From Porphyridium purpureum (lineage: Eukaryota > Rhodophyta > Bangiophyceae > Porphyridiales > Porphyridiaceae), in the NCBI GenBank assembly GCA_008690995.1, contig VRMN01000001.1, positions 4,588,001-4,652,000 on the forward strand: DNA of 64,000 nucleotides, read 5' to 3'. Of this stretch, positions 1-64,000 are shown piece by piece. Below the pieces are notes generated by a model. It worked only from the letters and a program-made list of their open reading frames with translations. It was not told where the DNA came from and did no database searches. Each line of letters opens with the position of its first letter. Position 1 is the first letter of the stretch. Both the position numbers and the translations under genes were made by a program.

Positions 1-117
1 GGCGCTGCTTTATTCGGAACATCCGGATGACAGACGGTGGGTTTTAGCTCTTCTGGAAGGGAAAAAAAAAGACATCAGAGGAATCTGCCGAGCTTTGTCT
101 GTGCCAGGAATAGGTCA

Positions 118-1218
118 CTACTCGCGGGAAGGATCAGTACCCATGTCTGGCTCCATCGTCATCGCATCTTCAATAGCACGTTGCACAAAAGTCATCATTT
201 TGTTGAGCACCACAAGTGCCAAATTCCCGTTCGGGTCCCACTGCAGCAAACTCGGCGCCAAACATAGAGCCAGATTTTGAGAGGTCATTTGCGTGATACA
301 GAACCTACCGGCGATTCTGGCGAGGAGCGAGAACAGCCTAGCGACAAGATATGCACGCTTCTCGGACACCTCTACGCGCACAATTTCCAGAGTGGCCGAT
401 AGTGCACGATAACCTGAACTTCTTTGATCTGGGATGCCCGTCATCTGCTGAATTACGGGAATAGATGAGGCAAGGGATGTGTCGGCGGCAGCGCCCGCGC
501 CCTGTTCTTTATCTTGCTCCGCTTTGGCCCATGCTTGAAGGACGGCGATTGGCAAGAACGCGCCGTTTGCATGACGCATCCTGTCTTTGATTACGGCTGC
601 TGCAACGTGTAGATCTGTCTGCAGAGGAATGCGCTCGCCTTGGCGCACTGTGAAAGCGTCAACCTCATCTTGGTCCGCACTGACAGCAAATAATCGCGGT
701 TCTAGGTCGCCGCCGTTTGCTTCGAGAAAATCAATGCAAGCAGCAATCGTGAACTCGGTGGTTCCATCCCATTCGAAAACCTTTCGCTCAACCTTGGTGG
801 TCAATGCATCACCGGATGTAGCCTTATTTCCCATGTTCCCACCTGTTGATGGCATGCGGTAATCATTGCGGGTACCGCCGTCATTGTGTATCGTTACGTT
901 TGGGTTGAAGCACATTAAGGCCTTGCTGAAAATCCCTGTCCTTTGTCCTCGTGGGAGAGATTCAGGCCCAAAGTCAAGACCAGCACCAGCACCAGCACCA
1001 GCAGCTTTCTCATCGCCTTGTCCAGTTTGTGGCTGTCGGGTTGCTGATTTGCCGGAACCCTCTGTATGCGAGCGCAGGTTCTCGTTTGCTTGCAGGTCCT
1101 GGTTTTCTTGGTTTTCGACCATGCCGCCCTTATCCTTGCCGAAAATTGCGAGGGCCTCAGGCCTTCCGATCATGTTGGTGGCATGCTCGAAAGTTCCAGC
1201 GATGTGGGCGTCCGCCAT
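118..1218 (-). CDS. Divergent RhoGAP-domain protein
   Basis: The 366-residue frame starts at an ATG. Its second half (about residues 145-355) follows the RhoGAP fold: a helix ending in FLEANGG, a LFAVSA segment where the family has the arginine-finger loop GIFRxSG, a [14 protein letters not shown] helix matching the usual DxHxVAxLLKxYLR, and [15 protein letters not shown] matching the NLAxVFxPNLL helix. The structural Lys (about K211) and Asn (about N315) are kept, but the position of the catalytic arginine finger is Ala (about A178). A Rho-family GTPase binder without normal GAP activity is therefore inferred. The first 140 residues are low complexity, with a Gly-Ala repeat at about 73-80. 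The gene is divergent from lipoyl synthase. The family call is moderately sure; the GTPase partner is unknown. Confidence 0.62.
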
Positions 1219-1719
1219 GGTGGCTGCCGCCGTGAGTCTGGCCGCCTCTTTCGCACCCCGACCAGGTTTCGCGTTCTGCGTATGGTACTATATCTAAGCA
1301 CGAGCTTATCCAGCACACGACCTGCCCGGTTGCCCACTTCAGCACCTGCGTGCCGTTGTGTCCTCTCTTCAGCTTTGTCGCCACCTGGCCAGATGGTCTT
1401 GACCTCGCTCATGACGCCTTGTTCTGTTCAGGGCGTGCATTGGCAGTCGTCAGAAAATTCGAATTTTGAAAGCGCTCGTTGCACTCTTTGTGGCGCTTTC
1501 AAGAGAAGTTGCCGTTTCAAACGCCCGGGGTGTACTGCTGGTACAGTTGACGTCGCTGGCATAAACGAAACCCTAACGCCCGCCCCAGATGGCAACTCTG
1601 GTGACCGAACGCTGTTTGGTGCCGCCGGCAGACTGGAGGCGACATTGCGCGCGCACGCTTTCCGAACACCGTCCAAGACGAAAGTCAGGGGGGAGGAGCC
1701 AGCGAGGCTGTCAACACTC
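1219..1719. other. Divergent intergenic region, RhoGAP / lipoyl synthase
   Basis: About 500 bases between two divergently read genes. An open frame continues upstream from the lipoyl synthase through this region and into the RhoGAP gene, but its residues do not resemble any lipoyl synthase. It holds one copy of the recurrent GTACAGT motif (1541-1547). No RNA gene was seen. Confidence 0.6.
1541..1547 (-). promoter_or_regulatory. Candidate promoter motif (AACTGTACC on minus strand)
   Basis: The minus strand reads CAACTGTACCAG here, the same AACTGTACC core as in the intergenic regions at 12023 and 60834 and in the copia LTRs. It lies about 175 bases upstream of the lipoyl synthase ATG. Its function is inferred only from recurrence in upstream regions. 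Confidence 0.4.
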
Positions 1720-2793
1720 ATGTCCAGTCTCGTAGCTTTCGCAGCGGTGGCGGGAAAGCCTCTGGGTCGCAATGATACTGCACGTAACCTGCGTTGTCCT
1801 GTCTTGCGCGCCTGTGCAGATGCTGCCCCGTCTGTGCCGTCAGTAGGCGCGCCCATGCCGCCGGGCAGGCGGCCAAACTGGTTTCACGTACCTGCCCCGC
1901 AGAGAAGCACGCACGGGAAAAGTACCGCGAATCCAAAGACGCACTTCGACGAAGTGGAGCAGTCGTTGCGGGAGTTGAACCTGCACACCGTCTGTGAGGA
2001 AGCTCAGTGCCCGAACATCGGCGAATGCTGGAACGGCGGCACGGCGACGATCATGGTGCTGGGGGATACATGCACGAGAGGCTGTCGATTCTGTGCCGTA
2101 AGTACGTCTGCTTCTCCACCGCCGCCAGATGCGAATGAGCCATTCAACACAGCGCTAGCGATCTCAAGTTGGAAGGGGATCTCGTACATTGTGCTCACGT
2201 CCGTGGACCGTGATGATCTGCCCGACGGAGGCGCTGGACATTTTGCTCAGACTGTCAAATACATCAAGACCCTGAAACCAGAAATGCTTGTCGAGTGTCT
2301 CGTTTCGGACTTTCAAGGTTCGCAAGACGCCGTTTGCACGCTGGCTCAGTGCGGTTTGGACGTGTATGCGCACAACATCGAGACCGTGCGCAGGTTGCAA
2401 CCGTTCGTGCGTGACCGTAGAGCGGGTTATGATCAGTCGTTGCGAGTCTTGCAAATGGCCAAGGAAGCAAAGCCAGAGTTGTTCACGAAGACTTCCATCA
2501 TGCTGGGCCTTGGCGAAACGGATGCCGAAGTCCTGGAAACTTTGCAAGATCTGGAGCAGCACAACGTGGACGTTGTGACATTTGGGCAATACTTACGTCC
2601 CACTGAGCGGCATCTGTCTGTTGTGAACTATGTACATCCGGACAAGTTTAAGTACTGGCAAGATGTGGCAGAAAGCATGGGCTTTAAGTACGTCGCGAGT
2701 GGGCCAATGATTCGCAGCTCGTACAAGGCCGGTGAGTATTTTCTGGATCATATGATTCGTGAAGGGCGAAACGTGGGTGCTGGCTTATCCTGA
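1720..2793 (+). CDS. LIP1: Lipoyl synthase, probably plastid-targeted
   Basis: A radical-SAM enzyme that inserts two sulfur atoms into octanoyl groups on lipoyl domains of 2-oxoacid dehydrogenases. Both cysteine clusters are present: the auxiliary cluster C-x4-C-x5-C (about C92, C97, C103) and the radical-SAM CxxxCxxC (about C118, C122, C125). The C-terminal RSSYKAGE motif, whose serine ligates the auxiliary cluster in this family, is at about 332-339. The chosen ATG gives 357 residues and begins [20 protein letters not shown], which is rich in Ala, Ser and Arg and lacks early acidic residues, like a plastid transit peptide. The frame is open further upstream with other ATGs, so the start is less sure than the product. 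Targeting to mitochondria cannot be excluded. Confidence 0.9.
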
Positions 2794-3287
2794 ATCGCCG
2801 ATCCGTGGTTTGGCTTAAGACGGAATGCCGAATACGCGGAAAACTTCTGCTTTCCAGAGGCACGCGTGATGGTGCACCGGTCGAAGCATGAGTCATCGGG
2901 TCAATTCTTTAGGCAAACATAATATCAAAGCACGCGACCCTCGATTGTATTTCGTCCCCCTGCTTTCTTCAGCAAGAAAAAGACTTCTACCGCTCGTAGA
3001 ACTATGAAATCCTTCCCTGCCAGTCATCTGAACGAGCACGTATTCCATTTCACATTCATGAAACAAGAACACCATCGCCAGAGCACAAAGCCACTAAAAG
3101 AGCCGAACAGAAAACGGCCATACCATTAGATGGTGGACCGCAAGTCCCTGAGGGCAAGCTGGATAAGGCAAGGCAAAGGGGTCACGCGAAGTTATTTGCC
3201 CAGTAAGCGTGCCTAACCACAAAGGAAACAAGAATCGTATCAACAGCAAGCCGTCCCCCAGCCAATGACAATTAACAGTTTGCTTGG
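2794..3287. other. Convergent intergenic region
   Basis: About 490 bases between the 3' ends of lipoyl synthase and the CTD phosphatase gene. Only short, non-family open frames were seen, and no RNA gene or repeat was recognised. It presumably holds both 3' UTRs. Confidence 0.6.
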
Positions 3288-4238
3288 TCACACTCTGCAG
3301 TTTCGAACATCATTCACACCTTTGACATCCTCCAGGATCTGCAAGATGTAATTCAGTTCCTCGTCCGTCTGGTCATCAATCCACGACGTACACGGCAGGG
3401 CATTCTCCGGCTGAAAGGCGTAGGTGTACGGCGAATTGTCCACCAGAATAACTTTCTTCATGTCGCGCCCGAGCAAAGACATATCTTTCACGTAGCTACC
3501 CCCTACGTACACGCAGTGCTCACGGTAGAGGCGGTGCCTGATAACCTTAGTCTTGTCAAGCTTGTCCAGGAGCGGATTGGCGTACAGCGACAGCGAGGCA
3601 GTGAAGATCACCACCTCAAAATGCTTACCCACTTCGCGCAGGAAAAAATCAACAAAGGGCCGTTTTCTCACCAGCACGGTGCTGGTTGTGCCATCTCCCA
3701 AGTCAAGCGGAATGGCATAGTCGGCATTGTCTACTGGCTCAAAAGTCGAATGCACGAGCGTCTCGTCCAGATCGAGCAAAAGCGTAATCTTACCAGCGTC
3801 CTCGGGCGCTTGCGGAGGAAGAATCGGCTTTTTCGGTATGAAATCTCTCTTTTCCTTCTGAAGCGCTAGAATGTCCTGTTCAAGCTGCGCACCGATCGAA
3901 GGAATTGGCAGCGGGGCGGCGAAGCACGAGAAAAGACTCTTCTTCTGCTTCCTTCGCATCATAATGTCTTCAGTTTCGGATTTCAACGAATGCTCTCTCG
4001 CCATTTCGGTGGCCTTTGCAGAAGTCGGCGCCAGTAGATTGTTAAAACGTGTGCCTACGCTGCGCATCGAATCGCGAAGCGAATTCCGAATGGACGAGCG
4101 CTTCTTATTGTCGCTGCTCATTCCAGACTGCCGCTGCGACATACGCTTCACGGATTCCGAGTCTTCATTCCCGCCGTTCGCTTTGGCCACCGACGTGATG
4201 ATGTTCTGACTTCCTTTGCCGGTTGGTGAGGTCGCCAT
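3288..4238 (-). CDS. SCP-type (FCP1-like) CTD phosphatase
   Basis: The 316-residue protein has a HAD-type FCP1/SCP catalytic domain from about residue 150 to the C-terminus. The DLDETLVHS motif (about 156-164) supplies the nucleophilic and acid/base aspartates of the DxDxT signature. Downstream are the HRLYREHCVYVGGSYVKD and LLGRD segments typical of small CTD phosphatases, then LVDNSP and a final DDQTDEEL. No BRCT domain follows, so it resembles CTDSP/SCP or NIF proteins rather than full FCP1. The N-terminal 145 residues are Ser/Lys-rich and disordered in appearance. The likely role is dephosphorylation of the RNA polymerase II tail or another phosphoserine protein. It is divergent from importin-5 and convergent with lipoyl synthase. 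Confidence 0.88.
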   Translation of the reverse strand: MATSPTGKGSQNIITSVAKANGGNEDSESVKRMSQRQSGMSSDNKKRSSIRNSLRDSMRSVGTRFNNLLAPTSAKATEMAREHSLKSETEDIMMRRKQKKSLFSCFAAPLPIPSIGAQLEQDILALQKEKRDFIPKKPILPPQAPEDAGKITLLLDLDETLVHSTFEPVDNADYAIPLDLGDGTTSTVLVRKRPFVDFFLREVGKHFEVVIFTASLSLYANPLLDKLDKTKVIRHRLYREHCVYVGGSYVKDMSLLGRDMKKVILVDNSPYTYAFQPENALPCTSWIDDQTDEELNYILQILEDVKGVNDVRNCRV

Positions 4239-5033
4239 CTTGCCGAAGCGTGAGGTCTCGCTCCGCCTTTTCCGTGCGCGCAGCGTTGCGCGTGCTGCAG
4301 AGAAGCGGCGGCGATTTTAATCGCGCACGGGGCTGGGTGGCGCGTGCAGCTCGGTGCCTGCTTGTGCGCAAAACCCTTTCGCCTTCCTCTCCACTCCCTC
4401 TTGCCCTCAACACGGTCGCCTCTCCCAGCCGCCCAGAGACCCACTCCGTCCTCATGCTAGCGCGGTGCGATACAGAGGCACGCGCAGGTCAGCCGATGAG
4501 CTTGTGTCAGTCGGGTCTGGCGGGCGCGCAGCGCTGTGGCGACTTCATAAGCCCACGCGTTCACTTTCGCACAATCAGCGCTGCGAGCCAAAAATGGACG
4601 AGCCACGAACAACTGCGCTGCAAGTGTACCCAGCCAAGTGTACATCCGCGCCACCAGGCGTCGACGCGCTTGGTGCTGCTGCGCACGCGCCAGCGGGACC
4701 CCCCTCCGCGGGACCCTCCGCGGGCGGTTTTCGTAGCAGTTCGCGCCGCAAAAGCACGCGGGTACAGTCGCATATCGGGGAGCTGGGCAAGCATAGACAA
4801 AACGGCGCCCTGGGCGATTTTCCGAAAACAGGGGTCGGGCGCGGGGGGCAGGGGCAGTCGTTGGGGGCGTCGCGGCTGGCAGTTGTGTTTAGCGCTCGGC
4901 GATCAGCTCTGTCCGGTCAGCGTTCGTGGGGAGGGGAGCGCGAGGCGGCGGGCGCGAAAGGGTGTCGGAGACTAGGGCGGGAGGAGGACGTACGCCGTGC
5001 TGTGTGCGTGAGCGGGGGGAAAGAGACCGCCCC
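4239..5033. other. GC-rich divergent promoter region
   Basis: About 795 bases between the CTD phosphatase and importin genes. Two overlapping plus-strand open frames of about 250 codons cross it, but both are compositionally biased and overlap each other and the importin gene. They are probably chance frames in GC-rich DNA. The region holds GTACAGT at 4762-4768 and two nearby GTGTAC variants (about 4626 and 4641). Confidence 0.55.
4762..4768 (-). promoter_or_regulatory. Candidate promoter motif (GACTGTACCC on minus strand)
   Basis: The minus strand reads GACTGTACCC, matching the ACTGTACC core seen in other upstream regions of the window. It is about 270 bases upstream of the importin ATG, within a region shared by two divergent genes. 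Confidence 0.35.
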
Positions 5034-8000
5034 ATGGCGCACACAGAGTCAGACGCGGCGGCCGCCGCGACAGCCGCGATGGAGAATATTTTGCGGCAGC
5101 TTCAATCGCCCAATAACGAAATGAGAAATGAGGCAGAGGCGGCATTCAACGCGGCCAAGCAGAGGCCCGGAACGTGCCTGGATGCGCTTTGTACGCTCGC
5201 GATCACGTCGAACGACATGGTCATGCGCGCGGCGGCGGCTGTGCTTCTGCGGCGTACTGCGATCGAGCTCTGGGAGGGCGCCACGGAAGACACAAAGATC
5301 GTGATCAAGCAAAAACTTTTGCAGGGCGTGCGATCGGAGCCGAACGCGAACAACAGAAAGAAGCTCTGCGATACCGTATCCGTGCTTGCGTCGGGCGTCG
5401 CGACACAGGGAGGCTGGCCCGAGCTCTTTCCATTTCTTTTTGAAATGAGTAAGTCGCCGTCTTCGCACGACCGAGAGAGCGCCTTGTACATTTTCTCGCA
5501 ACTTCCGGGCTACATCAGTACGCTCCTCGAGCCGCATCTGGGCACACTCCACCAGCTCTTCCATGTGGGACTGAACGACCCGGATCAGATGGTTCGAGTC
5601 GCCGCACTCAAGGCAACGTGCTCGATTTTGAACACGTTCGAGTCGAGCAAGTGCAAGTCATTCGAAGACCTGGTTCCGTTCATGCTGCGGCCTGTGTCGG
5701 AGAGCCTGAATGCATCAGATGAAGATACTGCGCGCACGAGCATCGAGATGCTCATTGATGTGATGGACACGGAACCTCGCTTCTGGCGCAATCATCTGGA
5801 GATCGTGGTGGCTGCCATGCTGAGCGTGGCCTCCAGCACATCGTTGGAGGAAAGCACTCGGCAGCTCGGACTCGAGTTTTTGACTTCGGCTGCTGAGAAG
5901 CTACCGACGGCGTGTCGAAAGTTGCCAAACTTTGCCTCAAGTGTCATCCCTGTGGCGATGGGCATGATGCTTGAGATAGAAGATGAGAGCGAATGGTACG
6001 CCAAGGACGACGACGACGATGACGCAATGGATTACACAAACTTTGACGCCGGACAGGAGAGTTTAGATCGACTGGCGATTTCGCTCGGCGGGAAAACTGT
6101 CCTGCCGATCGCATTCACGCTCATTCCTCAGTTTTTGAATAACGCGGACTCGTGGACTCATCGGCATGCGGGCCTTTTGGCGCTTTCTCAAATTGGCGAA
6201 GGCTGCGAGCGTCAAATCGAGGACCAGTTGGGTCACGTAATTGCACTTGCGCTCCAGCGCTTTGGTGATCCGCATCCACGCGTTCGTTGGGCTGCGATCA
6301 ATTGCGTGGGTCAGATGTGTACTGACTTTGGTCCACGCATTCAACGAGAGTTTCATGGACAAATCCTTCCAGCTCTCATCGCCGTGATGGACGACGCTGG
6401 GAATCCGCGTGTCCAGTCGCATGCTGCGGCGGCAGTCATCAACTTTTGTGATGAGGCCACGCCGGAAATCATAGGCCCGTACATGGAGCTTTTGCTGGCG
6501 AAACTTCTGACATTATTGCAGTCGAATCGCAAGATCACACAAGAGCAGGCCGTGACAGCCGTGGCAGCGGTAGCGGACGCTGCGGCGTCCTTGTTTTCTC
6601 CGTTTTACGACACATTTATGCCCCTACTGAGAAAAGTTCTCACACTTGCGACAGGGCGCACGGAGTTGCGGCGGCTTCGCGGTAAAGTCATGGAATGCAT
6701 TTCGCTCATTGGCCTCTCGGTCGGACGAGAAAAGTTCGTTCAAGACGCAGAACAGGTTATGGACATTCTGGTTCGTACACAAGGCCGCGGAATGGACGCC
6801 GATGACCCTCAGTCATTTTACCTGATGCAGGCCTATGCGCGAATCTGTCGCTGCCTGAAGGACCTTTTTATTCCTTACCTCCCATACGTGATGCCAGGTC
6901 TCTTGGAGGCTGCCGCTCAAAAGCCTGACATTGAGGTTTTGGACGCTCTGGACGACGAGGACGAAGAAGAAGACGACGGCATGGAGACTATTCGAATCGG
7001 CGACAAGCGTATTGGGATTCGGACGTCAGCACTCGATGACAAGGCCACGGCGGTTGGAATGATTGCCTGTTTTGTTGCTGAGCTGGGGGCCGGCTTCTTT
7101 CCCTACGTTGAGCAGACCGCTCAGGTTATGGTACCGTTGCTTAAGTTTTTCTACCATGACGAATGCCGCTCTTCAGCAGCCTCATGCTGCCCGGATCTGA
7201 TCAAGTGCGTGGCGGCGCGCGGCGAAAGTTCAATGGCGGACGTGAAGCAACTCTTCAACTTCATCATGCCGACGATGCTAGACGCAATTAGCGGTGAGCC
7301 AGACGTCGAGGTTTTGGTCGTTTTGGTGGAAGCCTTGGGTGAGTCAATCAATGCAGTGGGACCTGCCGTGATTGCAGAGGAAACTGCGCAGCTCCACCGA
7401 GCTGTGTTCATCATTGCTGAGCTCTTGCAAGATCGCGCGGAGCGCAAGGCTGAGCGCGCCCAGCAAGCACTTGCCGATGAGTGGGACGAGGAGGAACAGG
7501 CTGACGCGGAACTAGAGGGCGCAAAGGATGATGAAATGCTTGATTTAATCGGTGACGCAATTGAGATCATGCTGCGAAACGCGGGTCCAGCGTTTTTGTC
7601 TGCGTTTGAGTCGGCTGAACATCGGCGCAACATTCCTCCACTTGTGCAGACTTTTGCGCACATGCTGGCGCCAGAACGCCCAAGTAACGAGCGCCGCGTC
7701 GCTCTGTGCGTCTTCTGCGACGTGATTGAGCACGGCGGACCAGGCGGAGTGGCCTATACGGAGCGCGTTTTGCCTGCCATGCAAATGTATTGCACAGACG
7801 AGGATCCGAGTGTTCGTCAAGCGGCTGCGTACGGAATCGGTGCATGCGCCAAGTTTGGAGGCGAGGCGTTCGCGCGAGCCGGGGGAGAGGGCGTACTGGG
7901 GCCCCTTGGTGCGGTCGTGTCCGCCCCGCAAGCCCGCTCGGAGGAATACGAAATGTCCACGGATAACGCAATTTCCGCCCTTATCAAGATGCTAGAGTTT

Positions 8001-8351
8001 CAGACTGCTTCAGTTCTGGATATTAATGGCGTAATGCAGGCGGTATTATCGTATCTACCGATGAAATGTGACTTGCCAGAGGCAAAGTCTGCTCACGGCG
8101 GCTTTCTGCGTCTCGTAGAGCGCGGAGAGCCGTTCCTTTACGGACCAGATTTTGTTAACCTGATGAACATATTCAGAATTTTTGCTGAACTGCTTGGAAC
8201 TGAGTTAATGGACGATGCGGATATTGCTAGGTCCATTCTTGTGCTGAAGAGCATGTATACGCGTGTCCCAGAAGACAAGGCTCGTTTGGCGATATCTCGA
8301 TTAACGTCAACGCATCAGGCGAGATTGCAAGCCGCTCTATCGCACCCGTGA
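5034..8351 (+). CDS. IPO5: Importin-5 / karyopherin beta-3 (Kap121 type)
   Basis: A nuclear import receptor made of HEAT repeats that carries ribosomal proteins and other cargo through the pore under Ran control. The ATG starting MAHTESDAAAAATAAMENIL gives 1105 residues, close to the roughly 1100 of IPO5/Kap121. HEAT repeats run the whole length. Landmarks include the early importin-N region (LRRTAIELWEG), the acidic DDDDDD insert followed by SLDRLAISLGGKTVLP at about residues 335-365, corresponding to the family's ESALDRxxxxLGGK segment, and acidic loops at about 640-650 and 820-840. The frame is open for 36 more codons upstream, but those are Gly/Arg-rich and unlike the family. No intron is visible. 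Confidence 0.93.
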   Translation: MAHTESDAAAAATAAMENILRQLQSPNNEMRNEAEAAFNAAKQRPGTCLDALCTLAITSNDMVMRAAAAVLLRRTAIELWEGATEDTKIVIKQKLLQGVRSEPNANNRKKLCDTVSVLASGVATQGGWPELFPFLFEMSKSPSSHDRESALYIFSQLPGYISTLLEPHLGTLHQLFHVGLNDPDQMVRVAALKATCSILNTFESSKCKSFEDLVPFMLRPVSESLNASDEDTARTSIEMLIDVMDTEPRFWRNHLEIVVAAMLSVASSTSLEESTRQLGLEFLTSAAEKLPTACRKLPNFASSVIPVAMGMMLEIEDESEWYAKDDDDDDAMDYTNFDAGQESLDRLAISLGGKTVLPIAFTLIPQFLNNADSWTHRHAGLLALSQIGEGCERQIEDQLGHVIALALQRFGDPHPRVRWAAINCVGQMCTDFGPRIQREFHGQILPALIAVMDDAGNPRVQSHAAAAVINFCDEATPEIIGPYMELLLAKLLTLLQSNRKITQEQAVTAVAAVADAAASLFSPFYDTFMPLLRKVLTLATGRTELRRLRGKVMECISLIGLSVGREKFVQDAEQVMDILVRTQGRGMDADDPQSFYLMQAYARICRCLKDLFIPYLPYVMPGLLEAAAQKPDIEVLDALDDEDEEEDDGMETIRIGDKRIGIRTSALDDKATAVGMIACFVAELGAGFFPYVEQTAQVMVPLLKFFYHDECRSSAASCCPDLIKCVAARGESSMADVKQLFNFIMPTMLDAISGEPDVEVLVVLVEALGESINAVGPAVIAEETAQLHRAVFIIAELLQDRAERKAERAQQALADEWDEEEQADAELEGAKDDEMLDLIGDAIEIMLRNAGPAFLSAFESAEHRRNIPPLVQTFAHMLAPERPSNERRVALCVFCDVIEHGGPGGVAYTERVLPAMQMYCTDEDPSVRQAAAYGIGACAKFGGEAFARAGGEGVLGPLGAVVSAPQARSEEYEMSTDNAISALIKMLEFQTASVLDINGVMQAVLSYLPMKCDLPEAKSAHGGFLRLVERGEPFLYGPDFVNLMNIFRIFAELLGTELMDDADIARSILVLKSMYTRVPEDKARLAISRLTSTHQARLQAALSHP

Positions 8352-8613
8352 GTGGAAGTTTCGTGGAGCTGTGGCACCGAAGAATGACGAGCCGGTAAGA
8401 TGTAGAGACGGATCGCCAAAATGTCGGTAGTTTAAAGAATAAAAAAATGGCACGTTAATGCTTTTGTGCGTGATCGCTCAGACGACGTCCAAAATATTCG
8501 CCTAGAGCTATTGACATACACGCACCTGTCCTTGGCTTGGATCGTGACTTGGCATCCGACGACGAAACTAAGATTCAACCACCGGAATACGTCAGGAATT
8601 CGCCAGGTCCAAA

Positions 8614-9021
8614 TCACGAGAAACGCCGGATCATGCTCATCAACTTGCCTGCATTCGTCATCAAGATCATGATAAAAATTGTGGACGCGAACATAGCGAT
8701 GCCAACGAGAAACACACCGTCGCGCCACGTCCACGCAGGGGAAGTAGCACGTGAGCCTGGAGGAATCTTGTGCTTAATGTAAGCTGCCGCAGACTTCCGA
8801 ATCCTTACCGGTCCGGGGCCTGCCTCCTTTCTCGCTTGCTCGTACAAGGCCGCGTAATAATCCCGCTTGAGTCGAAGCTCTCGCTCACCACTGGACTCTT
8901 CTCTGGGCTCTACAACCTGATTTGCGCCCGGCCGTGGAGTTACATGGGCGTCGGCAGCCACCGTGCCTTCTGCACATGGCTCAGGCGTTGTTTTGGTCTC
9001 TGCCTCCTCCGTGCTGGTCAT
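8614..9021 (-). CDS. Small single-pass membrane protein, unknown
   Basis: Not recognised. The ATG-started frame encodes 135 residues: an acidic, Thr/Glu/Pro-rich N-terminus, a charged helix (RELRLKRDYYAALYEQARKE), a basic stretch, and one hydrophobic segment near the C-terminus (DGVFLVGIAMFASTIFIMIL) followed by a short tail ending in RRFS. The layout suggests a tail-anchored or small organelle-membrane protein with its N-terminus in the cytosol. An upstream GTG would add ten residues. It is convergent with importin-5, and its upstream region carries ACTGTACGAACT. Coding status rests on frame length, topology and the upstream motif. Confidence 0.5.
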   Translation of the reverse strand: MTSTEEAETKTTPEPCAEGTVAADAHVTPRPGANQVVEPREESSGERELRLKRDYYAALYEQARKEAGPGPVRIRKSAAAYIKHKIPPGSRATSPAWTWRDGVFLVGIAMFASTIFIMILMTNAGKLMSMIRRFS

Positions 9022-9684
9022 GCCTGGTTTGTTCTTTTTCCTTCGTTCCACTGCTCAAGCATAAATGTGTCCCTTACCTGGCCCGGCCTAGCCTAGCAGT
9101 CTTTTAAATGCTCGAGGGAGAAACGGTGTACGGCTTCTCAGAGCTTTTTCGTGTGCTCTTCTGTCAAAAGCGAACTGTACGAACTCTTGGGATTCTTGAA
9201 GCTCATTCGGATGTGCTCGTCCCACGTGCCGTGTCCTGGCTCTGGACATCTGCGGGAGAGACCCTTAGCGGCTGAAGAGTCAACATTTCAAAGTGAAGTG
9301 GAGTGCACAGAAGCAAAAGGCGCTCTGAGTTTATTCGGGTTTGTGCAGGCGTCAGCCGACCTAGACACTTGACATCCACTAGGCTGCTTGAAACTTTCTT
9401 AGAGAGTACGGGGCGACGTCAGGCGTGACGCTCCGAAACACAAAAACGCTCCCGAACAGCATGCGTGCCGGCGCATCCGAAAGGCTGCGTCAATACCTCG
9501 TACCTCGGAAGGTCGGGTACGGATTCACAACGCGCTATCCGCTTCAGGTGAACATTAAATCGATGCAAAGCCTGTGTACAAGGGGGGTCCTGCCTGTTTA
9601 CTTTTTGAGCAAACCACTTCAAGCAGAAAGTTGCGTACGATTTCAGTCCCCTCCAACGTGGCCGAAACTTGGCGACGAAGTATC
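9022..9684. other. Intergenic region with promoter-like motif
   Basis: About 660 bases between two minus-strand genes. Short open frames show no family resemblance. It contains ACTGTACGAACT (9174-9185) about 150 bases upstream of the small membrane protein. The part next to 9685 is presumably the 3' UTR of the glycoprotein gene. Confidence 0.5.
9174..9185 (+). promoter_or_regulatory. Candidate promoter motif ACTGTACGAACT
   Basis: Twelve bases identical to those at 21285-21296. Both lie 150-205 bases upstream of a minus-strand start codon, and both are in the same orientation relative to the gene. The first seven bases are the recurrent ACTGTAC. Confidence 0.42.
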
Positions 9685-11529
9685 CTAAGCCGTGATTTCC
9701 GGCGAGGAACTGTTCTCTTCACGGGCTTCTTTTGACGACGACGAGCGCTTGGAACGCACGCGCCTCGACCAAAAGACGGCGAATAACGCGACGAGAACAA
9801 CAGCAACTAATGATCCTATCACAATGCCTGCAATTGCTCCTCCGCTGAGACCAGAACTTGACTCTGGATTCTCACCCAGAGTGTTTCCGTCTTCAGTCAC
9901 CTTCTCAACATCTACTCGTACGTTAAGATTCATGCTAGACAAGTAGGACACGAGAAAGCTCTTCACTTCGTCGGCCGAGGGTTGCGACTCAGACGGCTTT
10001 AACATGAGCCGCAGGCGTTGCATGACACCACCACCGGAAACGGGCGCCGCAAAATCAATGCCCACAAGGAAGTTTGGCACGTCTAGCCCGTCAGACAACG
10101 CTAGCTGCATCTCTCCAGCCACATCTTCGAGGTCGAAGCGTTCAATGCCGAACACGCTTACCGCGTATTCCACGAAGATGCGACCGCTCGCCGGCACGGC
10201 AGGTAGTACAGTCCTCTCGCAAGTGAGGTCATCGCTAGGAGTCATTTTCCTGTAGTAGAAGAGTTCCCTGCTGGTATCAATCTCTGGATGCAGAATTGAT
10301 GTCAGATCCAAAAGAACTCGATCAGGAAACACGACAGCAGACTCGAATAAGTCAGAGCCCAAACCACTTGGAGAGACGCGCAGAGATGCTGAATATACGA
10401 GCGCGCACTTTGCCGCGTCAAGCTCCTTATAGACAAACTGGCCCGATGAGATGTCACTTGCCAGGACGTCATCGGTCGTTCGTGAGTCGAGGTCCGCATA
10501 GCCAATCCAGTACCGGCCAGACGAGAACGAAGCTATTGCCTCTTCCGCAGAGAGCTGCTGAGACTGAGCATCGTCAAGTCGGTAAAGTGCTCCCGCGTCC
10601 GACAGTAACCTGTAAGTGTAGGTGTTCTTACCTGTAGTCGACCACGTGTAACTGACACCAGGCTCGAACGACGGGAATAGCTGGTTGGTGATCACTGAGG
10701 GGCGCAGGCTCGACTTTTCCAGGACCGCGTCCCTCGCATCAAAGTATCGCGCCTTGACCTGATTGAAGATGTCAAGAGCCTCCGGAACAGACTTTGTTAG
10801 CAAGGCCACAATTTTTAGCCACTCGGCTCGGCCTAGAGGGGTCGACTCGTACACTTCGCCGTTCGGGATGAATTGAATCTTGCCGCTCGTCTGCTGCGCA
10901 AAAGAACCTTCCTCATCGTCGTGGCCAAGCTGCTCCCATAAAGCGACAACGGCGAGGGCCGGGACGGTGCCGACCACTCCCTCGTCTACCACCAACCTGT
11001 GTGCACCACCGGTGAGCATAACGTCCCCGCTGCTGATGGCGGCGTGAACATCCGGGCTGTACAAGTACAAATCGCTTCTCATCACTTTCAGCTTGTCCAA
11101 GTTCCCGAGGGAGATGGCGAACATGTAGATGGTTGGTGTCTCGTACATGTAGGCCGACTTGATCGGCACGGGGATAATGTGAGTATCCTGGTCGTCCTCA
11201 CTGATGCCTTGCGGCACAGGACACCCGCACTGGAGCAGAATCGCTGTGTAGCGGAACGAGGAGTCATTGGGCTTGGTGATTCGGAACCTCACAAACGTGT
11301 TAAAGAACTGGACATTAGAGGCGCGCTGGATGAACTCTATCGGGAAGATTTGGTCTTCAAAGTAGTTGGTGCGCTGGTCACACTCCACAATATCCTGTGC
11401 CTCGCACAGCTCCTCGATGGGTCGACCGTACAGCGTCTGTTGGGCCAACACGCCCGAACACCCCACCACCAGGACAAGGACCAGCGCCGCCACGCCAGAC
11501 GCGGCCATGTTTCTCGTGTGTGCGCCCAT
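9685..11529 (-). CDS. Type I membrane glycoprotein, unknown
   Basis: Not recognised at family level. The 614-residue protein has a signal peptide (MAASGVAALVLVLVVGCSG within the first 27 residues, likely cut near VLAQQ), a long extracytoplasmic region of about 530 residues, and one transmembrane helix at about 563-588 (AIAGIVIGSLVAVVLVALFAVFW). A basic stop-transfer RRVRSKR and a Ser-rich tail of about 26 residues follow. The juxtamembrane domain (about 430-550) has the strand-rich VSGGGVMQRLRLMLKP...VRVDVEKV pattern, which could be an SEA-like or similar adhesion module, though this is only a guess. It is probably a cell-surface or endomembrane protein. An in-frame GTG upstream is not needed. 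Confidence 0.72.
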   Translation of the reverse strand: MGAHTRNMAASGVAALVLVLVVGCSGVLAQQTLYGRPIEELCEAQDIVECDQRTNYFEDQIFPIEFIQRASNVQFFNTFVRFRITKPNDSSFRYTAILLQCGCPVPQGISEDDQDTHIIPVPIKSAYMYETPTIYMFAISLGNLDKLKVMRSDLYLYSPDVHAAISSGDVMLTGGAHRLVVDEGVVGTVPALAVVALWEQLGHDDEEGSFAQQTSGKIQFIPNGEVYESTPLGRAEWLKIVALLTKSVPEALDIFNQVKARYFDARDAVLEKSSLRPSVITNQLFPSFEPGVSYTWSTTGKNTYTYRLLSDAGALYRLDDAQSQQLSAEEAIASFSSGRYWIGYADLDSRTTDDVLASDISSGQFVYKELDAAKCALVYSASLRVSPSGLGSDLFESAVVFPDRVLLDLTSILHPEIDTSRELFYYRKMTPSDDLTCERTVLPAVPASGRIFVEYAVSVFGIERFDLEDVAGEMQLALSDGLDVPNFLVGIDFAAPVSGGGVMQRLRLMLKPSESQPSADEVKSFLVSYLSSMNLNVRVDVEKVTEDGNTLGENPESSSGLSGGAIAGIVIGSLVAVVLVALFAVFWSRRVRSKRSSSSKEAREENSSSPEITA

Positions 11530-11988
11530 CGTATGTCTGCTCGTGTCCCTGTTCTCTTCGCCCACCCCTCTTCCTCACCGCCGCGCCTATTCCTTCCCTT
11601 TCTTCCGAGTTCACCGGTTGTCTTATACAGAGCACCTCCGTTGCCACACGTCGAGAACCTGTTCCACCGTCGCGTTGGACGATACGGTTTGCATAGTAAA
11701 ACAGTATCGATTTACGACAGTGACACTTTTCGAGTGTTTTGGCGATCTGAACAGCTTTGGTCGATCCCGCGTGCCGCAACCCGCGAAAACGGGCCGCTTT
11801 GCAGGACACGCGCGGATCCATCGCCAACGTGCCTGGTGGGGTGTCTGGCATTACCACCAGCGCACGGATCACAAAACGCACGCACGCGCGCAGCCCGCAA
11901 TAAACGCGTGCCCCGGCGGTGCTGTTCAGCGGCGCGCCGCATGCGCACAGCGCCAAGCCCATTCGTTGGCCATCCTTGGCGGCGGCGC

Positions 11989-11995
11989 ACTGTAC
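11989..11995 (+). promoter_or_regulatory. Candidate promoter motif ACTGTAC
   Basis: An exact match to the recurrent upstream heptamer, about 30 bases before the palindromic double copy and about 335 bases upstream of the UGDH start. Confidence 0.35.
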
Positions 11996-12020
11996 ATGGC
12001 CACCGTACCCCGCGTGCGTT

Positions 12021-12040
12021 CGGTACAGTTAGCTGTACCG
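12021..12040. promoter_or_regulatory. Perfect inverted repeat of the TGTAC motif
   Basis: CGGTACAG, four bases (TTAG), then CTGTACCG: a perfect 8-bp inverted repeat containing the motif on both strands. It is followed at once by alternating CG. It lies between divergent genes about 290 bases upstream of UGDH. It could bind a dimeric factor or form a small hairpin. Confidence 0.42.
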
Positions 12041-12327
12041 CGCGCGCGCGCGTGTGTGGCCACTGCGCGTGACACCACCACCCCGCATCTTCGCCGCATG
12101 ACCGCCACGTTTCTCTCTAAAATCACTGCGTTTTCGCTCACGCTCTACGCACCAGCCCCGACAGCAGCGGTCTGCTTGGCTCGTGCGTGTGTGGCGCGGC
12201 ACAGCGCTGAGAGGAAGGGTCGAGAGGCGTGGGTGGCGTGAGCGGAAGAAACAAAAGGCAGGAGCTCGCGCGGTCCGGTGTGCGGCTCGCAAGCAGGGAT
12301 CAGGAGGTGAACCGTTCCCCAGGCACC

Positions 12328-13728
12328 ATGGTGAAGATCGCATGCATTGGCGCCGGCTATGTCGGCGGCCCCACCATGGCCATGATCGCGTACAAGTGCC
12401 CCGACATTCGAGTAACTGTGCTGGACATTTCCTCCTCTCGCATCGCCGCGTGGAATTCGAACAACCTTCCTATCTACGAGCCTGGCCTGATGGAAATTGT
12501 CGAGCAGGTTCGTGGCAAGAACTTGTTCTTTTCGGATCAGGTAGATCAGGGCATTCAGGAGGCAGACATCATCTTTGTGGCCGTCAACACCCCCACCAAG
12601 AAGCTGGGTCTGGGCGCCGGTCGAGCCGCCGACCTAACCTTCTGGGAGCTTGCCGCCCGCAGAATCGCATCTGTCGCGACGACGCCCAAGATTGTGGTGG
12701 AGAAGTCCACGGTGCCCATCAAAACCGCAGAGGCGATTTCCAGCGTGCTTCACGCTGCAGGCAAGACATCTTTCAGCGTTCTTTCGAACCCAGAGTTCTT
12801 GGCGGAGGGAACTGCCATCACTGATCTCACAATGCCCGACCGCGTCCTGATCGGTGGAACGATGGACGAAAAGGGCATCAAGGCAGCGCAGGCTCTCGCG
12901 TCCGTCTACGCCCACTGGGTCCCACGCGAGCGTATTTTGACCACAAACGTTTGGTCTTCCGAGCTGAGCAAGCTTGTTGCAAACTCCTTCCTGGCACAGC
13001 GTGTGTCCTCAATCAACGCCGTGAGTGCTATCTGCGAGAAATCTGGCGCTGATGTGGACGAGGTCGCGCGTGCCGTGGGTATGGATAGCAGAATTGGACC
13101 AAAGTTCCTCAAGGCTTCTGTTGGTTTCGGCGGGTCCTGCTTCCAGAAGGACATTCTGAATCTTGTGTACCTGTGTGAGTCGATGGGGCTGGCAGATGTC
13201 GCTGAATACTTCCATTGGGTGGTCAAGATGAACGATCTTCAGAAGCAAAAGTTTGTGGAGCGCATTATTCACGGATTGTTCAACACCGTCACGTCGAAGA
13301 AGATTGCGCTGCTCGGATTCGCTTTCAAGAAGGACACCGGTGACACTCGTGAGTCTGCTGCGATTGAGATCTGCCGCAGGCTGATCGAAGAGAAGGCCCA
13401 GATTGCCATCTATGACCCCAAAGTTGAGCACGAGCAGATCTGGAGCGACTTGAGCTCGGTTTGCCCGGTCGAGTTGGTCGAGATCCAGAAGCTTGTCACA
13501 ATATGCTCCTCGGCCTTAGAGGCGTGCTCGAACGCGCATGCGATTGCGGTGGCAACGGAGTGGGACGAGTTCAAAATGATAGATTTTGAAAAGGTTTATG
13601 AAACGATGTCGAAGCCGAGTTTTATTTTTGATGGCCGCAATGTCCTGGACCATGCTGCGTTGAGGAAGATTGGATTTGTCGTGTATGCCATCGGAAAGCC
13701 ACTTGATCCGATGCTCAACGTAGTGTAA
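12328..13728 (+). CDS. UGDH: UDP-glucose 6-dehydrogenase
   Basis: Oxidises UDP-glucose to UDP-glucuronate with two NAD+, feeding synthesis of acidic cell-wall and mucilage polysaccharides. The ATG beginning [16 protein letters not shown] gives 466 residues, normal for eukaryotic UGDH. The N-terminal Rossmann GxGYVG is at about 8-13, and the catalytic Cys is in [10 protein letters not shown] (about C271). A second nucleotide-fold domain follows ([20 protein letters not shown]) with the conserved AFKKxTxDTRES loop, then FDGRN near the C-terminus. In-frame codons upstream are not conserved. A red alga with a sulfated polysaccharide coat would need this enzyme, though that link is context only. 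Confidence 0.96.
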
Positions 13729-14368
13729 TGCCGTCTCTTGAGTATGCGAGGGCGGTGGGATTGTGGTACGGCGGCATTGACGCTTGGTTTGACAAGCGTC
13801 ACGTGGGATCAATGGTTGCGCTCGACAAAGGCAAAGGTCGTTTTGATTCTGTACGGCCGTTTGTGAGCAGCTCATCTTTCATATCGATGGCACGGCCTCA
13901 GAACTGATTTTTGTGCGTGTAGCTGAGCTTTGGGAGCATGGAATCTTCTACCGCTGTGATGAGGGAGACGTCTTGTTGCGTAATCCTTTCAGTTTGGTGG
14001 CCTTGCATGACCTGAGGGTCCGCGCACGCGCCGGTTCAATCATTTGGGCAAAAAAGTAGAGACGAAGGTCTATTTTCTTTCTTAAAGAGCGGAGGAATGT
14101 TGCCCAGAGCTGTAGACGAGACAGGCGATGTTGCTTCGTCTGCTTGCGTACTGAAAACTCGAGCACGAGAAATTCGCGGTTACATCTGTTTGAAGATGCT
14201 TTCCTCTTGTCTCTCTTTGTCTTATTGTCGGACGCACGTATCAGGAACCTCAATGACAAGAAAAACGAACTTCTTTGCCGAAGGAGAAGAATCCACGCGG
14301 CATCGCAGTCTCGGCGACCGCCAAAGTTCACCACCGGGTTCCATTCGTTTGCGTCCGTCTCTTTCCAA
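13729..14368. other. Convergent intergenic region
   Basis: About 640 bases between the 3' ends of UGDH and the FSH1-type hydrolase. It holds overlapping short frames on both strands with no recognisable domain. No RNA gene or repeat was seen. Confidence 0.5.
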
Positions 14369-15163
14369 CTATTGCACAAAATCAAAGCTTGGCGAAGGGT
14401 CGAGAAAGCTTCTTAGGAATTTGCGGTACACCAAAATGCTTTCCTCCTGAATGGGTATAATATGCCCGAAAGAGTGCCTGTGAACGACCGGGTCTCGAAA
14501 TAGCGAAGCAAGGCTCTCACTTGCCGCCTGCGGAATTTGACGGTCGCGCTCGGCCGACCCAAACACGTGCAAGGTTGGAATTTCCACCAATCGTCGTGCA
14601 CCTCGGATGGGCGTCTCAACTTTCAAGGCTTGCGGAGGATATCCGGAGCATAAGATGAAAAAGCGGAACTGAAATGCTTCAGGAAATCGACCTTTGGACT
14701 GTGCCTCAGCGACAGCTGCGGCTACAGCCGCACCCTGCGAGAAGCCAACAATGCCGTCGAAAGCTTCGTCGTGCGGACATTGGTTCAAATGCTCTGCAAT
14801 GTACACTAAGGACTCCTCTAGCCCACATGATTGTGTTTGGTACTGTGTTGCATTGCATGCAGCAGGTTTTGGCTGCCACTGCATACCCTCGCCAAACCCT
14901 CTGCTTGCGTGTGCATTAAACTCTGCGTCGACTAACCAAGCCCGTTTGACACGGACATTGTTGGCCGGTCCGCTCGTTCCGTCAGTTCTGTAGAAGGGGA
15001 GAGCCAACGGGCCATCCAAGAAGGACAGGCGCGCGATTCCTCTGAGCTTTCTTTCAAGGCCACGAAGACGTGCGCGGAACCCGGAGGCCGTGTCTCGGAA
15101 CGGATGCAGGCAAAGCAGGTGCAAAACACGCGGCGAAGAATCACGACATTCTGCCAGATTCAT
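14369..15163 (-). CDS. FSH1/OVCA2-family serine hydrolase
   Basis: A 264-residue alpha/beta hydrolase of the FSH1 (family of serine hydrolases) group. The nucleophile elbow is GFSQGA (Ser about 142), the acid is in FGSAERDRQIP (Asp about 207), and the base is in SFGHIIP (His about 234), each in the order and context of the family. The N-terminal part, VLHLLCLHPFRDTASGFRARL, matches the typical start 'LCLHGxxqsgxxf'. The substrate is unknown; relatives hydrolyse short to medium acyl esters. Translation from the ATG MNLAECRDSS is preferred because the codons further upstream are unlike the family. The gene is divergent from the dipeptidase. Confidence 0.82.
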   Translation of the reverse strand: MNLAECRDSSPRVLHLLCLHPFRDTASGFRARLRGLERKLRGIARLSFLDGPLALPFYRTDGTSGPANNVRVKRAWLVDAEFNAHASRGFGEGMQWQPKPAACNATQYQTQSCGLEESLVYIAEHLNQCPHDEAFDGIVGFSQGAAVAAAVAEAQSKGRFPEAFQFRFFILCSGYPPQALKVETPIRGARRLVEIPTLHVFGSAERDRQIPQAASESLASLFRDPVVHRHSFGHIIPIQEESILVYRKFLRSFLDPSPSFDFVQ

Positions 15164-15621
15164 GCTTGTTTTCGCGCGCCTCAGGGGGGCGCCGACGTAG
15201 ACTACGCCCTGGCGCACCTCCCATCCCGTCGCCTCCGTGGCACGAGCCAGGTTTTCGCCTTCGAGGCCCTCGTCGAAGCGGGCGTGGCGTTTGACAGTAC
15301 CTCGGACGCGTCAAACTGTACATCAAGCGGCCAGGACTGCAAGCGCACTTCGGCACATTTATCCACTAACCCCGTTTATTTCGGCAGCCGAGCCTCAAGC
15401 TCACTCTTGGTGAAGCATCGCGATTTGGGCGCCAGTTCGTGTACGACCCGTTGAAGGAGGCGCAGCGCAAAACCGACACACCGTGGACATCGACTCCAGA
15501 AGTCGGTGATCAGGCTCCGCGCGGCCCTAAATGACGCGCTCCTCGGTGTGTAGAAGTGACAGGTAATTGAACGTGCTTTTCCACGAATCCGTTGGGTGGC
15601 GTCATCTCTCCCCTCACCAGT
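15164..15621. other. Divergent promoter region
   Basis: About 460 bases between the FSH1 hydrolase and dipeptidase genes. It carries ACTGTAC at 15315-15321 and the related GACAGTACC just before it. A plus-strand frame of about 116 codons crosses it but has no family resemblance. Confidence 0.55.
15294..15321 (+). promoter_or_regulatory. Paired candidate promoter motifs
   Basis: ACAGTAC (15294-15300) and ACTGTAC (15315-15321) lie 14 bases apart, roughly midway between two divergent start codons (about 150 bases to FSH1, 300 to the dipeptidase). Confidence 0.38.
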
Positions 15622-17034
15622 ATGTGGGGTACAACCGTGTACGGAATGGATGCTTTCTTCGTCTCGTACAAGACGCCAGATGTTGCCTTACTGCTTAGCG
15701 CGGTCGCCGCTGTGCTTTTCGTGGTGTCCGCCGTCCTTGTTATTGCCACTTTTGACCGCTGGGTTCAGTCTGAAGACAAGTTCACGAGATTAAGGTTCGA
15801 AGCTGGCTCCGCGCTTTGTGTGTTTATTTTGTCAAGCATTTTTCTCTTCAGTGGAGTACCCTACTTTGTGGATGCATTTTCCAATCGAATCATCCCGGCT
15901 TTTTCGCGTGAAGGCGTGGCCCTGTCGTCCGCGTCTCGCGCGTCTGAAAGTGTGACAGATGTCGAGCAGCGATTTGCGCAGGAAGCTGCTACGCTGTTCA
16001 ATGCCAGTATTGTTGTGGACCTTCACTGTGATGCTCTTTTATGGCCTAAACGGAACCTCTTAACGCGGAACACATGGGGCCACGTGGATATTCCCAGGTT
16101 ACGGGAGGGAAATGTGGCGCTCCAGGTATTTGCCTTGGTTACTGGCGTGCCGCTGCTCCAAAACTATGAGACTAATGCGGAGCCCGGCCTATTTTCGGAC
16201 GCCGTGACTTTGAAATACATTGTAGAGAGACAGCCCCTCAGTGCCATCCGGTCTCGCATGGGTCGTGTTCAGCTCCAGGCCAGCAAACTATTCGATGTAG
16301 CGAAGAGGTCTAACGGGATATTCCGTGTTATCACATCTGCCGAAGATCTTGCACTGTATCTTCGAAGTCGCGTAGACTCTCAATCTAGGCTCAGTGCAGG
16401 GCTGTTGGCGATTGAAGGTGTTCACGCGCTGGACAAGAGCGTGTGGAATGTCGACAAGTGCTATGATGCTGGTGTACGAATTGTTGGAATCTCTCATTTT
16501 TTCGACACTGAGTTTGGTGGATCTGCACATGGCGTTGGAAAGGGAGGTCTCACGGACTTGGGCATGCAGCTGCTTGGCCGTATGGAGAGCAAACGCATGA
16601 TTGTCGACCTTGCCCATGCCTCGACGTCATTGATTGATGATGTTTTGGAAAAGGCGACGCGGCCTGTGATAGTATCTCACACGGGTATTCATGCAGTGTG
16701 CAACTCTACGCGTAACTTGCGAGACCACCACATCCAGCGGATCGCGAAAATGCAGGGATTAATCGGGATCACGTTTTTCAGGCCAGCGATCTGTGGTCAT
16801 GATAAGGATCCCATTGCAGAGATTGTCGACCAAATCGAATACGTAGTGGGTATGGTAGGTGCGCGGTACGTATCATTAGGTTCCGACTGGGACGGTGCAG
16901 TTAGCACGGCTGTGGACAGTTCGCAAGTGGACCGCATAGCGTACGCACTGCTGGAAAGAGGGTTTTCGAAAGCCGCAGTGCGATTGATTCTTGGTGAGAA
17001 TGCTGTGCGATTTTTCTTGAAGAACCTACCCTGA
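15622..17034 (+). CDS. Membrane dipeptidase (peptidase family M19)
   Basis: A zinc dipeptidase of the renal dipeptidase family that cleaves dipeptides and, in relatives, leukotriene or cystinyl-glycine substrates. Metal ligands appear in family order: HxD in VVDLHCDALL (about H135, D137), Glu in LLAIEGVHAL, His in VDLAHAS, His in VSHTG, and Asp in GSDWDGA. The first 85 residues hold two hydrophobic helices (about 21-43 and 62-78) before the catalytic domain. Mammalian DPEPs instead carry a cleaved signal peptide and a GPI anchor. The protein therefore looks anchored by its N-terminus. The ATG at 15622 gives 470 residues; an upstream TTG is ignored. It is convergent with Pelota, 82 bases away. 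Confidence 0.92.
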   Translation: MWGTTVYGMDAFFVSYKTPDVALLLSAVAAVLFVVSAVLVIATFDRWVQSEDKFTRLRFEAGSALCVFILSSIFLFSGVPYFVDAFSNRIIPAFSREGVALSSASRASESVTDVEQRFAQEAATLFNASIVVDLHCDALLWPKRNLLTRNTWGHVDIPRLREGNVALQVFALVTGVPLLQNYETNAEPGLFSDAVTLKYIVERQPLSAIRSRMGRVQLQASKLFDVAKRSNGIFRVITSAEDLALYLRSRVDSQSRLSAGLLAIEGVHALDKSVWNVDKCYDAGVRIVGISHFFDTEFGGSAHGVGKGGLTDLGMQLLGRMESKRMIVDLAHASTSLIDDVLEKATRPVIVSHTGIHAVCNSTRNLRDHHIQRIAKMQGLIGITFFRPAICGHDKDPIAEIVDQIEYVVGMVGARYVSLGSDWDGAVSTAVDSSQVDRIAYALLERGFSKAAVRLILGENAVRFFLKNLP

Positions 17035-17116
17035 ATTTGCTTCGCTTTCCGACTAAAAGTCTGCTCTTGTTTCCACGCCTCTTGATACTCAGAAATGATT
17101 CGAACCTCCCTCGCGC

Positions 17117-18256
17117 TCACTCAAGTTCAAGCTCATCCAGGTCAGGAATCGGAAATCGTAAAAGCGCGGCTAGACCGCCCATATATTTCAGCTGCTCTCC
17201 CGCTACGTTCAGGGATGAAAAAACAAAGTGCTGCCCCCCCGAGCCCTTGACGTCGTCCACAAGTTGCGAATATTTCTTTCTCTCGTCCAAGTCCTCGCTG
17301 CGAAACAACGTATCCATGAGTAGAAGCACTTGAATGGCTTGCAACTCGTGAGCATGAAACACGTGACTGACGCCATAAACGGCCCGACTGGGATCCATAT
17401 TAATCATGTCGAAAAACGACTGCAGCGCTCGTGTTTCACCAACAGCTTTTGTTTGCTCCAGGCGGGCCGAGAGGCTGGGGCTTGACAGCACTTCGTTGAG
17501 GTCCTGCTTGTGTCCTGACGACGAATGCGCAAGAACAAAAATGCTTCGTTTTTCCACAACTTTCTTAATCCCCTGCCTCACTGCCTCGTTCATGAAATAC
17601 TTGAAGAAGGAGTCTTTGAGAAAGCCCGGGCTAGCGATAATAAAGGCTTTGATTTCTTCCAGCTCAATGTGGTTCAAAATCGCGCGCATGGTCGCATCGA
17701 AAAATCTCTCGAGCGCCTTGTCACGGTTATACAGCGCATTCTTCCCCTTTCGCGGAATGTTGACCTCAATTCGTGCTCGAGTAATTGTCATGGATGGGCA
17801 CAGCAGGCACAAGTGTGCGAGACCCTCTTGCATGATCAAAGCAGCGGCGTCTGCGCCCCGAGCAGGGTTACACGCTTCCTCCACCCTCTCCAGGGATATG
17901 GTATCCCACCATTGTTTGCCGAGAGTGAAGGCACGGTTGGGCTCCAGTTCGATTGTGTGGAAAGCCCCTATCTTAACCCATTCGCTTTCTTGCACATTTT
18001 GGCCCGTCACTCGAAGCGCACATGAGGCCGGATCAAACTCGGTACTCTGCACCTGGATGCCGAGCGTAATTTTCATCTTTTCCGCCTCCGATGAGCCGGT
18101 CACACTAGTACGCTGGACCTTACGGATGGTCGGAGCCCGAAGAAAATCTCCCTGAGTCACAATATTGTACACATTCCACATGTCTTCCGCATCTTCAGCG
18201 ACCAGCTTTACGGAACCAGCCCCGAACCTATCAATGTCGCGCGCGAGTAGCTTCAT
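17117..18256 (-). CDS. PELO: Pelota / Dom34 ribosome-rescue factor
   Basis: An eRF1 paralogue that, with Hbs1, splits ribosomes stalled in no-go and non-stop decay. The ATG MKLLARDIDRFGAGSVKLV gives 379 residues, the usual Pelota length. Domain A carries EDMWNVYN and TIRKVQ, followed by GAFHTIELEPNRAFTLGKQWWD. Domain B starts at about 130 with AALIMQEGLAHLCLLCPSMT and lacks the GGQ of true release factors, as expected. Domain C has ALQSFFDMINMDPSRAVYGV and ends SSLNVAGEQLKYMGGLAALLRFPIP. The frame stays open for 89 codons upstream but contains no ATG there, so that extension is not part of the protein as read. Confidence 0.96.
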   Translation of the reverse strand: MKLLARDIDRFGAGSVKLVAEDAEDMWNVYNIVTQGDFLRAPTIRKVQRTSVTGSSEAEKMKITLGIQVQSTEFDPASCALRVTGQNVQESEWVKIGAFHTIELEPNRAFTLGKQWWDTISLERVEEACNPARGADAAALIMQEGLAHLCLLCPSMTITRARIEVNIPRKGKNALYNRDKALERFFDATMRAILNHIELEEIKAFIIASPGFLKDSFFKYFMNEAVRQGIKKVVEKRSIFVLAHSSSGHKQDLNEVLSSPSLSARLEQTKAVGETRALQSFFDMINMDPSRAVYGVSHVFHAHELQAIQVLLLMDTLFRSEDLDERKKYSQLVDDVKGSGGQHFVFSSLNVAGEQLKYMGGLAALLRFPIPDLDELELE

Positions 18257-18862
18257 CCCTCCTCGTTTTGCTTTGGAGGAGTTGTGGGTATCTTTCTGCC
18301 CGCCCTTCGCCTTTGATGCGGGCCTTTGCTGCTGCGGTGGGGTTGACGTAGTGCTTGTACTCCCTCCGCGGCTCTCATGCACTTTGCTTGTGCCCTGTGC
18401 GACAAGAAAAGCACGAAACGAACGCGCTACTCGAAACTTTTGTGCCACAACAATGAGCGTGGAACTCAAGGTGGGAAATGGCACCTGCGAGAGGTACCCG
18501 CGCCGCTGTGCAAGAGGCCGCACTAAAGGATGTCGCTAGGCGAAAATGCCTGTCAGTGAGCTCGGCTTCGGACTTGCGAACGGGACAAGCAGCTGGCCAG
18601 CGGAAACCGCAGCTTCAGAAGGGTTAGTACGTCGCCACGGGCGCGTCGCGCTTCAGTGTCCACCGTAAGAGTGCTCAAACTCGCCGGCTCGCCCGCGGGA
18701 AAAGCTCTCGGGGCACGCGATACATTCTGCAACGAGGCAAGACGGGCCATCGCTTCGGCATCACAACTGGCCTGTAGTGTACCTCCCTCGCGCCTGATAT
18801 TCAGGTGCTCGCGCCGCGCTCGGACGGAACGGATGTCGCCATGATGCTGACCGCCGTTCAGC
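18257..18862. other. Divergent promoter region, Pelota / capping enzyme
   Basis: About 600 bases. It contains the ATG-less upstream extension of the Pelota frame and a weak variant of the promoter motif (AGTGTACC, 18776-18783). No other gene was seen. Confidence 0.5.
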
Positions 18863-20176
18863 ATGGCGGAGCTCGGGCTGAGACCGATGCCGGCCCGGGA
18901 GGCGCGGGAAGTGGCCGATGTTATGAGAGATGTGTTCAGAGCCGCGACAGGCACGCAGGACGTAACAGGCTTTCCGGGGACGATGGCGATGACTTTTTCG
19001 CGGAGGCATTCTCATCAGGTTCGCAATTTGGATTATGTTTTCCTGGAGAAGTCGGATGGTACCAGATACTTTCTTTTTTGGTTTCAGGGCGACGCGTTCC
19101 TCATCGACCGACGCTGTTTAGTTTACAGCCTATCGGGCATGCTCAATCTGAGAAGCCCTCTTGATCGCGAGAAGCCTTTGGAAGTAACGCTTCTGGACGG
19201 AGAATTGTGCAAGAACCTGAAACTTGAACTGTATGAGTACTTAGTGTACGACGCAATCGCCATCAATGGGGACTTGAGTATTGCGAAGCGGGGCTATCGT
19301 TTTAGACTGCGTGCCGTGGATCAGCAAGTACAACTTCCGCGCATGCTAGACCCCGAGACACAAGGCGCAATGCGGGTGCGGGTCAAGGATACGTACGAGA
19401 AATCGGAAATTAATCTGCTTTTCGGCAGGATCATGAAATCTGGTTCTGGCGCACATGATTACATATACGAGAATCACCGGCGGCCCGATGGGCCCATGCG
19501 CAATCACAATGACGGATTAATCATGACCCCTGTCCATTTGGCCTATCCGTACAAGACACACGAAGGACTTCTAAAGTGGAAACCGTCCAAGTTGAACTCA
19601 CTGGACTTCTTAATGAGACTGACGAAGAAGCAGACTGTGCGCGATCGAGTCGAACGAACAGACGTGGAAATCACTCTTTTCTATCAAGCAGATAACCACC
19701 CATGTCGAATGCGCAGCATTCGACTTCCGTGGGCCGTGCGGGAAATGTTTGTCGCCGATTTTGATCGCTACAATAACTCCATTGCGGAGTTTTCATATGA
19801 CATTGGGGCAGGGGAGTGGATGTATCTTCGTCAACGAGATGACAAGGACAAAGCAAACTATCACAATGTTGTCATCGATACATTGCAGTCCATTGCGGAA
19901 AACATATCCTTGAGAGATGTGCACCAGCTGTTGCTTGGTGGTCCACCTGAGCAGTGCGGTCAGGATGGACCGCGTCTTCGCATTGAGAACGCCGCCATTG
20001 ACAACGGAAGAGAATGGTTTTCTCAGTCGGGAGATCGCTTTGATGCTACGACGCCAGTATCAGTCATATCTCCTCCCAACAGAAACTTACGTACGGCCAA
20101 CGGCGATCGCGTGTCAGCGAATGGCCCTCCGCGGAACTTTTCTCATCACGGACGCGGACGAGGGCGAGGACGCTGA
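18863..20176 (+). CDS. mRNA capping enzyme, guanylyltransferase
   Basis: Transfers GMP to the 5' end of nascent mRNA. Nucleotidyltransferase motifs are in order: motif I KSDGTR (Lys about 63, the GMP-accepting nucleophile), motif III VTLLDGEL (about 108-115), motif IIIa YEYLVYDAIAINGD, motif IV DGLIMTP, motif V LLKWKP, and motif VI RDDKDKANYHNVV in the OB fold. The N-terminal FPGT element of the family is at 37-40. No RNA triphosphatase domain is fused, so this is the monofunctional type seen in fungi and protists. The C-terminal tail ends in HHGRGRGRGR, a probable RNA-binding RG patch. The protein has 437 residues, near Ceg1-size enzymes. It is divergent from Pelota. Confidence 0.9.
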   Translation: MAELGLRPMPAREAREVADVMRDVFRAATGTQDVTGFPGTMAMTFSRRHSHQVRNLDYVFLEKSDGTRYFLFWFQGDAFLIDRRCLVYSLSGMLNLRSPLDREKPLEVTLLDGELCKNLKLELYEYLVYDAIAINGDLSIAKRGYRFRLRAVDQQVQLPRMLDPETQGAMRVRVKDTYEKSEINLLFGRIMKSGSGAHDYIYENHRRPDGPMRNHNDGLIMTPVHLAYPYKTHEGLLKWKPSKLNSLDFLMRLTKKQTVRDRVERTDVEITLFYQADNHPCRMRSIRLPWAVREMFVADFDRYNNSIAEFSYDIGAGEWMYLRQRDDKDKANYHNVVIDTLQSIAENISLRDVHQLLLGGPPEQCGQDGPRLRIENAAIDNGREWFSQSGDRFDATTPVSVISPPNRNLRTANGDRVSANGPPRNFSHHGRGRGRGR

Positions 20177-20439
20177 GCCGATAAGAGGTCTTTTTTCAAG
20201 AATGGTGGCTAGAACTTGCTCCCCGCTGGGTTCGAAGGACTCTGAATGTTCAGAAGTGCACATGCCCGAAGAAAAGGCTCTCCAGTGACCAGTGGAATGC
20301 ACCGTACTGTAAATGGCGTAGCATGAACATTTAATTTGTTAATAAGCTGTTGAGAAGTACCAGGAGTTCCTGGTCAGGTAGCACAAGCAGGAGGACCGTA
20401 GTAAGCACCATTCGAAAATTGTGGTGAGCTATCCAAACT

Positions 20440-21081
20440 CTATTCGTTCTCACGGAATCGCGTGTACCCCTTCGGAATCGCGAAACCGCGGTTGGAATCC
20501 TTGAAGCCTCCCCCCGGCAGATCTCGTGCCTCGCTAGCAGCTGTTGTCTCAGCCTCTGTGGGCTTCGGGGGAGCTGGTTCTGCCACTCCGCCCCCAAAAC
20601 AGCATGCGAACAGCCCACCGGTCGTCTTTGCAGATTCTGCTGCAGATGCCTGCGCTGCTGCTTGCTGCTTGATGTCCTTCGCTTTCCCTGTCGCATTGTC
20701 AGTCGCCGCGGCAGTCGCTGTCTTGACACTATCAGCCGCCTTCGCCGCTTCAGCCTTGGCTTCTTTTTCCTTCTCTGCGGCAAGCGCAGCCGCCTTGTCA
20801 GCTGCAGCTTTAGCTTCCTTCTCCTTCTGAGCCACTGCGGCAGAGGCCTTGTCCATTTCAGCCGCAGCCGCCTGCTCTGCCTTCTTAGTATCCACCGGGG
20901 CCGGCATTGGCGGGGGTGCTGGCGCTGACGCTGACGCTGGCGCTGGCGCTGGCGGAGGCAGAGGCGGCGCCGCGCTGCTCGCAAAGCTGGCAGCTGGCGG
21001 AGGCGGCGGTGGCGGCGGGGCCGAGGCCCCGGAACCCCCAGCCGGCGCTGGCGGCGGTGGTGGTGGCGGCGGCGGCGGCAT
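20440..21081 (-). CDS. Pro/Ala-rich low-complexity protein, unknown
   Basis: Not recognised. From the ATG of MPPPPPPPPPP, 213 residues are predicted. They comprise two polyproline tracts (about 2-11 and 22-29), an Ala/Pro linker, an Ala-Lys-Glu-rich helical stretch of about 80 residues (KEKEAKAEAAKAAD pattern), a Cys-Cys patch in GGLFACCFGGG that could be S-acylated, and an ordered-looking tail RGFAIPKGYTRFRENE. The frame is open upstream for 83 codons but without an ATG. Polyproline tracts of this kind bind profilin, SH3 or WW domains; that role is speculation. The non-repetitive C-terminus is the best argument that it is real. Confidence 0.5.
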   Translation of the reverse strand: MPPPPPPPPPPAPAGGSGASAPPPPPPPPAASFASSAAPPLPPPAPAPASASAPAPPPMPAPVDTKKAEQAAAAEMDKASAAVAQKEKEAKAAADKAAALAAEKEKEAKAEAAKAADSVKTATAAATDNATGKAKDIKQQAAAQASAAESAKTTGGLFACCFGGGVAEPAPPKPTEAETTAASEARDLPGGGFKDSNRGFAIPKGYTRFRENE

Positions 21082-24000
21082 CCTTACACGAGCTAAGCAC
21101 ACGCGATTCCCGTTTTCGACTCTCAGTACAATCCTCGCTGCCTTCGGCCAGTCGCGCAAACTTCTCTCCTCGCCCCCGTTACCCGTCGGCGCGCAGCATG
21201 TGTACACGCGCACTTCGTAGTATCGACGTGCGGCTCTGCCGCACGCTTTTGTGGATGGCCAGGGTGGTACACTAGTGCCATCGCACTGTACGAACTGGAG
21301 GGCTCCGTTCAAAAATTTGAAACGGCCCACTCTACAGAACCTGTGCTTGCAAGTCGGCAGATTGCATCACCTCTGGATTGCGTCCCGAGCGAATGTTCCG
21401 TGGAAAAATACCAGCTAGGGCTCGAATTCTTCACTGTCGCAAACGTCGCCGGCCTCTTGGTCATCGTGTCGGGCGACATACCTCGCCCCGTGGCTCGCAG
21501 CCACTTTATTACTGTGCTCAATACTCGCAAATCGGTTCATTCTCTCCGTGGCGAAAGACACCAGCGTAACCCTCTGGGTAGAATTGAAGAGTATGAGCAA
21601 GGGCCTGGCTCATAAGCTCATCCTCACATTCCGCAAGCAGCTGGAGACCATCATGCAGGAGGCGAATGAAAGCACGACGTAGAACTTTTTCTTATCACGT
21701 TCATGGTCTTCGTGGTCAGCTGAGCTCGGCTCGTGAGGACGTGAGAGATGAGCACAAGATTCATGACGTGCTCCGTGGGTTCAAGCGTGAGCCCATGACT
21801 GTATGTAAAGTGCTATGCTCCTCACACGTGAACTACGCGAAGGTTCCATGTCCGCTTCAACATTGACGCGGAAATCCGGCAAGCAAGTTCTGGGCGCTGG
21901 TGAGGCCTAGTAGAGGACGAGGGTCTTCCTGCAGTAGTAATCGCAAATGCGCTTCGTCCGCGGAAGATCATCAGGAAGACGCACTGAGTACTGCGGAAAA
22001 GGTGACCACGATGTGGAGCAGTGTTTCAAGAAGTAGAAGTAGGGCCGCAGTGCAGTGCAGGCCAAAATAATCCAGAGAACTGAGCAAGTCGAGGCCAGAA
22101 GAGTCCGACATACTCGCTGCCAAGGTGAACGATGACGGTCTTTTGGCGTGAAAACTGTATCAAAGGAAGATGAGAAAGCCAGAACTGGCGCACGAAATTG
22201 TCGATTCAAGTTCTCAACCGTGTATCTGGCTGTCTTTCCTCTTTAATAACTAGAAATACGTCTCCTTTCGTGCTCCTCCTTCTCAAAACGGCCATGATTG
22301 CTTTTATGACTCTCAAGTCAATTCGCAACTACGTATGAGACTCTTCCATAATCATTCTTGACATGAATATCACCAGAGAGCCATGATGGTAGGCAACCGC
22401 ACTTCCAAAGTAGCGCATAAAGACTTAAGGAGCTGAAATCTATTGTGAGTAGAATCACCAAGGCTAGAAGGCTCCAAGGTGTCATGTTCCTCTCATTCCT
22501 ACAGCTGACATGAAAATTCTTTCCCCGCTTTAAGGTGAGGACAACAGGCTTTTTTGGCAAGATCAATTCAAAATAAAGTAAATGTGAGCAACCAGGCTGT
22601 AGCAAGATAACAGAAATTTCGGGTACAACCTACATTTGAATCAAGGTTCAACAAACATCGCAAACATTCGAGCGACCTCATATGATTGGCTTCATCGAAG
22701 GATGAGACATGCTTTAGACATATCGGGGTACGAGAACCTCCCAAAAATGTTTTCGGACGAGCGAGAAACATTGTCCAAGACGATAGACTTGATTGCCTCA
22801 CTTGCATGGAGGCAAATGTAAGCAACGTTCATTCGCGAGGGAGGGAAGACTTTCCGAAACGAGGGCTGCAGGAGGAGAAGCCGTGTACTATGATCTTCGT
22901 GTTACCAATGGAGCTAGAAAGCTCACAAGTTAAATAATTAGCTTTTACGACACTGCACGAATCAAGCAGCCTCAGGAATGTATGTGCTATGCCACAAAGA
23001 TTCGGAGCATATTAATTCTGATCATTGACGTTCCGCGACCAGAAACTCAACCACGTGCAAAACTTAAGAGATTTTGACCAGATCGTGCGGATAAATATGT
23101 CAATCGACACCTCCAAAATAATGAAAGGAAATGACAAGGACCTGATAGACATATCATTCGCCATATCATGAGGTTGTGGAGCGCACGAATGTATCTGGCC
23201 CGGGAAGGTCTCATTGCCATCATTTTGATAACAGTGTTCCTCTTGGGAAGTGGGGAAGGCTCTGAGTACAAAGTGACGTCTGAAATTTTGATTTGAAGAA
23301 TCGACAAAAAGCACAGACATCATAAGCTCACCGTCAAAACCGCATCTCAAATGAGCTGGTAAAAGTTTGATCAACAGTTGGTGCCTCTTTTAAGGCGATC
23401 CTCAGAAAATTCGATCCATTTTTGGTCGCAGAGTAGACAATCCGTTTGAAATATTCCTCCCAACTCCTGACTTCTGCTGACAAACGGCAAATATACGAGA
23501 TCAGAAATGTCCATTGTACAGGATCGTACACAAAAAGTGTTTCGCACAAAAAGGCTTTGTCTGCTGCTCATTCAATATTGGTCACATGAGCACTCAGACA
23601 GCGATTTCAAAGAAATCCGATAAAGTCGAGGATATTACAAAATCAAGCAACCTAATTCCACTTCATTTCAAACATAAATAAACTGCTTCGACGTATAGGT
23701 GAATTTTAATGAGAAGGCTCTCAACCAGTATCATGATTTAGGAAATGAATAAATATCAAATTTACAGGGGGTCACCTTTCTGGCTAAGTACGAAAAGAAG
23801 TGGCCACAGCCGATGCGGTCTGTATGAAATATTGTTTATAAAATAATAGGTGACGTGCAGAATATCGACATTTATGCACACCACTTGTACAGATCCGTAC
23901 ACGCCTTCCTCAGAAACATGAAAACGTGAAACTCACCATACATTTTTGAACGGCAGCATGGCGCCAGATCCTAAAGACTTATCCACGAGAAAATAACCTG

Positions 24001-24946
24001 CTGTCGGACAAAGTAGCTGTCATAAATACCGAACATTTCCTTACACATTCGACAAAGACATTTTGGAACTCCGGCAAAAACATGCAGTCTCTCATTTCCT
24101 TTTCCTGTGAGTCGGAGATTGCTTGACTTACGCACTTCCAAAAAAAAAAATGCTCATGCATTCGATATAGATATCATGTTGGAGGTTCTGAACCTGAAGT
24201 TGAAAACGTATAGGCTCTAAGCAAGAAATTCAAATATAGCAATTGGAACGTCGCTGCCGCTTAAAATTCTGCAGAAGGTTTAAAGTAGATTTTAGTGTTC
24301 ACAAAATGAGAAGTCTCCATATCTTTGGATACTGTACAGTCCACAGGGCAGTTGAGACCAAGAATTTGGACGAATCTTCAAAGGATTCCATGATTTCAGT
24401 CTTTTAAAGATTTAGTACTCATCCACGGTCCAGGTAGCAAAGGAAAGTGCTGATTTAGGTCGCGAAATTAGGAATCCATGGTCTCGAAAGCACTGAGAAT
24501 TTGGACAAAAACGGAGCTATTATTGGCACGCAAAACAAATCGGTGGCACTTTACAGTGCCTTTGAAAGTATTCCGACTTTAAGGGACTTGTTGAATAAAT
24601 TATCACAACCGCGTGACATTCTTGAACTTGAAAATAAATCTGTAGCACTTGTAGAACATTTCAATGTGGAAGCTCTTTCATGATGGGGCTTATACATTGA
24701 GCAATATTTTTCATCTCACGTGAGTTTTACTTCATGTTTATGTAGCTTGCACATGCCTCTCAGCAGGAAATTGCGAAAGCGCGCAAATGTTTCTTTAATT
24801 TCTTTGGAACACTTTCACCGTTTATCAGAAAATTTGAATTTGACGTAATGGCTTGAACTTCTACACAAGCCGACGGATCGTCCAGGACATCAAAATCGCC
24901 GCCTTTTTTCATTCTCAATGACTTTGCCAAGCTGCCGACATTTTCC
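21082..24946. other. Gene-poor, AT-richer region left of the copia cluster
   Basis: The first 400 bases are the upstream region of the Pro/Ala-rich gene. From about 21.8 kb base composition becomes AT-richer, stops are dense in all frames, and no open frame exceeds about 120 codons or resembles a family. A perfect 10-bp palindrome, ACTGTACAGT, lies at 24331-24340. No RNA gene was recognised. It probably represents decayed repeat or heterochromatic DNA. Confidence 0.6.
21285..21296 (+). promoter_or_regulatory. Candidate promoter motif ACTGTACGAACT
   Basis: Identical over 12 bases to 9174-9185. It lies about 205 bases upstream of the Pro/Ala-rich protein start on the minus strand, with a related GGTACACTAG word about 20 bases before it. 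Confidence 0.42.
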
Positions 24947-25271
24947 TGTTATGAATCCAGGGTTTCGGTAGATTCCCTCCCCAGGTAAAGTAGTAATACC
25001 ATGGGGAATGTTTCAGCTCCAACTTTCTGTATTTCTCCAACTTTCTGTATTTCTCCAACTTATAGTAAATAAGGGTTTTTGCCCTGGAGGTACAGTTGGC
25101 AATCTCACTAGTGAAAGCACTACGATTGCCTATATGAAGAGCTTAGCGATGGCCGAGGCTCGGAGTCCCCGGATGACGAAGGTAAGGTTAGTTGCAAGGG
25201 CGACGAAGGGGACACGCAACTGCGTTAGTGACAAGTCACAAAGACTCCCCGATACATCAGACCTTTTAATA
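24947..25271 (+). repeat. 5' LTR, copia copy 1
   Basis: Begins TGTTATG and ends TTTTAATA; the end is fixed by the target duplication. Inside are two 18-bp direct repeats (25017-25034 and 25035-25052, unit CTCCAACTTTCTGTATTT) plus a partial third, then a TATA-like TTATAGTAAATAAGG. About 20 bases further is GTACAGTTG (25090-25098), which is the host's recurrent AACTGTAC motif on the other strand. A GAAGGTAAGG word later in the LTR resembles a splice donor, but no use of it can be shown. Confidence 0.95.
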
Positions 25272-25290
25272 GGTTATGAGCCTAGACGCG
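25272..25290 (+). other. Copia primer-binding site (initiator tRNA-Met half)
   Basis: The bases directly after the LTR, GGTTATGAGCC, are complementary to the anticodon arm of initiator tRNA-Met (GGCTCATAACC) rather than to a tRNA 3' end. Drosophila copia primes from the same half-tRNA, with a PBS that also starts GGTTATGGGCC. The same leader follows the 5' LTRs of copies 2 and 3. The first ATG of the gag-pol frame lies inside this site. Confidence 0.75.
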
Positions 25291-28200
25291 ATGGCGTTTA
25301 CGTTTGATGCGTCGAAGCTGTCCGCGCTTGCGAACGGCGTGGAAAAGTTCAATGGCGAGAATTACGACATTTGGGCACGCCGCACGAAGCTCGCGTTGCG
25401 TGTGGTGAAGCTGTGGCCCGTCGTTGCGGGGATGGTCGTTCGCCCATCGTCGTCGTCGCGTGCAACTACCGGGATGACGGCAGAAGAGTGGGACGATGCG
25501 GACCTGGCGGGACAGTTCTTTCTGTCCGGGGTCTTGGAGAACAGGTACGACCGTCTCGTCCGCGATAAGTCGTCGGCGGACGGTTGGTCCGCGGTGGCGA
25601 ATTATGCGCACGATCAACTGTCGGCGCAGAAGTTCGCGTTTCGCATGGCGCTGGAGCGCATTGTCCAGAACAAGAACGAGGCAATGGCCGAGTACTTGGA
25701 TCGCGGAATCGGTCTGTGGGACAAGCTTGTCTCGATCGGTGAGCAAGTTCCCGAGGACCATGTCGTGCGTTATCTGGTGATCGGGCTCCGCAAAGAGTTT
25801 CAGGGGTCGAAGGACTACCTGCTGCATTCGGCGCCCACGGTCTCCGCAGCTCGGCTGCAACTGCTCCAGCTGGAGGCCGGAAAAGCGCTCGAGCGCACGT
25901 TGGCAGATGAGCCCCCGCCCATCGCAATGGCGGTGTCCCAGCGTCCGCAGCAACAGCAGCGTGATCGCTCAGCGGGTGTCGTGAAGACGGCACTCGTCAA
26001 GGAGAACCTGAAGTGTGGCTACTGCCACAAGGTTGGGCACGAGACGAAGCGTTGCTTTAAGCGCAAGAATGACTTGCGCGACAAGGCTGCTGGTGCGAGT
26101 GGCGCAGCAGACCCGGAGGCAGTGAAACGCGGCATCGGAAAGCCGAATGCGCGGGTGAATGTGGTTCAGGTAAAAACCAAGGTGACGAAACCACCGGCTC
26201 CGGCGGCAAAGGCAGCCATTGAGCCAGGTTGGATGTCGTGGGAGGCCTACGCGAATAGCGTTGCGGGAAGGGGCGTGGTGCCAAAAGGCCCTTCTCTGGA
26301 TATCCGCATGATTAGCCCCCCAGCGACCCCTGCACCAATCAATAAAGCCACCACTTCCATCTATGCCATCTGTGTCTCTGTTGTGCCCCACAAGCACAAG
26401 TCGCACAAATGGATGTTCGATTCTGGATCGGACAGACATATCACTTGGGATAGGTCTATTCTAATGAATGAAAGACCTTCTGATGAATCACTTGTTACTG
26501 TTGCCAACGGGGAACATGTTGAAGTTTCATTGATGGGTGATGTCATGCTCAAAACAATTATTCAAGACAAGTTTAATGACTTGCGTCTTGAAAATGTTTT
26601 GTTGATCGAAAGCACACCCATAAATCTCCTTTCGACAAAGGTCGCAGCGAGAAAGGGCTGTGTCTTCAAACACGATGATAGTTCATCTGTTTTGCATTTT
26701 GGGTCAGATGGGCCCGTCCTAGCGGTTGGGGATGGTGATTTAATGATCAAACTATCCGCCGCTAGAATAAATGCAATCACAGCTTCAAATAAGTTTGAGC
26801 TATTTCACCGTCGACTTGGTCATCCTGGACTTGCTGGTCTGAAAAATACGCAAAATTGTGTACAGGGAATTCCCGCGGACTTAAAAGTTCCGGATGAATA
26901 CCATTGTGTGATTTGCCAAAAGGCAAAGGGAACACGAACTCCCTTTAAGAAGCGGAAATTGAATTCCATTTCGGCGGTTCCGGGAGAAGTCCTTCATACT
27001 GATGTATGCGGACCACTCACTCCTTCGAGTTTTGACGACCATCGATATTTTCTAGTTGTCGTCGACGAATGCTCAAGTTTGAGTGTCGTCCACTTGCTCG
27101 AGCGAAAAAGTGAAGCGGGTGAAATGTTACTGCGCACACTTAAATATCTCGAAACGACTCTTGGTGCAAAGGCAAAAAGAGTTCGGTCCGACAAAGGTGG
27201 CGAATTCGCAAGCCTTTATGTGCAAAGGCATCTCCAAGACTCTGGAATTACTTGGGAAAATACCTCTGCTTACACGCCAGAACTTAATGGTATGGCTGAA
27301 CGCATGAATCGGACATTACTCGAAAAGGTTCGAAGCTTATTGTTTGATAGTAATCTACCTTTGGAAAATTGGAGTAATGCTTTGTTGACTGCGAATTATT
27401 TGCGAAATCGCATTTCAAATAATCGCGGGAAAACGCCGATAGAAATTGCATTCAGGCAAAGGCCAGATCTCAGCAATCTCAGAATCTACGGATCGAGAGC
27501 GTTTGTTCATATTCCTAAGCAATTGCGAGGAAAACTAGAAACAAGATCTGCAATTGGATGCTTGGTCGGTTATGGAAATGTCCATTCCGTTTATCGCATT
27601 CTTCTATCGGATGGCACGGTCGTTGAAAGTCGAAATGTCACTTTCGATGAGTCTGTCGTTGGAATAGATGTTCATGAACATGAAATCCACGATTCGGAAT
27701 ATTTTTCCAACTTCGATAAAATTGTCGAAGAGTTGTTTCCAAAAGATTTCTCGAAGTCGTTTGATGAAAAGTCTCAAATCGCGTCAAAAAATTTTGAAAC
27801 AGATTCCACTCGACAAATGGATGATCGCAGTCAGGAATATTCTATTTCAAATGAAATCGGAGAAACGTTTCTGGAAAAAGTTCAGAATAATTCGAAAGAT
27901 TTAGGGTTCCAAAAGGCTCCAAATGGAAACTTTGGGAATACTGAGGATGACGAAAGTCAAGACAGTGGATATGTCGCAAATCAATTCGTTGGAATAATTT
28001 CCACCGTTTCTGAACCTCGGTCAGTCGAAGAAGCACTAAAGGGTGACTTCTCTGAGCAATGGCTGGAAGCTCTGAATAGAGAATTGGAATCTCTCACTGG
28101 CAAATGCACGTGGGAGCTCGTCGATCGTCCACAGGACCGAATTCCTGTCAGATGCAAATGGGTTTTTAAGATCAAATATAATGTCAACGGACAAATTGAT

Positions 28201-29553
28201 CGGTTCAAGTGTCGACTTGTCGCAAAAGGTTTCACTCAGAAACCTGGTTTGGACTACGACGAAGTGTTCAGCCCTGTTGTGCGACACAACACTATTCGAA
28301 CGGTCCTGGCAGTAGCAGCTGCAAGAAAGTTGAAAATTCGACTTTTCGATGTGGTGACTGCGTTTCTCAATGGAGAACTTCATGAAGAAATTTTCATGGA
28401 ACAGCCTCCTGGATTCGTACATGAAGGAGGAAAAGTCCTGAAACTGCGTAAAGCAATCTATGGATTGAAGCAGGCATCTCGAGCTTGGAATCAAGTTCTT
28501 GTGCAAGCACTTAAAGAAATCAATTTTTCCGAAAGTACGGCAGATCCTTGTCTGTTTTCTAAGGGTCCAAATGGTCCGTATATCATGATTTACGTCGATG
28601 ACTTGGTCTTCATAGGTGAAGACGAAGTTACTTCAAATGAAGTGCTTCTGCATTTGCAAGGCAAGTTTGAAGTCAGGGATCTTGGGCAAGTGGTCAAGCA
28701 AAAATTTGCCGGCTACACTCTTGATTATGATCAAAGGAATGGCATTATCAGACTTAATCAAAGCTTGTATGTCCAAACCATCCTGGAAAGGTTCGGAATG
28801 GAATCGGCGAATCCAAGGAAGCTTCCCATGGAAAAGGATACGAAGTGGTATACTGCTACTGCAGAACCATGCAAGATGCCTTACATGGAACTCGTGGGAG
28901 CACTAATGTATTTGTGCACTTGCACGCGTCCGGATATTTCCTTCGCCGTGGGAGTGCTTGCACGATCAATGGCAAATGCCAATGAATCCCATTGGAATGC
29001 GGCAAAGGGAGTGCTGCGATATCTTAAAGGAACCATAAATTATGGTCTCCAATTTAGCTCAAATGGCAACTCCGACCTAATTGGTTACGTTGATTCAGAC
29101 TATGCTAGTGATCTTCGAACGCGAAGGTCAACCACCGGATATGCTTTCACGATCAATGGATCAGTTGTCTCCTGGAAATCCAGGCTACAACCAACTGTGG
29201 CGCTGTCCACAACCGAAGCAGAGTACATGGCTCTCTCGGATGCATGTAAAGAAGCCCAGTGGTTTCAATATCTCATGGAATTCCTAGGATTCAAGTCGAA
29301 ATCGATTCCAATGTTTTGTGACAATGATGCTGCACTGAAACTGAGTGAGAACCCGATTGTGCACGAAAGGTCGAAGCACATTGACGTGAGAAAGCACTAT
29401 GCTCGCGAATGTCAGCAACGGGGAATAGTCAAGGCTATTTACATTCGCACATCAGATCAGGCAGCAGATTTCCTAACCAAAGTGGTTCCTCGAGAAATGT
29501 TTTTGAAATGCAAAACCTTATTGGGTGTTGCTTGTCTTGAAAATTCGAGATAG
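25276..29553 (+). CDS. Copia gag-pol polyprotein, copy 1
   Basis: A single 1425-residue frame. Parts in order: gag-type region (about 1-230), CCHC zinc knuckle (about 247-260), aspartic protease (active site about 382), integrase with its HHCC region and catalytic core (about 500-700), reverse transcriptase with the YVDD box (about 1106-1109), and RNase H (about 1280-1420). Gag and pol are in one frame, as in many Ty1/copia elements. A second in-frame ATG five codons downstream of the first may be the real start, because the first lies in the primer-binding site. Gag is GC-rich and pol AT-rich, with the switch near 26300-26400. Confidence 0.95.
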   Translation: MSLDAMAFTFDASKLSALANGVEKFNGENYDIWARRTKLALRVVKLWPVVAGMVVRPSSSSRATTGMTAEEWDDADLAGQFFLSGVLENRYDRLVRDKSSADGWSAVANYAHDQLSAQKFAFRMALERIVQNKNEAMAEYLDRGIGLWDKLVSIGEQVPEDHVVRYLVIGLRKEFQGSKDYLLHSAPTVSAARLQLLQLEAGKALERTLADEPPPIAMAVSQRPQQQQRDRSAGVVKTALVKENLKCGYCHKVGHETKRCFKRKNDLRDKAAGASGAADPEAVKRGIGKPNARVNVVQVKTKVTKPPAPAAKAAIEPGWMSWEAYANSVAGRGVVPKGPSLDIRMISPPATPAPINKATTSIYAICVSVVPHKHKSHKWMFDSGSDRHITWDRSILMNERPSDESLVTVANGEHVEVSLMGDVMLKTIIQDKFNDLRLENVLLIESTPINLLSTKVAARKGCVFKHDDSSSVLHFGSDGPVLAVGDGDLMIKLSAARINAITASNKFELFHRRLGHPGLAGLKNTQNCVQGIPADLKVPDEYHCVICQKAKGTRTPFKKRKLNSISAVPGEVLHTDVCGPLTPSSFDDHRYFLVVVDECSSLSVVHLLERKSEAGEMLLRTLKYLETTLGAKAKRVRSDKGGEFASLYVQRHLQDSGITWENTSAYTPELNGMAERMNRTLLEKVRSLLFDSNLPLENWSNALLTANYLRNRISNNRGKTPIEIAFRQRPDLSNLRIYGSRAFVHIPKQLRGKLETRSAIGCLVGYGNVHSVYRILLSDGTVVESRNVTFDESVVGIDVHEHEIHDSEYFSNFDKIVEELFPKDFSKSFDEKSQIASKNFETDSTRQMDDRSQEYSISNEIGETFLEKVQNNSKDLGFQKAPNGNFGNTEDDESQDSGYVANQFVGIISTVSEPRSVEEALKGDFSEQWLEALNRELESLTGKCTWELVDRPQDRIPVRCKWVFKIKYNVNGQIDRFKCRLVAKGFTQKPGLDYDEVFSPVVRHNTIRTVLAVAAARKLKIRLFDVVTAFLNGELHEEIFMEQPPGFVHEGGKVLKLRKAIYGLKQASRAWNQVLVQALKEINFSESTADPCLFSKGPNGPYIMIYVDDLVFIGEDEVTSNEVLLHLQGKFEVRDLGQVVKQKFAGYTLDYDQRNGIIRLNQSLYVQTILERFGMESANPRKLPMEKDTKWYTATAEPCKMPYMELVGALMYLCTCTRPDISFAVGVLARSMANANESHWNAAKGVLRYLKGTINYGLQFSSNGNSDLIGYVDSDYASDLRTRRSTTGYAFTINGSVVSWKSRLQPTVALSTTEAEYMALSDACKEAQWFQYLMEFLGFKSKSIPMFCDNDAALKLSENPIVHERSKHIDVRKHYARECQQRGIVKAIYIRTSDQAADFLTKVVPREMFLKCKTLLGVACLENSR

Positions 29554-29592
29554 AGGTGGAAGGCATGACGAAAAGTTGTCGCTGCGTGGGAG

Positions 29593-29917
29593 TGTTATGA
29601 ATCCAGGGTTTCGGTAGATTCCCTCCCCAGGTAAAGTAGTAATACCATGGGGAATGTTTCAGCTCCAACTTTCTGTATTTCTCCAACTTTCTGTATTTCT
29701 CCAACTTATAGTAAATAAGGGTTTTTGCCCTGGAGGTACAGTTGGCAATCTCACTAGTGAAAGCACTACGATTGCCTATATGAAGAGCTTAGCGATGGCC
29801 GAGGCTCGGAGTCCCCGGATGACGAAGGTAAGGTTAGTTGCAAGGGCGACGAAGGGGACACGCAACTGCGTTAGTGACAAGTCACAAAGACTCCCCGATA
29901 CATCAGACCTTTTAATA
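29593..29917 (+). repeat. 3' LTR, copia copy 1
   Basis: 325 bp, the same as the 5' LTR. It is preceded by a short purine run (GTGGGAG) that would serve as polypurine tract and followed by the target duplication TTTCC. Confidence 0.95.
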
Positions 29918-29922
29918 TTTCC

Positions 29923-30284
29923 GGCCTTATATTCAAGGTCACTGGCATCTGCGATGTACACTACGAGCGCACCAAGATTTGGATTATGCGCAAATAGAAT
30001 CCCTAACTTGTGGGAGTTCTGAAGTGAACGTCTATGCCTTCAGTTAAATCACGAAACCAATGAATTTGCACGCACACGTGCAAACCTAGGGTGTGTTGAA
30101 CATATATGTGAGCGCTCAAGAGTTATTATACTCTCTTCTGAAGTTCTCAATAGACTACCATAATTAGAGAGAAAGTTCTTTCTACTCAATTTTTATTGAG
30201 ATACGCCTTTCTATACGGTGCTGCTGCAAAAGCCACCGAAATATATGATACCACAGAATAATCTTGGAAGAAGAGTCTGACGCC
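29923..30284. other. Spacer between copia copies 1 and 2
   Basis: About 360 bases of AT-rich DNA without open frames or recognised features. It is host or old repeat sequence into which the elements inserted. Confidence 0.6.
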
Positions 30285-30289
30285 GTGAC

Positions 30290-30614
30290 TGTTATGAATC
30301 CAGGGTTTCGGTAGATTCCCTCCCCAGGTAAAGTAGTAATACCATGGGGAATGTTTCAGCTCCAACTTTCTGTATTTCTCCAACTTTCTGTATTTCTCCA
30401 ACTTATAGTAAATAAGGGTTTTTGCCCTGGAGGTACAGTTGGCAATCTCACTAGTGAAAGCACTACGATTGCCTATATGAAGAGCTTAGCGATGGCCGAG
30501 GCTCGGAGTCCCCGGATGACGAAGGTAAGGTTAGTTGCAAGGGCGACGAAGGGGACACGCAACTGCGTTAGTGACAAGTCACAAAGACTCCCCGATACAT
30601 CAGACCTTTTAATA
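30290..30614 (+). repeat. 5' LTR, copia copy 2
   Basis: 325 bp, TGTTATG to TTTTAATA, with the same internal 18-bp repeats, TATA-like box and GTACAGT word as copy 1. It is followed by the initiator tRNA-Met-type primer-binding site. Confidence 0.95.
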
Positions 30615-30618
30615 GGTT

Positions 30619-33600
30619 ATGAGCCCAGACGCGATGGCGTTTACGTTTGATGCGTCGAAGCTGTCCGCGCTTGCGAACGGCGTGGAAAAGTTCAATGGCG
30701 AGAATTACGACATTTGGGCACGCCGCACGAAGCTCGCGTTGCGTGTGGTGAAGCTGTGGCCCGTCGTTGCGGGGATGGTCGTTCGCCCATCGTCGTCGTC
30801 GCGTGCAACTACCGGGATGACGGCAGAAGAGTGGGACGATGCGGACCTGGCGGGACAGTTCTTTCTGTCCGGGGTCTTGGAGAACAGGTACGACCGTCTC
30901 GTCCGCGATAAGTCGTCGGCGGACGGTTGGTCCGCGGTGGCGAATTATGCGCACGATCAACTGTCGGCGCAGAAGTTCGCGTTTCGCATGGCGCTGGAGC
31001 GCATTGTCCAGAACAAGAACGAGGCAATGGCCGAGTACTTGGATCGCGGAATCGGTCTGTGGGACAAGCTTGTCTCGATCGGTGAGCAAGTTCCCGAGGA
31101 CCATGTCGTGCGTTATCTGGTGATCGGGCTCCGCAAAGAGTTTCAGGGGTCGAAGGACTACCTGCTGCATTCGGCGCCCACGGTCTCCGCAGCTCGGCTG
31201 CAACTGCTCCAGCTGGAGGCCGGAAAAGCGCTCGAGCGCACGTTGGCAGATGAGCCCCCGCCCATCGCAATGGCGGTGTCCCAGCGTCCGCAGCAACAGC
31301 AGCGTGATCGCTCAGCGGGTGTCGTGAAGACGGCACTCGTCAAGGAGAACCTGAAGTGTGGCTACTGCCACAAGGTTGGGCACGAGACGAAGCGTTGCTT
31401 TAAGCGCAAGAATGACTTGCGCGACAAGGCTGCTGGTGCGAGTGGCGCAGCAGACCCGGAGGCAGTGAAACGCGGCATCGGAAAGCCGAATGCGCGGGTG
31501 AATGTGGTTCAGGTAAAAACCAAGGTGACGAAACCACCGGCTCCGGCGGCAAAGGCAGCCATTGAGCCAGGTTGGATGTCGTGGGAGGCCTACGCGAATA
31601 GCGTTGCGGGAAGGGGCGTGGTGCCAAAAGGCCCTTCTCTGGATATCCGCATGATTAGCCCCCCAGCGACCCCTGCACCAATCAATAAAGCCACCACTTC
31701 CATCTATGCCATCTGTGTCTCTGTTGTGCCCCACAAGCACAAGTCGCACAAATGGATGTTCGATTCTGGATCGGACAGACATATCACTTGGGATAGGTCT
31801 ATTCTAATGAATGAAAGACCTTCTGATGAATCACTTGTTACTGTTGCCAACGGGGAACATGTTGAAGTTTCATTGATGGGTGATGTCATGCTCAAAACAA
31901 TTATTCAAGACAAGTTTAATGACTTGCGTCTTGAAAATGTTTTGTTGATCGAAAGCACACCCATAAATCTCCTTTCGACAAAGGTCGCAGCGAGAAAGGG
32001 CTGTGTCTTCAAACACGATGATAGTTCATCTGTTTTGCATTTTGGGTCAGATGGGCCCGTCCTAGCGGTTGGGGATGGTGATTTAATGATCAAACTATCC
32101 GCCGCTAGAATAAATGCAATCACAGCTTCAAATAAGTTTGAGCTATTTCACCGTCGACTTGGTCATCCTGGACTTGCTGGTCTGAAAAATACGCAAAATT
32201 GTGTACAGGGAATTCCCGCGGACTTAAAAGTTCCGGATGAATACCATTGTGTGATTTGCCAAAAGGCAAAGGGAACACGAACTCCCTTTAAGAAGCGGAA
32301 ATTGAATTCCATTTCGGCGGTTCCGGGAGAAGTCCTTCATACTGATGTATGCGGACCACTCACTCCTTCGAGTTTTGACGACCATCGATATTTTCTAGTT
32401 GTCGTCGACGAATGCTCAAGTTTGAGTGTCGTCCACTTGCTCGAGCGAAAAAGTGAAGCGGGTGAAATGTTACTGCGCACACTTAAATATCTCGAAACGA
32501 CTCTTGGTGCAAAGGCAAAAAGAGTTCGGTCCGACAAAGGTGGCGAATTCGCAAGCCTTTATGTGCAAAGGCATCTCCAAGACTCTGGAATTACTTGGGA
32601 AAATACCTCTGCTTACACGCCAGAACTTAATGGTATGGCTGAACGCATGAATCGGACATTACTCGAAAAGGTTCGAAGCTTATTGTTTGATAGTAATCTA
32701 CCTTTGGAAAATTGGAGTAATGCTTTGTTGACTGCGAATTATTTGCGAAATCGCATTTCAAATAATCGCGGGAAAACGCCGATAGAAATTGCATTCAGGC
32801 AAAGGCCAGATCTCAGCAATCTCAGAATCTACGGATCGAGAGCGTTTGTTCATATTCCTAAGCAATTGCGAGGAAAACTAGAAACAAGATCTGCAATTGG
32901 ATGCTTGGTCGGTTATGGAAATGTCCATTCCGTTTATCGCATTCTTCTATCGGATGGCACGGTCGTTGAAAGTCGAAATGTCACTTTCGATGAGTCTGTC
33001 GTTGGAATAGATGTTCATGAACATGAAATCCACGATTCGGAATATTTTTCCAACTTCGATAAAATTGTCGAAGAGTTGTTTCCAAAAGATTTCTCGAAGT
33101 CGTTTGATGAAAAGTCTCAAATCGCGTCAAAAAATTTTGAAACAGATTCCACTCGACAAATGGATGATCGCAGTCAGGAATATTCTATTTCAAATGAAAT
33201 CGGAGAAACGTTTCTGGAAAAAGTTCAGAATAATTCGAAAGATTTAGGGTTCCAAAAAGCTCCAAATGGAAACTTTGGGAATACTGAGGATGACGAAAGT
33301 CAAGACAGTGGATATGTCGCAAATCAATTCGTTGGAATAATTTCCACCGTTTCTGAACCTCGGTCAGTCGAAGAAGCACTAAAGGGTGACTTCTCTGAGC
33401 AATGGCTGGAAGCTCTGAATAGAGAATTGGAATCTCTCACTGGCAACTGCACGTGGGAGCTCGTCGATCGTCCACAGGACCGAATTCCTGTCAGATGCAA
33501 ATGGGTTTTTAAGATCAAATATAATGTCAACGGACAAATTGATCGGTTCAAGTGTCGACTTGTCGCAAAAGGTTTCACTCAGAAACCTGGTTTGGACTAC

Positions 33601-34896
33601 GACGAAGTGTTCAGCCCTGTTGTGCGACACAACACTATTCGAACGGTCCTGGCAGTAGCAGCTGCAAGAAAGTTGAAAATTCGACTTTTCGATGTGGTGA
33701 CTGCGTTTCTCAATGGAGAACTTCATGAAGAAATTTTCATGGAACAGCCTCCTGGATTCGTACATGAAGGAGGAAAAGTCCTGAAACTGCGTAAAGCAAT
33801 CTATGGATTGAAGCAGGCATCTCGAGCTTGGAATCAAGTTCTTGTGCAAGCACTTAAAGAAATCAATTTTTCCGAAAGTACGGCAGATCCTTGTCTGTTT
33901 TCTAAGGGTCCAAATGGTCCGTATATCATGATTTACGTCGATGACTTGGTCTTCATAGGTGAAGACGAAGTTACTTCAAATGAAGTGCTTCTGCATTTGC
34001 AAGGCAAGTTTGAAGTCAGGGATCTTGGGCAAGTGGTCAAGCAAAAATTTGCCGGCTACACTCTTGATTATGATCAAAGGAATGGCATTATCAGACTTAA
34101 TCAAAGCTTGTATGTCCAAACCATCCTGGAAAGGTTCGGAATGGAATCGGCGAATCCAAGGAAGCTTCCCATGGAAAAGGATACGAAGTGGTATACTGCT
34201 ACTGCAGAACCATGCAAGATGCCTTACATGGAACTCGTGGGAGCACTAATGTATTTGTGCACTTGCACGCGTCCGGATATTTCCTTCGCCGTGGGAGTGC
34301 TTGCACGATCAATGGCAAATGCCAATGAATCCCATTGGAATGCGGCAAAGGGAGTGCTGCGATATCTTAAAGGAACCATAAATTATGGTCTCCAATTTAG
34401 CTCAAATGGCAACTCCGACCTAATTGGTTACGTTGATTCAGACTATGCTAGTGATCTTCGAACGCGAAGGTCAACCACCGGATATGCTTTCACGATCAAT
34501 GGATCAGTTGTCTCCTGGAAATCCAGGCTACAACCAACTGTGGCGCTGTCCACAACCGAAGCAGAGTACATGGCTCTCTCGGATGCATGTAAAGAAGCCC
34601 AGTGGTTTCAATATCTCATGGAATTCCTAGGATTCAAGTCGAAATCGATTCCAATGTTTTGTGACAATGATGCTGCACTGAAACTGAGTGAGAACCCGAT
34701 TGTGCACGAAAGGTCGAAGCACATTGACGTGAGAAAGCACTATGCTCGCGAATGTCAGCAACGGGGAATAGTCAAGGCTATTTACATTCGCACATCAGAT
34801 CAGGCAGCAGATTTCCTAACCAAAGTGGTTCCTCGAGAAATGTTTTTGAAATGCAAAACCTTATTGGGTGTTGCTTGTCTTGAAAATTCGAGATAG
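30619..34896 (+). CDS. Copia gag-pol polyprotein, copy 2
   Basis: A 1425-residue single frame almost identical to copy 1, with the same gag, zinc knuckle, protease, integrase, reverse transcriptase and RNase H order. Confidence 0.95.
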   Translation: MSPDAMAFTFDASKLSALANGVEKFNGENYDIWARRTKLALRVVKLWPVVAGMVVRPSSSSRATTGMTAEEWDDADLAGQFFLSGVLENRYDRLVRDKSSADGWSAVANYAHDQLSAQKFAFRMALERIVQNKNEAMAEYLDRGIGLWDKLVSIGEQVPEDHVVRYLVIGLRKEFQGSKDYLLHSAPTVSAARLQLLQLEAGKALERTLADEPPPIAMAVSQRPQQQQRDRSAGVVKTALVKENLKCGYCHKVGHETKRCFKRKNDLRDKAAGASGAADPEAVKRGIGKPNARVNVVQVKTKVTKPPAPAAKAAIEPGWMSWEAYANSVAGRGVVPKGPSLDIRMISPPATPAPINKATTSIYAICVSVVPHKHKSHKWMFDSGSDRHITWDRSILMNERPSDESLVTVANGEHVEVSLMGDVMLKTIIQDKFNDLRLENVLLIESTPINLLSTKVAARKGCVFKHDDSSSVLHFGSDGPVLAVGDGDLMIKLSAARINAITASNKFELFHRRLGHPGLAGLKNTQNCVQGIPADLKVPDEYHCVICQKAKGTRTPFKKRKLNSISAVPGEVLHTDVCGPLTPSSFDDHRYFLVVVDECSSLSVVHLLERKSEAGEMLLRTLKYLETTLGAKAKRVRSDKGGEFASLYVQRHLQDSGITWENTSAYTPELNGMAERMNRTLLEKVRSLLFDSNLPLENWSNALLTANYLRNRISNNRGKTPIEIAFRQRPDLSNLRIYGSRAFVHIPKQLRGKLETRSAIGCLVGYGNVHSVYRILLSDGTVVESRNVTFDESVVGIDVHEHEIHDSEYFSNFDKIVEELFPKDFSKSFDEKSQIASKNFETDSTRQMDDRSQEYSISNEIGETFLEKVQNNSKDLGFQKAPNGNFGNTEDDESQDSGYVANQFVGIISTVSEPRSVEEALKGDFSEQWLEALNRELESLTGNCTWELVDRPQDRIPVRCKWVFKIKYNVNGQIDRFKCRLVAKGFTQKPGLDYDEVFSPVVRHNTIRTVLAVAAARKLKIRLFDVVTAFLNGELHEEIFMEQPPGFVHEGGKVLKLRKAIYGLKQASRAWNQVLVQALKEINFSESTADPCLFSKGPNGPYIMIYVDDLVFIGEDEVTSNEVLLHLQGKFEVRDLGQVVKQKFAGYTLDYDQRNGIIRLNQSLYVQTILERFGMESANPRKLPMEKDTKWYTATAEPCKMPYMELVGALMYLCTCTRPDISFAVGVLARSMANANESHWNAAKGVLRYLKGTINYGLQFSSNGNSDLIGYVDSDYASDLRTRRSTTGYAFTINGSVVSWKSRLQPTVALSTTEAEYMALSDACKEAQWFQYLMEFLGFKSKSIPMFCDNDAALKLSENPIVHERSKHIDVRKHYARECQQRGIVKAIYIRTSDQAADFLTKVVPREMFLKCKTLLGVACLENSR

Positions 34897-34935
34897 AGGT
34901 GGAAGGCATGACGAAAAGTTGTCGCTGCGTGGGAG

Positions 34936-35260
34936 TGTTATGAATCCAGGGTTTCGGTAGATTCCCTCCCCAGGTAAAGTAGTAATACCATGGGGAATGT
35001 TTCAGCTCCAACTTTCTGTATTTCTCCAACTTTCTGTATTTCTCCAACTTATAGTAAATAAGGGTTTTTGCCCTGGAGGTACAGTTGGCAATCTCACTAG
35101 TGAAAGCACTACGATTGCCTATATGAAGAGCTTAGCGATGGCCGAGGCTCGGAGTCCCCGGATGACGAAGGTAAGGTTAGTTGCAAGGGCGACGAAGGGG
35201 ACACGCAACTGCGTTAGTGACAAGTCACAAAGACTCCCCGATACATCAGACCTTTTAATA
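34936..35260 (+). repeat. 3' LTR, copia copy 2
   Basis: 325 bp, matching the 5' LTR by eye, followed by the target duplication GTGAC. Confidence 0.95.
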
Positions 35261-35265
35261 GTGAC

Positions 35266-36148
35266 TACCTCCGAAGTCGAGCATGTCATAAAAATGGTAC
35301 GTATCTCACTATATCTGCAATAATTGTCTAACCAGAGACGAGGACCCAAAATATGCTTTTGCATTGCATGAAGTCAGGATTGAGATTTTTCGAGATCGAT
35401 TACAATGATATTCTTTGAAAGAATCATTTGCAGAACTACGGTTCCGAATCCGGTGATACCTCTTCGCCTTTCGTCTTACGAGACGAGACAGTAAAATAAT
35501 CTGCACAACATGGGCACCCTAATTTTGCGCTTTGAATTTCATTAAGAACTAGGCTATATCCTCTTCAGAAACACGTATTTACAGATTGATTTCCAGCCAT
35601 ACATTGACAGGTTTGATGAGGATGTAAAAATCCGGGATTCTCTTTCACGTTCCATTTGAAGAATGGCTCCGAGCGTGTGAGGATTGCCGTAGGATTATTC
35701 AGCTCATGTTGATCCGGCCAAACCCTGGCCTCTAATAATTTCGGTGACTGCACGAGGCACCTCGCAGGAAGCGTGTACAGCACTACTTTGTGAAGTGAGC
35801 AGACCTCATTTGTCCTGCAAGCTGACATGGTTTTAAATTTTCACTGCTGTTTTAAAAGTATCCAAACAAAATACCGAACGCACCCTTCTCTTTCGAACGA
35901 GTATTGGAAGTGTTGCCGTAGAAAATGTTTCCGTTCAATTGTTTTTCTTCAATGTTTTGGATCTTCTGATTCTTAGTGGTCATTTTACATTGCGACCCAC
36001 AGCAGGCATTCCAATGTCTACATCATATGTCTTGTTGGCTGAATAAGGTCAAACTAGAATGAACAGTGGATAGCATGGATGAAAGTGTGTATGTTCATGT
36101 TTTCTTGAAAATGCGCTTCATTTTACCGTAGAGGTAGTAGTTGGGGCC
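35266..36148. other. Spacer between copia copies 2 and 3
   Basis: About 880 bases of AT-rich DNA with only short frames and no recognised gene, RNA or repeat. Confidence 0.6.
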
Positions 36149-36153
36149 CAAAG

Positions 36154-36478
36154 TGTTATGAATCCAGGGTTTCGGTAGATTCCCTCCCCAGGTAAAGTAG
36201 TAATACCATGGGGAATGTTTCAGCTCCAACTTTCTGTATTTCTCCAACTTTCTGTATTTCTCCAACTTATAGTAAATAAGGGTTTTTGCCCTGGAGGTAC
36301 AGTTGGCAATCTCACTAGTGAAAGCACTACGATTGCCTATATGAAGAGCTTAGCGATGGCCGAGGCTCGGAGTCCCCGGATGACGAAGGTAAGGTTAGTT
36401 GCAAGGGCGACGAAGGGGACACGCAACTGCGTTAGTGACGAGTCACAAAGACTCCCCGATACATCAGACCTTTTAATA
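36154..36478 (+). repeat. 5' LTR, copia copy 3
   Basis: 325 bp with the same internal repeats and motif words as the other copies. It carries the variant private to this copy. Confidence 0.95.
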
Positions 36479-36482
36479 GGTT

Positions 36483-39400
36483 ATGAGCCCAGACGCGATG
36501 GCGTTTACGTTTGATGCGTCGAAGCTGTCCGCGCTTGCGAACGGCGTGGAAAAGTTCAATGGCGAGAATTACGACATTTGGGCACGCCGCACGAAGCTCG
36601 CGTTGCGTGTGGTGAAGCTGTGGCCCGTCGTTGCGGGGATGGTCGTTCGCCCATCGTCGTCGTCGCGTGCAACTACCGGGATGACGGCAGAAGAGTGGGA
36701 CGATGCGGACCTGGCGGGACAGTTCTTTCTGTCCGGGGTCTTGGAGAACAGGTACGACCGTCTCGTCCGCGATAAGTCGTCGGCGGACGGTTGGTCCGCG
36801 GTGGCGAATTATGCGCACGATCAACTGTCGGCGCAGAAGTTCGCGTTTCGCATGGCGCTGGAGCGCATTGTCCAGAACAAGAACGAGGCAATGGCCGAGT
36901 ACTTGGATCGCGGAATCGGTCTGTGGGACAAGCTTGTCTCGATCGGTGAGCAAGTTCCCGAGGACCATGTCGTGCGTTATCTGGTGATCGGGCTCCGCAA
37001 AGAGTTTCAGGGGTCGAAGGACTACCTGCTGCATTCGGCGCCCACGGTCTCCGCAGCTCGGCTGCAACTGCTCCAGCTGGAGGCCGGAAAAGCGCTCGAG
37101 CGCACGTTGGCAGATGAGCCCCCGCCCATCGCAATGGCGGTGTCCCAGCGTCCGCAGCAACAGCAGCGTGATCGCTCAGCGGGTGTCGTGAAGACGGCAC
37201 TCGTCAAGGAGAACCTGAAGTGTGGCTACTGCCACAAGGTTGGGCACGAGACGAAGCGTTGCTTTAAGCGCAAGAATGACTTGCGCGACAAGGCTGCTGG
37301 TGCGAGTGGCGCAGCAGACCCGGAGGCAGTGAAACGCGGCATCGGAAAGCCGAATGCGCGGGTGAATGTGGTTCAGGTAAAAACCAAGGTGACGAAACCA
37401 CCGGCTCCGGCGGCAAAGGCAGCCATTGAGCCAGGTTGGATGTCGTGGGAGGCCTACGCGAATAGCGTTGCGGGAAGGGGCGTGGTGCCAAAAGGCCCTT
37501 CTCTGGATATCCGCATGATTAGCCCCCCAGCGACCCCTGCACCAATCAATAAAGCCACCACTTCCATCTATGCCATCTGTGTCTCTGTTGTGCCCCACAA
37601 GCACAAGTCGCACAAATGGATGTTCGATTCTGGATCGGACAGACATATCACTTGGGATAGGTCTATTCTAATGAATGAAAGACCTTCTGATGAATCACTT
37701 GTTACTGTTGCCAACGGGGAACATGTTGAAGTTTCATTGATGGGTGATGTCATGCTCAAAACAATTATTCAAGACAAGTTTAATGACTTGCGTCTTGAAA
37801 ATGTTTTGTTGATCGAAAGCACACCCATAAATCTCCTTTCGACAAAGGTCGCAGCGAGAAAGGGCTGTGTCTTCAAACACGATGATAGTTCATCTGTTTT
37901 GCATTTTGGGTCAGATGGGCCCGTCCTAGCGGTTGGGGATGGTGATTTAATGATCAAACTATCCGCCGCTAGAATAAATGCAATCACAGCTTCAAATAAG
38001 TTTGAGCTATTTCACCGTCGACTTGGTCATCCTGGACTTGCTGGTCTGAAAAATACGCAAAATTGTGTACAGGGAATTCCCGCGGACTTAAAAGTTCCGG
38101 ATGAATACCATTGTGTGATTTGCCAAAAGGCAAAGGGAACACGAACTCCCTTTAAGAAGCGGAAATTGAATTCCATTTCGGCGGTTCCGGGAGAAGTCCT
38201 TCATACTGATGTATGCGGACCACTCACTCCTTCGAGTTTTGACGACCATCGATATTTTCTAGTTGTCGTCGACGAATGCTCAAGTTTGAGTGTCGTCCAC
38301 TTGCTCGAGCGAAAAAGTGAAGCGGGTGAAATGTTACTGCGCACACTTAAATATCTCGAAACGACTCTTGGTGCAAAGGCAAAAAGAGTTCGGTCCGACA
38401 AAGGTGGCGAATTCGCAAGCCTTTATGTGCAAAGGCATCTCGAAGACTCTGGAATTACTTGGGAAAATACCTCTGCTTACACGCCAGAACTTAATGGTAT
38501 GGCTGAACGCATGAATCGGACATTACTCGAAAAGGTTCGAAGCTTATTGTTTGATAGTAATCTACCTTTGGAAAATTGGAGTAATGCTTTGTTGACTGCG
38601 AATTATTTGCGAAATCGCATTTCAAATAATCGCGGGAAAACGCCGATAGAAATTGCATTCAGGCAAAGGCCAGATCTCAGCAATCTCAGAATCTACGGAT
38701 CGAGAGCGTTTGTTCATATTCCTAAGCAATTGCGAGGAAAACTAGAAACAAGATCTGCAATTGGATGCTTGGTCGGTTATGGAAATGTCCATTCCGTTTA
38801 TCGCATTCTTCTATCGGATGGCACGGTCGTTGAAAGTCGAAATGTCACTTTCGATGAGTCTGTCGTTGGAATAGATGTTCATGAACATGAAATCCACGAT
38901 TCGGAATATTTTTCCAACTTCGATAAAATTGTCGAAGAGTTGTTTCCAAAAGATTTCTCGAAGTCGTTTGATGAAAAGTCTCAAATCGCGTCAAAAAATT
39001 TTGAAACAGATTCCACTCGACAAATGGATGATCGCAGTCAGGAATATTCTATTTCAAATGAAATCGGAGAAACGTTTCTGGAAAAAGTTCAGAATAATTC
39101 GAAAGATTTAGGGTTCCAAAAGGCTCCAAATGGAAACTTTGGGAATACTGAGGATGACGAAAGTCAAGACAGTGGATATGTCGCAAATCAATTCGTTGGA
39201 ATAATTTCCACCGTTTCTGAACCTCGGTCAGTCGAAGAAGCACTAAAGGGTGACTTCTCTGAGCAATGGCTGGAAGCTCTGAATAGAGAATTGGAATCTC
39301 TCACTGGCAAATGCACGTGGGAGCTCGTCGATCGTCCACAGGACCGAATTCCTGTCAGATGCAAATGGGTTTTTAAGATCAAATATAATGTCAACGGACA

Positions 39401-40760
39401 AATTGATCGGTTCAAGTGTCGACTTGTCGCAAAAGGTTTCACTCAGAAACCTGGTTTGGACTACGACGAAGTGTTCAGCCCTGTTGTGCGACACAACACT
39501 ATTCGAACGGTCCTGGCAGTAGCAGCTGCAAGAAAGTTGAAAATTCGACTTTTCGATGTGGTGACTGCGTTTCTCAATGGAGAACTTCATGAAGAAATTT
39601 TCATGGAACAGCCTCCTGGATTCGTACATGAAGGAGGAAAAGTCCTGAAACTGCGTAAAGCAATCTATGGATTGAAGCAGGCATCTCGAGCTTGGAATCA
39701 AGTTCTTGTGCAAGCACTTAAAGAAATCAATTTTTCCGAAAGTACGGCAGATCCTTGTCTGTTTTCTAAGGGTCCAAATGGTCCGTATATCATGATTTAC
39801 GTCGATGACTTGGTCTTCATAGGTGAAGACGAAGTTACTTCAAATGAAGTGCTTCTGCATTTGCAAGGCAAGTTTGAAGTCAGGGATCTTGGGCAAGTGG
39901 TCAAGCAAAAATTTGCCGGCTACACTCTTGATTATGATCAAAGGAATGGCATTATCAGACTTAATCAAAGCTTGTATGTCCAAACCATCCTGGAAAGGTT
40001 CGGAATGGAATCGGCGAATCCAAGGAAGCTTCCCATGGAAAAGGATACGAAGTGGTATACTGCTACTGCAGAACCATGCAAGATGCCTTACATGGAACTC
40101 GTGGGAGCACTAATGTATTTGTGCACTTGCACGCGTCCGGATATTTCCTTCGCCGTGGGAGTGCTTGCACGATCAATGGCAAATGCCAATGAATCCCATT
40201 GGAATGCGGCAAAGGGAGTGCTGCGATATCTTAAAGGAACCATAAATTATGGTCTCCAATTTAGCTCAAATGGCAACTCCGACCTAATTGGTTACGTTGA
40301 TTCAGACTATGCTAGTGATCTTCGAACGCGAAGGTCAACCACCGGATATGCTTTCACGATCAATGGATCAGTTGTCTCCTGGAAATCCAGGCTACAACCA
40401 ACTGTGGCGCTGTCCACAACCGAAGCAGAGTACATGGCTCTCTCGGATGCATGTAAAGAAGCCCAGTGGTTTCAATATCTCATGGAATTCCTAGGATTCA
40501 AGTCGAAATCGATTCCAATGTTTTGTGACAATGATGCTGCACTGAAACTGAGTGAGAACCCGATTGTGCACGAAAGGTCGAAGCACATTGACGTGAGAAA
40601 GCACTATGCTCGCGAATGTCAGCAACGGGGAATAGTCAAGGCTATTTACATTCGCACATCAGATCAGGCAGCAGATTTCCTAACCAAAGTGGTTCCTCGA
40701 GAAATGTTTTTGAAATGCAAAACCTTATTGGGTGTTGCTTGTCTTGAAAATTCGAGATAG
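36483..40760 (+). CDS. Copia gag-pol polyprotein, copy 3
   Basis: A 1425-residue single frame almost identical to copies 1 and 2, with the full set of domains in copia order. Confidence 0.95.
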   Translation: MSPDAMAFTFDASKLSALANGVEKFNGENYDIWARRTKLALRVVKLWPVVAGMVVRPSSSSRATTGMTAEEWDDADLAGQFFLSGVLENRYDRLVRDKSSADGWSAVANYAHDQLSAQKFAFRMALERIVQNKNEAMAEYLDRGIGLWDKLVSIGEQVPEDHVVRYLVIGLRKEFQGSKDYLLHSAPTVSAARLQLLQLEAGKALERTLADEPPPIAMAVSQRPQQQQRDRSAGVVKTALVKENLKCGYCHKVGHETKRCFKRKNDLRDKAAGASGAADPEAVKRGIGKPNARVNVVQVKTKVTKPPAPAAKAAIEPGWMSWEAYANSVAGRGVVPKGPSLDIRMISPPATPAPINKATTSIYAICVSVVPHKHKSHKWMFDSGSDRHITWDRSILMNERPSDESLVTVANGEHVEVSLMGDVMLKTIIQDKFNDLRLENVLLIESTPINLLSTKVAARKGCVFKHDDSSSVLHFGSDGPVLAVGDGDLMIKLSAARINAITASNKFELFHRRLGHPGLAGLKNTQNCVQGIPADLKVPDEYHCVICQKAKGTRTPFKKRKLNSISAVPGEVLHTDVCGPLTPSSFDDHRYFLVVVDECSSLSVVHLLERKSEAGEMLLRTLKYLETTLGAKAKRVRSDKGGEFASLYVQRHLEDSGITWENTSAYTPELNGMAERMNRTLLEKVRSLLFDSNLPLENWSNALLTANYLRNRISNNRGKTPIEIAFRQRPDLSNLRIYGSRAFVHIPKQLRGKLETRSAIGCLVGYGNVHSVYRILLSDGTVVESRNVTFDESVVGIDVHEHEIHDSEYFSNFDKIVEELFPKDFSKSFDEKSQIASKNFETDSTRQMDDRSQEYSISNEIGETFLEKVQNNSKDLGFQKAPNGNFGNTEDDESQDSGYVANQFVGIISTVSEPRSVEEALKGDFSEQWLEALNRELESLTGKCTWELVDRPQDRIPVRCKWVFKIKYNVNGQIDRFKCRLVAKGFTQKPGLDYDEVFSPVVRHNTIRTVLAVAAARKLKIRLFDVVTAFLNGELHEEIFMEQPPGFVHEGGKVLKLRKAIYGLKQASRAWNQVLVQALKEINFSESTADPCLFSKGPNGPYIMIYVDDLVFIGEDEVTSNEVLLHLQGKFEVRDLGQVVKQKFAGYTLDYDQRNGIIRLNQSLYVQTILERFGMESANPRKLPMEKDTKWYTATAEPCKMPYMELVGALMYLCTCTRPDISFAVGVLARSMANANESHWNAAKGVLRYLKGTINYGLQFSSNGNSDLIGYVDSDYASDLRTRRSTTGYAFTINGSVVSWKSRLQPTVALSTTEAEYMALSDACKEAQWFQYLMEFLGFKSKSIPMFCDNDAALKLSENPIVHERSKHIDVRKHYARECQQRGIVKAIYIRTSDQAADFLTKVVPREMFLKCKTLLGVACLENSR

Positions 40761-40799
40761 AGGTGGAAGGCATGACGAAAAGTTGTCGCTGCGTGGGAG

Positions 40800-41124
40800 T
40801 GTTATGAATCCAGGGTTTCGGTAGATTCCCTCCCCAGGTAAAGTAGTAATACCATGGGGAATGTTTCAGCTCCAACTTTCTGTATTTCTCCAACTTTCTG
40901 TATTTCTCCAACTTATAGTAAATAAGGGTTTTTGCCCTGGAGGTACAGTTGGCAATCTCACTAGTGAAAGCACTACGATTGCCTATATGAAGAGCTTAGC
41001 GATGGCCGAGGCTCGGAGTCCCCGGATGACGAAGGTAAGGTTAGTTGCAAGGGCGACGAAGGGGACACGCAACTGCGTTAGTGACGAGTCACAAAGACTC
41101 CCCGATACATCAGACCTTTTAATA
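40800..41124 (+). repeat. 3' LTR, copia copy 3
   Basis: 325 bp, matching its 5' LTR including the private variant, followed by the target duplication CAAAG. Confidence 0.95.
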
Positions 41125-41429
41125 CAAAGTGTTTGTGCAAAACGAGAACAAATGGCGGCAGATAGAAATGCAAAGGGTCATGGTAAAGTTGTGATGCTTT
41201 CTTGGAAAGAGAGAATTGGAACCGATCGCCGATTTCCTTGAATATATTTGCTTCAAATGTACGCACAATCGAATAAGCACTTCGATTCAGACACGTCCGA
41301 ACTGGTCAGCACAGGCTGGTCTAATTTTGTTTCGGCCAGTCTCGAGGCATTTTTTTGACCCCCTGCAGAGTCTTGTATTGCCGTGCAGGCTAGTATACAT
41401 TGCAAGCTAGCATCCCCCACGAAGTCTCC

Positions 41430-41890
41430 ACAAAATTATGATCCGACGATCACAGGTTCGTTCAATGGTCCCAAATCATCAAAACACGCAAAACTCTCAA
41501 ACGGGCGATTTGGTTGCCCCGGTTCGTTGCTGAGTTGAATACTCATTTTCGAGCTCATCACTTGCAAGCAACGGTCCAACACGCCGTTACCACGAATTAT
41601 GGAAATACATTGCCAGTTGCAAACATCCCGGCAGTGAAAGTATGGGAAAGCTTCGCTTTCGCAGAAGTGGCGCTTTGAACTGAGCACCGGGCACCCATGA
41701 ATGGCATAACCAAACGTTCAGGACGTCTTCTCTACGGTTAAACCACGTCATGTGAACAATATCTGGCCTAATCAGGTTGAATTGCGTTTCGTCAGTGAGA
41801 AAAAGTGTCGTCGAACTCGTGTCTTCCAGCATTGGCGTCGGAAGCAAGCAAGCATCGTCAGCTAGGACTGTCATGTTAGTGGCGGACAAG
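41430..41890 (-). pseudogene. Decayed mariner-like transposase fragment (tentative)
   Basis: A minus-strand frame has LFLTDETQFNLI, then a WFNRREDVLNVWLCHSW segment, like the SDExxFxL...NVWxxI block around the first catalytic Asp of mariner/IS630-type transposases. Further on, after at least one stop and a frame change, the weak word YSTQQRTGAT recalls the FQQDGATPH block of the second catalytic Asp. It is shorter and more eroded than the Tc1 remnant nearby and clearly different from it in sequence. The family call is uncertain. Confidence 0.38.
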
Positions 41891-42789
41891 CTGAAAGCTT
41901 GCCGTAATCGTGCGTCAGGATCATTGCCGGCCTGATTGTCGTAAAATTTTGGACTGCTTTACGACGCAGTGTCGCAGTATATATTGGGCACGACAACCAG
42001 AATGGGAACTCCGAAGGTTGGGAAAATTGTTAAATCTTCATTTTGACTACGTCTGTCACGCTTTTAGCATTCAAACTTCGTACATTTGCCCGTGAGTTCT
42101 TGCAGTAACACATGATACCAAACGACGCTCTCGTAGCGCGTAAGATTCGTTGCAATGGCTCTCACGCTGATACTTGAGTCTCAAAGGGCATGCTTTTATG
42201 CTCTTCTCATTCAAAAAGTTACTATCGTGTGCCATGGCGTCAAGGTAGAGCATTTCTCAACCTACGATGGACAATTACTTCTTCGCTTGCACTGAATCGT
42301 CGACGGCTGAGATAGTTTGCTTCATGCGATGATGTTTCTTTGTTCTGGAAAACAAATCATATTTGTGACATTTGAAAATGAACCGTGTTCTTAGACTTTC
42401 CCAGTAGAAAGATCCAGACCACAAACTAAGCGTAGCGTTTGCGCGAGCACATTCATAGTTGGCCTGCTTTACACTGCGTGGCAATCTATTAAATCAAACT
42501 TTACTTTTACTTTTTTAACAAGAAAGATAGATTTAGTGCGTACCCATTTAAGATCGACCTTTCGGCGCGGAAAGGAAGTGAGATACGATAGACAAACAGA
42601 GACAGTTCAGAGACAATTTAAAGACCTTTTCAGAAAAGTGAAATATAAAACCAAGCTCTAAAAGCGGCACTTCTTTCCTGGTGCCAATGCCACTTCAATG
42701 ATCCTCTTTACCATGCTGATATGCTGGTCTCTGATATAGCAATCCTTCATTGTCGCTCGCACATCCTCATGCAGTTCTTTCACATAAGA

Positions 42790-43690
42790 ATACTACTTGC
42801 ATTCAAAGTAAACATGAATTGACAAATGACTCCATACATTCTCAGGTGAAGTCAGGCTCTGCAGAAGGCGCCGCCAAATCCAGAACCTCCACGTCACTGC
42901 GTTCCTTCCAGTCCAATGTGATCTGGGCCCTGTGAGAAGCAGCTCTGTCCCGCATGATAGTGAAGTATCCGAGCTTTTCTTCAGCCTGCACAATGACTCG
43001 AGACCTGTCCGACCTTTCCACGTATTTTGCGGCAGCCTGACCGCCCGGATCGGAGTCTTTTGCGAACAAAAGAGTGAGCTTTCCGTCGCCCTGTATTGCT
43101 TTCCGGACCATCAAGCCCTGTCCACCACACACGCGACTCAAACATCCGGATGGCTCATCCTCTAGACCTGCCCAGTAGAACTTGGAGCCATCATTACTGT
43201 CCAAGCTTCACTTCTTTTCGTCTGTAAACACGACATCTCGCCATTCCTGGCATTTCCAGTGGTGATCCAGCAAAAACTTTACACGTGCCTGCCGATGGCG
43301 ATCCTGCAAATGTGGCTCTTTTTTCCACTTCTTCCACGTGTGCTCATTGTTGATGACACGGCGAACTGGTTGCACTGAAACTGGACTGGCACGTGCTAAC
43401 AAGATGCCTGCCTGTATCTGCCTTGCAGTAGCAAACGGTCTTTGTTTTTACGGCATTCGCTATCTTTTGGTGCAGGTATGTAGTCATTTTTACAGCATTC
43501 TGATCAGGTCCTCGTTTGCCGTACTGTTCCGGCCACTTTAAATGGTTCCATATTACCTTTACTGAGCCAGATCCTCCCAGTCGGTCCGCGATCACCCGCA
43601 GTCAGTGACCCTCAGCAACCAAAGCAGCAATCACGCCCTGATCTCACTCATTGACGCTTGGCGCTATGCCCATGATTTTCCCCCATTGCG
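42790..43690 (-). pseudogene. Tc1-type DNA transposon, transposase remnant
   Basis: Read on the minus strand from about 43690, pieces in three frames line up in order with Tc1 transposase. First is a helix-turn-helix region (GVIAALVAEGH then LRVIADRLGGSGSV, with two in-frame stops), then RDHHWKCQEW-like text leading to DVVFTDEKK (first catalytic Asp) near 43210. SNDGSKFYWAG and GGQGLMVRKAI follow, then MRDRAASHRA (second Asp, normally QDxAxxH) and a final PENVWSHL block (catalytic Glu), about 34-36 residues later, fitting DD34E. At least three frame changes and two stops make it non-functional. Terminal inverted repeats were not found by eye. Confidence 0.78.
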
Positions 43691-44595
43691 AGCTGCAATC
43701 CACGCACTGTTATTTTTGGATTGCGTGTTTGATTGGAGCCTTTTTAATCGTTTGGAGTTTTGTCACGGTCACCGTAAGGTTGACCGACCTTGTACCCTTT
43801 CATGTGAAAATGATCCCTTGCATCAAAAAGTTAAAAAGAGATCGCTTGTGAATGATTGGCTCTTACACTCTGTTTGTAAAGAAAAGTGAGCATCGACGCG
43901 AGTCATTCTGGAAGAGGCGCACAGTCATTTCGATAGTGTTGAGGAACTGACCGAGAACGGGGTGTAGCCGATTTTTGGGCAGAGATGCCCTGACTCCCGA
44001 GAGAGTGGGCAGAAGGTTTTGCGTAGCTCAAGGTTGGATGAAAACGATCCATATTTGTAGGCAAAGCGAATGACGCAGAAGAGTTTTAGTAGGTGAGAAC
44101 GATCTTTGGTCAGAGTAAAGTACCATTGAAGGAGAAAAGTCGTCTGCACCCAGAGGTGCGTCCACAGGATACCTGCATGTTGTCATGGAGCCGATCGGAA
44201 ACGCACGTTTTCTGTTCTGGTCACACTTTCCCGACCACAGTGAAACAGTTCACGTCTACCGGTTTACAGGCCGCCCTTGTCACTTAGACCGGTTTAATGG
44301 TTCCGGGTATTCGTCGTGAAGGCCTGGTAGTCTGGATCTCAGCTCTGCCTCGTTTGCGTTGGTGATCGGCAGCGAGACGGACGTCGATGGCAAGAAACTA
44401 TCCAATCATTCCCATTCCGGCACGGCAGACTTGCGTAAGCCCAGCTGAATTTCTCAGTGCACCAGGAGTGCACACTGCTGGCGAAGCTGAAAGCCTTCTT
44501 CGTCGTCTTTTGGTTAGTGCGATGACAATGCGCAGCGTGGCCTTACGCGTGGACTTGGTGGGACTGACATCTTTTGAAACCTTATTTCTTGAAAC

Positions 44596-47500
44596 ATGGC
44601 GGCTTTGCGCTCCGCGAATAATTCAGTAGCCGGGGCGTCACAAGGTGCGCGTCCATCTGATAGTACAGAGCAGCAAGAGCTGAATGCGCTGACTGTGCGG
44701 GTCTTGGACGATGGCAATGCCTGGGACTTTGTTCGACTTGGTAGAGAGTTTTGTCTGGATTCGCTTTCGTGGAACGTGCCGGCAGGATTGTCCACCATTT
44801 CTTCGGCCGCAAAGTCCCCTTCAGGCTCTCATTCAACAGCTCCGAGTTCGTCGTCGACTCTGTCCGGGGCAAGTGGCGCCCAAGTGACCGCTCAAGGAAC
44901 AATGCAGTCTACTCCTGTTGTTCAGGCTCTGGAGAAGCGAGAAGTCACACGCAGTGTTACAGTGCGTGTATTGATGACTGGTAGGCGTGAGGAACCATCT
45001 AATTTTGATAGCCTAACGGCCACTGCTCTTTCTGTCCACTGGTATATGCGCCCGTACATGAGCATTTTCGTGACTTCTTATTCTGAAGTAGAGCCTTATG
45101 AAGAGCCGAGTGTGCGGGCAAGGTTGAAGACTTTTGTGGACACTTGCGTCGACCGTAAGGTTGAATACATACTGCTATTTTTGTACCGTGGCGCGAATGC
45201 TGCCAGCAGGCGTGCTTCACAGCCGGGCGCACAGCGCCGCTTCTTTGCATCGAGCGGCTCGTCTGATGCAGACGCCGACATCAAAGTCGCGCGGAAGGTA
45301 TTCGAGAAGCTTCGTATGATCGCGAATGTTCCACGTACCAAGGAGCGATCACTTTTTGTGCAAACGCCCATGACACAGGAAGATCAGGTTGAATTCAAGG
45401 GTCGAATGCGTGAGAACCTGTCTGTCGCGCTTGACAGCAGAATTCATGCATATCAAGATGAGATCGAAAGAGTGTATTCGACTTGTCTCTTGCCCGGATG
45501 GTCCTACTTCTCTTTCTTTGTGTTGAAGGAGAGTCTGGCATTCGTTTATCAACAAGCAGGGCGCTATGACCTTGCGTTGAACATATACGCGGAGCTGTTG
45601 GAGCTCATGTCATTACGCGGAGAACCAGGATTCAAAGAGGCGGACTGCTTGGAGCCCGGAGACGATGGTGCTCTTGGACTTGTCAATCCAGAGGCTAAGG
45701 ACTATCGACAAAGAGTGTATGAGTCATCTATTAGCAGGCTGGATTTTCACGTTTACGTGTTCGCTAGGCAGGCCACCTTGTACTTGCTGAAACGAGAATT
45801 CACTGAGCTCGCACATCGAGGATTGACCTTCATTGGCAACGCCACAAATTTGTTCCCCGAGAAAGGGACTGACGAGTTGGATATTTACATGAACGAAGTT
45901 TTCCGGGATGCTTGGGTTTTTTCAGCCTCAAAGGTGTTAGCCAGCGTGGTTGAGTCGGAAGTCCGCGGAGCAGAAGTGAAGAATGGTCAGCTTGTTGATG
46001 AGAGTGATCGACGGACAGCCAGACAAGTTGCCGGTTGCTATGTCACAGGACTCAAGTCATTCTCTCAGCTCAGCAGTCTCGGTGTGCACGATGGTGCATA
46101 TGTGAAGGGAGGCGCGATTGAGCGCCGAAACATTCCTTCGTGGAGTCGGCTAGCAGCCAATCTGGCGGCGGGAGATACCTCTGGAGAGGTGCGGTTCTCT
46201 TCCCTTTTCACGAACGCAGACTTGCAAAGAGCGCTCGTCTCCTTGCGTGTTTCTGAGCAAATGTACACGGAACTGGCCTTCACTGCTGCAAGTCTGTATG
46301 AGTTGAGTGGGCGAGCCCGAGGGGCTGCAGCCCTCGGTGGTGATGCAGGCCTGCTGCGCATGCGATACGGATCCCTTCGAGAAGCGGAGGGCTTGCTCAG
46401 TCTCCAGTGCGCGAGATTTATTTCGGATCAAGGCTGGGACGAGCCCCACTCACGAAGCCGTACGGCCCTCGCTTTCATTGAAAAATCTCTGGGAAAAGTC
46501 CAAGAATACCTGCTTTCATGCCTCGCGATTTTGATAATGCAAAGGTGTGGTGGACGTAAATCATATCTGCAACCTCGTGAATCAGAAGAGACGAGAAGAA
46601 AGGTTGAGAATGCAGTGCTTTGGTTCAGAGAAGCGAGAGATGCCGCTTCATATCTTCCCAAAGTTATGAAATACAGGCTAGAAAAGCTTCTGGATGCAGG
46701 AATGTACCCGAACGTGGCTCCTTGGAGTGCTGGAAATCCGGGTAGGGCCACCGTGTCCGTCTATTCTGAAATTCCTGCACTGCTTACTTTGGACAGCCTT
46801 GCGGTGGAGTTGCGTCGCAAACGTGGACCCGATGACGTCCCTAGAAAAGAGGAGCTTGATGCGAATGATGATGCAATGTTTTTGTCGTCCTTGTCATCGG
46901 ATCTTTGTGTTTTGCGGAATGAAGGACCGATTGAAGTTTCGCCCGGATTGAATTCTTTTGAGGTGTCTGCGGACAGCATACCCAGCAGCGGACGCTTTGA
47001 GGTTGCATTGATTGTTTTCTTCCTTGGAAAGCTAAAGCTGGTGCTTGTCGCGGACTCTCCGGAAGATTTGATGAAAGATCGACGTCCGAAGAGCTCGTTG
47101 CTTTTGGATTTTAACAAATCAGACACCGCGGCTGGCTTGGTTCAAGATGTTCCCTTCCCTGCTAAACAGGACATGCGTGGGCACATTGAACAGGGGCTTG
47201 TGAATCGGTTTCCGCGCTTCCATTCAGTGGATCGAGATGTTCTGAGAATGTCTATTGATCAACCATCTTTGTACCTTGGAACACGAGCATTGCAGTACTT
47301 GGATTTTGAGATCAAAACGCAAGACTTTGGAGTCGAGCCGAATGCGGAATTGGAGATTCGACTCGAGGTCTCAGAAGTCGAAAAGCAGAATGTTTTCGTC
47401 GCTTTTGCTGTCAATAGCGATGGACGTCATGGTATCATGACACTGCAAGATCACAGTGTTGGCTCTAGCTCGATGGATGACTTTCTTTTTGTTCTCAATA

Positions 47501-48687
47501 AGTCTGGTGATCCTGATGCAGAGGTGAATGTTGGAAGGATTATTTTTCTACGCGGACAGCAATCCTCGAAAACAGTGAGACTTCGGATCGCGGTGAAAGT
47601 GACGGTCTTGGATTTTGTATGGGGTAGAGATGATTTTAGCATCGGCGATCGGCACTGCATTCTTACCGTCAGAAGCAGTGGCATATGTTCTGGAGAAGAA
47701 CGCTGCAACTTTAGAAATGAGCGTGAGCTTGAGCTCACCTTGCAGAGCTTATTTCATATTTCCGCTTGGCTTTCATGGGACCGTCTTGCAACAATACCTA
47801 GTTCCGTCGGCTCTAGAGACCACAGCCATTTCATGGGCATTTTTAATCTTCAGATCCGGGGTGATGTTCAGTCGAGAATGTGCAACGGAAGTAGTTTCTT
47901 GGACGCCGTAGTTGTCAGGCGAGCATCTTTGAAACTTCCGCCTTCTTACATGGCAGTTGAGACAAATTTCGATTCCGACATTGTTTTCCCGCTAAGCGTG
48001 AAAACCCTGCTCGGCGGTGCTTCAATTTGTTTTCGGTGGCAGCTGAAGGACCATTCGGCCCTAGTCCAGCAAAATGATCATTCACTAGAAGGTAGCCGTG
48101 AGGATGTGGAGTCAACCGTCGTGGCCGCAAAAGAGGGCCGATTGAAGGCGGCGAGTGCGGAAGCAGTCATCCTCTGCTTGGAGACACTAGAAACAGAATC
48201 GAGTGCATCAATCACCATGCAATACGTCTTTCCATTTCAAGCCTCACACGTGTCACGCACTGCGTACGTCGAAATTGGTCTGGAAGACTGCGCGGTCACG
48301 GTTGGTCAACCTCTATTGTTTCGTTTTCGCCTTTCTGCGGAATGGAAACTCAAATCAGGGTCAGAGATATGGTACCATGTAGAGGGGGTAGACTCGATAT
48401 GGGCGAAAAGCGGCAAGACACGGGGAGAGGTTGGTTTTGTACCTGGTGAAGATGATCAAGATCACGGCAACACTTCGGAGTGGATCGAAATTGAGCTTGT
48501 CGCCCTTTGCGTGGGCAACCATCGAGTGCCCGATATCACCTTTGAAATTCGAGAACGGCAGCTCCGTCATGATGTCAAAGATAGTCCTCTATCAGTCCTG
48601 AAACGCGGCCCAGAATTTGTTCGAGTCCTTCCAGAAGTGCGTTTTACCGTTGGTTGCCCTCGCGTAGATCAGCAATCGCGCTTGTGA
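44596..48687 (+). CDS. TRAPPC10: TRAPPC10 / Trs130 subunit of TRAPP II
   Basis: A 1363-residue subunit of the TRAPP II tether and Rab/Ypt exchange complex in late Golgi traffic (human TRAPPC10 has 1259). The N-terminal third has the family order: YMRPYMSIFVTSYSEVEPYE, a short VEYILLFLYRG strand, DQVEFKGRMRENLSVALDSRIHAYQDEI, and SYFSFFVLKESLAFVYQQAGRYDLALNIYAELLELM, the helical-repeat signature of Trs130-type proteins. The middle is alpha-solenoid (about 330-720) and the C-terminal half is beta-rich, like the immunoglobulin-like ASPIC region. It is a single frame of 4.1 kb without introns, starting at ATG. It borders the repeat region, and its upstream DNA contains transposon remains. Confidence 0.82.
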   Translation: MAALRSANNSVAGASQGARPSDSTEQQELNALTVRVLDDGNAWDFVRLGREFCLDSLSWNVPAGLSTISSAAKSPSGSHSTAPSSSSTLSGASGAQVTAQGTMQSTPVVQALEKREVTRSVTVRVLMTGRREEPSNFDSLTATALSVHWYMRPYMSIFVTSYSEVEPYEEPSVRARLKTFVDTCVDRKVEYILLFLYRGANAASRRASQPGAQRRFFASSGSSDADADIKVARKVFEKLRMIANVPRTKERSLFVQTPMTQEDQVEFKGRMRENLSVALDSRIHAYQDEIERVYSTCLLPGWSYFSFFVLKESLAFVYQQAGRYDLALNIYAELLELMSLRGEPGFKEADCLEPGDDGALGLVNPEAKDYRQRVYESSISRLDFHVYVFARQATLYLLKREFTELAHRGLTFIGNATNLFPEKGTDELDIYMNEVFRDAWVFSASKVLASVVESEVRGAEVKNGQLVDESDRRTARQVAGCYVTGLKSFSQLSSLGVHDGAYVKGGAIERRNIPSWSRLAANLAAGDTSGEVRFSSLFTNADLQRALVSLRVSEQMYTELAFTAASLYELSGRARGAAALGGDAGLLRMRYGSLREAEGLLSLQCARFISDQGWDEPHSRSRTALAFIEKSLGKVQEYLLSCLAILIMQRCGGRKSYLQPRESEETRRKVENAVLWFREARDAASYLPKVMKYRLEKLLDAGMYPNVAPWSAGNPGRATVSVYSEIPALLTLDSLAVELRRKRGPDDVPRKEELDANDDAMFLSSLSSDLCVLRNEGPIEVSPGLNSFEVSADSIPSSGRFEVALIVFFLGKLKLVLVADSPEDLMKDRRPKSSLLLDFNKSDTAAGLVQDVPFPAKQDMRGHIEQGLVNRFPRFHSVDRDVLRMSIDQPSLYLGTRALQYLDFEIKTQDFGVEPNAELEIRLEVSEVEKQNVFVAFAVNSDGRHGIMTLQDHSVGSSSMDDFLFVLNKSGDPDAEVNVGRIIFLRGQQSSKTVRLRIAVKVTVLDFVWGRDDFSIGDRHCILTVRSSGICSGEERCNFRNERELELTLQSLFHISAWLSWDRLATIPSSVGSRDHSHFMGIFNLQIRGDVQSRMCNGSSFLDAVVVRRASLKLPPSYMAVETNFDSDIVFPLSVKTLLGGASICFRWQLKDHSALVQQNDHSLEGSREDVESTVVAAKEGRLKAASAEAVILCLETLETESSASITMQYVFPFQASHVSRTAYVEIGLEDCAVTVGQPLLFRFRLSAEWKLKSGSEIWYHVEGVDSIWAKSGKTRGEVGFVPGEDDQDHGNTSEWIEIELVALCVGNHRVPDITFEIRERQLRHDVKDSPLSVLKRGPEFVRVLPEVRFTVGCPRVDQQSRL

Positions 48688-48914
48688 TTGGGTCACTGCA
48701 GATAGTTTAAAGCAGTGTGAGAGAGGTTTTCTGAGCACGCCATCTGTGGGACTTACTGCGCTTATTTTCTTCCGCTCAAGGCACATCGCGACTTAATCAC
48801 ATCACGGGCAAGAGCGCACGTCATGATAGCTGTAGTGCAGTAAAGCCAAAAGTATGCGCCCAGGCTATGGTGTGCAGCTGAATGCCCAAACTTTGACGTC
48901 TCGATGTGCCGCAT

Positions 48915-50030
48915 CTACTGCTCAGGACTTTCCGGGGGAGTGCCGGGAACTCGTTCCTCATCATCGGATGCTCGCGGATCTGGAACACGTGCGTGCCTTC
49001 TCATGTCAAATTCCATGTCCTCGCTACCGTTTGACCGCGGGACAGCGTTACTCCCTTCATTAGCTCGTATACGATCTGAATCTGGACCTGGTGAACATGC
49101 CCGAGCTGAAGCAGATTCCAGAGGGATTGCACTCATGGTGCCGGCGATTGTACTGACCTGCACCGTTTGCCTCGCTGCAAAGACGAACATGTATTCGAAT
49201 ATGTCCAGATTGTCTTCGGCAAATGTTTGGCACAACAGCATGGGCTCACCACTTCTGTTAAAGAGCAAGCGGGCAGGACCATCTAGAGGCTCTCCAAAGT
49301 CAAGCGCAACTCGAAACGCCTTGTAGCTCACGGTAAGCTCCACTTCGTCTGGTGATGGCACGGCGAAATCTTCAAATTCATGAGGATCGAGACTCACCTC
49401 GGTTCGTATCGACGTGGAGCGAACTCCTCCAGCCTCATCAAGGAAGCTCCGCACTCGGACCCTTTCCTGCGTGAAACTGAATGTGACTTCGTTCATGCGA
49501 GATGAAAAGTTTGACAGAACGTCAAAGAGATGTCGGGGTCGCACCACAACGGCGGAAGAACACTCTGTAGCAGAAGTTGCGACGCGAAATATCTCGCGCC
49601 GGTCTTCAACTGGTACAATAAAAGAAGTCACAATGCCCGACTTCGAATAAAGCAGGAAAGAAACGTCACGCTCAGGACTGCACGACACGTCTAAGCGCCG
49701 CGCCGACATTGCGCTCTTCGCAACAGGGCCCAGCAGCACTGTCGATAGTGTGACGGCTACCGACGGAGCCCGCATGGAGTCCGTGAACACAGCTTGGTCA
49801 CCAGAGACAACTCCACCATGAAAGAAGGATGCGCGGAACGAGCATTCAAGACAAACAGAACACGCGGCATTGATGGTGCGCACCGTGAGACTACCCGCGA
49901 CAAAGTGCAACACGCACTCGGAGCCAATTTTCGAGCAGCAAGCAAGAACACGCGCGAAGGTGCGCACACGCTCGGACGCGTCAATCGTCACCGCAATCGG
50001 AGCCTTTTCGCGTTCCTGGGAACGTGACAT
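48915..50030 (-). CDS. RAD9: RAD9, 9-1-1 checkpoint clamp subunit
   Basis: A PCNA-like clamp subunit that, with RAD1 and HUS1, loads at damaged DNA and activates ATR signalling. The 371 residues match human RAD9A (391). Clamp domain 1 has LACCSKIGSECVLHFVAGSLTVRTINAACSV, equivalent to the SRIGDELYLEPLxxGLSLRTVNSSRSA segment. Domain 2 includes RPRHLFDVLSNFSSRMNEVTFSF, EVSLDPHEFEDFAV and LTVSYKAFRVALDFGEPL, and ends with a strand before about residue 265. A charged, Pro/Ser-rich tail follows, the place where the family is phosphorylated. The gene starts at ATG, is divergent from the VOC protein and convergent with TRAPPC10. Confidence 0.85.
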   Translation of the reverse strand: MSRSQEREKAPIAVTIDASERVRTFARVLACCSKIGSECVLHFVAGSLTVRTINAACSVCLECSFRASFFHGGVVSGDQAVFTDSMRAPSVAVTLSTVLLGPVAKSAMSARRLDVSCSPERDVSFLLYSKSGIVTSFIVPVEDRREIFRVATSATECSSAVVVRPRHLFDVLSNFSSRMNEVTFSFTQERVRVRSFLDEAGGVRSTSIRTEVSLDPHEFEDFAVPSPDEVELTVSYKAFRVALDFGEPLDGPARLLFNRSGEPMLLCQTFAEDNLDIFEYMFVFAARQTVQVSTIAGTMSAIPLESASARACSPGPDSDRIRANEGSNAVPRSNGSEDMEFDMRRHARVPDPRASDDEERVPGTPPESPEQ

Positions 50031-50278
50031 CGTGGACTCTCACCCATGCCCGACCTCAAAGGCCTGGCAAACTGAACCAATTTGTCTTTGCGTGCACCTT
50101 GTCTTTTTGACGTTCTCCCGTACGAGCTCCAGCCCTCGGCTCTTTCTTATCGTCTGGTGCGATCACGTGGCTGTGGGAGGCGCATTTCCTCGTGGATGCT
50201 AGCGAAGGCAAAGCCTACCAAAGTCCGCGCGCGAGCGACAACAACAACGCGACGCAGATTGGGAGGCGGCGTCTACAG

Positions 50279-50883
50279 ATGACGAGCCGCATCGGCACCA
50301 TACGAATTTTGCTGCTAGTGCGAGATGTCTCGGTCACCACTCGGTTCTTCACACTTGGGCTGGGTATGAAGGTATGTGAAGTATGCAGGTGCAAAGGCAC
50401 CAACGCTGTGCTCTTGCGAGAATGGATGTTAGGTTGGCGAAACTTTGAGGTATGATTCTTACTTTGTCGACATTATTTCGTTTGGTCCTGTGTTCGACTT
50501 GCGTTTAGTTGCAGCATCAGACGGACCGCTTCGCGCGACTCCAGTCACCAAATCTGACGACGATCGAGGTGTGTTCTGGCGATGGTGAAGCCTCGTGCAC
50601 CACAGGCTATTCACCCTTTCTCGTTTTTGAAGTCGAAGATATGGACAGCAAAATCCCCGCGCTTCTGTCAATGGGTGCGACTTTAGATGGACCGATACTT
50701 TACAAGGCGTACGGCAAGACCGCGGCGATGCGCTCTCCTTGTGGACATATGATAGGCCTGCGAGAGATAGCCGGGAACGCAGATGGTGTCGACGAGCGAA
50801 TCGCCGCTGGAGCAGCCGCACGGACGAGACTTAATGAGATGAAAGACAGTGATAGGGACCACGGTGGTGCGCGAGAAATTTAG
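50279..50883 (+). CDS. VOC-superfamily (glyoxalase-like) protein, one intron
   Basis: A small vicinal-oxygen-chelate protein of 155 residues after removal of a 137-nt intron (50372-50508; donor AAG/GTATGT, acceptor TTTAG/TTG, phase 0). Exon 1 (50279-50371) encodes MTSRIGTIRILLLVRDVSVTTRFFTLGLGMK, the first strand and helix of a glyoxalase fold. Exon 2 supplies TTIEVCSGDGEAS, SPFLVFEVEDMDSKIPALLSMGATLDGP and the final AAMRSPCGHMIGLRE strand. The typical first metal-binding His/Gln is not obvious near the start and the final Glu is present, so enzymatic activity is uncertain. It resembles plant and algal plastid glyoxalase-like proteins. It is divergent from RAD9. Confidence 0.78.
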
Positions 50884-51004
50884 GCAAAGTCCCGCAAGGG
50901 ATTGTCAAGAAGGGGAAGAGCAAAATTTTGGGGTCCCAATGGTTCTCTGCCCCTTCTGTGAATGTGCTTTCGTTTACTGCCGCCTGGGGTCGTTTCTCTT
51001 TTTG

Positions 51005-52054
51005 CTACATGGACTGATAAGACTGGTAGTACATAATCACGGGCCGCTCCTCAGCGCCCTCCCACAAGTCGTCAAAACCATTCTCCTTCTCCCAGGCTTC
51101 TTGCAAGGTTTTCGTCAACGCGCTCTGGACATCAAAACGATTCTGGACCTGCTCTCTAAATCCAATTCTATACTCCTTCGTCTCTGCGCCCGTTCGCACG
51201 CGAAGATCGAAGCCAAGCCGGTCCAAACTCATGATATCAACCTGGTCGGCATCGTCCACACCAATGAAGACCCTAACCAAAGTGTTTAACTCCTCCTTCT
51301 TCTCCCTGTTCATGAGGGCAATAATACCCGGCGCATCAAAAGCCAGCGGGTCTGGTGTAGCTTCTGTAAACTTTCCAGGTTCAACCCACGTAGCCGAGAC
51401 ACCAAAGCCCCCCACAAAGTAAATGTCGTTCACCTCCATGTGATAGAATTGGAACTTCCCTTCGACACTGAGCGCCTGCTCGGCGTGAGGGTGGAAGTAA
51501 ATGTAAGTGTCTTTCAGCTCTTCCGCCTCTTTGTCATCGAGCGGCTTCAATGCACCAACGAGAGTGCATCGTCCGCCTCCCTGTCCACTGTTCGAAACGG
51601 GCTGACAGAACAACGAGCACAGTGGATTGGCTCTCAGATTACGTGTGTGCGCAGCGTTCTTGGCCAGTAAAAACACAGGGGATCCGGCGTCATTCAAGAT
51701 GTAGTCCACATGAGAACCGAAAGGATGGCCATCGTGCTTCTCGGACGCCGTGCACAGCGTTCCTGTGCGACACACGTGCGCTACAGTACGAGCTCGCTCT
51801 CCAAGCGTGAGCTTATGCGGAATGTTGTCATTGCGATACGGCTGGTCTTGATTCTGCGTCGCTAGCTCTGCCCCTTGGACCTGCATCGCGGGAAGAACGC
51901 GAGCACCGCGAACAGCACGAGGTCGATGTGGCGCAACATGGTCGCCACGAGCTCTGCGAAATCCGGAAGGGGACACACCAGCGATAATTCCAGTCGGAGA
52001 AGAAGCACGTGTACCCTGCACGGGTGTGACGCCAAGGAACGCAAACATCATCAT
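51005..52054 (-). CDS. FMN-binding split-barrel / DUF2470 protein (GluBP type)
   Basis: 349 residues. The first 60 (FAFLGVTPVQGTRASSPTG..., Arg/Ala/Pro-rich, almost no acidic residues) look like a plastid transit peptide. The PNPOx-like split barrel spans about 85-235, with KLTLGERARTVAHVCRTGTLCT, HPFGSHVDYILNDAGSPVFLL and LFCQPVSNSGQGGGRCTLVG. A C-terminal DUF2470-type domain (about 245-335) follows, with APGIIALMNREKKEELNTLVRVF and VDIMSLDRLGFDLRVR. This architecture is that of HugZ-related plastid proteins such as plant glutamyl-tRNA-reductase-binding protein, which links tetrapyrrole synthesis to the thylakoid. The initiator is the first ATG of a three-ATG run; the GTG before it is ignored. 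Confidence 0.82.
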   Translation of the reverse strand: MMMFAFLGVTPVQGTRASSPTGIIAGVSPSGFRRARGDHVAPHRPRAVRGARVLPAMQVQGAELATQNQDQPYRNDNIPHKLTLGERARTVAHVCRTGTLCTASEKHDGHPFGSHVDYILNDAGSPVFLLAKNAAHTRNLRANPLCSLFCQPVSNSGQGGGRCTLVGALKPLDDKEAEELKDTYIYFHPHAEQALSVEGKFQFYHMEVNDIYFVGGFGVSATWVEPGKFTEATPDPLAFDAPGIIALMNREKKEELNTLVRVFIGVDDADQVDIMSLDRLGFDLRVRTGAETKEYRIGFREQVQNRFDVQSALTKTLQEAWEKENGFDDLWEGAEERPVIMYYQSYQSM

Positions 52055-52420
52055 CACTGCCAGGGTGTGCAGATTAGCGATTCCCTTCTGCAGCCACTGC
52101 CCAGCAAGGTCGGAAGCGAGGGGGAGGCACGTCTATCTTCGGAGGCTCAGCGCCTGGGAACACGGTCACTCGCGCGCAGGGAACAGCTGCCGCGCGGCTC
52201 TTTCCCCTTCCGATGATGAATGTGCGATAAACGAGAATGGCACGCTCGCCAACCCCACCGGCGAGAAGCAGGGCTAGAAACTTTCATTCTGAATTTCGTA
52301 CTAGTAAATCTTCACGATTTCATAATCAGTGTACAGCGATCTCAGGAGGTCTTGCTCACGGCGGCATGCGAGACTGGCGGCTTGGGCACGCCGCTGATGC
52401 TACGCTCATCGCGTCACTCA
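52055..52420. other. Intergenic region, two minus-strand genes
   Basis: About 365 bases upstream of the GluBP-type gene and downstream of the LOG-type gene. It contains GTGTACAGC near 52330, a partial form of the promoter motif. Two short frames here are not convincing genes. Confidence 0.45.
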
Positions 52421-53267
52421 TTACTTGCGGGAAGTCTCCGCGTGTTGCGAGAGTCTCTCGGAGGTTTGAGCGGCCACCTCCCAATCCGACTGCAACTCTC
52501 GAATATGGCCCAACATGCCACCAGAGTGAATCGTGTGCAAGTCTGATTTAGCCACGACCGCGGGCTCGTGATTCTCGATGAAATCAATAGCCTCTGCTGG
52601 ACTTTCGCAAAACATGTACGCGTCCTTCATTCGCTCCGATATGAAGCCAGCTTCCTGAGTGCTCCGCAAGAACGTTTCAAGGCCCGAATAGAATCCCGCA
52701 ACATTCAAAAAGACGAGCGGTTTGTTGTGCAAGCCGAGCTGTCTCCAGCTCAAGGCTTCAAACGCTTCCTCCAGCGTCCCGAGACCCCCGGGAAGGCAAA
52801 TAATCGCCTCGCAGCGATCCAGGAGGCCCTGTTTGCGGTCGCGCATGTCCTCCGTTACGGTGACATGTCTCAGATTGCCGGACTCGTTCACCTTGTGAAA
52901 CATTTTCGGAATCACGGCGTCTACCGCGCCGCCTGCTTGCACTCCTCCATCTGTGGCGGCGCCCATCAGTCCCGTACGCCCGCCTCCATTGAGCTGAACC
53001 CAACCTCTGCGCGCAATGAGCTGGACGTTGTGAGGGCACGGATACAGAAGCAAAGGTCAGTCATGCGCTCATGAAGTAAATGTGAAGAGCAGCGGCGCCC
53101 TACCTTGTTTGAAAACGTACCATTCCGAGCTCGTGGGCAGCCTCGAAGAAGACCCGGTCGATGTGGCTGCTCGACGAGGCGTACACCGTGACGACGCGTC
53201 GTGAGGCCGTGGCCGTGGCCGCTGCGCTGGCTTCTGCCATCTCCGGAACTTCTTCATCCGGTGGCAT
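52421..53267 (-). CDS. LOG-family phosphoribohydrolase, one intron
   Basis: Rossmann-fold lysine-decarboxylase-like protein of the LOG family, which releases free cytokinin bases from nucleoside monophosphates in plants and acts on AMP-like substrates elsewhere. Exon 1 (53267-53121) encodes RRVVTVYASSSSHIDRVFFEAAHELGM. A 100-nt intron (53120-53021; donor ATG/GTACGT, acceptor TCCAG/CTC, phase 0) separates it from LIARRGWVQLNGGGRTGLMGA. The catalytic LPGGLGTLEE motif with EDMRDRK before it is complete. From the ATG at 53267 it has 248 residues; an earlier ATG at 53456 would add 63 residues. It is divergent from the TLC gene. Confidence 0.85.
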
Positions 53268-53594
53268 GGTTGCAAGAGCACGCAGCTCGAAAGAGCAGAC
53301 GGCGAGATGTTGCGGGATGTCGCGAGCAGTGGAGCGCGCGAAGTGGATCGCGAGTGGCTGCACCAACCACGCGCGTGAAGCTTCCGCACCTTCACGCCAA
53401 TGAAGTACAGCGTGGCGTCGCAGTGGGTTTGGCGTCGCTCGCACACTGTACACCATGTCCCACGCCCAAAATAGATCGCATTGGAAGGCGAATTGCGAGA
53501 GCCGTGCCAGGTGGAAAAGCGAAGCGCCTCAAGACGGCAGGCGTCGATGCGCGGGACGACAGAGGAGCGCTCACCGGACGAGGGAGAACCAAGC
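53268..53594. other. Divergent promoter region, LOG / TLC
   Basis: About 330 bases with ACTGTAC at 53445-53451. Part of it could encode the longer LOG N-terminus if the ATG at 53456 is used. Confidence 0.5.
53445..53451 (+). promoter_or_regulatory. Candidate promoter motif ACTGTAC
   Basis: An exact heptamer 145-180 bases from both divergent start codons, the same spacing range as at several other genes of the window. Its presence here argues mildly for the shorter LOG start. Confidence 0.35.
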
Positions 53595-54503
53595 ATGGAC
53601 ATCGGGATCCGCGCGTATGCTGCTTTCGAGCGCATCGATGACTCGCTCACGTACGCCGAGGCGCTGCTGTACTCGGCGGCGTTTTGGCTCGCAGTCGCGT
53701 TGTTCTGGGCCATCGTCCTGCTGGCCTCCAAAACGTACCGCACGATGGACGCTCCGGTGAAAGCCGAGTGTGTCTCGTACGTCAACTCGAGCATTCATGC
53801 GTTGCACGCGTGCATCACTTCGCTCTATGTTGTGTTTGGCGAGGAAGACCTGTATGAAGGGAAGCCCATGGCCACGTTGTCCTTTTGGCGGGGAGCGCTT
53901 CTTTTCACCATGGGCTATTTCCTGGCGGACTGCGTCATTGTTCTACTCTTCTTCAAGCGATTTGACCGAAAGGTGGAGACCCTCCTGCAGCACGTGCGCA
54001 ACGTGATCGCCACGCAATGGGGATCGGTTGCGCATCACGCATGCGCCTTGTTGACGGCGCATTGGGTTTTGCATGAAGGCTCGTACTTTGCGCAGCTTTG
54101 GATCGCGGGCACAGAAGCCACCGAGCTTTCAACTTTTTTCGTGAATATGCGTTGGTTTGCAAGTCATACTCTCCGACGAGACAGCGGTCTGTACGTCGTC
54201 ATTGGGTTGACCATGATGGTCACCTTTGTGACAACTCGGCTTGTGTTGTATCCAGCATTCCTGATTTGGATGTTTCAGAATCCTGCGCTCGAGCAATATG
54301 GTCTCCCTGACACAAAGATGGGCGCCATGTTGCTTGGAGTGACGGGGGCGGTTGCGACAACCACAGTGTCACTCTTGAATGTGTACTGGTCGTACCGTAT
54401 GATTTTGGGCGCGGTGAAGATCTTGTTCGGCAAGGGCAAGAGCACGGGCAAATCCACTTCCGTCTCGACCTCATCCGAGCAATCCGGGAAAAAGGATTTG
54501 TGA
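53595..54503 (+). CDS. TLC-domain multi-pass membrane protein (TLCD4 type)
   Basis: 302 residues from the ATG of MDIGIRAYAAF; an ATG 16 codons upstream is also possible. Several hydrophobic helices form a TRAM-LAG1-CLN8 domain (about 45-265), including LYSAAFWLAVALFWAIVLLA and LFTMGYFLADCVIVLLF. TLC hallmarks are the AHHACALL di-histidine helix and TELSTFFVNMRWF, matching the ELSTPFxNxRWF segment of TLCD/TMEM56 proteins. The ceramide-synthase Lag motif is not complete, so a lipid-sensing or lipid-remodelling role in the ER or plasma membrane is more likely than acyl transfer. The tail is Lys/Ser-rich and ends KKDL, possibly an ER-retrieval signal. Confidence 0.8.
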   Translation: MDIGIRAYAAFERIDDSLTYAEALLYSAAFWLAVALFWAIVLLASKTYRTMDAPVKAECVSYVNSSIHALHACITSLYVVFGEEDLYEGKPMATLSFWRGALLFTMGYFLADCVIVLLFFKRFDRKVETLLQHVRNVIATQWGSVAHHACALLTAHWVLHEGSYFAQLWIAGTEATELSTFFVNMRWFASHTLRRDSGLYVVIGLTMMVTFVTTRLVLYPAFLIWMFQNPALEQYGLPDTKMGAMLLGVTGAVATTTVSLLNVYWSYRMILGAVKILFGKGKSTGKSTSVSTSSEQSGKKDL

Positions 54504-54594
54504 GTGCTACTTGAGTTTCCGGTGGGTTCAGACTCGAAAACGAAAGAAAGATGATAATTTTTTTCCCCTTCTCTCTGGAAAGCAGATTCAAGAC

Positions 54595-56654
54595 TCAGCC
54601 AATTAATCCGTTTCCGATCGGATCCAGGCACGTTTGAATAACCAAATCCACAAGTGCCTCCAACCTTGCTGCGGCGTGCTCCGTCTGTGACCTGTTGCAC
54701 CGAATCTCCGAATAATACTTTAACTTGGGCTCGGTTCCACTGGCGCGCAACGAAATCTCAACATTGGAGTCTCCCGGGACCAAAGAGTCTCCATTTTCCA
54801 AAGGCAGGGCGATTCGAAACGTTACAAATTGTGACGACGCATTCGATGGAAGCTTAGCCTGCCCGTCTGGTTCCATCGTGTCCGTTCCTCTCGTCAAATC
54901 GCGAACACTGATTACGCTAGCATCACCGAATGTGGATGGAAATCCTCGCTTGCGCAGCTCAGTCATGATGCGAGTGACTTGGGAAGGATCCTTACACAGC
55001 AAATAATGGTTTCGACTGATATGATAGCCGTACGAGTCGTAGAATTTCCTCAAATACGCTAGAAGCGTACTGCTTCGCTTGTCCAGCTCACCGATCAGCT
55101 CATACATTACTGCAAGCGCCGAAATACCGTCCTTATCATGCACAGCAGTCGAACACATGAATCCTATGGCTTCCTCATAGGCGAATAGCGGAACCAGGCC
55201 AGACCTTTTGCATTCAAGCACTTTTGCAGCTATCCATTTGAAGCCTGTGAGCGTTTCGATGCATTGAAAGCCCTCGACGCGAGCCATCTCAGCAAGCGCC
55301 TTAGAGCTGACTGTCGACCTCACCATGCAAAATGTGTCGTTCTCAAGACCAACCGGGCGCTTACTCCACAGCCAAGCCGCAAACAGAGCTGCCATTTCGT
55401 TGCCATTGAAAACGTACCAATTGCCGACTCCATCAGGGGTACCCACACGCTCAGCAACTGAAAACCGATCTGCATCAGGATCGTTAGCGAAGATGTACCG
55501 ACATCCATGTCTGTCTGCCGTTTGTATTGCGAGTTGCAAAGCACCCTTACCTTCTTCCGGATTCGGAAACTTAACCCTATTCCGAGAAGCGCCCACAATG
55601 GCACCCAGGAAAACGTAAGGAGGATGCAAGAAAGCCAGAAAAACAAACAAACAAACAGAAAAAAAACAACGCAACTTCAAGCGTCAGCATATGTTCTGAA
55701 ACACCAACAGCGGTCTTCCGGCAAGAAGATTGCCATCGTGTGTTGCCTCTTTCAGATACAGAAAATCATGGATACTTACGTTGGAAAGTCGGGATTCGGT
55801 TCAACCTGCTCAACAACAGGAACTAAGGCGGGAAATCCAAACGATGAGCAAAGCGTTCTTACGAAGTACTCCCCTACGCCGTGAAATGCGGTGTAAACGA
55901 CCCTTGGTGCTACCGCATTGTCTTGTTGGGGTCGAAAACGAAGTGACTCAACCATGACGCGCACATAAAGTTGCATCACTTCCTCTGTCGGCGAGCTCAC
56001 AAGAGAGTCACTCAACAGATTTTCAATCGATTTCGGGACATAGTCTCGCCACGGGTGAAGGTTTGCAGAAATCGCATCCTCAATGGCTGTATCGTGCGGA
56101 CTGTTGATCTGGCAGCCATTTTCCAAATAAAGCTTGTAGCCGTTGTCGGTGGCAGGATTATGGCTTGCAGTAATCATAATCCCGGCTACACACTCCTTTG
56201 CCAACACTGTCATTGCCAGCAGTGGTGTTGCCACGAATCTTGAATGCAGGTGCACGCGAACCCCGTCCTCCAGAAGCACGGTGCTGACAGTTGCCGCGAA
56301 TTCGGTCGAATGGTGTCTTGAGTCGTATCCGACTGCAATGCCACGCTGCTTCACTTTCTCAACACCGTAAAGATGATAGAGGAAAGAAAGGACGCCCTGC
56401 GTTGTCTGGAACACTGTGACGTGATTCATGCGATCGTAGCCGCATCCCATTTTGGCCCGCAGTCCAGCAGTGCCGAACGCGAGGCGCTGCGTGAGGCGGT
56501 TCGAGATCTCTGCCATGCGATCAGCATGGGGCGGCTTATCTGTATCTCGGAGCTCGGAGCTCCACTGGCGCGCCTCGGTCGCGGACCACTCGCCTCGGTC
56601 CAGAGCAAGAAACTGCTCCAGAAGAGTGAGCATGGTGGAAGTCGCAAGCGCCAT
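54595..56654 (-). CDS. PGM2: Phosphoglucomutase-2 / phosphopentomutase, one intron
   Basis: Interconverts hexose or pentose 1- and 5/6-phosphates. Exon 1 (56654-55780) and exon 2 (55576-54595) flank a 203-nt intron with donor AAC/GTAAGT and acceptor AATAG/GGT. Joined they encode 618 residues, close to PGM2 (612). The phosphoserine loop is ITASHNPATDNGYK, the metal loop NDPDADRFSVAER lies just after the splice, the sugar loop reads AYEEAIGFM, and the C-terminal phosphate-binding RASGTEPKLK is present. LAFGTAGLRAKMG at the start is typical of PGM2/PMM-type rather than PGM1. It supplies glucose-1-phosphate for UDP-glucose and floridean starch or salvages ribose-phosphate. The ATG is seven codons inside an open frame that begins with GTG. 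Confidence 0.93.
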
Positions 56655-57036
56655 TGAAGTGCGGCAGACTGTCACAGTCCCCTCCGTGAACGGACGATGT
56701 GGACACCGGGTGTCATCGATTCCTCGTCACGACTTCCGCGATCTCACCGGTTTTCGGAAAGTAACTGTCGCGCATGAATCTCGCACAAACCCTGGGGGAA
56801 GCTGCAGCGGTGTAAGTACCCGGACGTGGTGAATCGCGTTCAGCGTCGGTTTCGTCACGCCACTCGCGCCGCGCAGCCAAGCAGAAGAGAGGAGTCGTCA
56901 CGGTGTCAAGTCATTTACAAAAAAGGCACTTCCGAAGGATGACAGGAAACCCTGCCGTAAACGCCGCGTGTGACGCTGTATTCGCCACTGCAATGGTGGT
57001 TCCGGTTGGACTGCTCCCGGGCGTCGGCCGCAGCAT
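56655..57036. other. Intergenic region, two minus-strand genes
   Basis: About 380 bases between the PGM2 start and the formin stop. No gene, RNA or exact copy of the ACTGTAC motif was seen. Confidence 0.5.
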
Positions 57037-60000
57037 CTAGCTCGACTCTGGCACGGGGTTGAACTTTACGGTGGCGGTACGACTTGGAGCACGCGCATCC
57101 GCCTGTGCCTGTGCTGGCGGAGGAGCAGGCGGCGGAATTCTTCCACTGCACGCTCCTGCCGACGGTGGTGGCGGTGGTGGCGGCGGCGCCGGCACAGCAA
57201 CGCCGACGCTAGCGGTGCTCGTATGCATGAACGGCGCCGGCGGAGGCGGCGGTATCTGAAGACCAGGCACAAGACTCGGTCCGTTCGCTTTTGAATCCGC
57301 GTCGTTGTCAAAGTTCAGGCTACGTGGCGCGATCCGGTTCGTCACTATTCGCTGTGTGCGAACCACAGCGACGCTTTCCGGCGTAATGCGTGTCTGCGGG
57401 GTCGTGTCATCAAACCACCACTGAGCCCCAGCGTCATTAAAAATGGGCTGGCTAAGAACTTCCATGTACGCAGTCTTGCACTGCTTGACAAAGATGGCAA
57501 TGGCCCCGAATATTTCCTCCGGCCCGGTTCCGGAGCGAGAACTCGGGAGAAACATGAGCAGTAACTTCACAGCGTCCTCCAAGTCCAGCACCAAGCCACG
57601 GAGATCAACTTCCAAGGGTTCAATGGTGCGCAAAAACTCATCCATCGTTCTCTGAAATTCAGGCATTGTCTTGCCTGCTTTGCAAATGTCCTTTTCTCGG
57701 CGAACACATCCCAAGGCGGTTTCCAGTTCACGAAACTCTGCCACAGTAGCCCTGGAGTCAATTTTTGACGCCCGATGCACCGTGCCAATGCAATCGATGA
57801 AACTGAAAAGTTCAGGGCGATGAGCTCGCATCACCGCGACCGCATAATGGAGCAGTGAAGACTTGCGATCTGATGTGAGGATAAGAGCCATGGTTGGTAA
57901 GTCAAGCACAGAAAAGCCATTCGCATTCCCTTTCGACGAGCCTTCGTTGAGGTAGTTGCCTAGCGCCAGGCAAAATTCAAGAACGTGGAAAAACGGATCT
58001 GCATCAAAGATTTCTTCACATGCCTTCAGAACCGTCCGGGCTTGAATCTTCAAAAGATGGAATTCACTTTCAAACGTGTTGACCGTCCGCAGGCACTCGA
58101 CCTTGCGGCGTACACGCTCGAGTCGCGACATGTGAACGTAGAACCTTTCCGGCTCGAGCAAGTCATCATCGTTGCCCTGATACTCAAGCATCCTACCTTC
58201 ATCTTCGCTGTTCGGCAAGATTGACACGAGAATGTCGATTTCCTCGCTTGTAAAAGCATACGCGTCACCTCTGACAATGGCCCTCTCGATATACTCGAGC
58301 GAAAGATGTTTCAGCCGCTTCATGGAGATCTCAATATTGCGTGCTGTCTTTGAGTCCAAAACTTGAAGTTGTTTACCTCGGCTCAGGATCGATTCGGCCC
58401 GGGCAAAGGTAGACTTCCCAGAATTTGTTGAGAAGTGCGTGTTCAACTCATCCCAGGAAGAAATGCACCAGGCATCCTGACGAATCTGTGTCCAGACAGA
58501 TCCGCGCAAGTATCGAACAGGAATTTTTGTCCAGTGAAAGCGCTTCAAAGCAGGCATATCTCCCCGACCTTCAGTTTCTAAGTCTTTGCCTTGACCAATC
58601 ACAATACGCCGTGCGGGACGCTGCCGCTGGACTGAGCGGTTCTTGTCAGCGCTCGCAAGCTTAAAAGTATCCTCGTCGGCTGCACCTCGACCTCCTCCCA
58701 AAGTACCAGGTAAGCACTGCACCTCGTTCTCACTTACTTTGACCACTTTTTGCGTTTGTGTAGCCAAACTTGGGTTCGTGCCCTTTGGGTACTCAAACGA
58801 TGCAAAAGTGTTCAATTGCGATGATGGAATAAGGCGGTCGAGCTTCTGCGCCAACTGCTCCAGCTCTAGCCCGTCCAACTCCGCTTTTCGTTCCGGATTG
58901 CGCAGAAGCTCGCGGAATAGCCGAAGCTCTTCAGGAGATAATCCTTGCGATTCTTTCAGGTCGACATTTTCTTTTCGCATACGTGCCATCTGCTCCTCAA
59001 GATATTGGTTCTTGGTCTTGAGGGAGTCCAGCTCATCGAGTATGTCATCGAGGTCAGGTTCTGAGCGACGACTTAGTTGCGGACTGCGTCGCGTATACTC
59101 GGCATCCAGGTTCAGTGCGCGCTCGCGCGCGGCATCGTCAACCTCCCAGTCCTCTCCCCACTTTGCAAGCTTCACTTCAGTGCATTCCGACCACAACCTG
59201 TGCTTGGAGGACCCGTCAAGAGAGAAGTAATCATCCCGGTACTGCAGCACTTTGAACCGAAAGTCATGTTCAATCAGGCTCGTCCTCAGAACAAGCCGCA
59301 AGTCCCAGCAGTGGCCGGGGTTCCACTTCAGGGCCAGAGCATTTTCGGGGTTCCAGTTTCCGAGTTCATGAGGTTCCCCCAACAGGTACAGCATCTGGCC
59401 AAAAGCAAGCTTGCAATTGATCCGGTAGCGTGCTTTGAAGAATCCATCGTTCAAAACCGTTTCCCCAAGATTCGTATCTACATCTTGAATCTGAGCGCGG
59501 CGGTTGAAGCGGTTCTCCCAACGCAAAGACTTCCATTCCCCAGGTATGGCAGCAAAGTACTTATACTCAAACTCGTTCACGCGTGACGTATCAATCTCGA
59601 TACTCGTTTTCCAGAAAAACTCATTCGTTGTCTCGTCCTGAACGCAGGTGAGCGGTCTTGCCTCTGCAACCTTCCAGCTCGCGAGCTCAGGAATGCTTCC
59701 AATGACGAAAACCTGCTCAAGGTGTTGGGTCAGAAACGATACGCTGAAGCTGATTGTTATGCGCATCGAAATGTTATCGCCCTCATCCTCAGAAACGGGC
59801 GAGGCAGGACGGTTCGGTGCAAGCTCATGACCTGTAGCGTATTTGACTGATTCGCGAAGCTGTCTTTCAGCCGAAGCTGTGTACTTGTCCAGCGAGTCTC
59901 GCTGGCTCCGAGGCGAGAGGGAGAGTACGGCACTTTCCATACTGTTTCTCTTTGAAGAGCTATCCGATGTCGAGGACGTATCCGAGCCAATACAATGCTG

Positions 60001-60369
60001 CTGCCAGACAGGATCGTGCATCACGTGTGCGTTGAGATGTCGTGCAGCCCGCTTGGGCGGTGTTCGAAAGACCGGTTGCCTCAGGGTCCAGCTGGTCCAC
60101 GAGTCAGATGGCTGCCTCAAAACCGTCTCGCGGTATGGCATGAACGCCCGGGCGGGCGCAGATTTGTTCTTCTTTGTCGGTGAAACCGAAACCAAAAGGG
60201 CGCCAGGGTTGACTCCCTTTTGCGGGGTACTCTGAACACTGCTGCGGGAACTTCCCGTGAGAGAGACGCGGTCGTTACAGACGGCCTCGCAATAGGCCCC
60301 ACCAGTCGCGGTTCCACAACCTGGACACGTTGCTCCTGCGTGCAAGGCTGAGCCTTGGTCAAAAAGCAT
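57037..60369 (-). CDS. Formin with tandem CBM20 starch-binding domains
   Basis: An actin nucleator of unusual design, 1110 residues from the first ATG. A short Cys-rich patch (CPGCG...CEAVC, about 15-31) and a disordered Ser-rich region lead to CBM20 domain A (about 201-306: VFVIGSIPELASW, FEYKYF, WENRFNRR) with both site-1 tryptophans (about W232, W284). Domain B (about 312-406: AFGQMLYLLGEPHELGNWNP, KWNPGHCW) keeps W339. A coiled coil (about 439-514) precedes the FH2 domain (about 602-975): LKRFHWTKIP, ARNIEISMKRLK knob, LEFCLALGNYLNEGSSKGNANGF-type post segment (quoted in part), SSLLHYAV. Polyproline tracts lie after FH2 (about 1039-1085). The residue after GF in the post motif is Ser where many formins have Lys. 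The open frame upstream lacks ATG. Confidence 0.9.
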   Translation of the reverse strand: MLFDQGSALHAGATCPGCGTATGGAYCEAVCNDRVSLTGSSRSSVQSTPQKGVNPGALLVSVSPTKKNKSAPARAFMPYRETVLRQPSDSWTSWTLRQPVFRTPPKRAARHLNAHVMHDPVWQQHCIGSDTSSTSDSSSKRNSMESAVLSLSPRSQRDSLDKYTASAERQLRESVKYATGHELAPNRPASPVSEDEGDNISMRITISFSVSFLTQHLEQVFVIGSIPELASWKVAEARPLTCVQDETTNEFFWKTSIEIDTSRVNEFEYKYFAAIPGEWKSLRWENRFNRRAQIQDVDTNLGETVLNDGFFKARYRINCKLAFGQMLYLLGEPHELGNWNPENALALKWNPGHCWDLRLVLRTSLIEHDFRFKVLQYRDDYFSLDGSSKHRLWSECTEVKLAKWGEDWEVDDAARERALNLDAEYTRRSPQLSRRSEPDLDDILDELDSLKTKNQYLEEQMARMRKENVDLKESQGLSPEELRLFRELLRNPERKAELDGLELEQLAQKLDRLIPSSQLNTFASFEYPKGTNPSLATQTQKVVKVSENEVQCLPGTLGGGRGAADEDTFKLASADKNRSVQRQRPARRIVIGQGKDLETEGRGDMPALKRFHWTKIPVRYLRGSVWTQIRQDAWCISSWDELNTHFSTNSGKSTFARAESILSRGKQLQVLDSKTARNIEISMKRLKHLSLEYIERAIVRGDAYAFTSEEIDILVSILPNSEDEGRMLEYQGNDDDLLEPERFYVHMSRLERVRRKVECLRTVNTFESEFHLLKIQARTVLKACEEIFDADPFFHVLEFCLALGNYLNEGSSKGNANGFSVLDLPTMALILTSDRKSSLLHYAVAVMRAHRPELFSFIDCIGTVHRASKIDSRATVAEFRELETALGCVRREKDICKAGKTMPEFQRTMDEFLRTIEPLEVDLRGLVLDLEDAVKLLLMFLPSSRSGTGPEEIFGAIAIFVKQCKTAYMEVLSQPIFNDAGAQWWFDDTTPQTRITPESVAVVRTQRIVTNRIAPRSLNFDNDADSKANGPSLVPGLQIPPPPPAPFMHTSTASVGVAVPAPPPPPPPPSAGACSGRIPPPAPPPAQAQADARAPSRTATVKFNPVPESS

Positions 60370-60956
60370 GGCACCAGTCCGAGTTCCTGCTTTTGTCTTG
60401 GTCCCCCGCCGCGCCCCACGACCACGGGCAAAGCTGTCTCCCCCGTACCTTGCGTTCCGTTTTATACCTGCGCTGGATGTACGAAGTTTGATGAGACTGA
60501 CCCGTTCGCGCTCGAGGTCCGGTGATGTGCGCGACTTCGCGACGAAGGGATGAGTTGGACCGCGGAAGGCGATGGAAGCCCGTCTTTTCGGCAGCGCAAG
60601 TCCCGTCGCACACGTGCGGCCGCTGAATCCCAGCCTGCGCTTGTTGCTACGGGCGCGTACTGAGTCGCAAGTCTGCGGCGCGACCAAAGCTGCTCACGCA
60701 AGCCGTCCAAAAATACATCAGCTGCTTGACGGGCCTGTCCCGATTCCAAACCTCCGCGCAGCTCATCAAACAACGCCGCCTGATTATGACTCTGTGGCGC
60801 CCATGCCTTTTTTCAAAATTTGAAAATGCGCCAACTGTACCGTAACCGCGCAGTACCGTCCACGGTTCATGCTGCGGTCAAGAACATCTCGCGCGGCGTA
60901 CGTGGACGTGGCCGGCCGCCGCCATCGCCAGTGGCCGCGGCCAGATTCTGACTCTG
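60370..60956. other. Divergent promoter region, formin / PDCD2
   Basis: About 590 bases. The formin frame stays open without ATG through the first 318 of them. AACTGTACC (60833-60841) and CAGTACCG (about 60851) lie next to the PDCD2 side. Confidence 0.55.
60834..60840 (+). promoter_or_regulatory. Candidate promoter motif (AACTGTACC)
   Basis: Within CCAACTGTACCGTAA, the best form of the recurrent motif, about 120 bases upstream of the PDCD2 ATG. A shifted half-copy, CAGTACCG, follows 10 bases later. Confidence 0.42.
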
Positions 60957-62078
60957 ATGGCGCGCGTCGTGCTCGGTTTCGCCGCGGACCTCCCCAAGTC
61001 TTCGCAGTCTGCGTGCGAGTCATTGCTGGGTGGGAAGCCACGCTGGCTCCATCCGTGCACCCCGCCGGAGCCCCAGCTCCTGCGATGTTCGGCGTGCGGG
61101 GCTCGCATGGCTTTTCTCTCACAGGTGTACGCACCGCGCCCTGAAATCTTTAGGGGCGATCGAGTCTTATACCTATTCAGCTGTCTTGTCGGCACTTGTG
61201 CGTCAACGCCTCTGGGATGGCGCATCTTGCGAGCACAAGTGCGCGAACCTGAGCAAGGATCCCTCCAAGGGTCACCGCCTCAACGAGAGTCACAGACAAA
61301 CTCTGACGACAAAATTTCTGCTGTGCAGAATTGGGATTTCGGAGCGGCAGAAGAGTTGGAAGGCACGACGCAGACAAGCATCGCCGAACTGGAAGATTTA
61401 TTGGAAGGTCTCAACACTCGGGAACCAATGGAGATTCCAAGCCGACAAGACACACAACCGAAGCGTCCAAAGGGCTTGCACAGGCAGCGCCCCCTTCCAT
61501 CCCCCACGATCACGCTAGATTGTGAAACCTTTCCCGTGTGCTTCGCTCTTGAGGCAGAAAATGAGTCGGATTCTTCTCCGCGCCCGTCGTCCGAGCAGGA
61601 GCACATCGAGAGTCTTTACTCAGTGTATAAGGAGCAAGAGAGCGGCTTCGTTCACCAGGATGGCGGTGGTGATGCGTGGAGTGGGGAAACGGCCGATGAT
61701 AGACTTCACGCGGACGAACGTGCTTTTCGAAAGTACATGAAACGCTTGCGGCGAGCTCCTGAGCAGGTACTTCGGTATTCGTTTGCTGGAGTTCCTCTTT
61801 GGCCCCAGGCTCAGAATATAAGCGACAAAATTGCGGCCATGCGGTGTTCACGCTGCAACGAACCCCTTGTGTTCGAAATGCAGCTTATGTCGACGGTCTT
61901 GTACTACCTCGACATGGAGGGCTTCTGTGCCTGGAAAACAGCCTCCCGGATCGAAGCCACAGCAGACTGGCTCACGGTATGCTTAGCTGTATGCGCAGCT
62001 AGCTGCTGGGAGGCAGAGGAGGATCATTCGGTTATCACAGAGACCCACGTCTTCATTCAGAACTTTCCCGAGAGATGA
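60957..62078 (+). CDS. PDCD2 / Tsr4-type ribosomal protein chaperone
   Basis: 373 residues. The N-terminal PDCD2 zinc-binding region has LLRCSACGARMAFLSQVYAP and LYLFSCLVGTCAS followed by GWRILRAQ. A long acidic, disordered linker separates it from the PDCD2_C domain: FRKYMKRLRRAPEQVLRYSFAGVPLWP, then MRCSRCNEPLVFEMQLMSTVLYYLD. No MYND finger is present, as in yeast Tsr4 and human PDCD2L. Proteins of this family bind nascent uS5 (Rps2) and escort it to the 40S precursor. The start is the first ATG after the promoter motif. It is divergent from the formin and convergent with the DnaE gene. Confidence 0.86.
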   Translation: MARVVLGFAADLPKSSQSACESLLGGKPRWLHPCTPPEPQLLRCSACGARMAFLSQVYAPRPEIFRGDRVLYLFSCLVGTCASTPLGWRILRAQVREPEQGSLQGSPPQRESQTNSDDKISAVQNWDFGAAEELEGTTQTSIAELEDLLEGLNTREPMEIPSRQDTQPKRPKGLHRQRPLPSPTITLDCETFPVCFALEAENESDSSPRPSSEQEHIESLYSVYKEQESGFVHQDGGGDAWSGETADDRLHADERAFRKYMKRLRRAPEQVLRYSFAGVPLWPQAQNISDKIAAMRCSRCNEPLVFEMQLMSTVLYYLDMEGFCAWKTASRIEATADWLTVCLAVCAASCWEAEEDHSVITETHVFIQNFPER

Positions 62079-62236
62079 CTTCTGGGCCACGCGGGAAGTG
62101 GATTCCCCACTTCTGTCGGAATTCGGCGGGGGCGCTGTTCTTTTTCTTTCTCTTTCTCTTTTCGCAAATGGAAATCAAAACACTGGAGCAGCTCTGGTGA
62201 CGACGTAGAGGCTTAAAAGGATTACGCATCGCCAAG

Positions 62237-64000
62237 TCACCCCATCCCTCCTCCCTCGAGTTGCGACCAGTTAAAAACGTCGGCCAGAAAACCGCGCTCT
62301 CTTAGCTTTTCAGCCACGTCAGCCAGGCGCTCCAAAGGAATATTGAATCGAAATTCCATAAGCTTTTTCTTCATCCCCTTCACCCCAATCACATTCATGC
62401 CCGGCAGCCCGTCTCTGAAGGGATTGTTCTTATGTTCCGCCACTGCTGCTTCCCATAAAGCAATTTCGCTGGGAAGCGTGTAATAATTCAAGCGACCATC
62501 GTTGCTCGGTTCATTCCCACTAAAGTTCGGAAGCAGATCTAGAGCCACCGGAACTCGCCGAGTATAACCGCTTCTCTTAGAATTTTTCCACTCCAGAATG
62601 TACGAATCTAGAAATGCTTTCAATTCGGATTCTCGATTTCGATCGGTCGACGTCATAACGCGAAGAAAGACCATTTGATTCAGCTCTACACCATCTTCAA
62701 CCTTGATCTGGGTAAACTGTGAGCTGCGATCCACCTCTCCCCAGAGAGCAAAGAGCTTTCCCTCCCCAAGGACATTTTTCATGTTCTTGTACGTCATAGG
62801 GAATAAGACTGCATCGCAAGACGATCCATCAAATCCTTCGAGACCTACTTTTGCCATCTTGGTACCCTTTTTGGTCGTAAGCTCCTTCAGAGAGGCAATT
62901 ACTGCGAAACACAAAATCTCTGCACCGCTCTGCACCAAGCGAGCGGGCCGGCTGGCTCGAAAAATTCCTCGTCGTTCAGCACTGCTATTCGCGACTAATC
63001 CATGATCTTTGTCGGTATCTTCGACGTCAGGGTTGTCCAGAGACTCTGTAGGGTCGTCCTGAGACTCTACAGGGTCTACGTCGTCAGGCACGAATTGCGC
63101 TACAACCGACCCAGATACGGATGCCAAACCGGTGGGTCGCAAGAAACGCGAGAGGGAAGCAGCACTTGGGGTCAATGTTGGGTGACCTGAAATGTAGAAG
63201 CCCACAAGGTTCCTTTCGAAACCTACTTTCTCCTCTTGGGAAAAATCCGGTCCGGAGTTCTGTGCAGACAATTTCTGGTCCAGTTCAAATAGTTCATTGT
63301 TCTTCTGCTCTTGGTAGTCTGCCACTGCTCTTTCATACGCAATCTCCTCCTCCTCTGCACTCATTGCTGGGCTCTTTTTTGACTTTCGCTTCTTTGGAGG
63401 AAGGGGCTTTTTCCGATACTTTTTGACGCATGCGAGAATGTCTGGAATTAGTTCCACCAGGACCTTCCGGTTCGGGTGAAGAGCATCAAATGCCCCACAC
63501 AGGACCATGGGTTCCAGAGACCTTTTCGAGACCCCTCGATCATCGATTCGCTGAATCAGATCAATGATCGATCTAAACGGCCCCGACGCATGCCTTTCTG
63601 CTGTTAGTACGGTTGCGGCACCGCGAACGCCCTTGATGGCATCGAGCCCAAATCGAAGGCGACCTCTACCAGGAATCAATTGTCCGTGGCTGTCGTAGTC
63701 GGTTGCGCGATACACCGGCTTGAAGCCCAGACCGCTTTCATTGATTGAAGGCGGTAGAACAGAGACTCCCAATAGATGCGCATCGTTCAAGTACCTCGGA
63801 AGCTTGTCGATCACAGTTGAGTTCGCTTCTAACAGCGCCGCTGAGAACTCAACGGGGTAATTTGCCTTCAAGTATGCAGTTTGAAATGTGATCAGCGCGT
63901 ACGCCTTTGAGTGGCTCTTGTTGAAACAGTACTCTGCAAAATTTGACATGACGTCAAAGTATTTTGTCACTTTTGCACGCGAGAATCCTTTCTTCACAGC
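62237..64000 (-). CDS. dnaE: Bacterial-type DNA polymerase III alpha (DnaE), partial
   Basis: The frame is open to the window edge, so the N-terminal part (PHP, palm) is outside. The visible 587 residues start in the fingers: EYCFNKSHSKAYALITFQTAY and LKANYPVEFSAALL are near-standard for DnaE. These are followed by the helix-hairpin-helix region (RFGLDAIKGVRGAA, VSKRSLEPMVLCGAFDAL), GFYISGHPL-like FYISGHPTL, and an OB fold (FAVIASLKELTTKKGTKMAKVGLEG...). A Lys-rich insert (about KKYRKKPLPPKKRKSKK) and an Asp/Ser-rich insert are not usual in bacterial DnaE. The flanking genes are eukaryotic, so it is nuclear. Plastid DNA replication is the likely role but is inferred; no transit peptide can be seen from here. 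Confidence 0.9.
   Translation of the reverse strand, partial: AVKKGFSRAKVTKYFDVMSNFAEYCFNKSHSKAYALITFQTAYLKANYPVEFSAALLEANSTVIDKLPRYLNDAHLLGVSVLPPSINESGLGFKPVYRATDYDSHGQLIPGRGRLRFGLDAIKGVRGAATVLTAERHASGPFRSIIDLIQRIDDRGVSKRSLEPMVLCGAFDALHPNRKVLVELIPDILACVKKYRKKPLPPKKRKSKKSPAMSAEEEEIAYERAVADYQEQKNNELFELDQKLSAQNSGPDFSQEEKVGFERNLVGFYISGHPTLTPSAASLSRFLRPTGLASVSGSVVAQFVPDDVDPVESQDDPTESLDNPDVEDTDKDHGLVANSSAERRGIFRASRPARLVQSGAEILCFAVIASLKELTTKKGTKMAKVGLEGFDGSSCDAVLFPMTYKNMKNVLGEGKLFALWGEVDRSSQFTQIKVEDGVELNQMVFLRVMTSTDRNRESELKAFLDSYILEWKNSKRSGYTRRVPVALDLLPNFSGNEPSNDGRLNYYTLPSEIALWEAAVAEHKNNPFRDGLPGMNVIGVKGMKKKLMEFRFNIPLERLADVAEKLRERGFLADVFNWSQLEGGGMG

Follow-up and report, generated by a model that had tools for sequence, protein, structure and literature searches.

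P0001, a gene of the red alga Porphyridium purpureum, encodes a formin in which two tandem starch-binding modules of the CBM20 family and a predicted coiled coil stand ahead of the FH2 domain. This is apparently a real and new domain combination within the known formin family. With a probability of roughly 0.47, the protein would be a formin of the cytosol whose CBM20 modules direct it to alpha-glucan, so that starch granules become the origin or the anchor of actin filaments. A bolder version, in which P0001 is a starch-granule-rooted actin assembly factor and cytosolic starch owes its position or partitioning to filament growth as such, is put forward tentatively. The gene lies in a window (the whole stretch of DNA that was analyzed) of 64,000 nucleotides, and its features are the following:

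57037..60369 (-), whole frame of P0001, 1110 aa if translation begins at its first ATG, the true start being unsure
59770..60369 (-), residues 1-200, rich in serine and without a Pfam match at E up to 1
59485..59760 (-), CBM20-A, residues 204-295, with W232, K270, W284, and N289 kept
59176..59457 (-), CBM20-B, about residues 305-398 (Pfam match 320-377), with W339 and K373 kept
58951..59055 (-), predicted coiled coil, residues 439-473, with asparagines N454 and N468 at two core positions
57481..58554 (-), FH2 domain, residues 606-963, Pfam PF02181
57877..57879 (-), codon for L831, which aligns with a lysine of both mDia1 and DAAM1
57094..57252 (-), FH1-like tract rich in proline and situated behind FH2, about residues 1040-1092

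A Pfam search with the whole translated protein returns FH2 at 1e-62 and CBM_20 at 9.5e-22, the latter in two stretches, and so bears out both domain assignments of the initial annotation; judged from these profile matches, the family membership of the two parts leaves no room for doubt. Like the serine-rich N-terminus, the C-terminal 147 residues have no Pfam match at E up to 1.

The initial annotation had also stated that no formin with CBM20 was known. This fits a 2008 survey of the domains that accompany FH2, whose main tables do not list CBM20 among the partners found at least twice (PMC2386819), and it fits the literature search as well. In a set of 5.39 million open-access papers, to which the 2021 review of red-algal cytoskeletons (Goodson 2021) and the Porphyra and Porphyridium genome papers do not belong, a whole-word search found no text in which formin and CBM20 occur together, and a stricter search of the same set for formin and FH2 combined with starch-binding domain or carbohydrate-binding module was likewise empty. 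A database annotation of the gene may already exist. No relative of P0001 was confirmed in viral contigs (3 stretches matched the pattern, 0 of them a relative) or in prokaryotic genome contigs (90 matched, again 0), which says little, because the collections were viral and prokaryotic and a query with a single protein does not extend beyond close relatives.

Domains of the protein and what they may do

The FH2 domain covers positions 9-370 of the 372 in its Pfam profile, with 212.9 bits against a cut-off of 34.8. Its match among PDB sequences (phmmer) to DAAM1 has an E value of 1.7e-29, and mDia1, FMNL3, INF2, Cdc12, and Bni1 are matched too; identity amounts to 80 of 297 aligned residues with mDia1 and 87 of 290 with DAAM1. 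Relative to these two templates, P0001 retains W613, W626, I681, and the GN-Y-x-N motif, which we take to be the lasso and knob residues of the domain. Residue 831 is a leucine where both templates carry a lysine. Its column and that of I681 are 149 residues apart in mDia1, and likewise in DAAM1, and presumably correspond to K994 and I845 of mDia1, whose numbering gives the same spacing. Replacing I845 or K994 in mDia1, or I1431 or K1601 in Bni1, abolishes or weakens actin assembly. A look through PMC6056239, PMC11773026, PMC8533766, and PMC5969902 for the numbers of these two residues turned up neither. Because L831 replaces the lysine of the templates, actin nucleation by the FH2 domain of P0001 is likely but not assured.

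A polyproline FH1 region ahead of FH2, which is usual but not required in formins, is absent from P0001. Runs of at least four prolines occur only at residues 1040-1044 (five) and 1062-1069 (eight), both behind FH2. Such a displaced tract is odd among formins but may have a red-algal precedent, and it is, weakly and indirectly, in line with a red-algal source. Elsewhere in the window, 20440-21330 (-) encodes a possible profilin partner, a protein of 296 aa that contains long runs of proline and has no Pfam match at E up to 0.001. The domains that accompany FH2 in other formins were also searched for in P0001: neither GBD/FH3 nor DAD has a Pfam match at E up to 1, the DAD model being stringent according to the survey tables and accompanying text (PMC2386819), and the same is true of PTEN-like and RhoGAP domains. 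The absence of a PTEN-like domain is less sure, because the 2008 survey, as far as its main text goes, detected this domain by BLAST only (PMC2386819). A RhoGAP domain (2.7e-10) is found in another protein of the window, encoded at 118-1218 (-).

These features of FH2 bear on a passive role for P0001, in which the domain would not nucleate but only cap, bundle, or side-bind filaments, linking granules to actin that already exists. The leucine at 831 and the missing polyproline run ahead of FH2 are what such a tether would lead one to find, but the remainder of the domain is intact, as both its score and the retention of I681, W613, W626, and GN-Y-x-N indicate, and a purely passive tether is considered unlikely.

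The two CBM20 modules are recognized separately. Scanned alone against Pfam PF00686 (cut-off 23.3), CBM20-A gives 7.9e-15 and 54.9 bits, and CBM20-B gives 6.6e-8 and 32.7 bits. The best matches of this part of the protein among PDB sequences are glucoamylase starch-binding domains, that of Aspergillus niger being matched by CBM20-A at 1.3e-4 when the whole protein is searched and at 2e-5 with the pair alone. A CBM20-like match is also made to the human phosphodiesterase 2z0b (E 0.0038, PDB sequences), which is not a starch enzyme.

Aligned to the A. niger domain, CBM20-A retains all four site-1 residues compared. The earlier statement that this module keeps both site-1 tryptophans thus holds for W232 and W284, and K270 and N289 can be added to them; together, the four presumably make up the site-1 set. 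The tyrosine of the TYGEN stretch in A. niger, which we take to be a site-2 residue, is replaced by histidine in CBM20-A. CBM20-B keeps W339 and K373, and its second tryptophan is either lost or represented by W393 past a longer loop, which makes the module, on its sequence, appear partly degenerate. For orientation, the corresponding Trp, Lys, and Trp of site 1 in laforin are given as W32, K87, and W99 (PMC8703398, in the portion available). The predicted models, one of the CBM20 pair from a single sequence (pLDDT 39.0) and one of B aligned with A (pLDDT 35.8), scored too low for use.

Instead of anchoring the protein on granules, the CBM20 modules could be protein-binding or regulatory, or act as a glucan sensor, either binding a partner or keeping FH2 inactive until a soluble glucan binds. 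Their N-terminal place is the one from which GBD/FH3 controls other formins (PMC2386819, main tables), part of site 1 is lost in B, and the match to 2z0b takes a CBM20-like stretch into a human phosphodiesterase. Against this, the compared site-1 residues are complete in A, and GBD/FH3 and DAD, as noted above, have no match at E up to 1; regulatory modules of this kind are rather improbable.

Between the CBM20 pair and FH2, a regular 3-4 heptad pattern spans residues 439-473, with isoleucine, leucine, and methionine in its core. Its coiled-coil score, a home-made one, was reached by 0 of 500 shuffles of residues 431-520, and no named coiled-coil family exceeds its own Pfam cut-off in P0001. 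Asparagines in the core of coiled coils, such as N454 and N468 here, favor parallel dimers, and a parallel dimer of the predicted coiled coil would fit the FH2 dimer.

CBM20 together with a coiled coil is, in addition, the make-up of proteins with a proposed function in starch initiation (PMC13167743, as excerpted). By this token, the N-terminal half of P0001 might start or shape granules, as has been considered for SAGA1, SAGA2, and PTST2, and the FH2 half might only fix the location at which this happens. Those three proteins act inside plastids and are not described with FH2, and such a scaffold is highly improbable for P0001.

The reading frame and its neighborhood

According to the initial annotation, one frame joins two CBM20 modules, a coiled coil, and FH2, and this is supported by the separate profile matches and by a coding signal that continues throughout the linker. 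The frame at 57037-60369 (-) has 1110 codons plus a stop and is uninterrupted, as had been described; its start at 60369 is the part that does not stand as firmly. Upstream of the first ATG the frame is still open as far as 60687, and the whole open stretch of 1216 codons compares with a maximum of 494 in 300 simulated order-1 Markov sequences of 5 kb each.

The coding signal comes from a codon model for which 11 stretches from other genes of the window, all in frame and free of internal stops, served as the training set, and which was applied in blocks of 40 codons to the P0001 frame and the other two frames. From residue 161 to 1040, the P0001 frame scores highest of the three in 21 of 22 blocks, among them all five of the linker between CBM20 and FH2 (residues 401-600), with a modest signal of 0.01 to 0.30 bits per codon. 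In the lone exception, block 361-400, a rival frame scores higher, yet it contains five stops. The picture differs at the ends. Residues 1-160 give no clear coding signal, the P0001 frame being on top in merely one of four blocks, and upstream of the first ATG it is on top in two of five. For this reason, the gene may actually start downstream of 60369, where further in-frame methionines occur at residues 77, 117, and 144. At the other end, the own frame leads in one of the final two, proline-rich blocks.

P0001 is a prediction from genomic DNA, and the weakest alternative, that two genes have been read as one or that the assembly is in error, has in its favor that M605 directly precedes FH2, that introns occur locally, as in the neighboring phosphoglucomutase gene, and that the linker holds a donor-like GTRAGT site (58737), but it is barely credible given the codon-model result for residues 161-1040 and for the linker, the absence of both AATAAA and ATTAAA from the minus strand between 56700 and 60900, and the position of both TGTAA sites (60279 and 56919) outside the linker. 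The single GTRAGT is itself unremarkable, because by our estimate chance alone would give about two in 4.2 kb at equal base frequencies. Both the two-gene and the intron readings are thus disfavored on sequence grounds.

The phosphoglucomutase gene (54595-56675, minus strand) adjoins the formin gene on the same strand and has one intron, which starts with GTAAGT. This neighbor from the starch pathway is probably beside the formin by chance. In general, the genes of the window are dense and their introns few, and GC content ranges from 0.50 to 0.61 in 2-kb blocks outside the region from 22 to 44 kb, features that are in keeping with Porphyridium. Three consecutive Ty1/copia polyproteins of 1425 aa each are encoded on the plus strand at 25276-29553, 30619-34896, and 36483-40760; the second differs from the first in 3 bases and the third in 2, and they are very recent copies or a local amplification. 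An open reading frame that ends at the window edge (62237-63997, minus strand; Pfam HHH_6, 4.9e-21) lies beside a PDCD2-like gene, reads to us like a bacterial-type DNA polymerase III alpha subunit, and was possibly transferred or is possibly organelle-targeted. For a 626-aa protein encoded at 9685-11565 (-), neither Pfam nor the PDB sequences gave a match at E up to 0.001. Further genes of the window include the eukaryotic ones eRF1-like, capping enzyme, TRAPPC10, Rad9, importin, and PDCD2.

A proposed starch-bound formin in the cytosol

That actin and starch share a compartment in red algae, as the initial annotation had assumed, agrees with the available text of PMC10473226, according to which algal polysaccharide is formed in the cytosol in all lineages but the green algae and the cryptophytes, red algae forming starch. 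In one red alga, the starch grains are described as cytoplasmic (PMC8523428, as excerpted). Formins are present in red algae, while Arp2, Arp3, and WASP/SCAR/WAVE are generally missing (PMC10562585, in the part available), and for C. merolae, formins and profilin are listed and myosin is given as absent (PMC7503314, likewise in part).

From the protein sequence we infer glucan binding, dimerization, barbed-end activity, profilin binding, granule localization, and a cellular role, which in the preferred reading of a glucan-targeted formin would combine as follows. The two CBM20 modules would occupy the place of the N-terminal targeting or control domain of other formins, and CBM20-A, perhaps with B, would hold the protein on alpha-glucan. 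Dimerization through both the coiled coil and FH2 would bring up to four glucan-binding modules to each actin-bound dimer. FH2 would start or hold the barbed ends of actin filaments at the granule surface, and the C-terminal polyproline tract could recruit profilin-actin. Starch granules would in this way come to carry rooted actin filaments, by which the granules may be placed, moved, or shared out. In favor of this proposal are the separate matches of A and B, the conserved site-1 residues of A, the near full length of FH2 with its retained lasso and knob residues, the starch binding of the tandem CBM20s in SAGA2, the presence of other N-terminal modules in other formin classes, and the red-algal setting, in which formins occur, Arp2/3 and WASP/SCAR/WAVE are generally missing, and starch is cytosolic; counting against it are L831, the lack of polyproline before FH2, the partly degenerate CBM20-B, and the match to 2z0b.

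As far as we are aware, the placement of cytosolic starch granules and their transfer to daughter cells are unexplained, and if this reading is true, P0001 would be the first protein known to us that ties storage starch directly to the actin skeleton. A starch-binding formin would make granule placement and inheritance directly testable through one gene, and it would show glucan to be a possible anchor for formins, as membranes are for plant formins.

Comparison with known systems

The N-terminal modules of other formin classes are transmembrane, PTEN-like, RhoGAP, or GBD/FH3 (PMC2386819, main tables). Plant class I and class II formins resemble P0001 in that the N-terminal module accompanying their FH2 is not GBD/FH3, as set out in the same tables (PMC2386819). 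Their module, in contrast, is transmembrane or PTEN-like, whereas that of P0001 is a tandem of CBM20s, and the polyproline tract of P0001 lies on the opposite side of FH2. The description of red-algal formins, in the excerpt available, does not mention CBM20, of which P0001 has two.

On the starch side, there is a likeness to SAGA1 and SAGA2 from Chlamydomonas, which also contain CBM20, two copies in the case of SAGA2, and for which a similarity to PTST2, a CBM protein with a coiled coil, has been described; the CBM20 modules of SAGA1 and SAGA2 bind starch and maltoheptaose (PMC13167743, in the part available). SAGA1 and SAGA2 differ in that they bind Rubisco and position starch at the pyrenoid, and FH2 is not mentioned in that part of their description. 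The SEX4 glucan phosphatases of red algae have one to three CBM20 modules, some of them without binding residues (PMC8703398, in part), a situation comparable to that of CBM20-B; these proteins are phosphatases and not cytoskeletal.

On the actin side, CHUP1 from land plants offers a parallel in layout. Its N-terminal part targets an organelle surface, it has two leucine zippers, and a profilin-binding proline motif lies in its C-terminal part, as the polyproline tract does in P0001 (PMC3867660, as excerpted). Its target is the chloroplast envelope and not, as proposed for P0001, starch. CHUP1 shows that profilin can be bound by a proline motif in the C-terminal part of an actin factor that sits on an organelle (PMC3867660).
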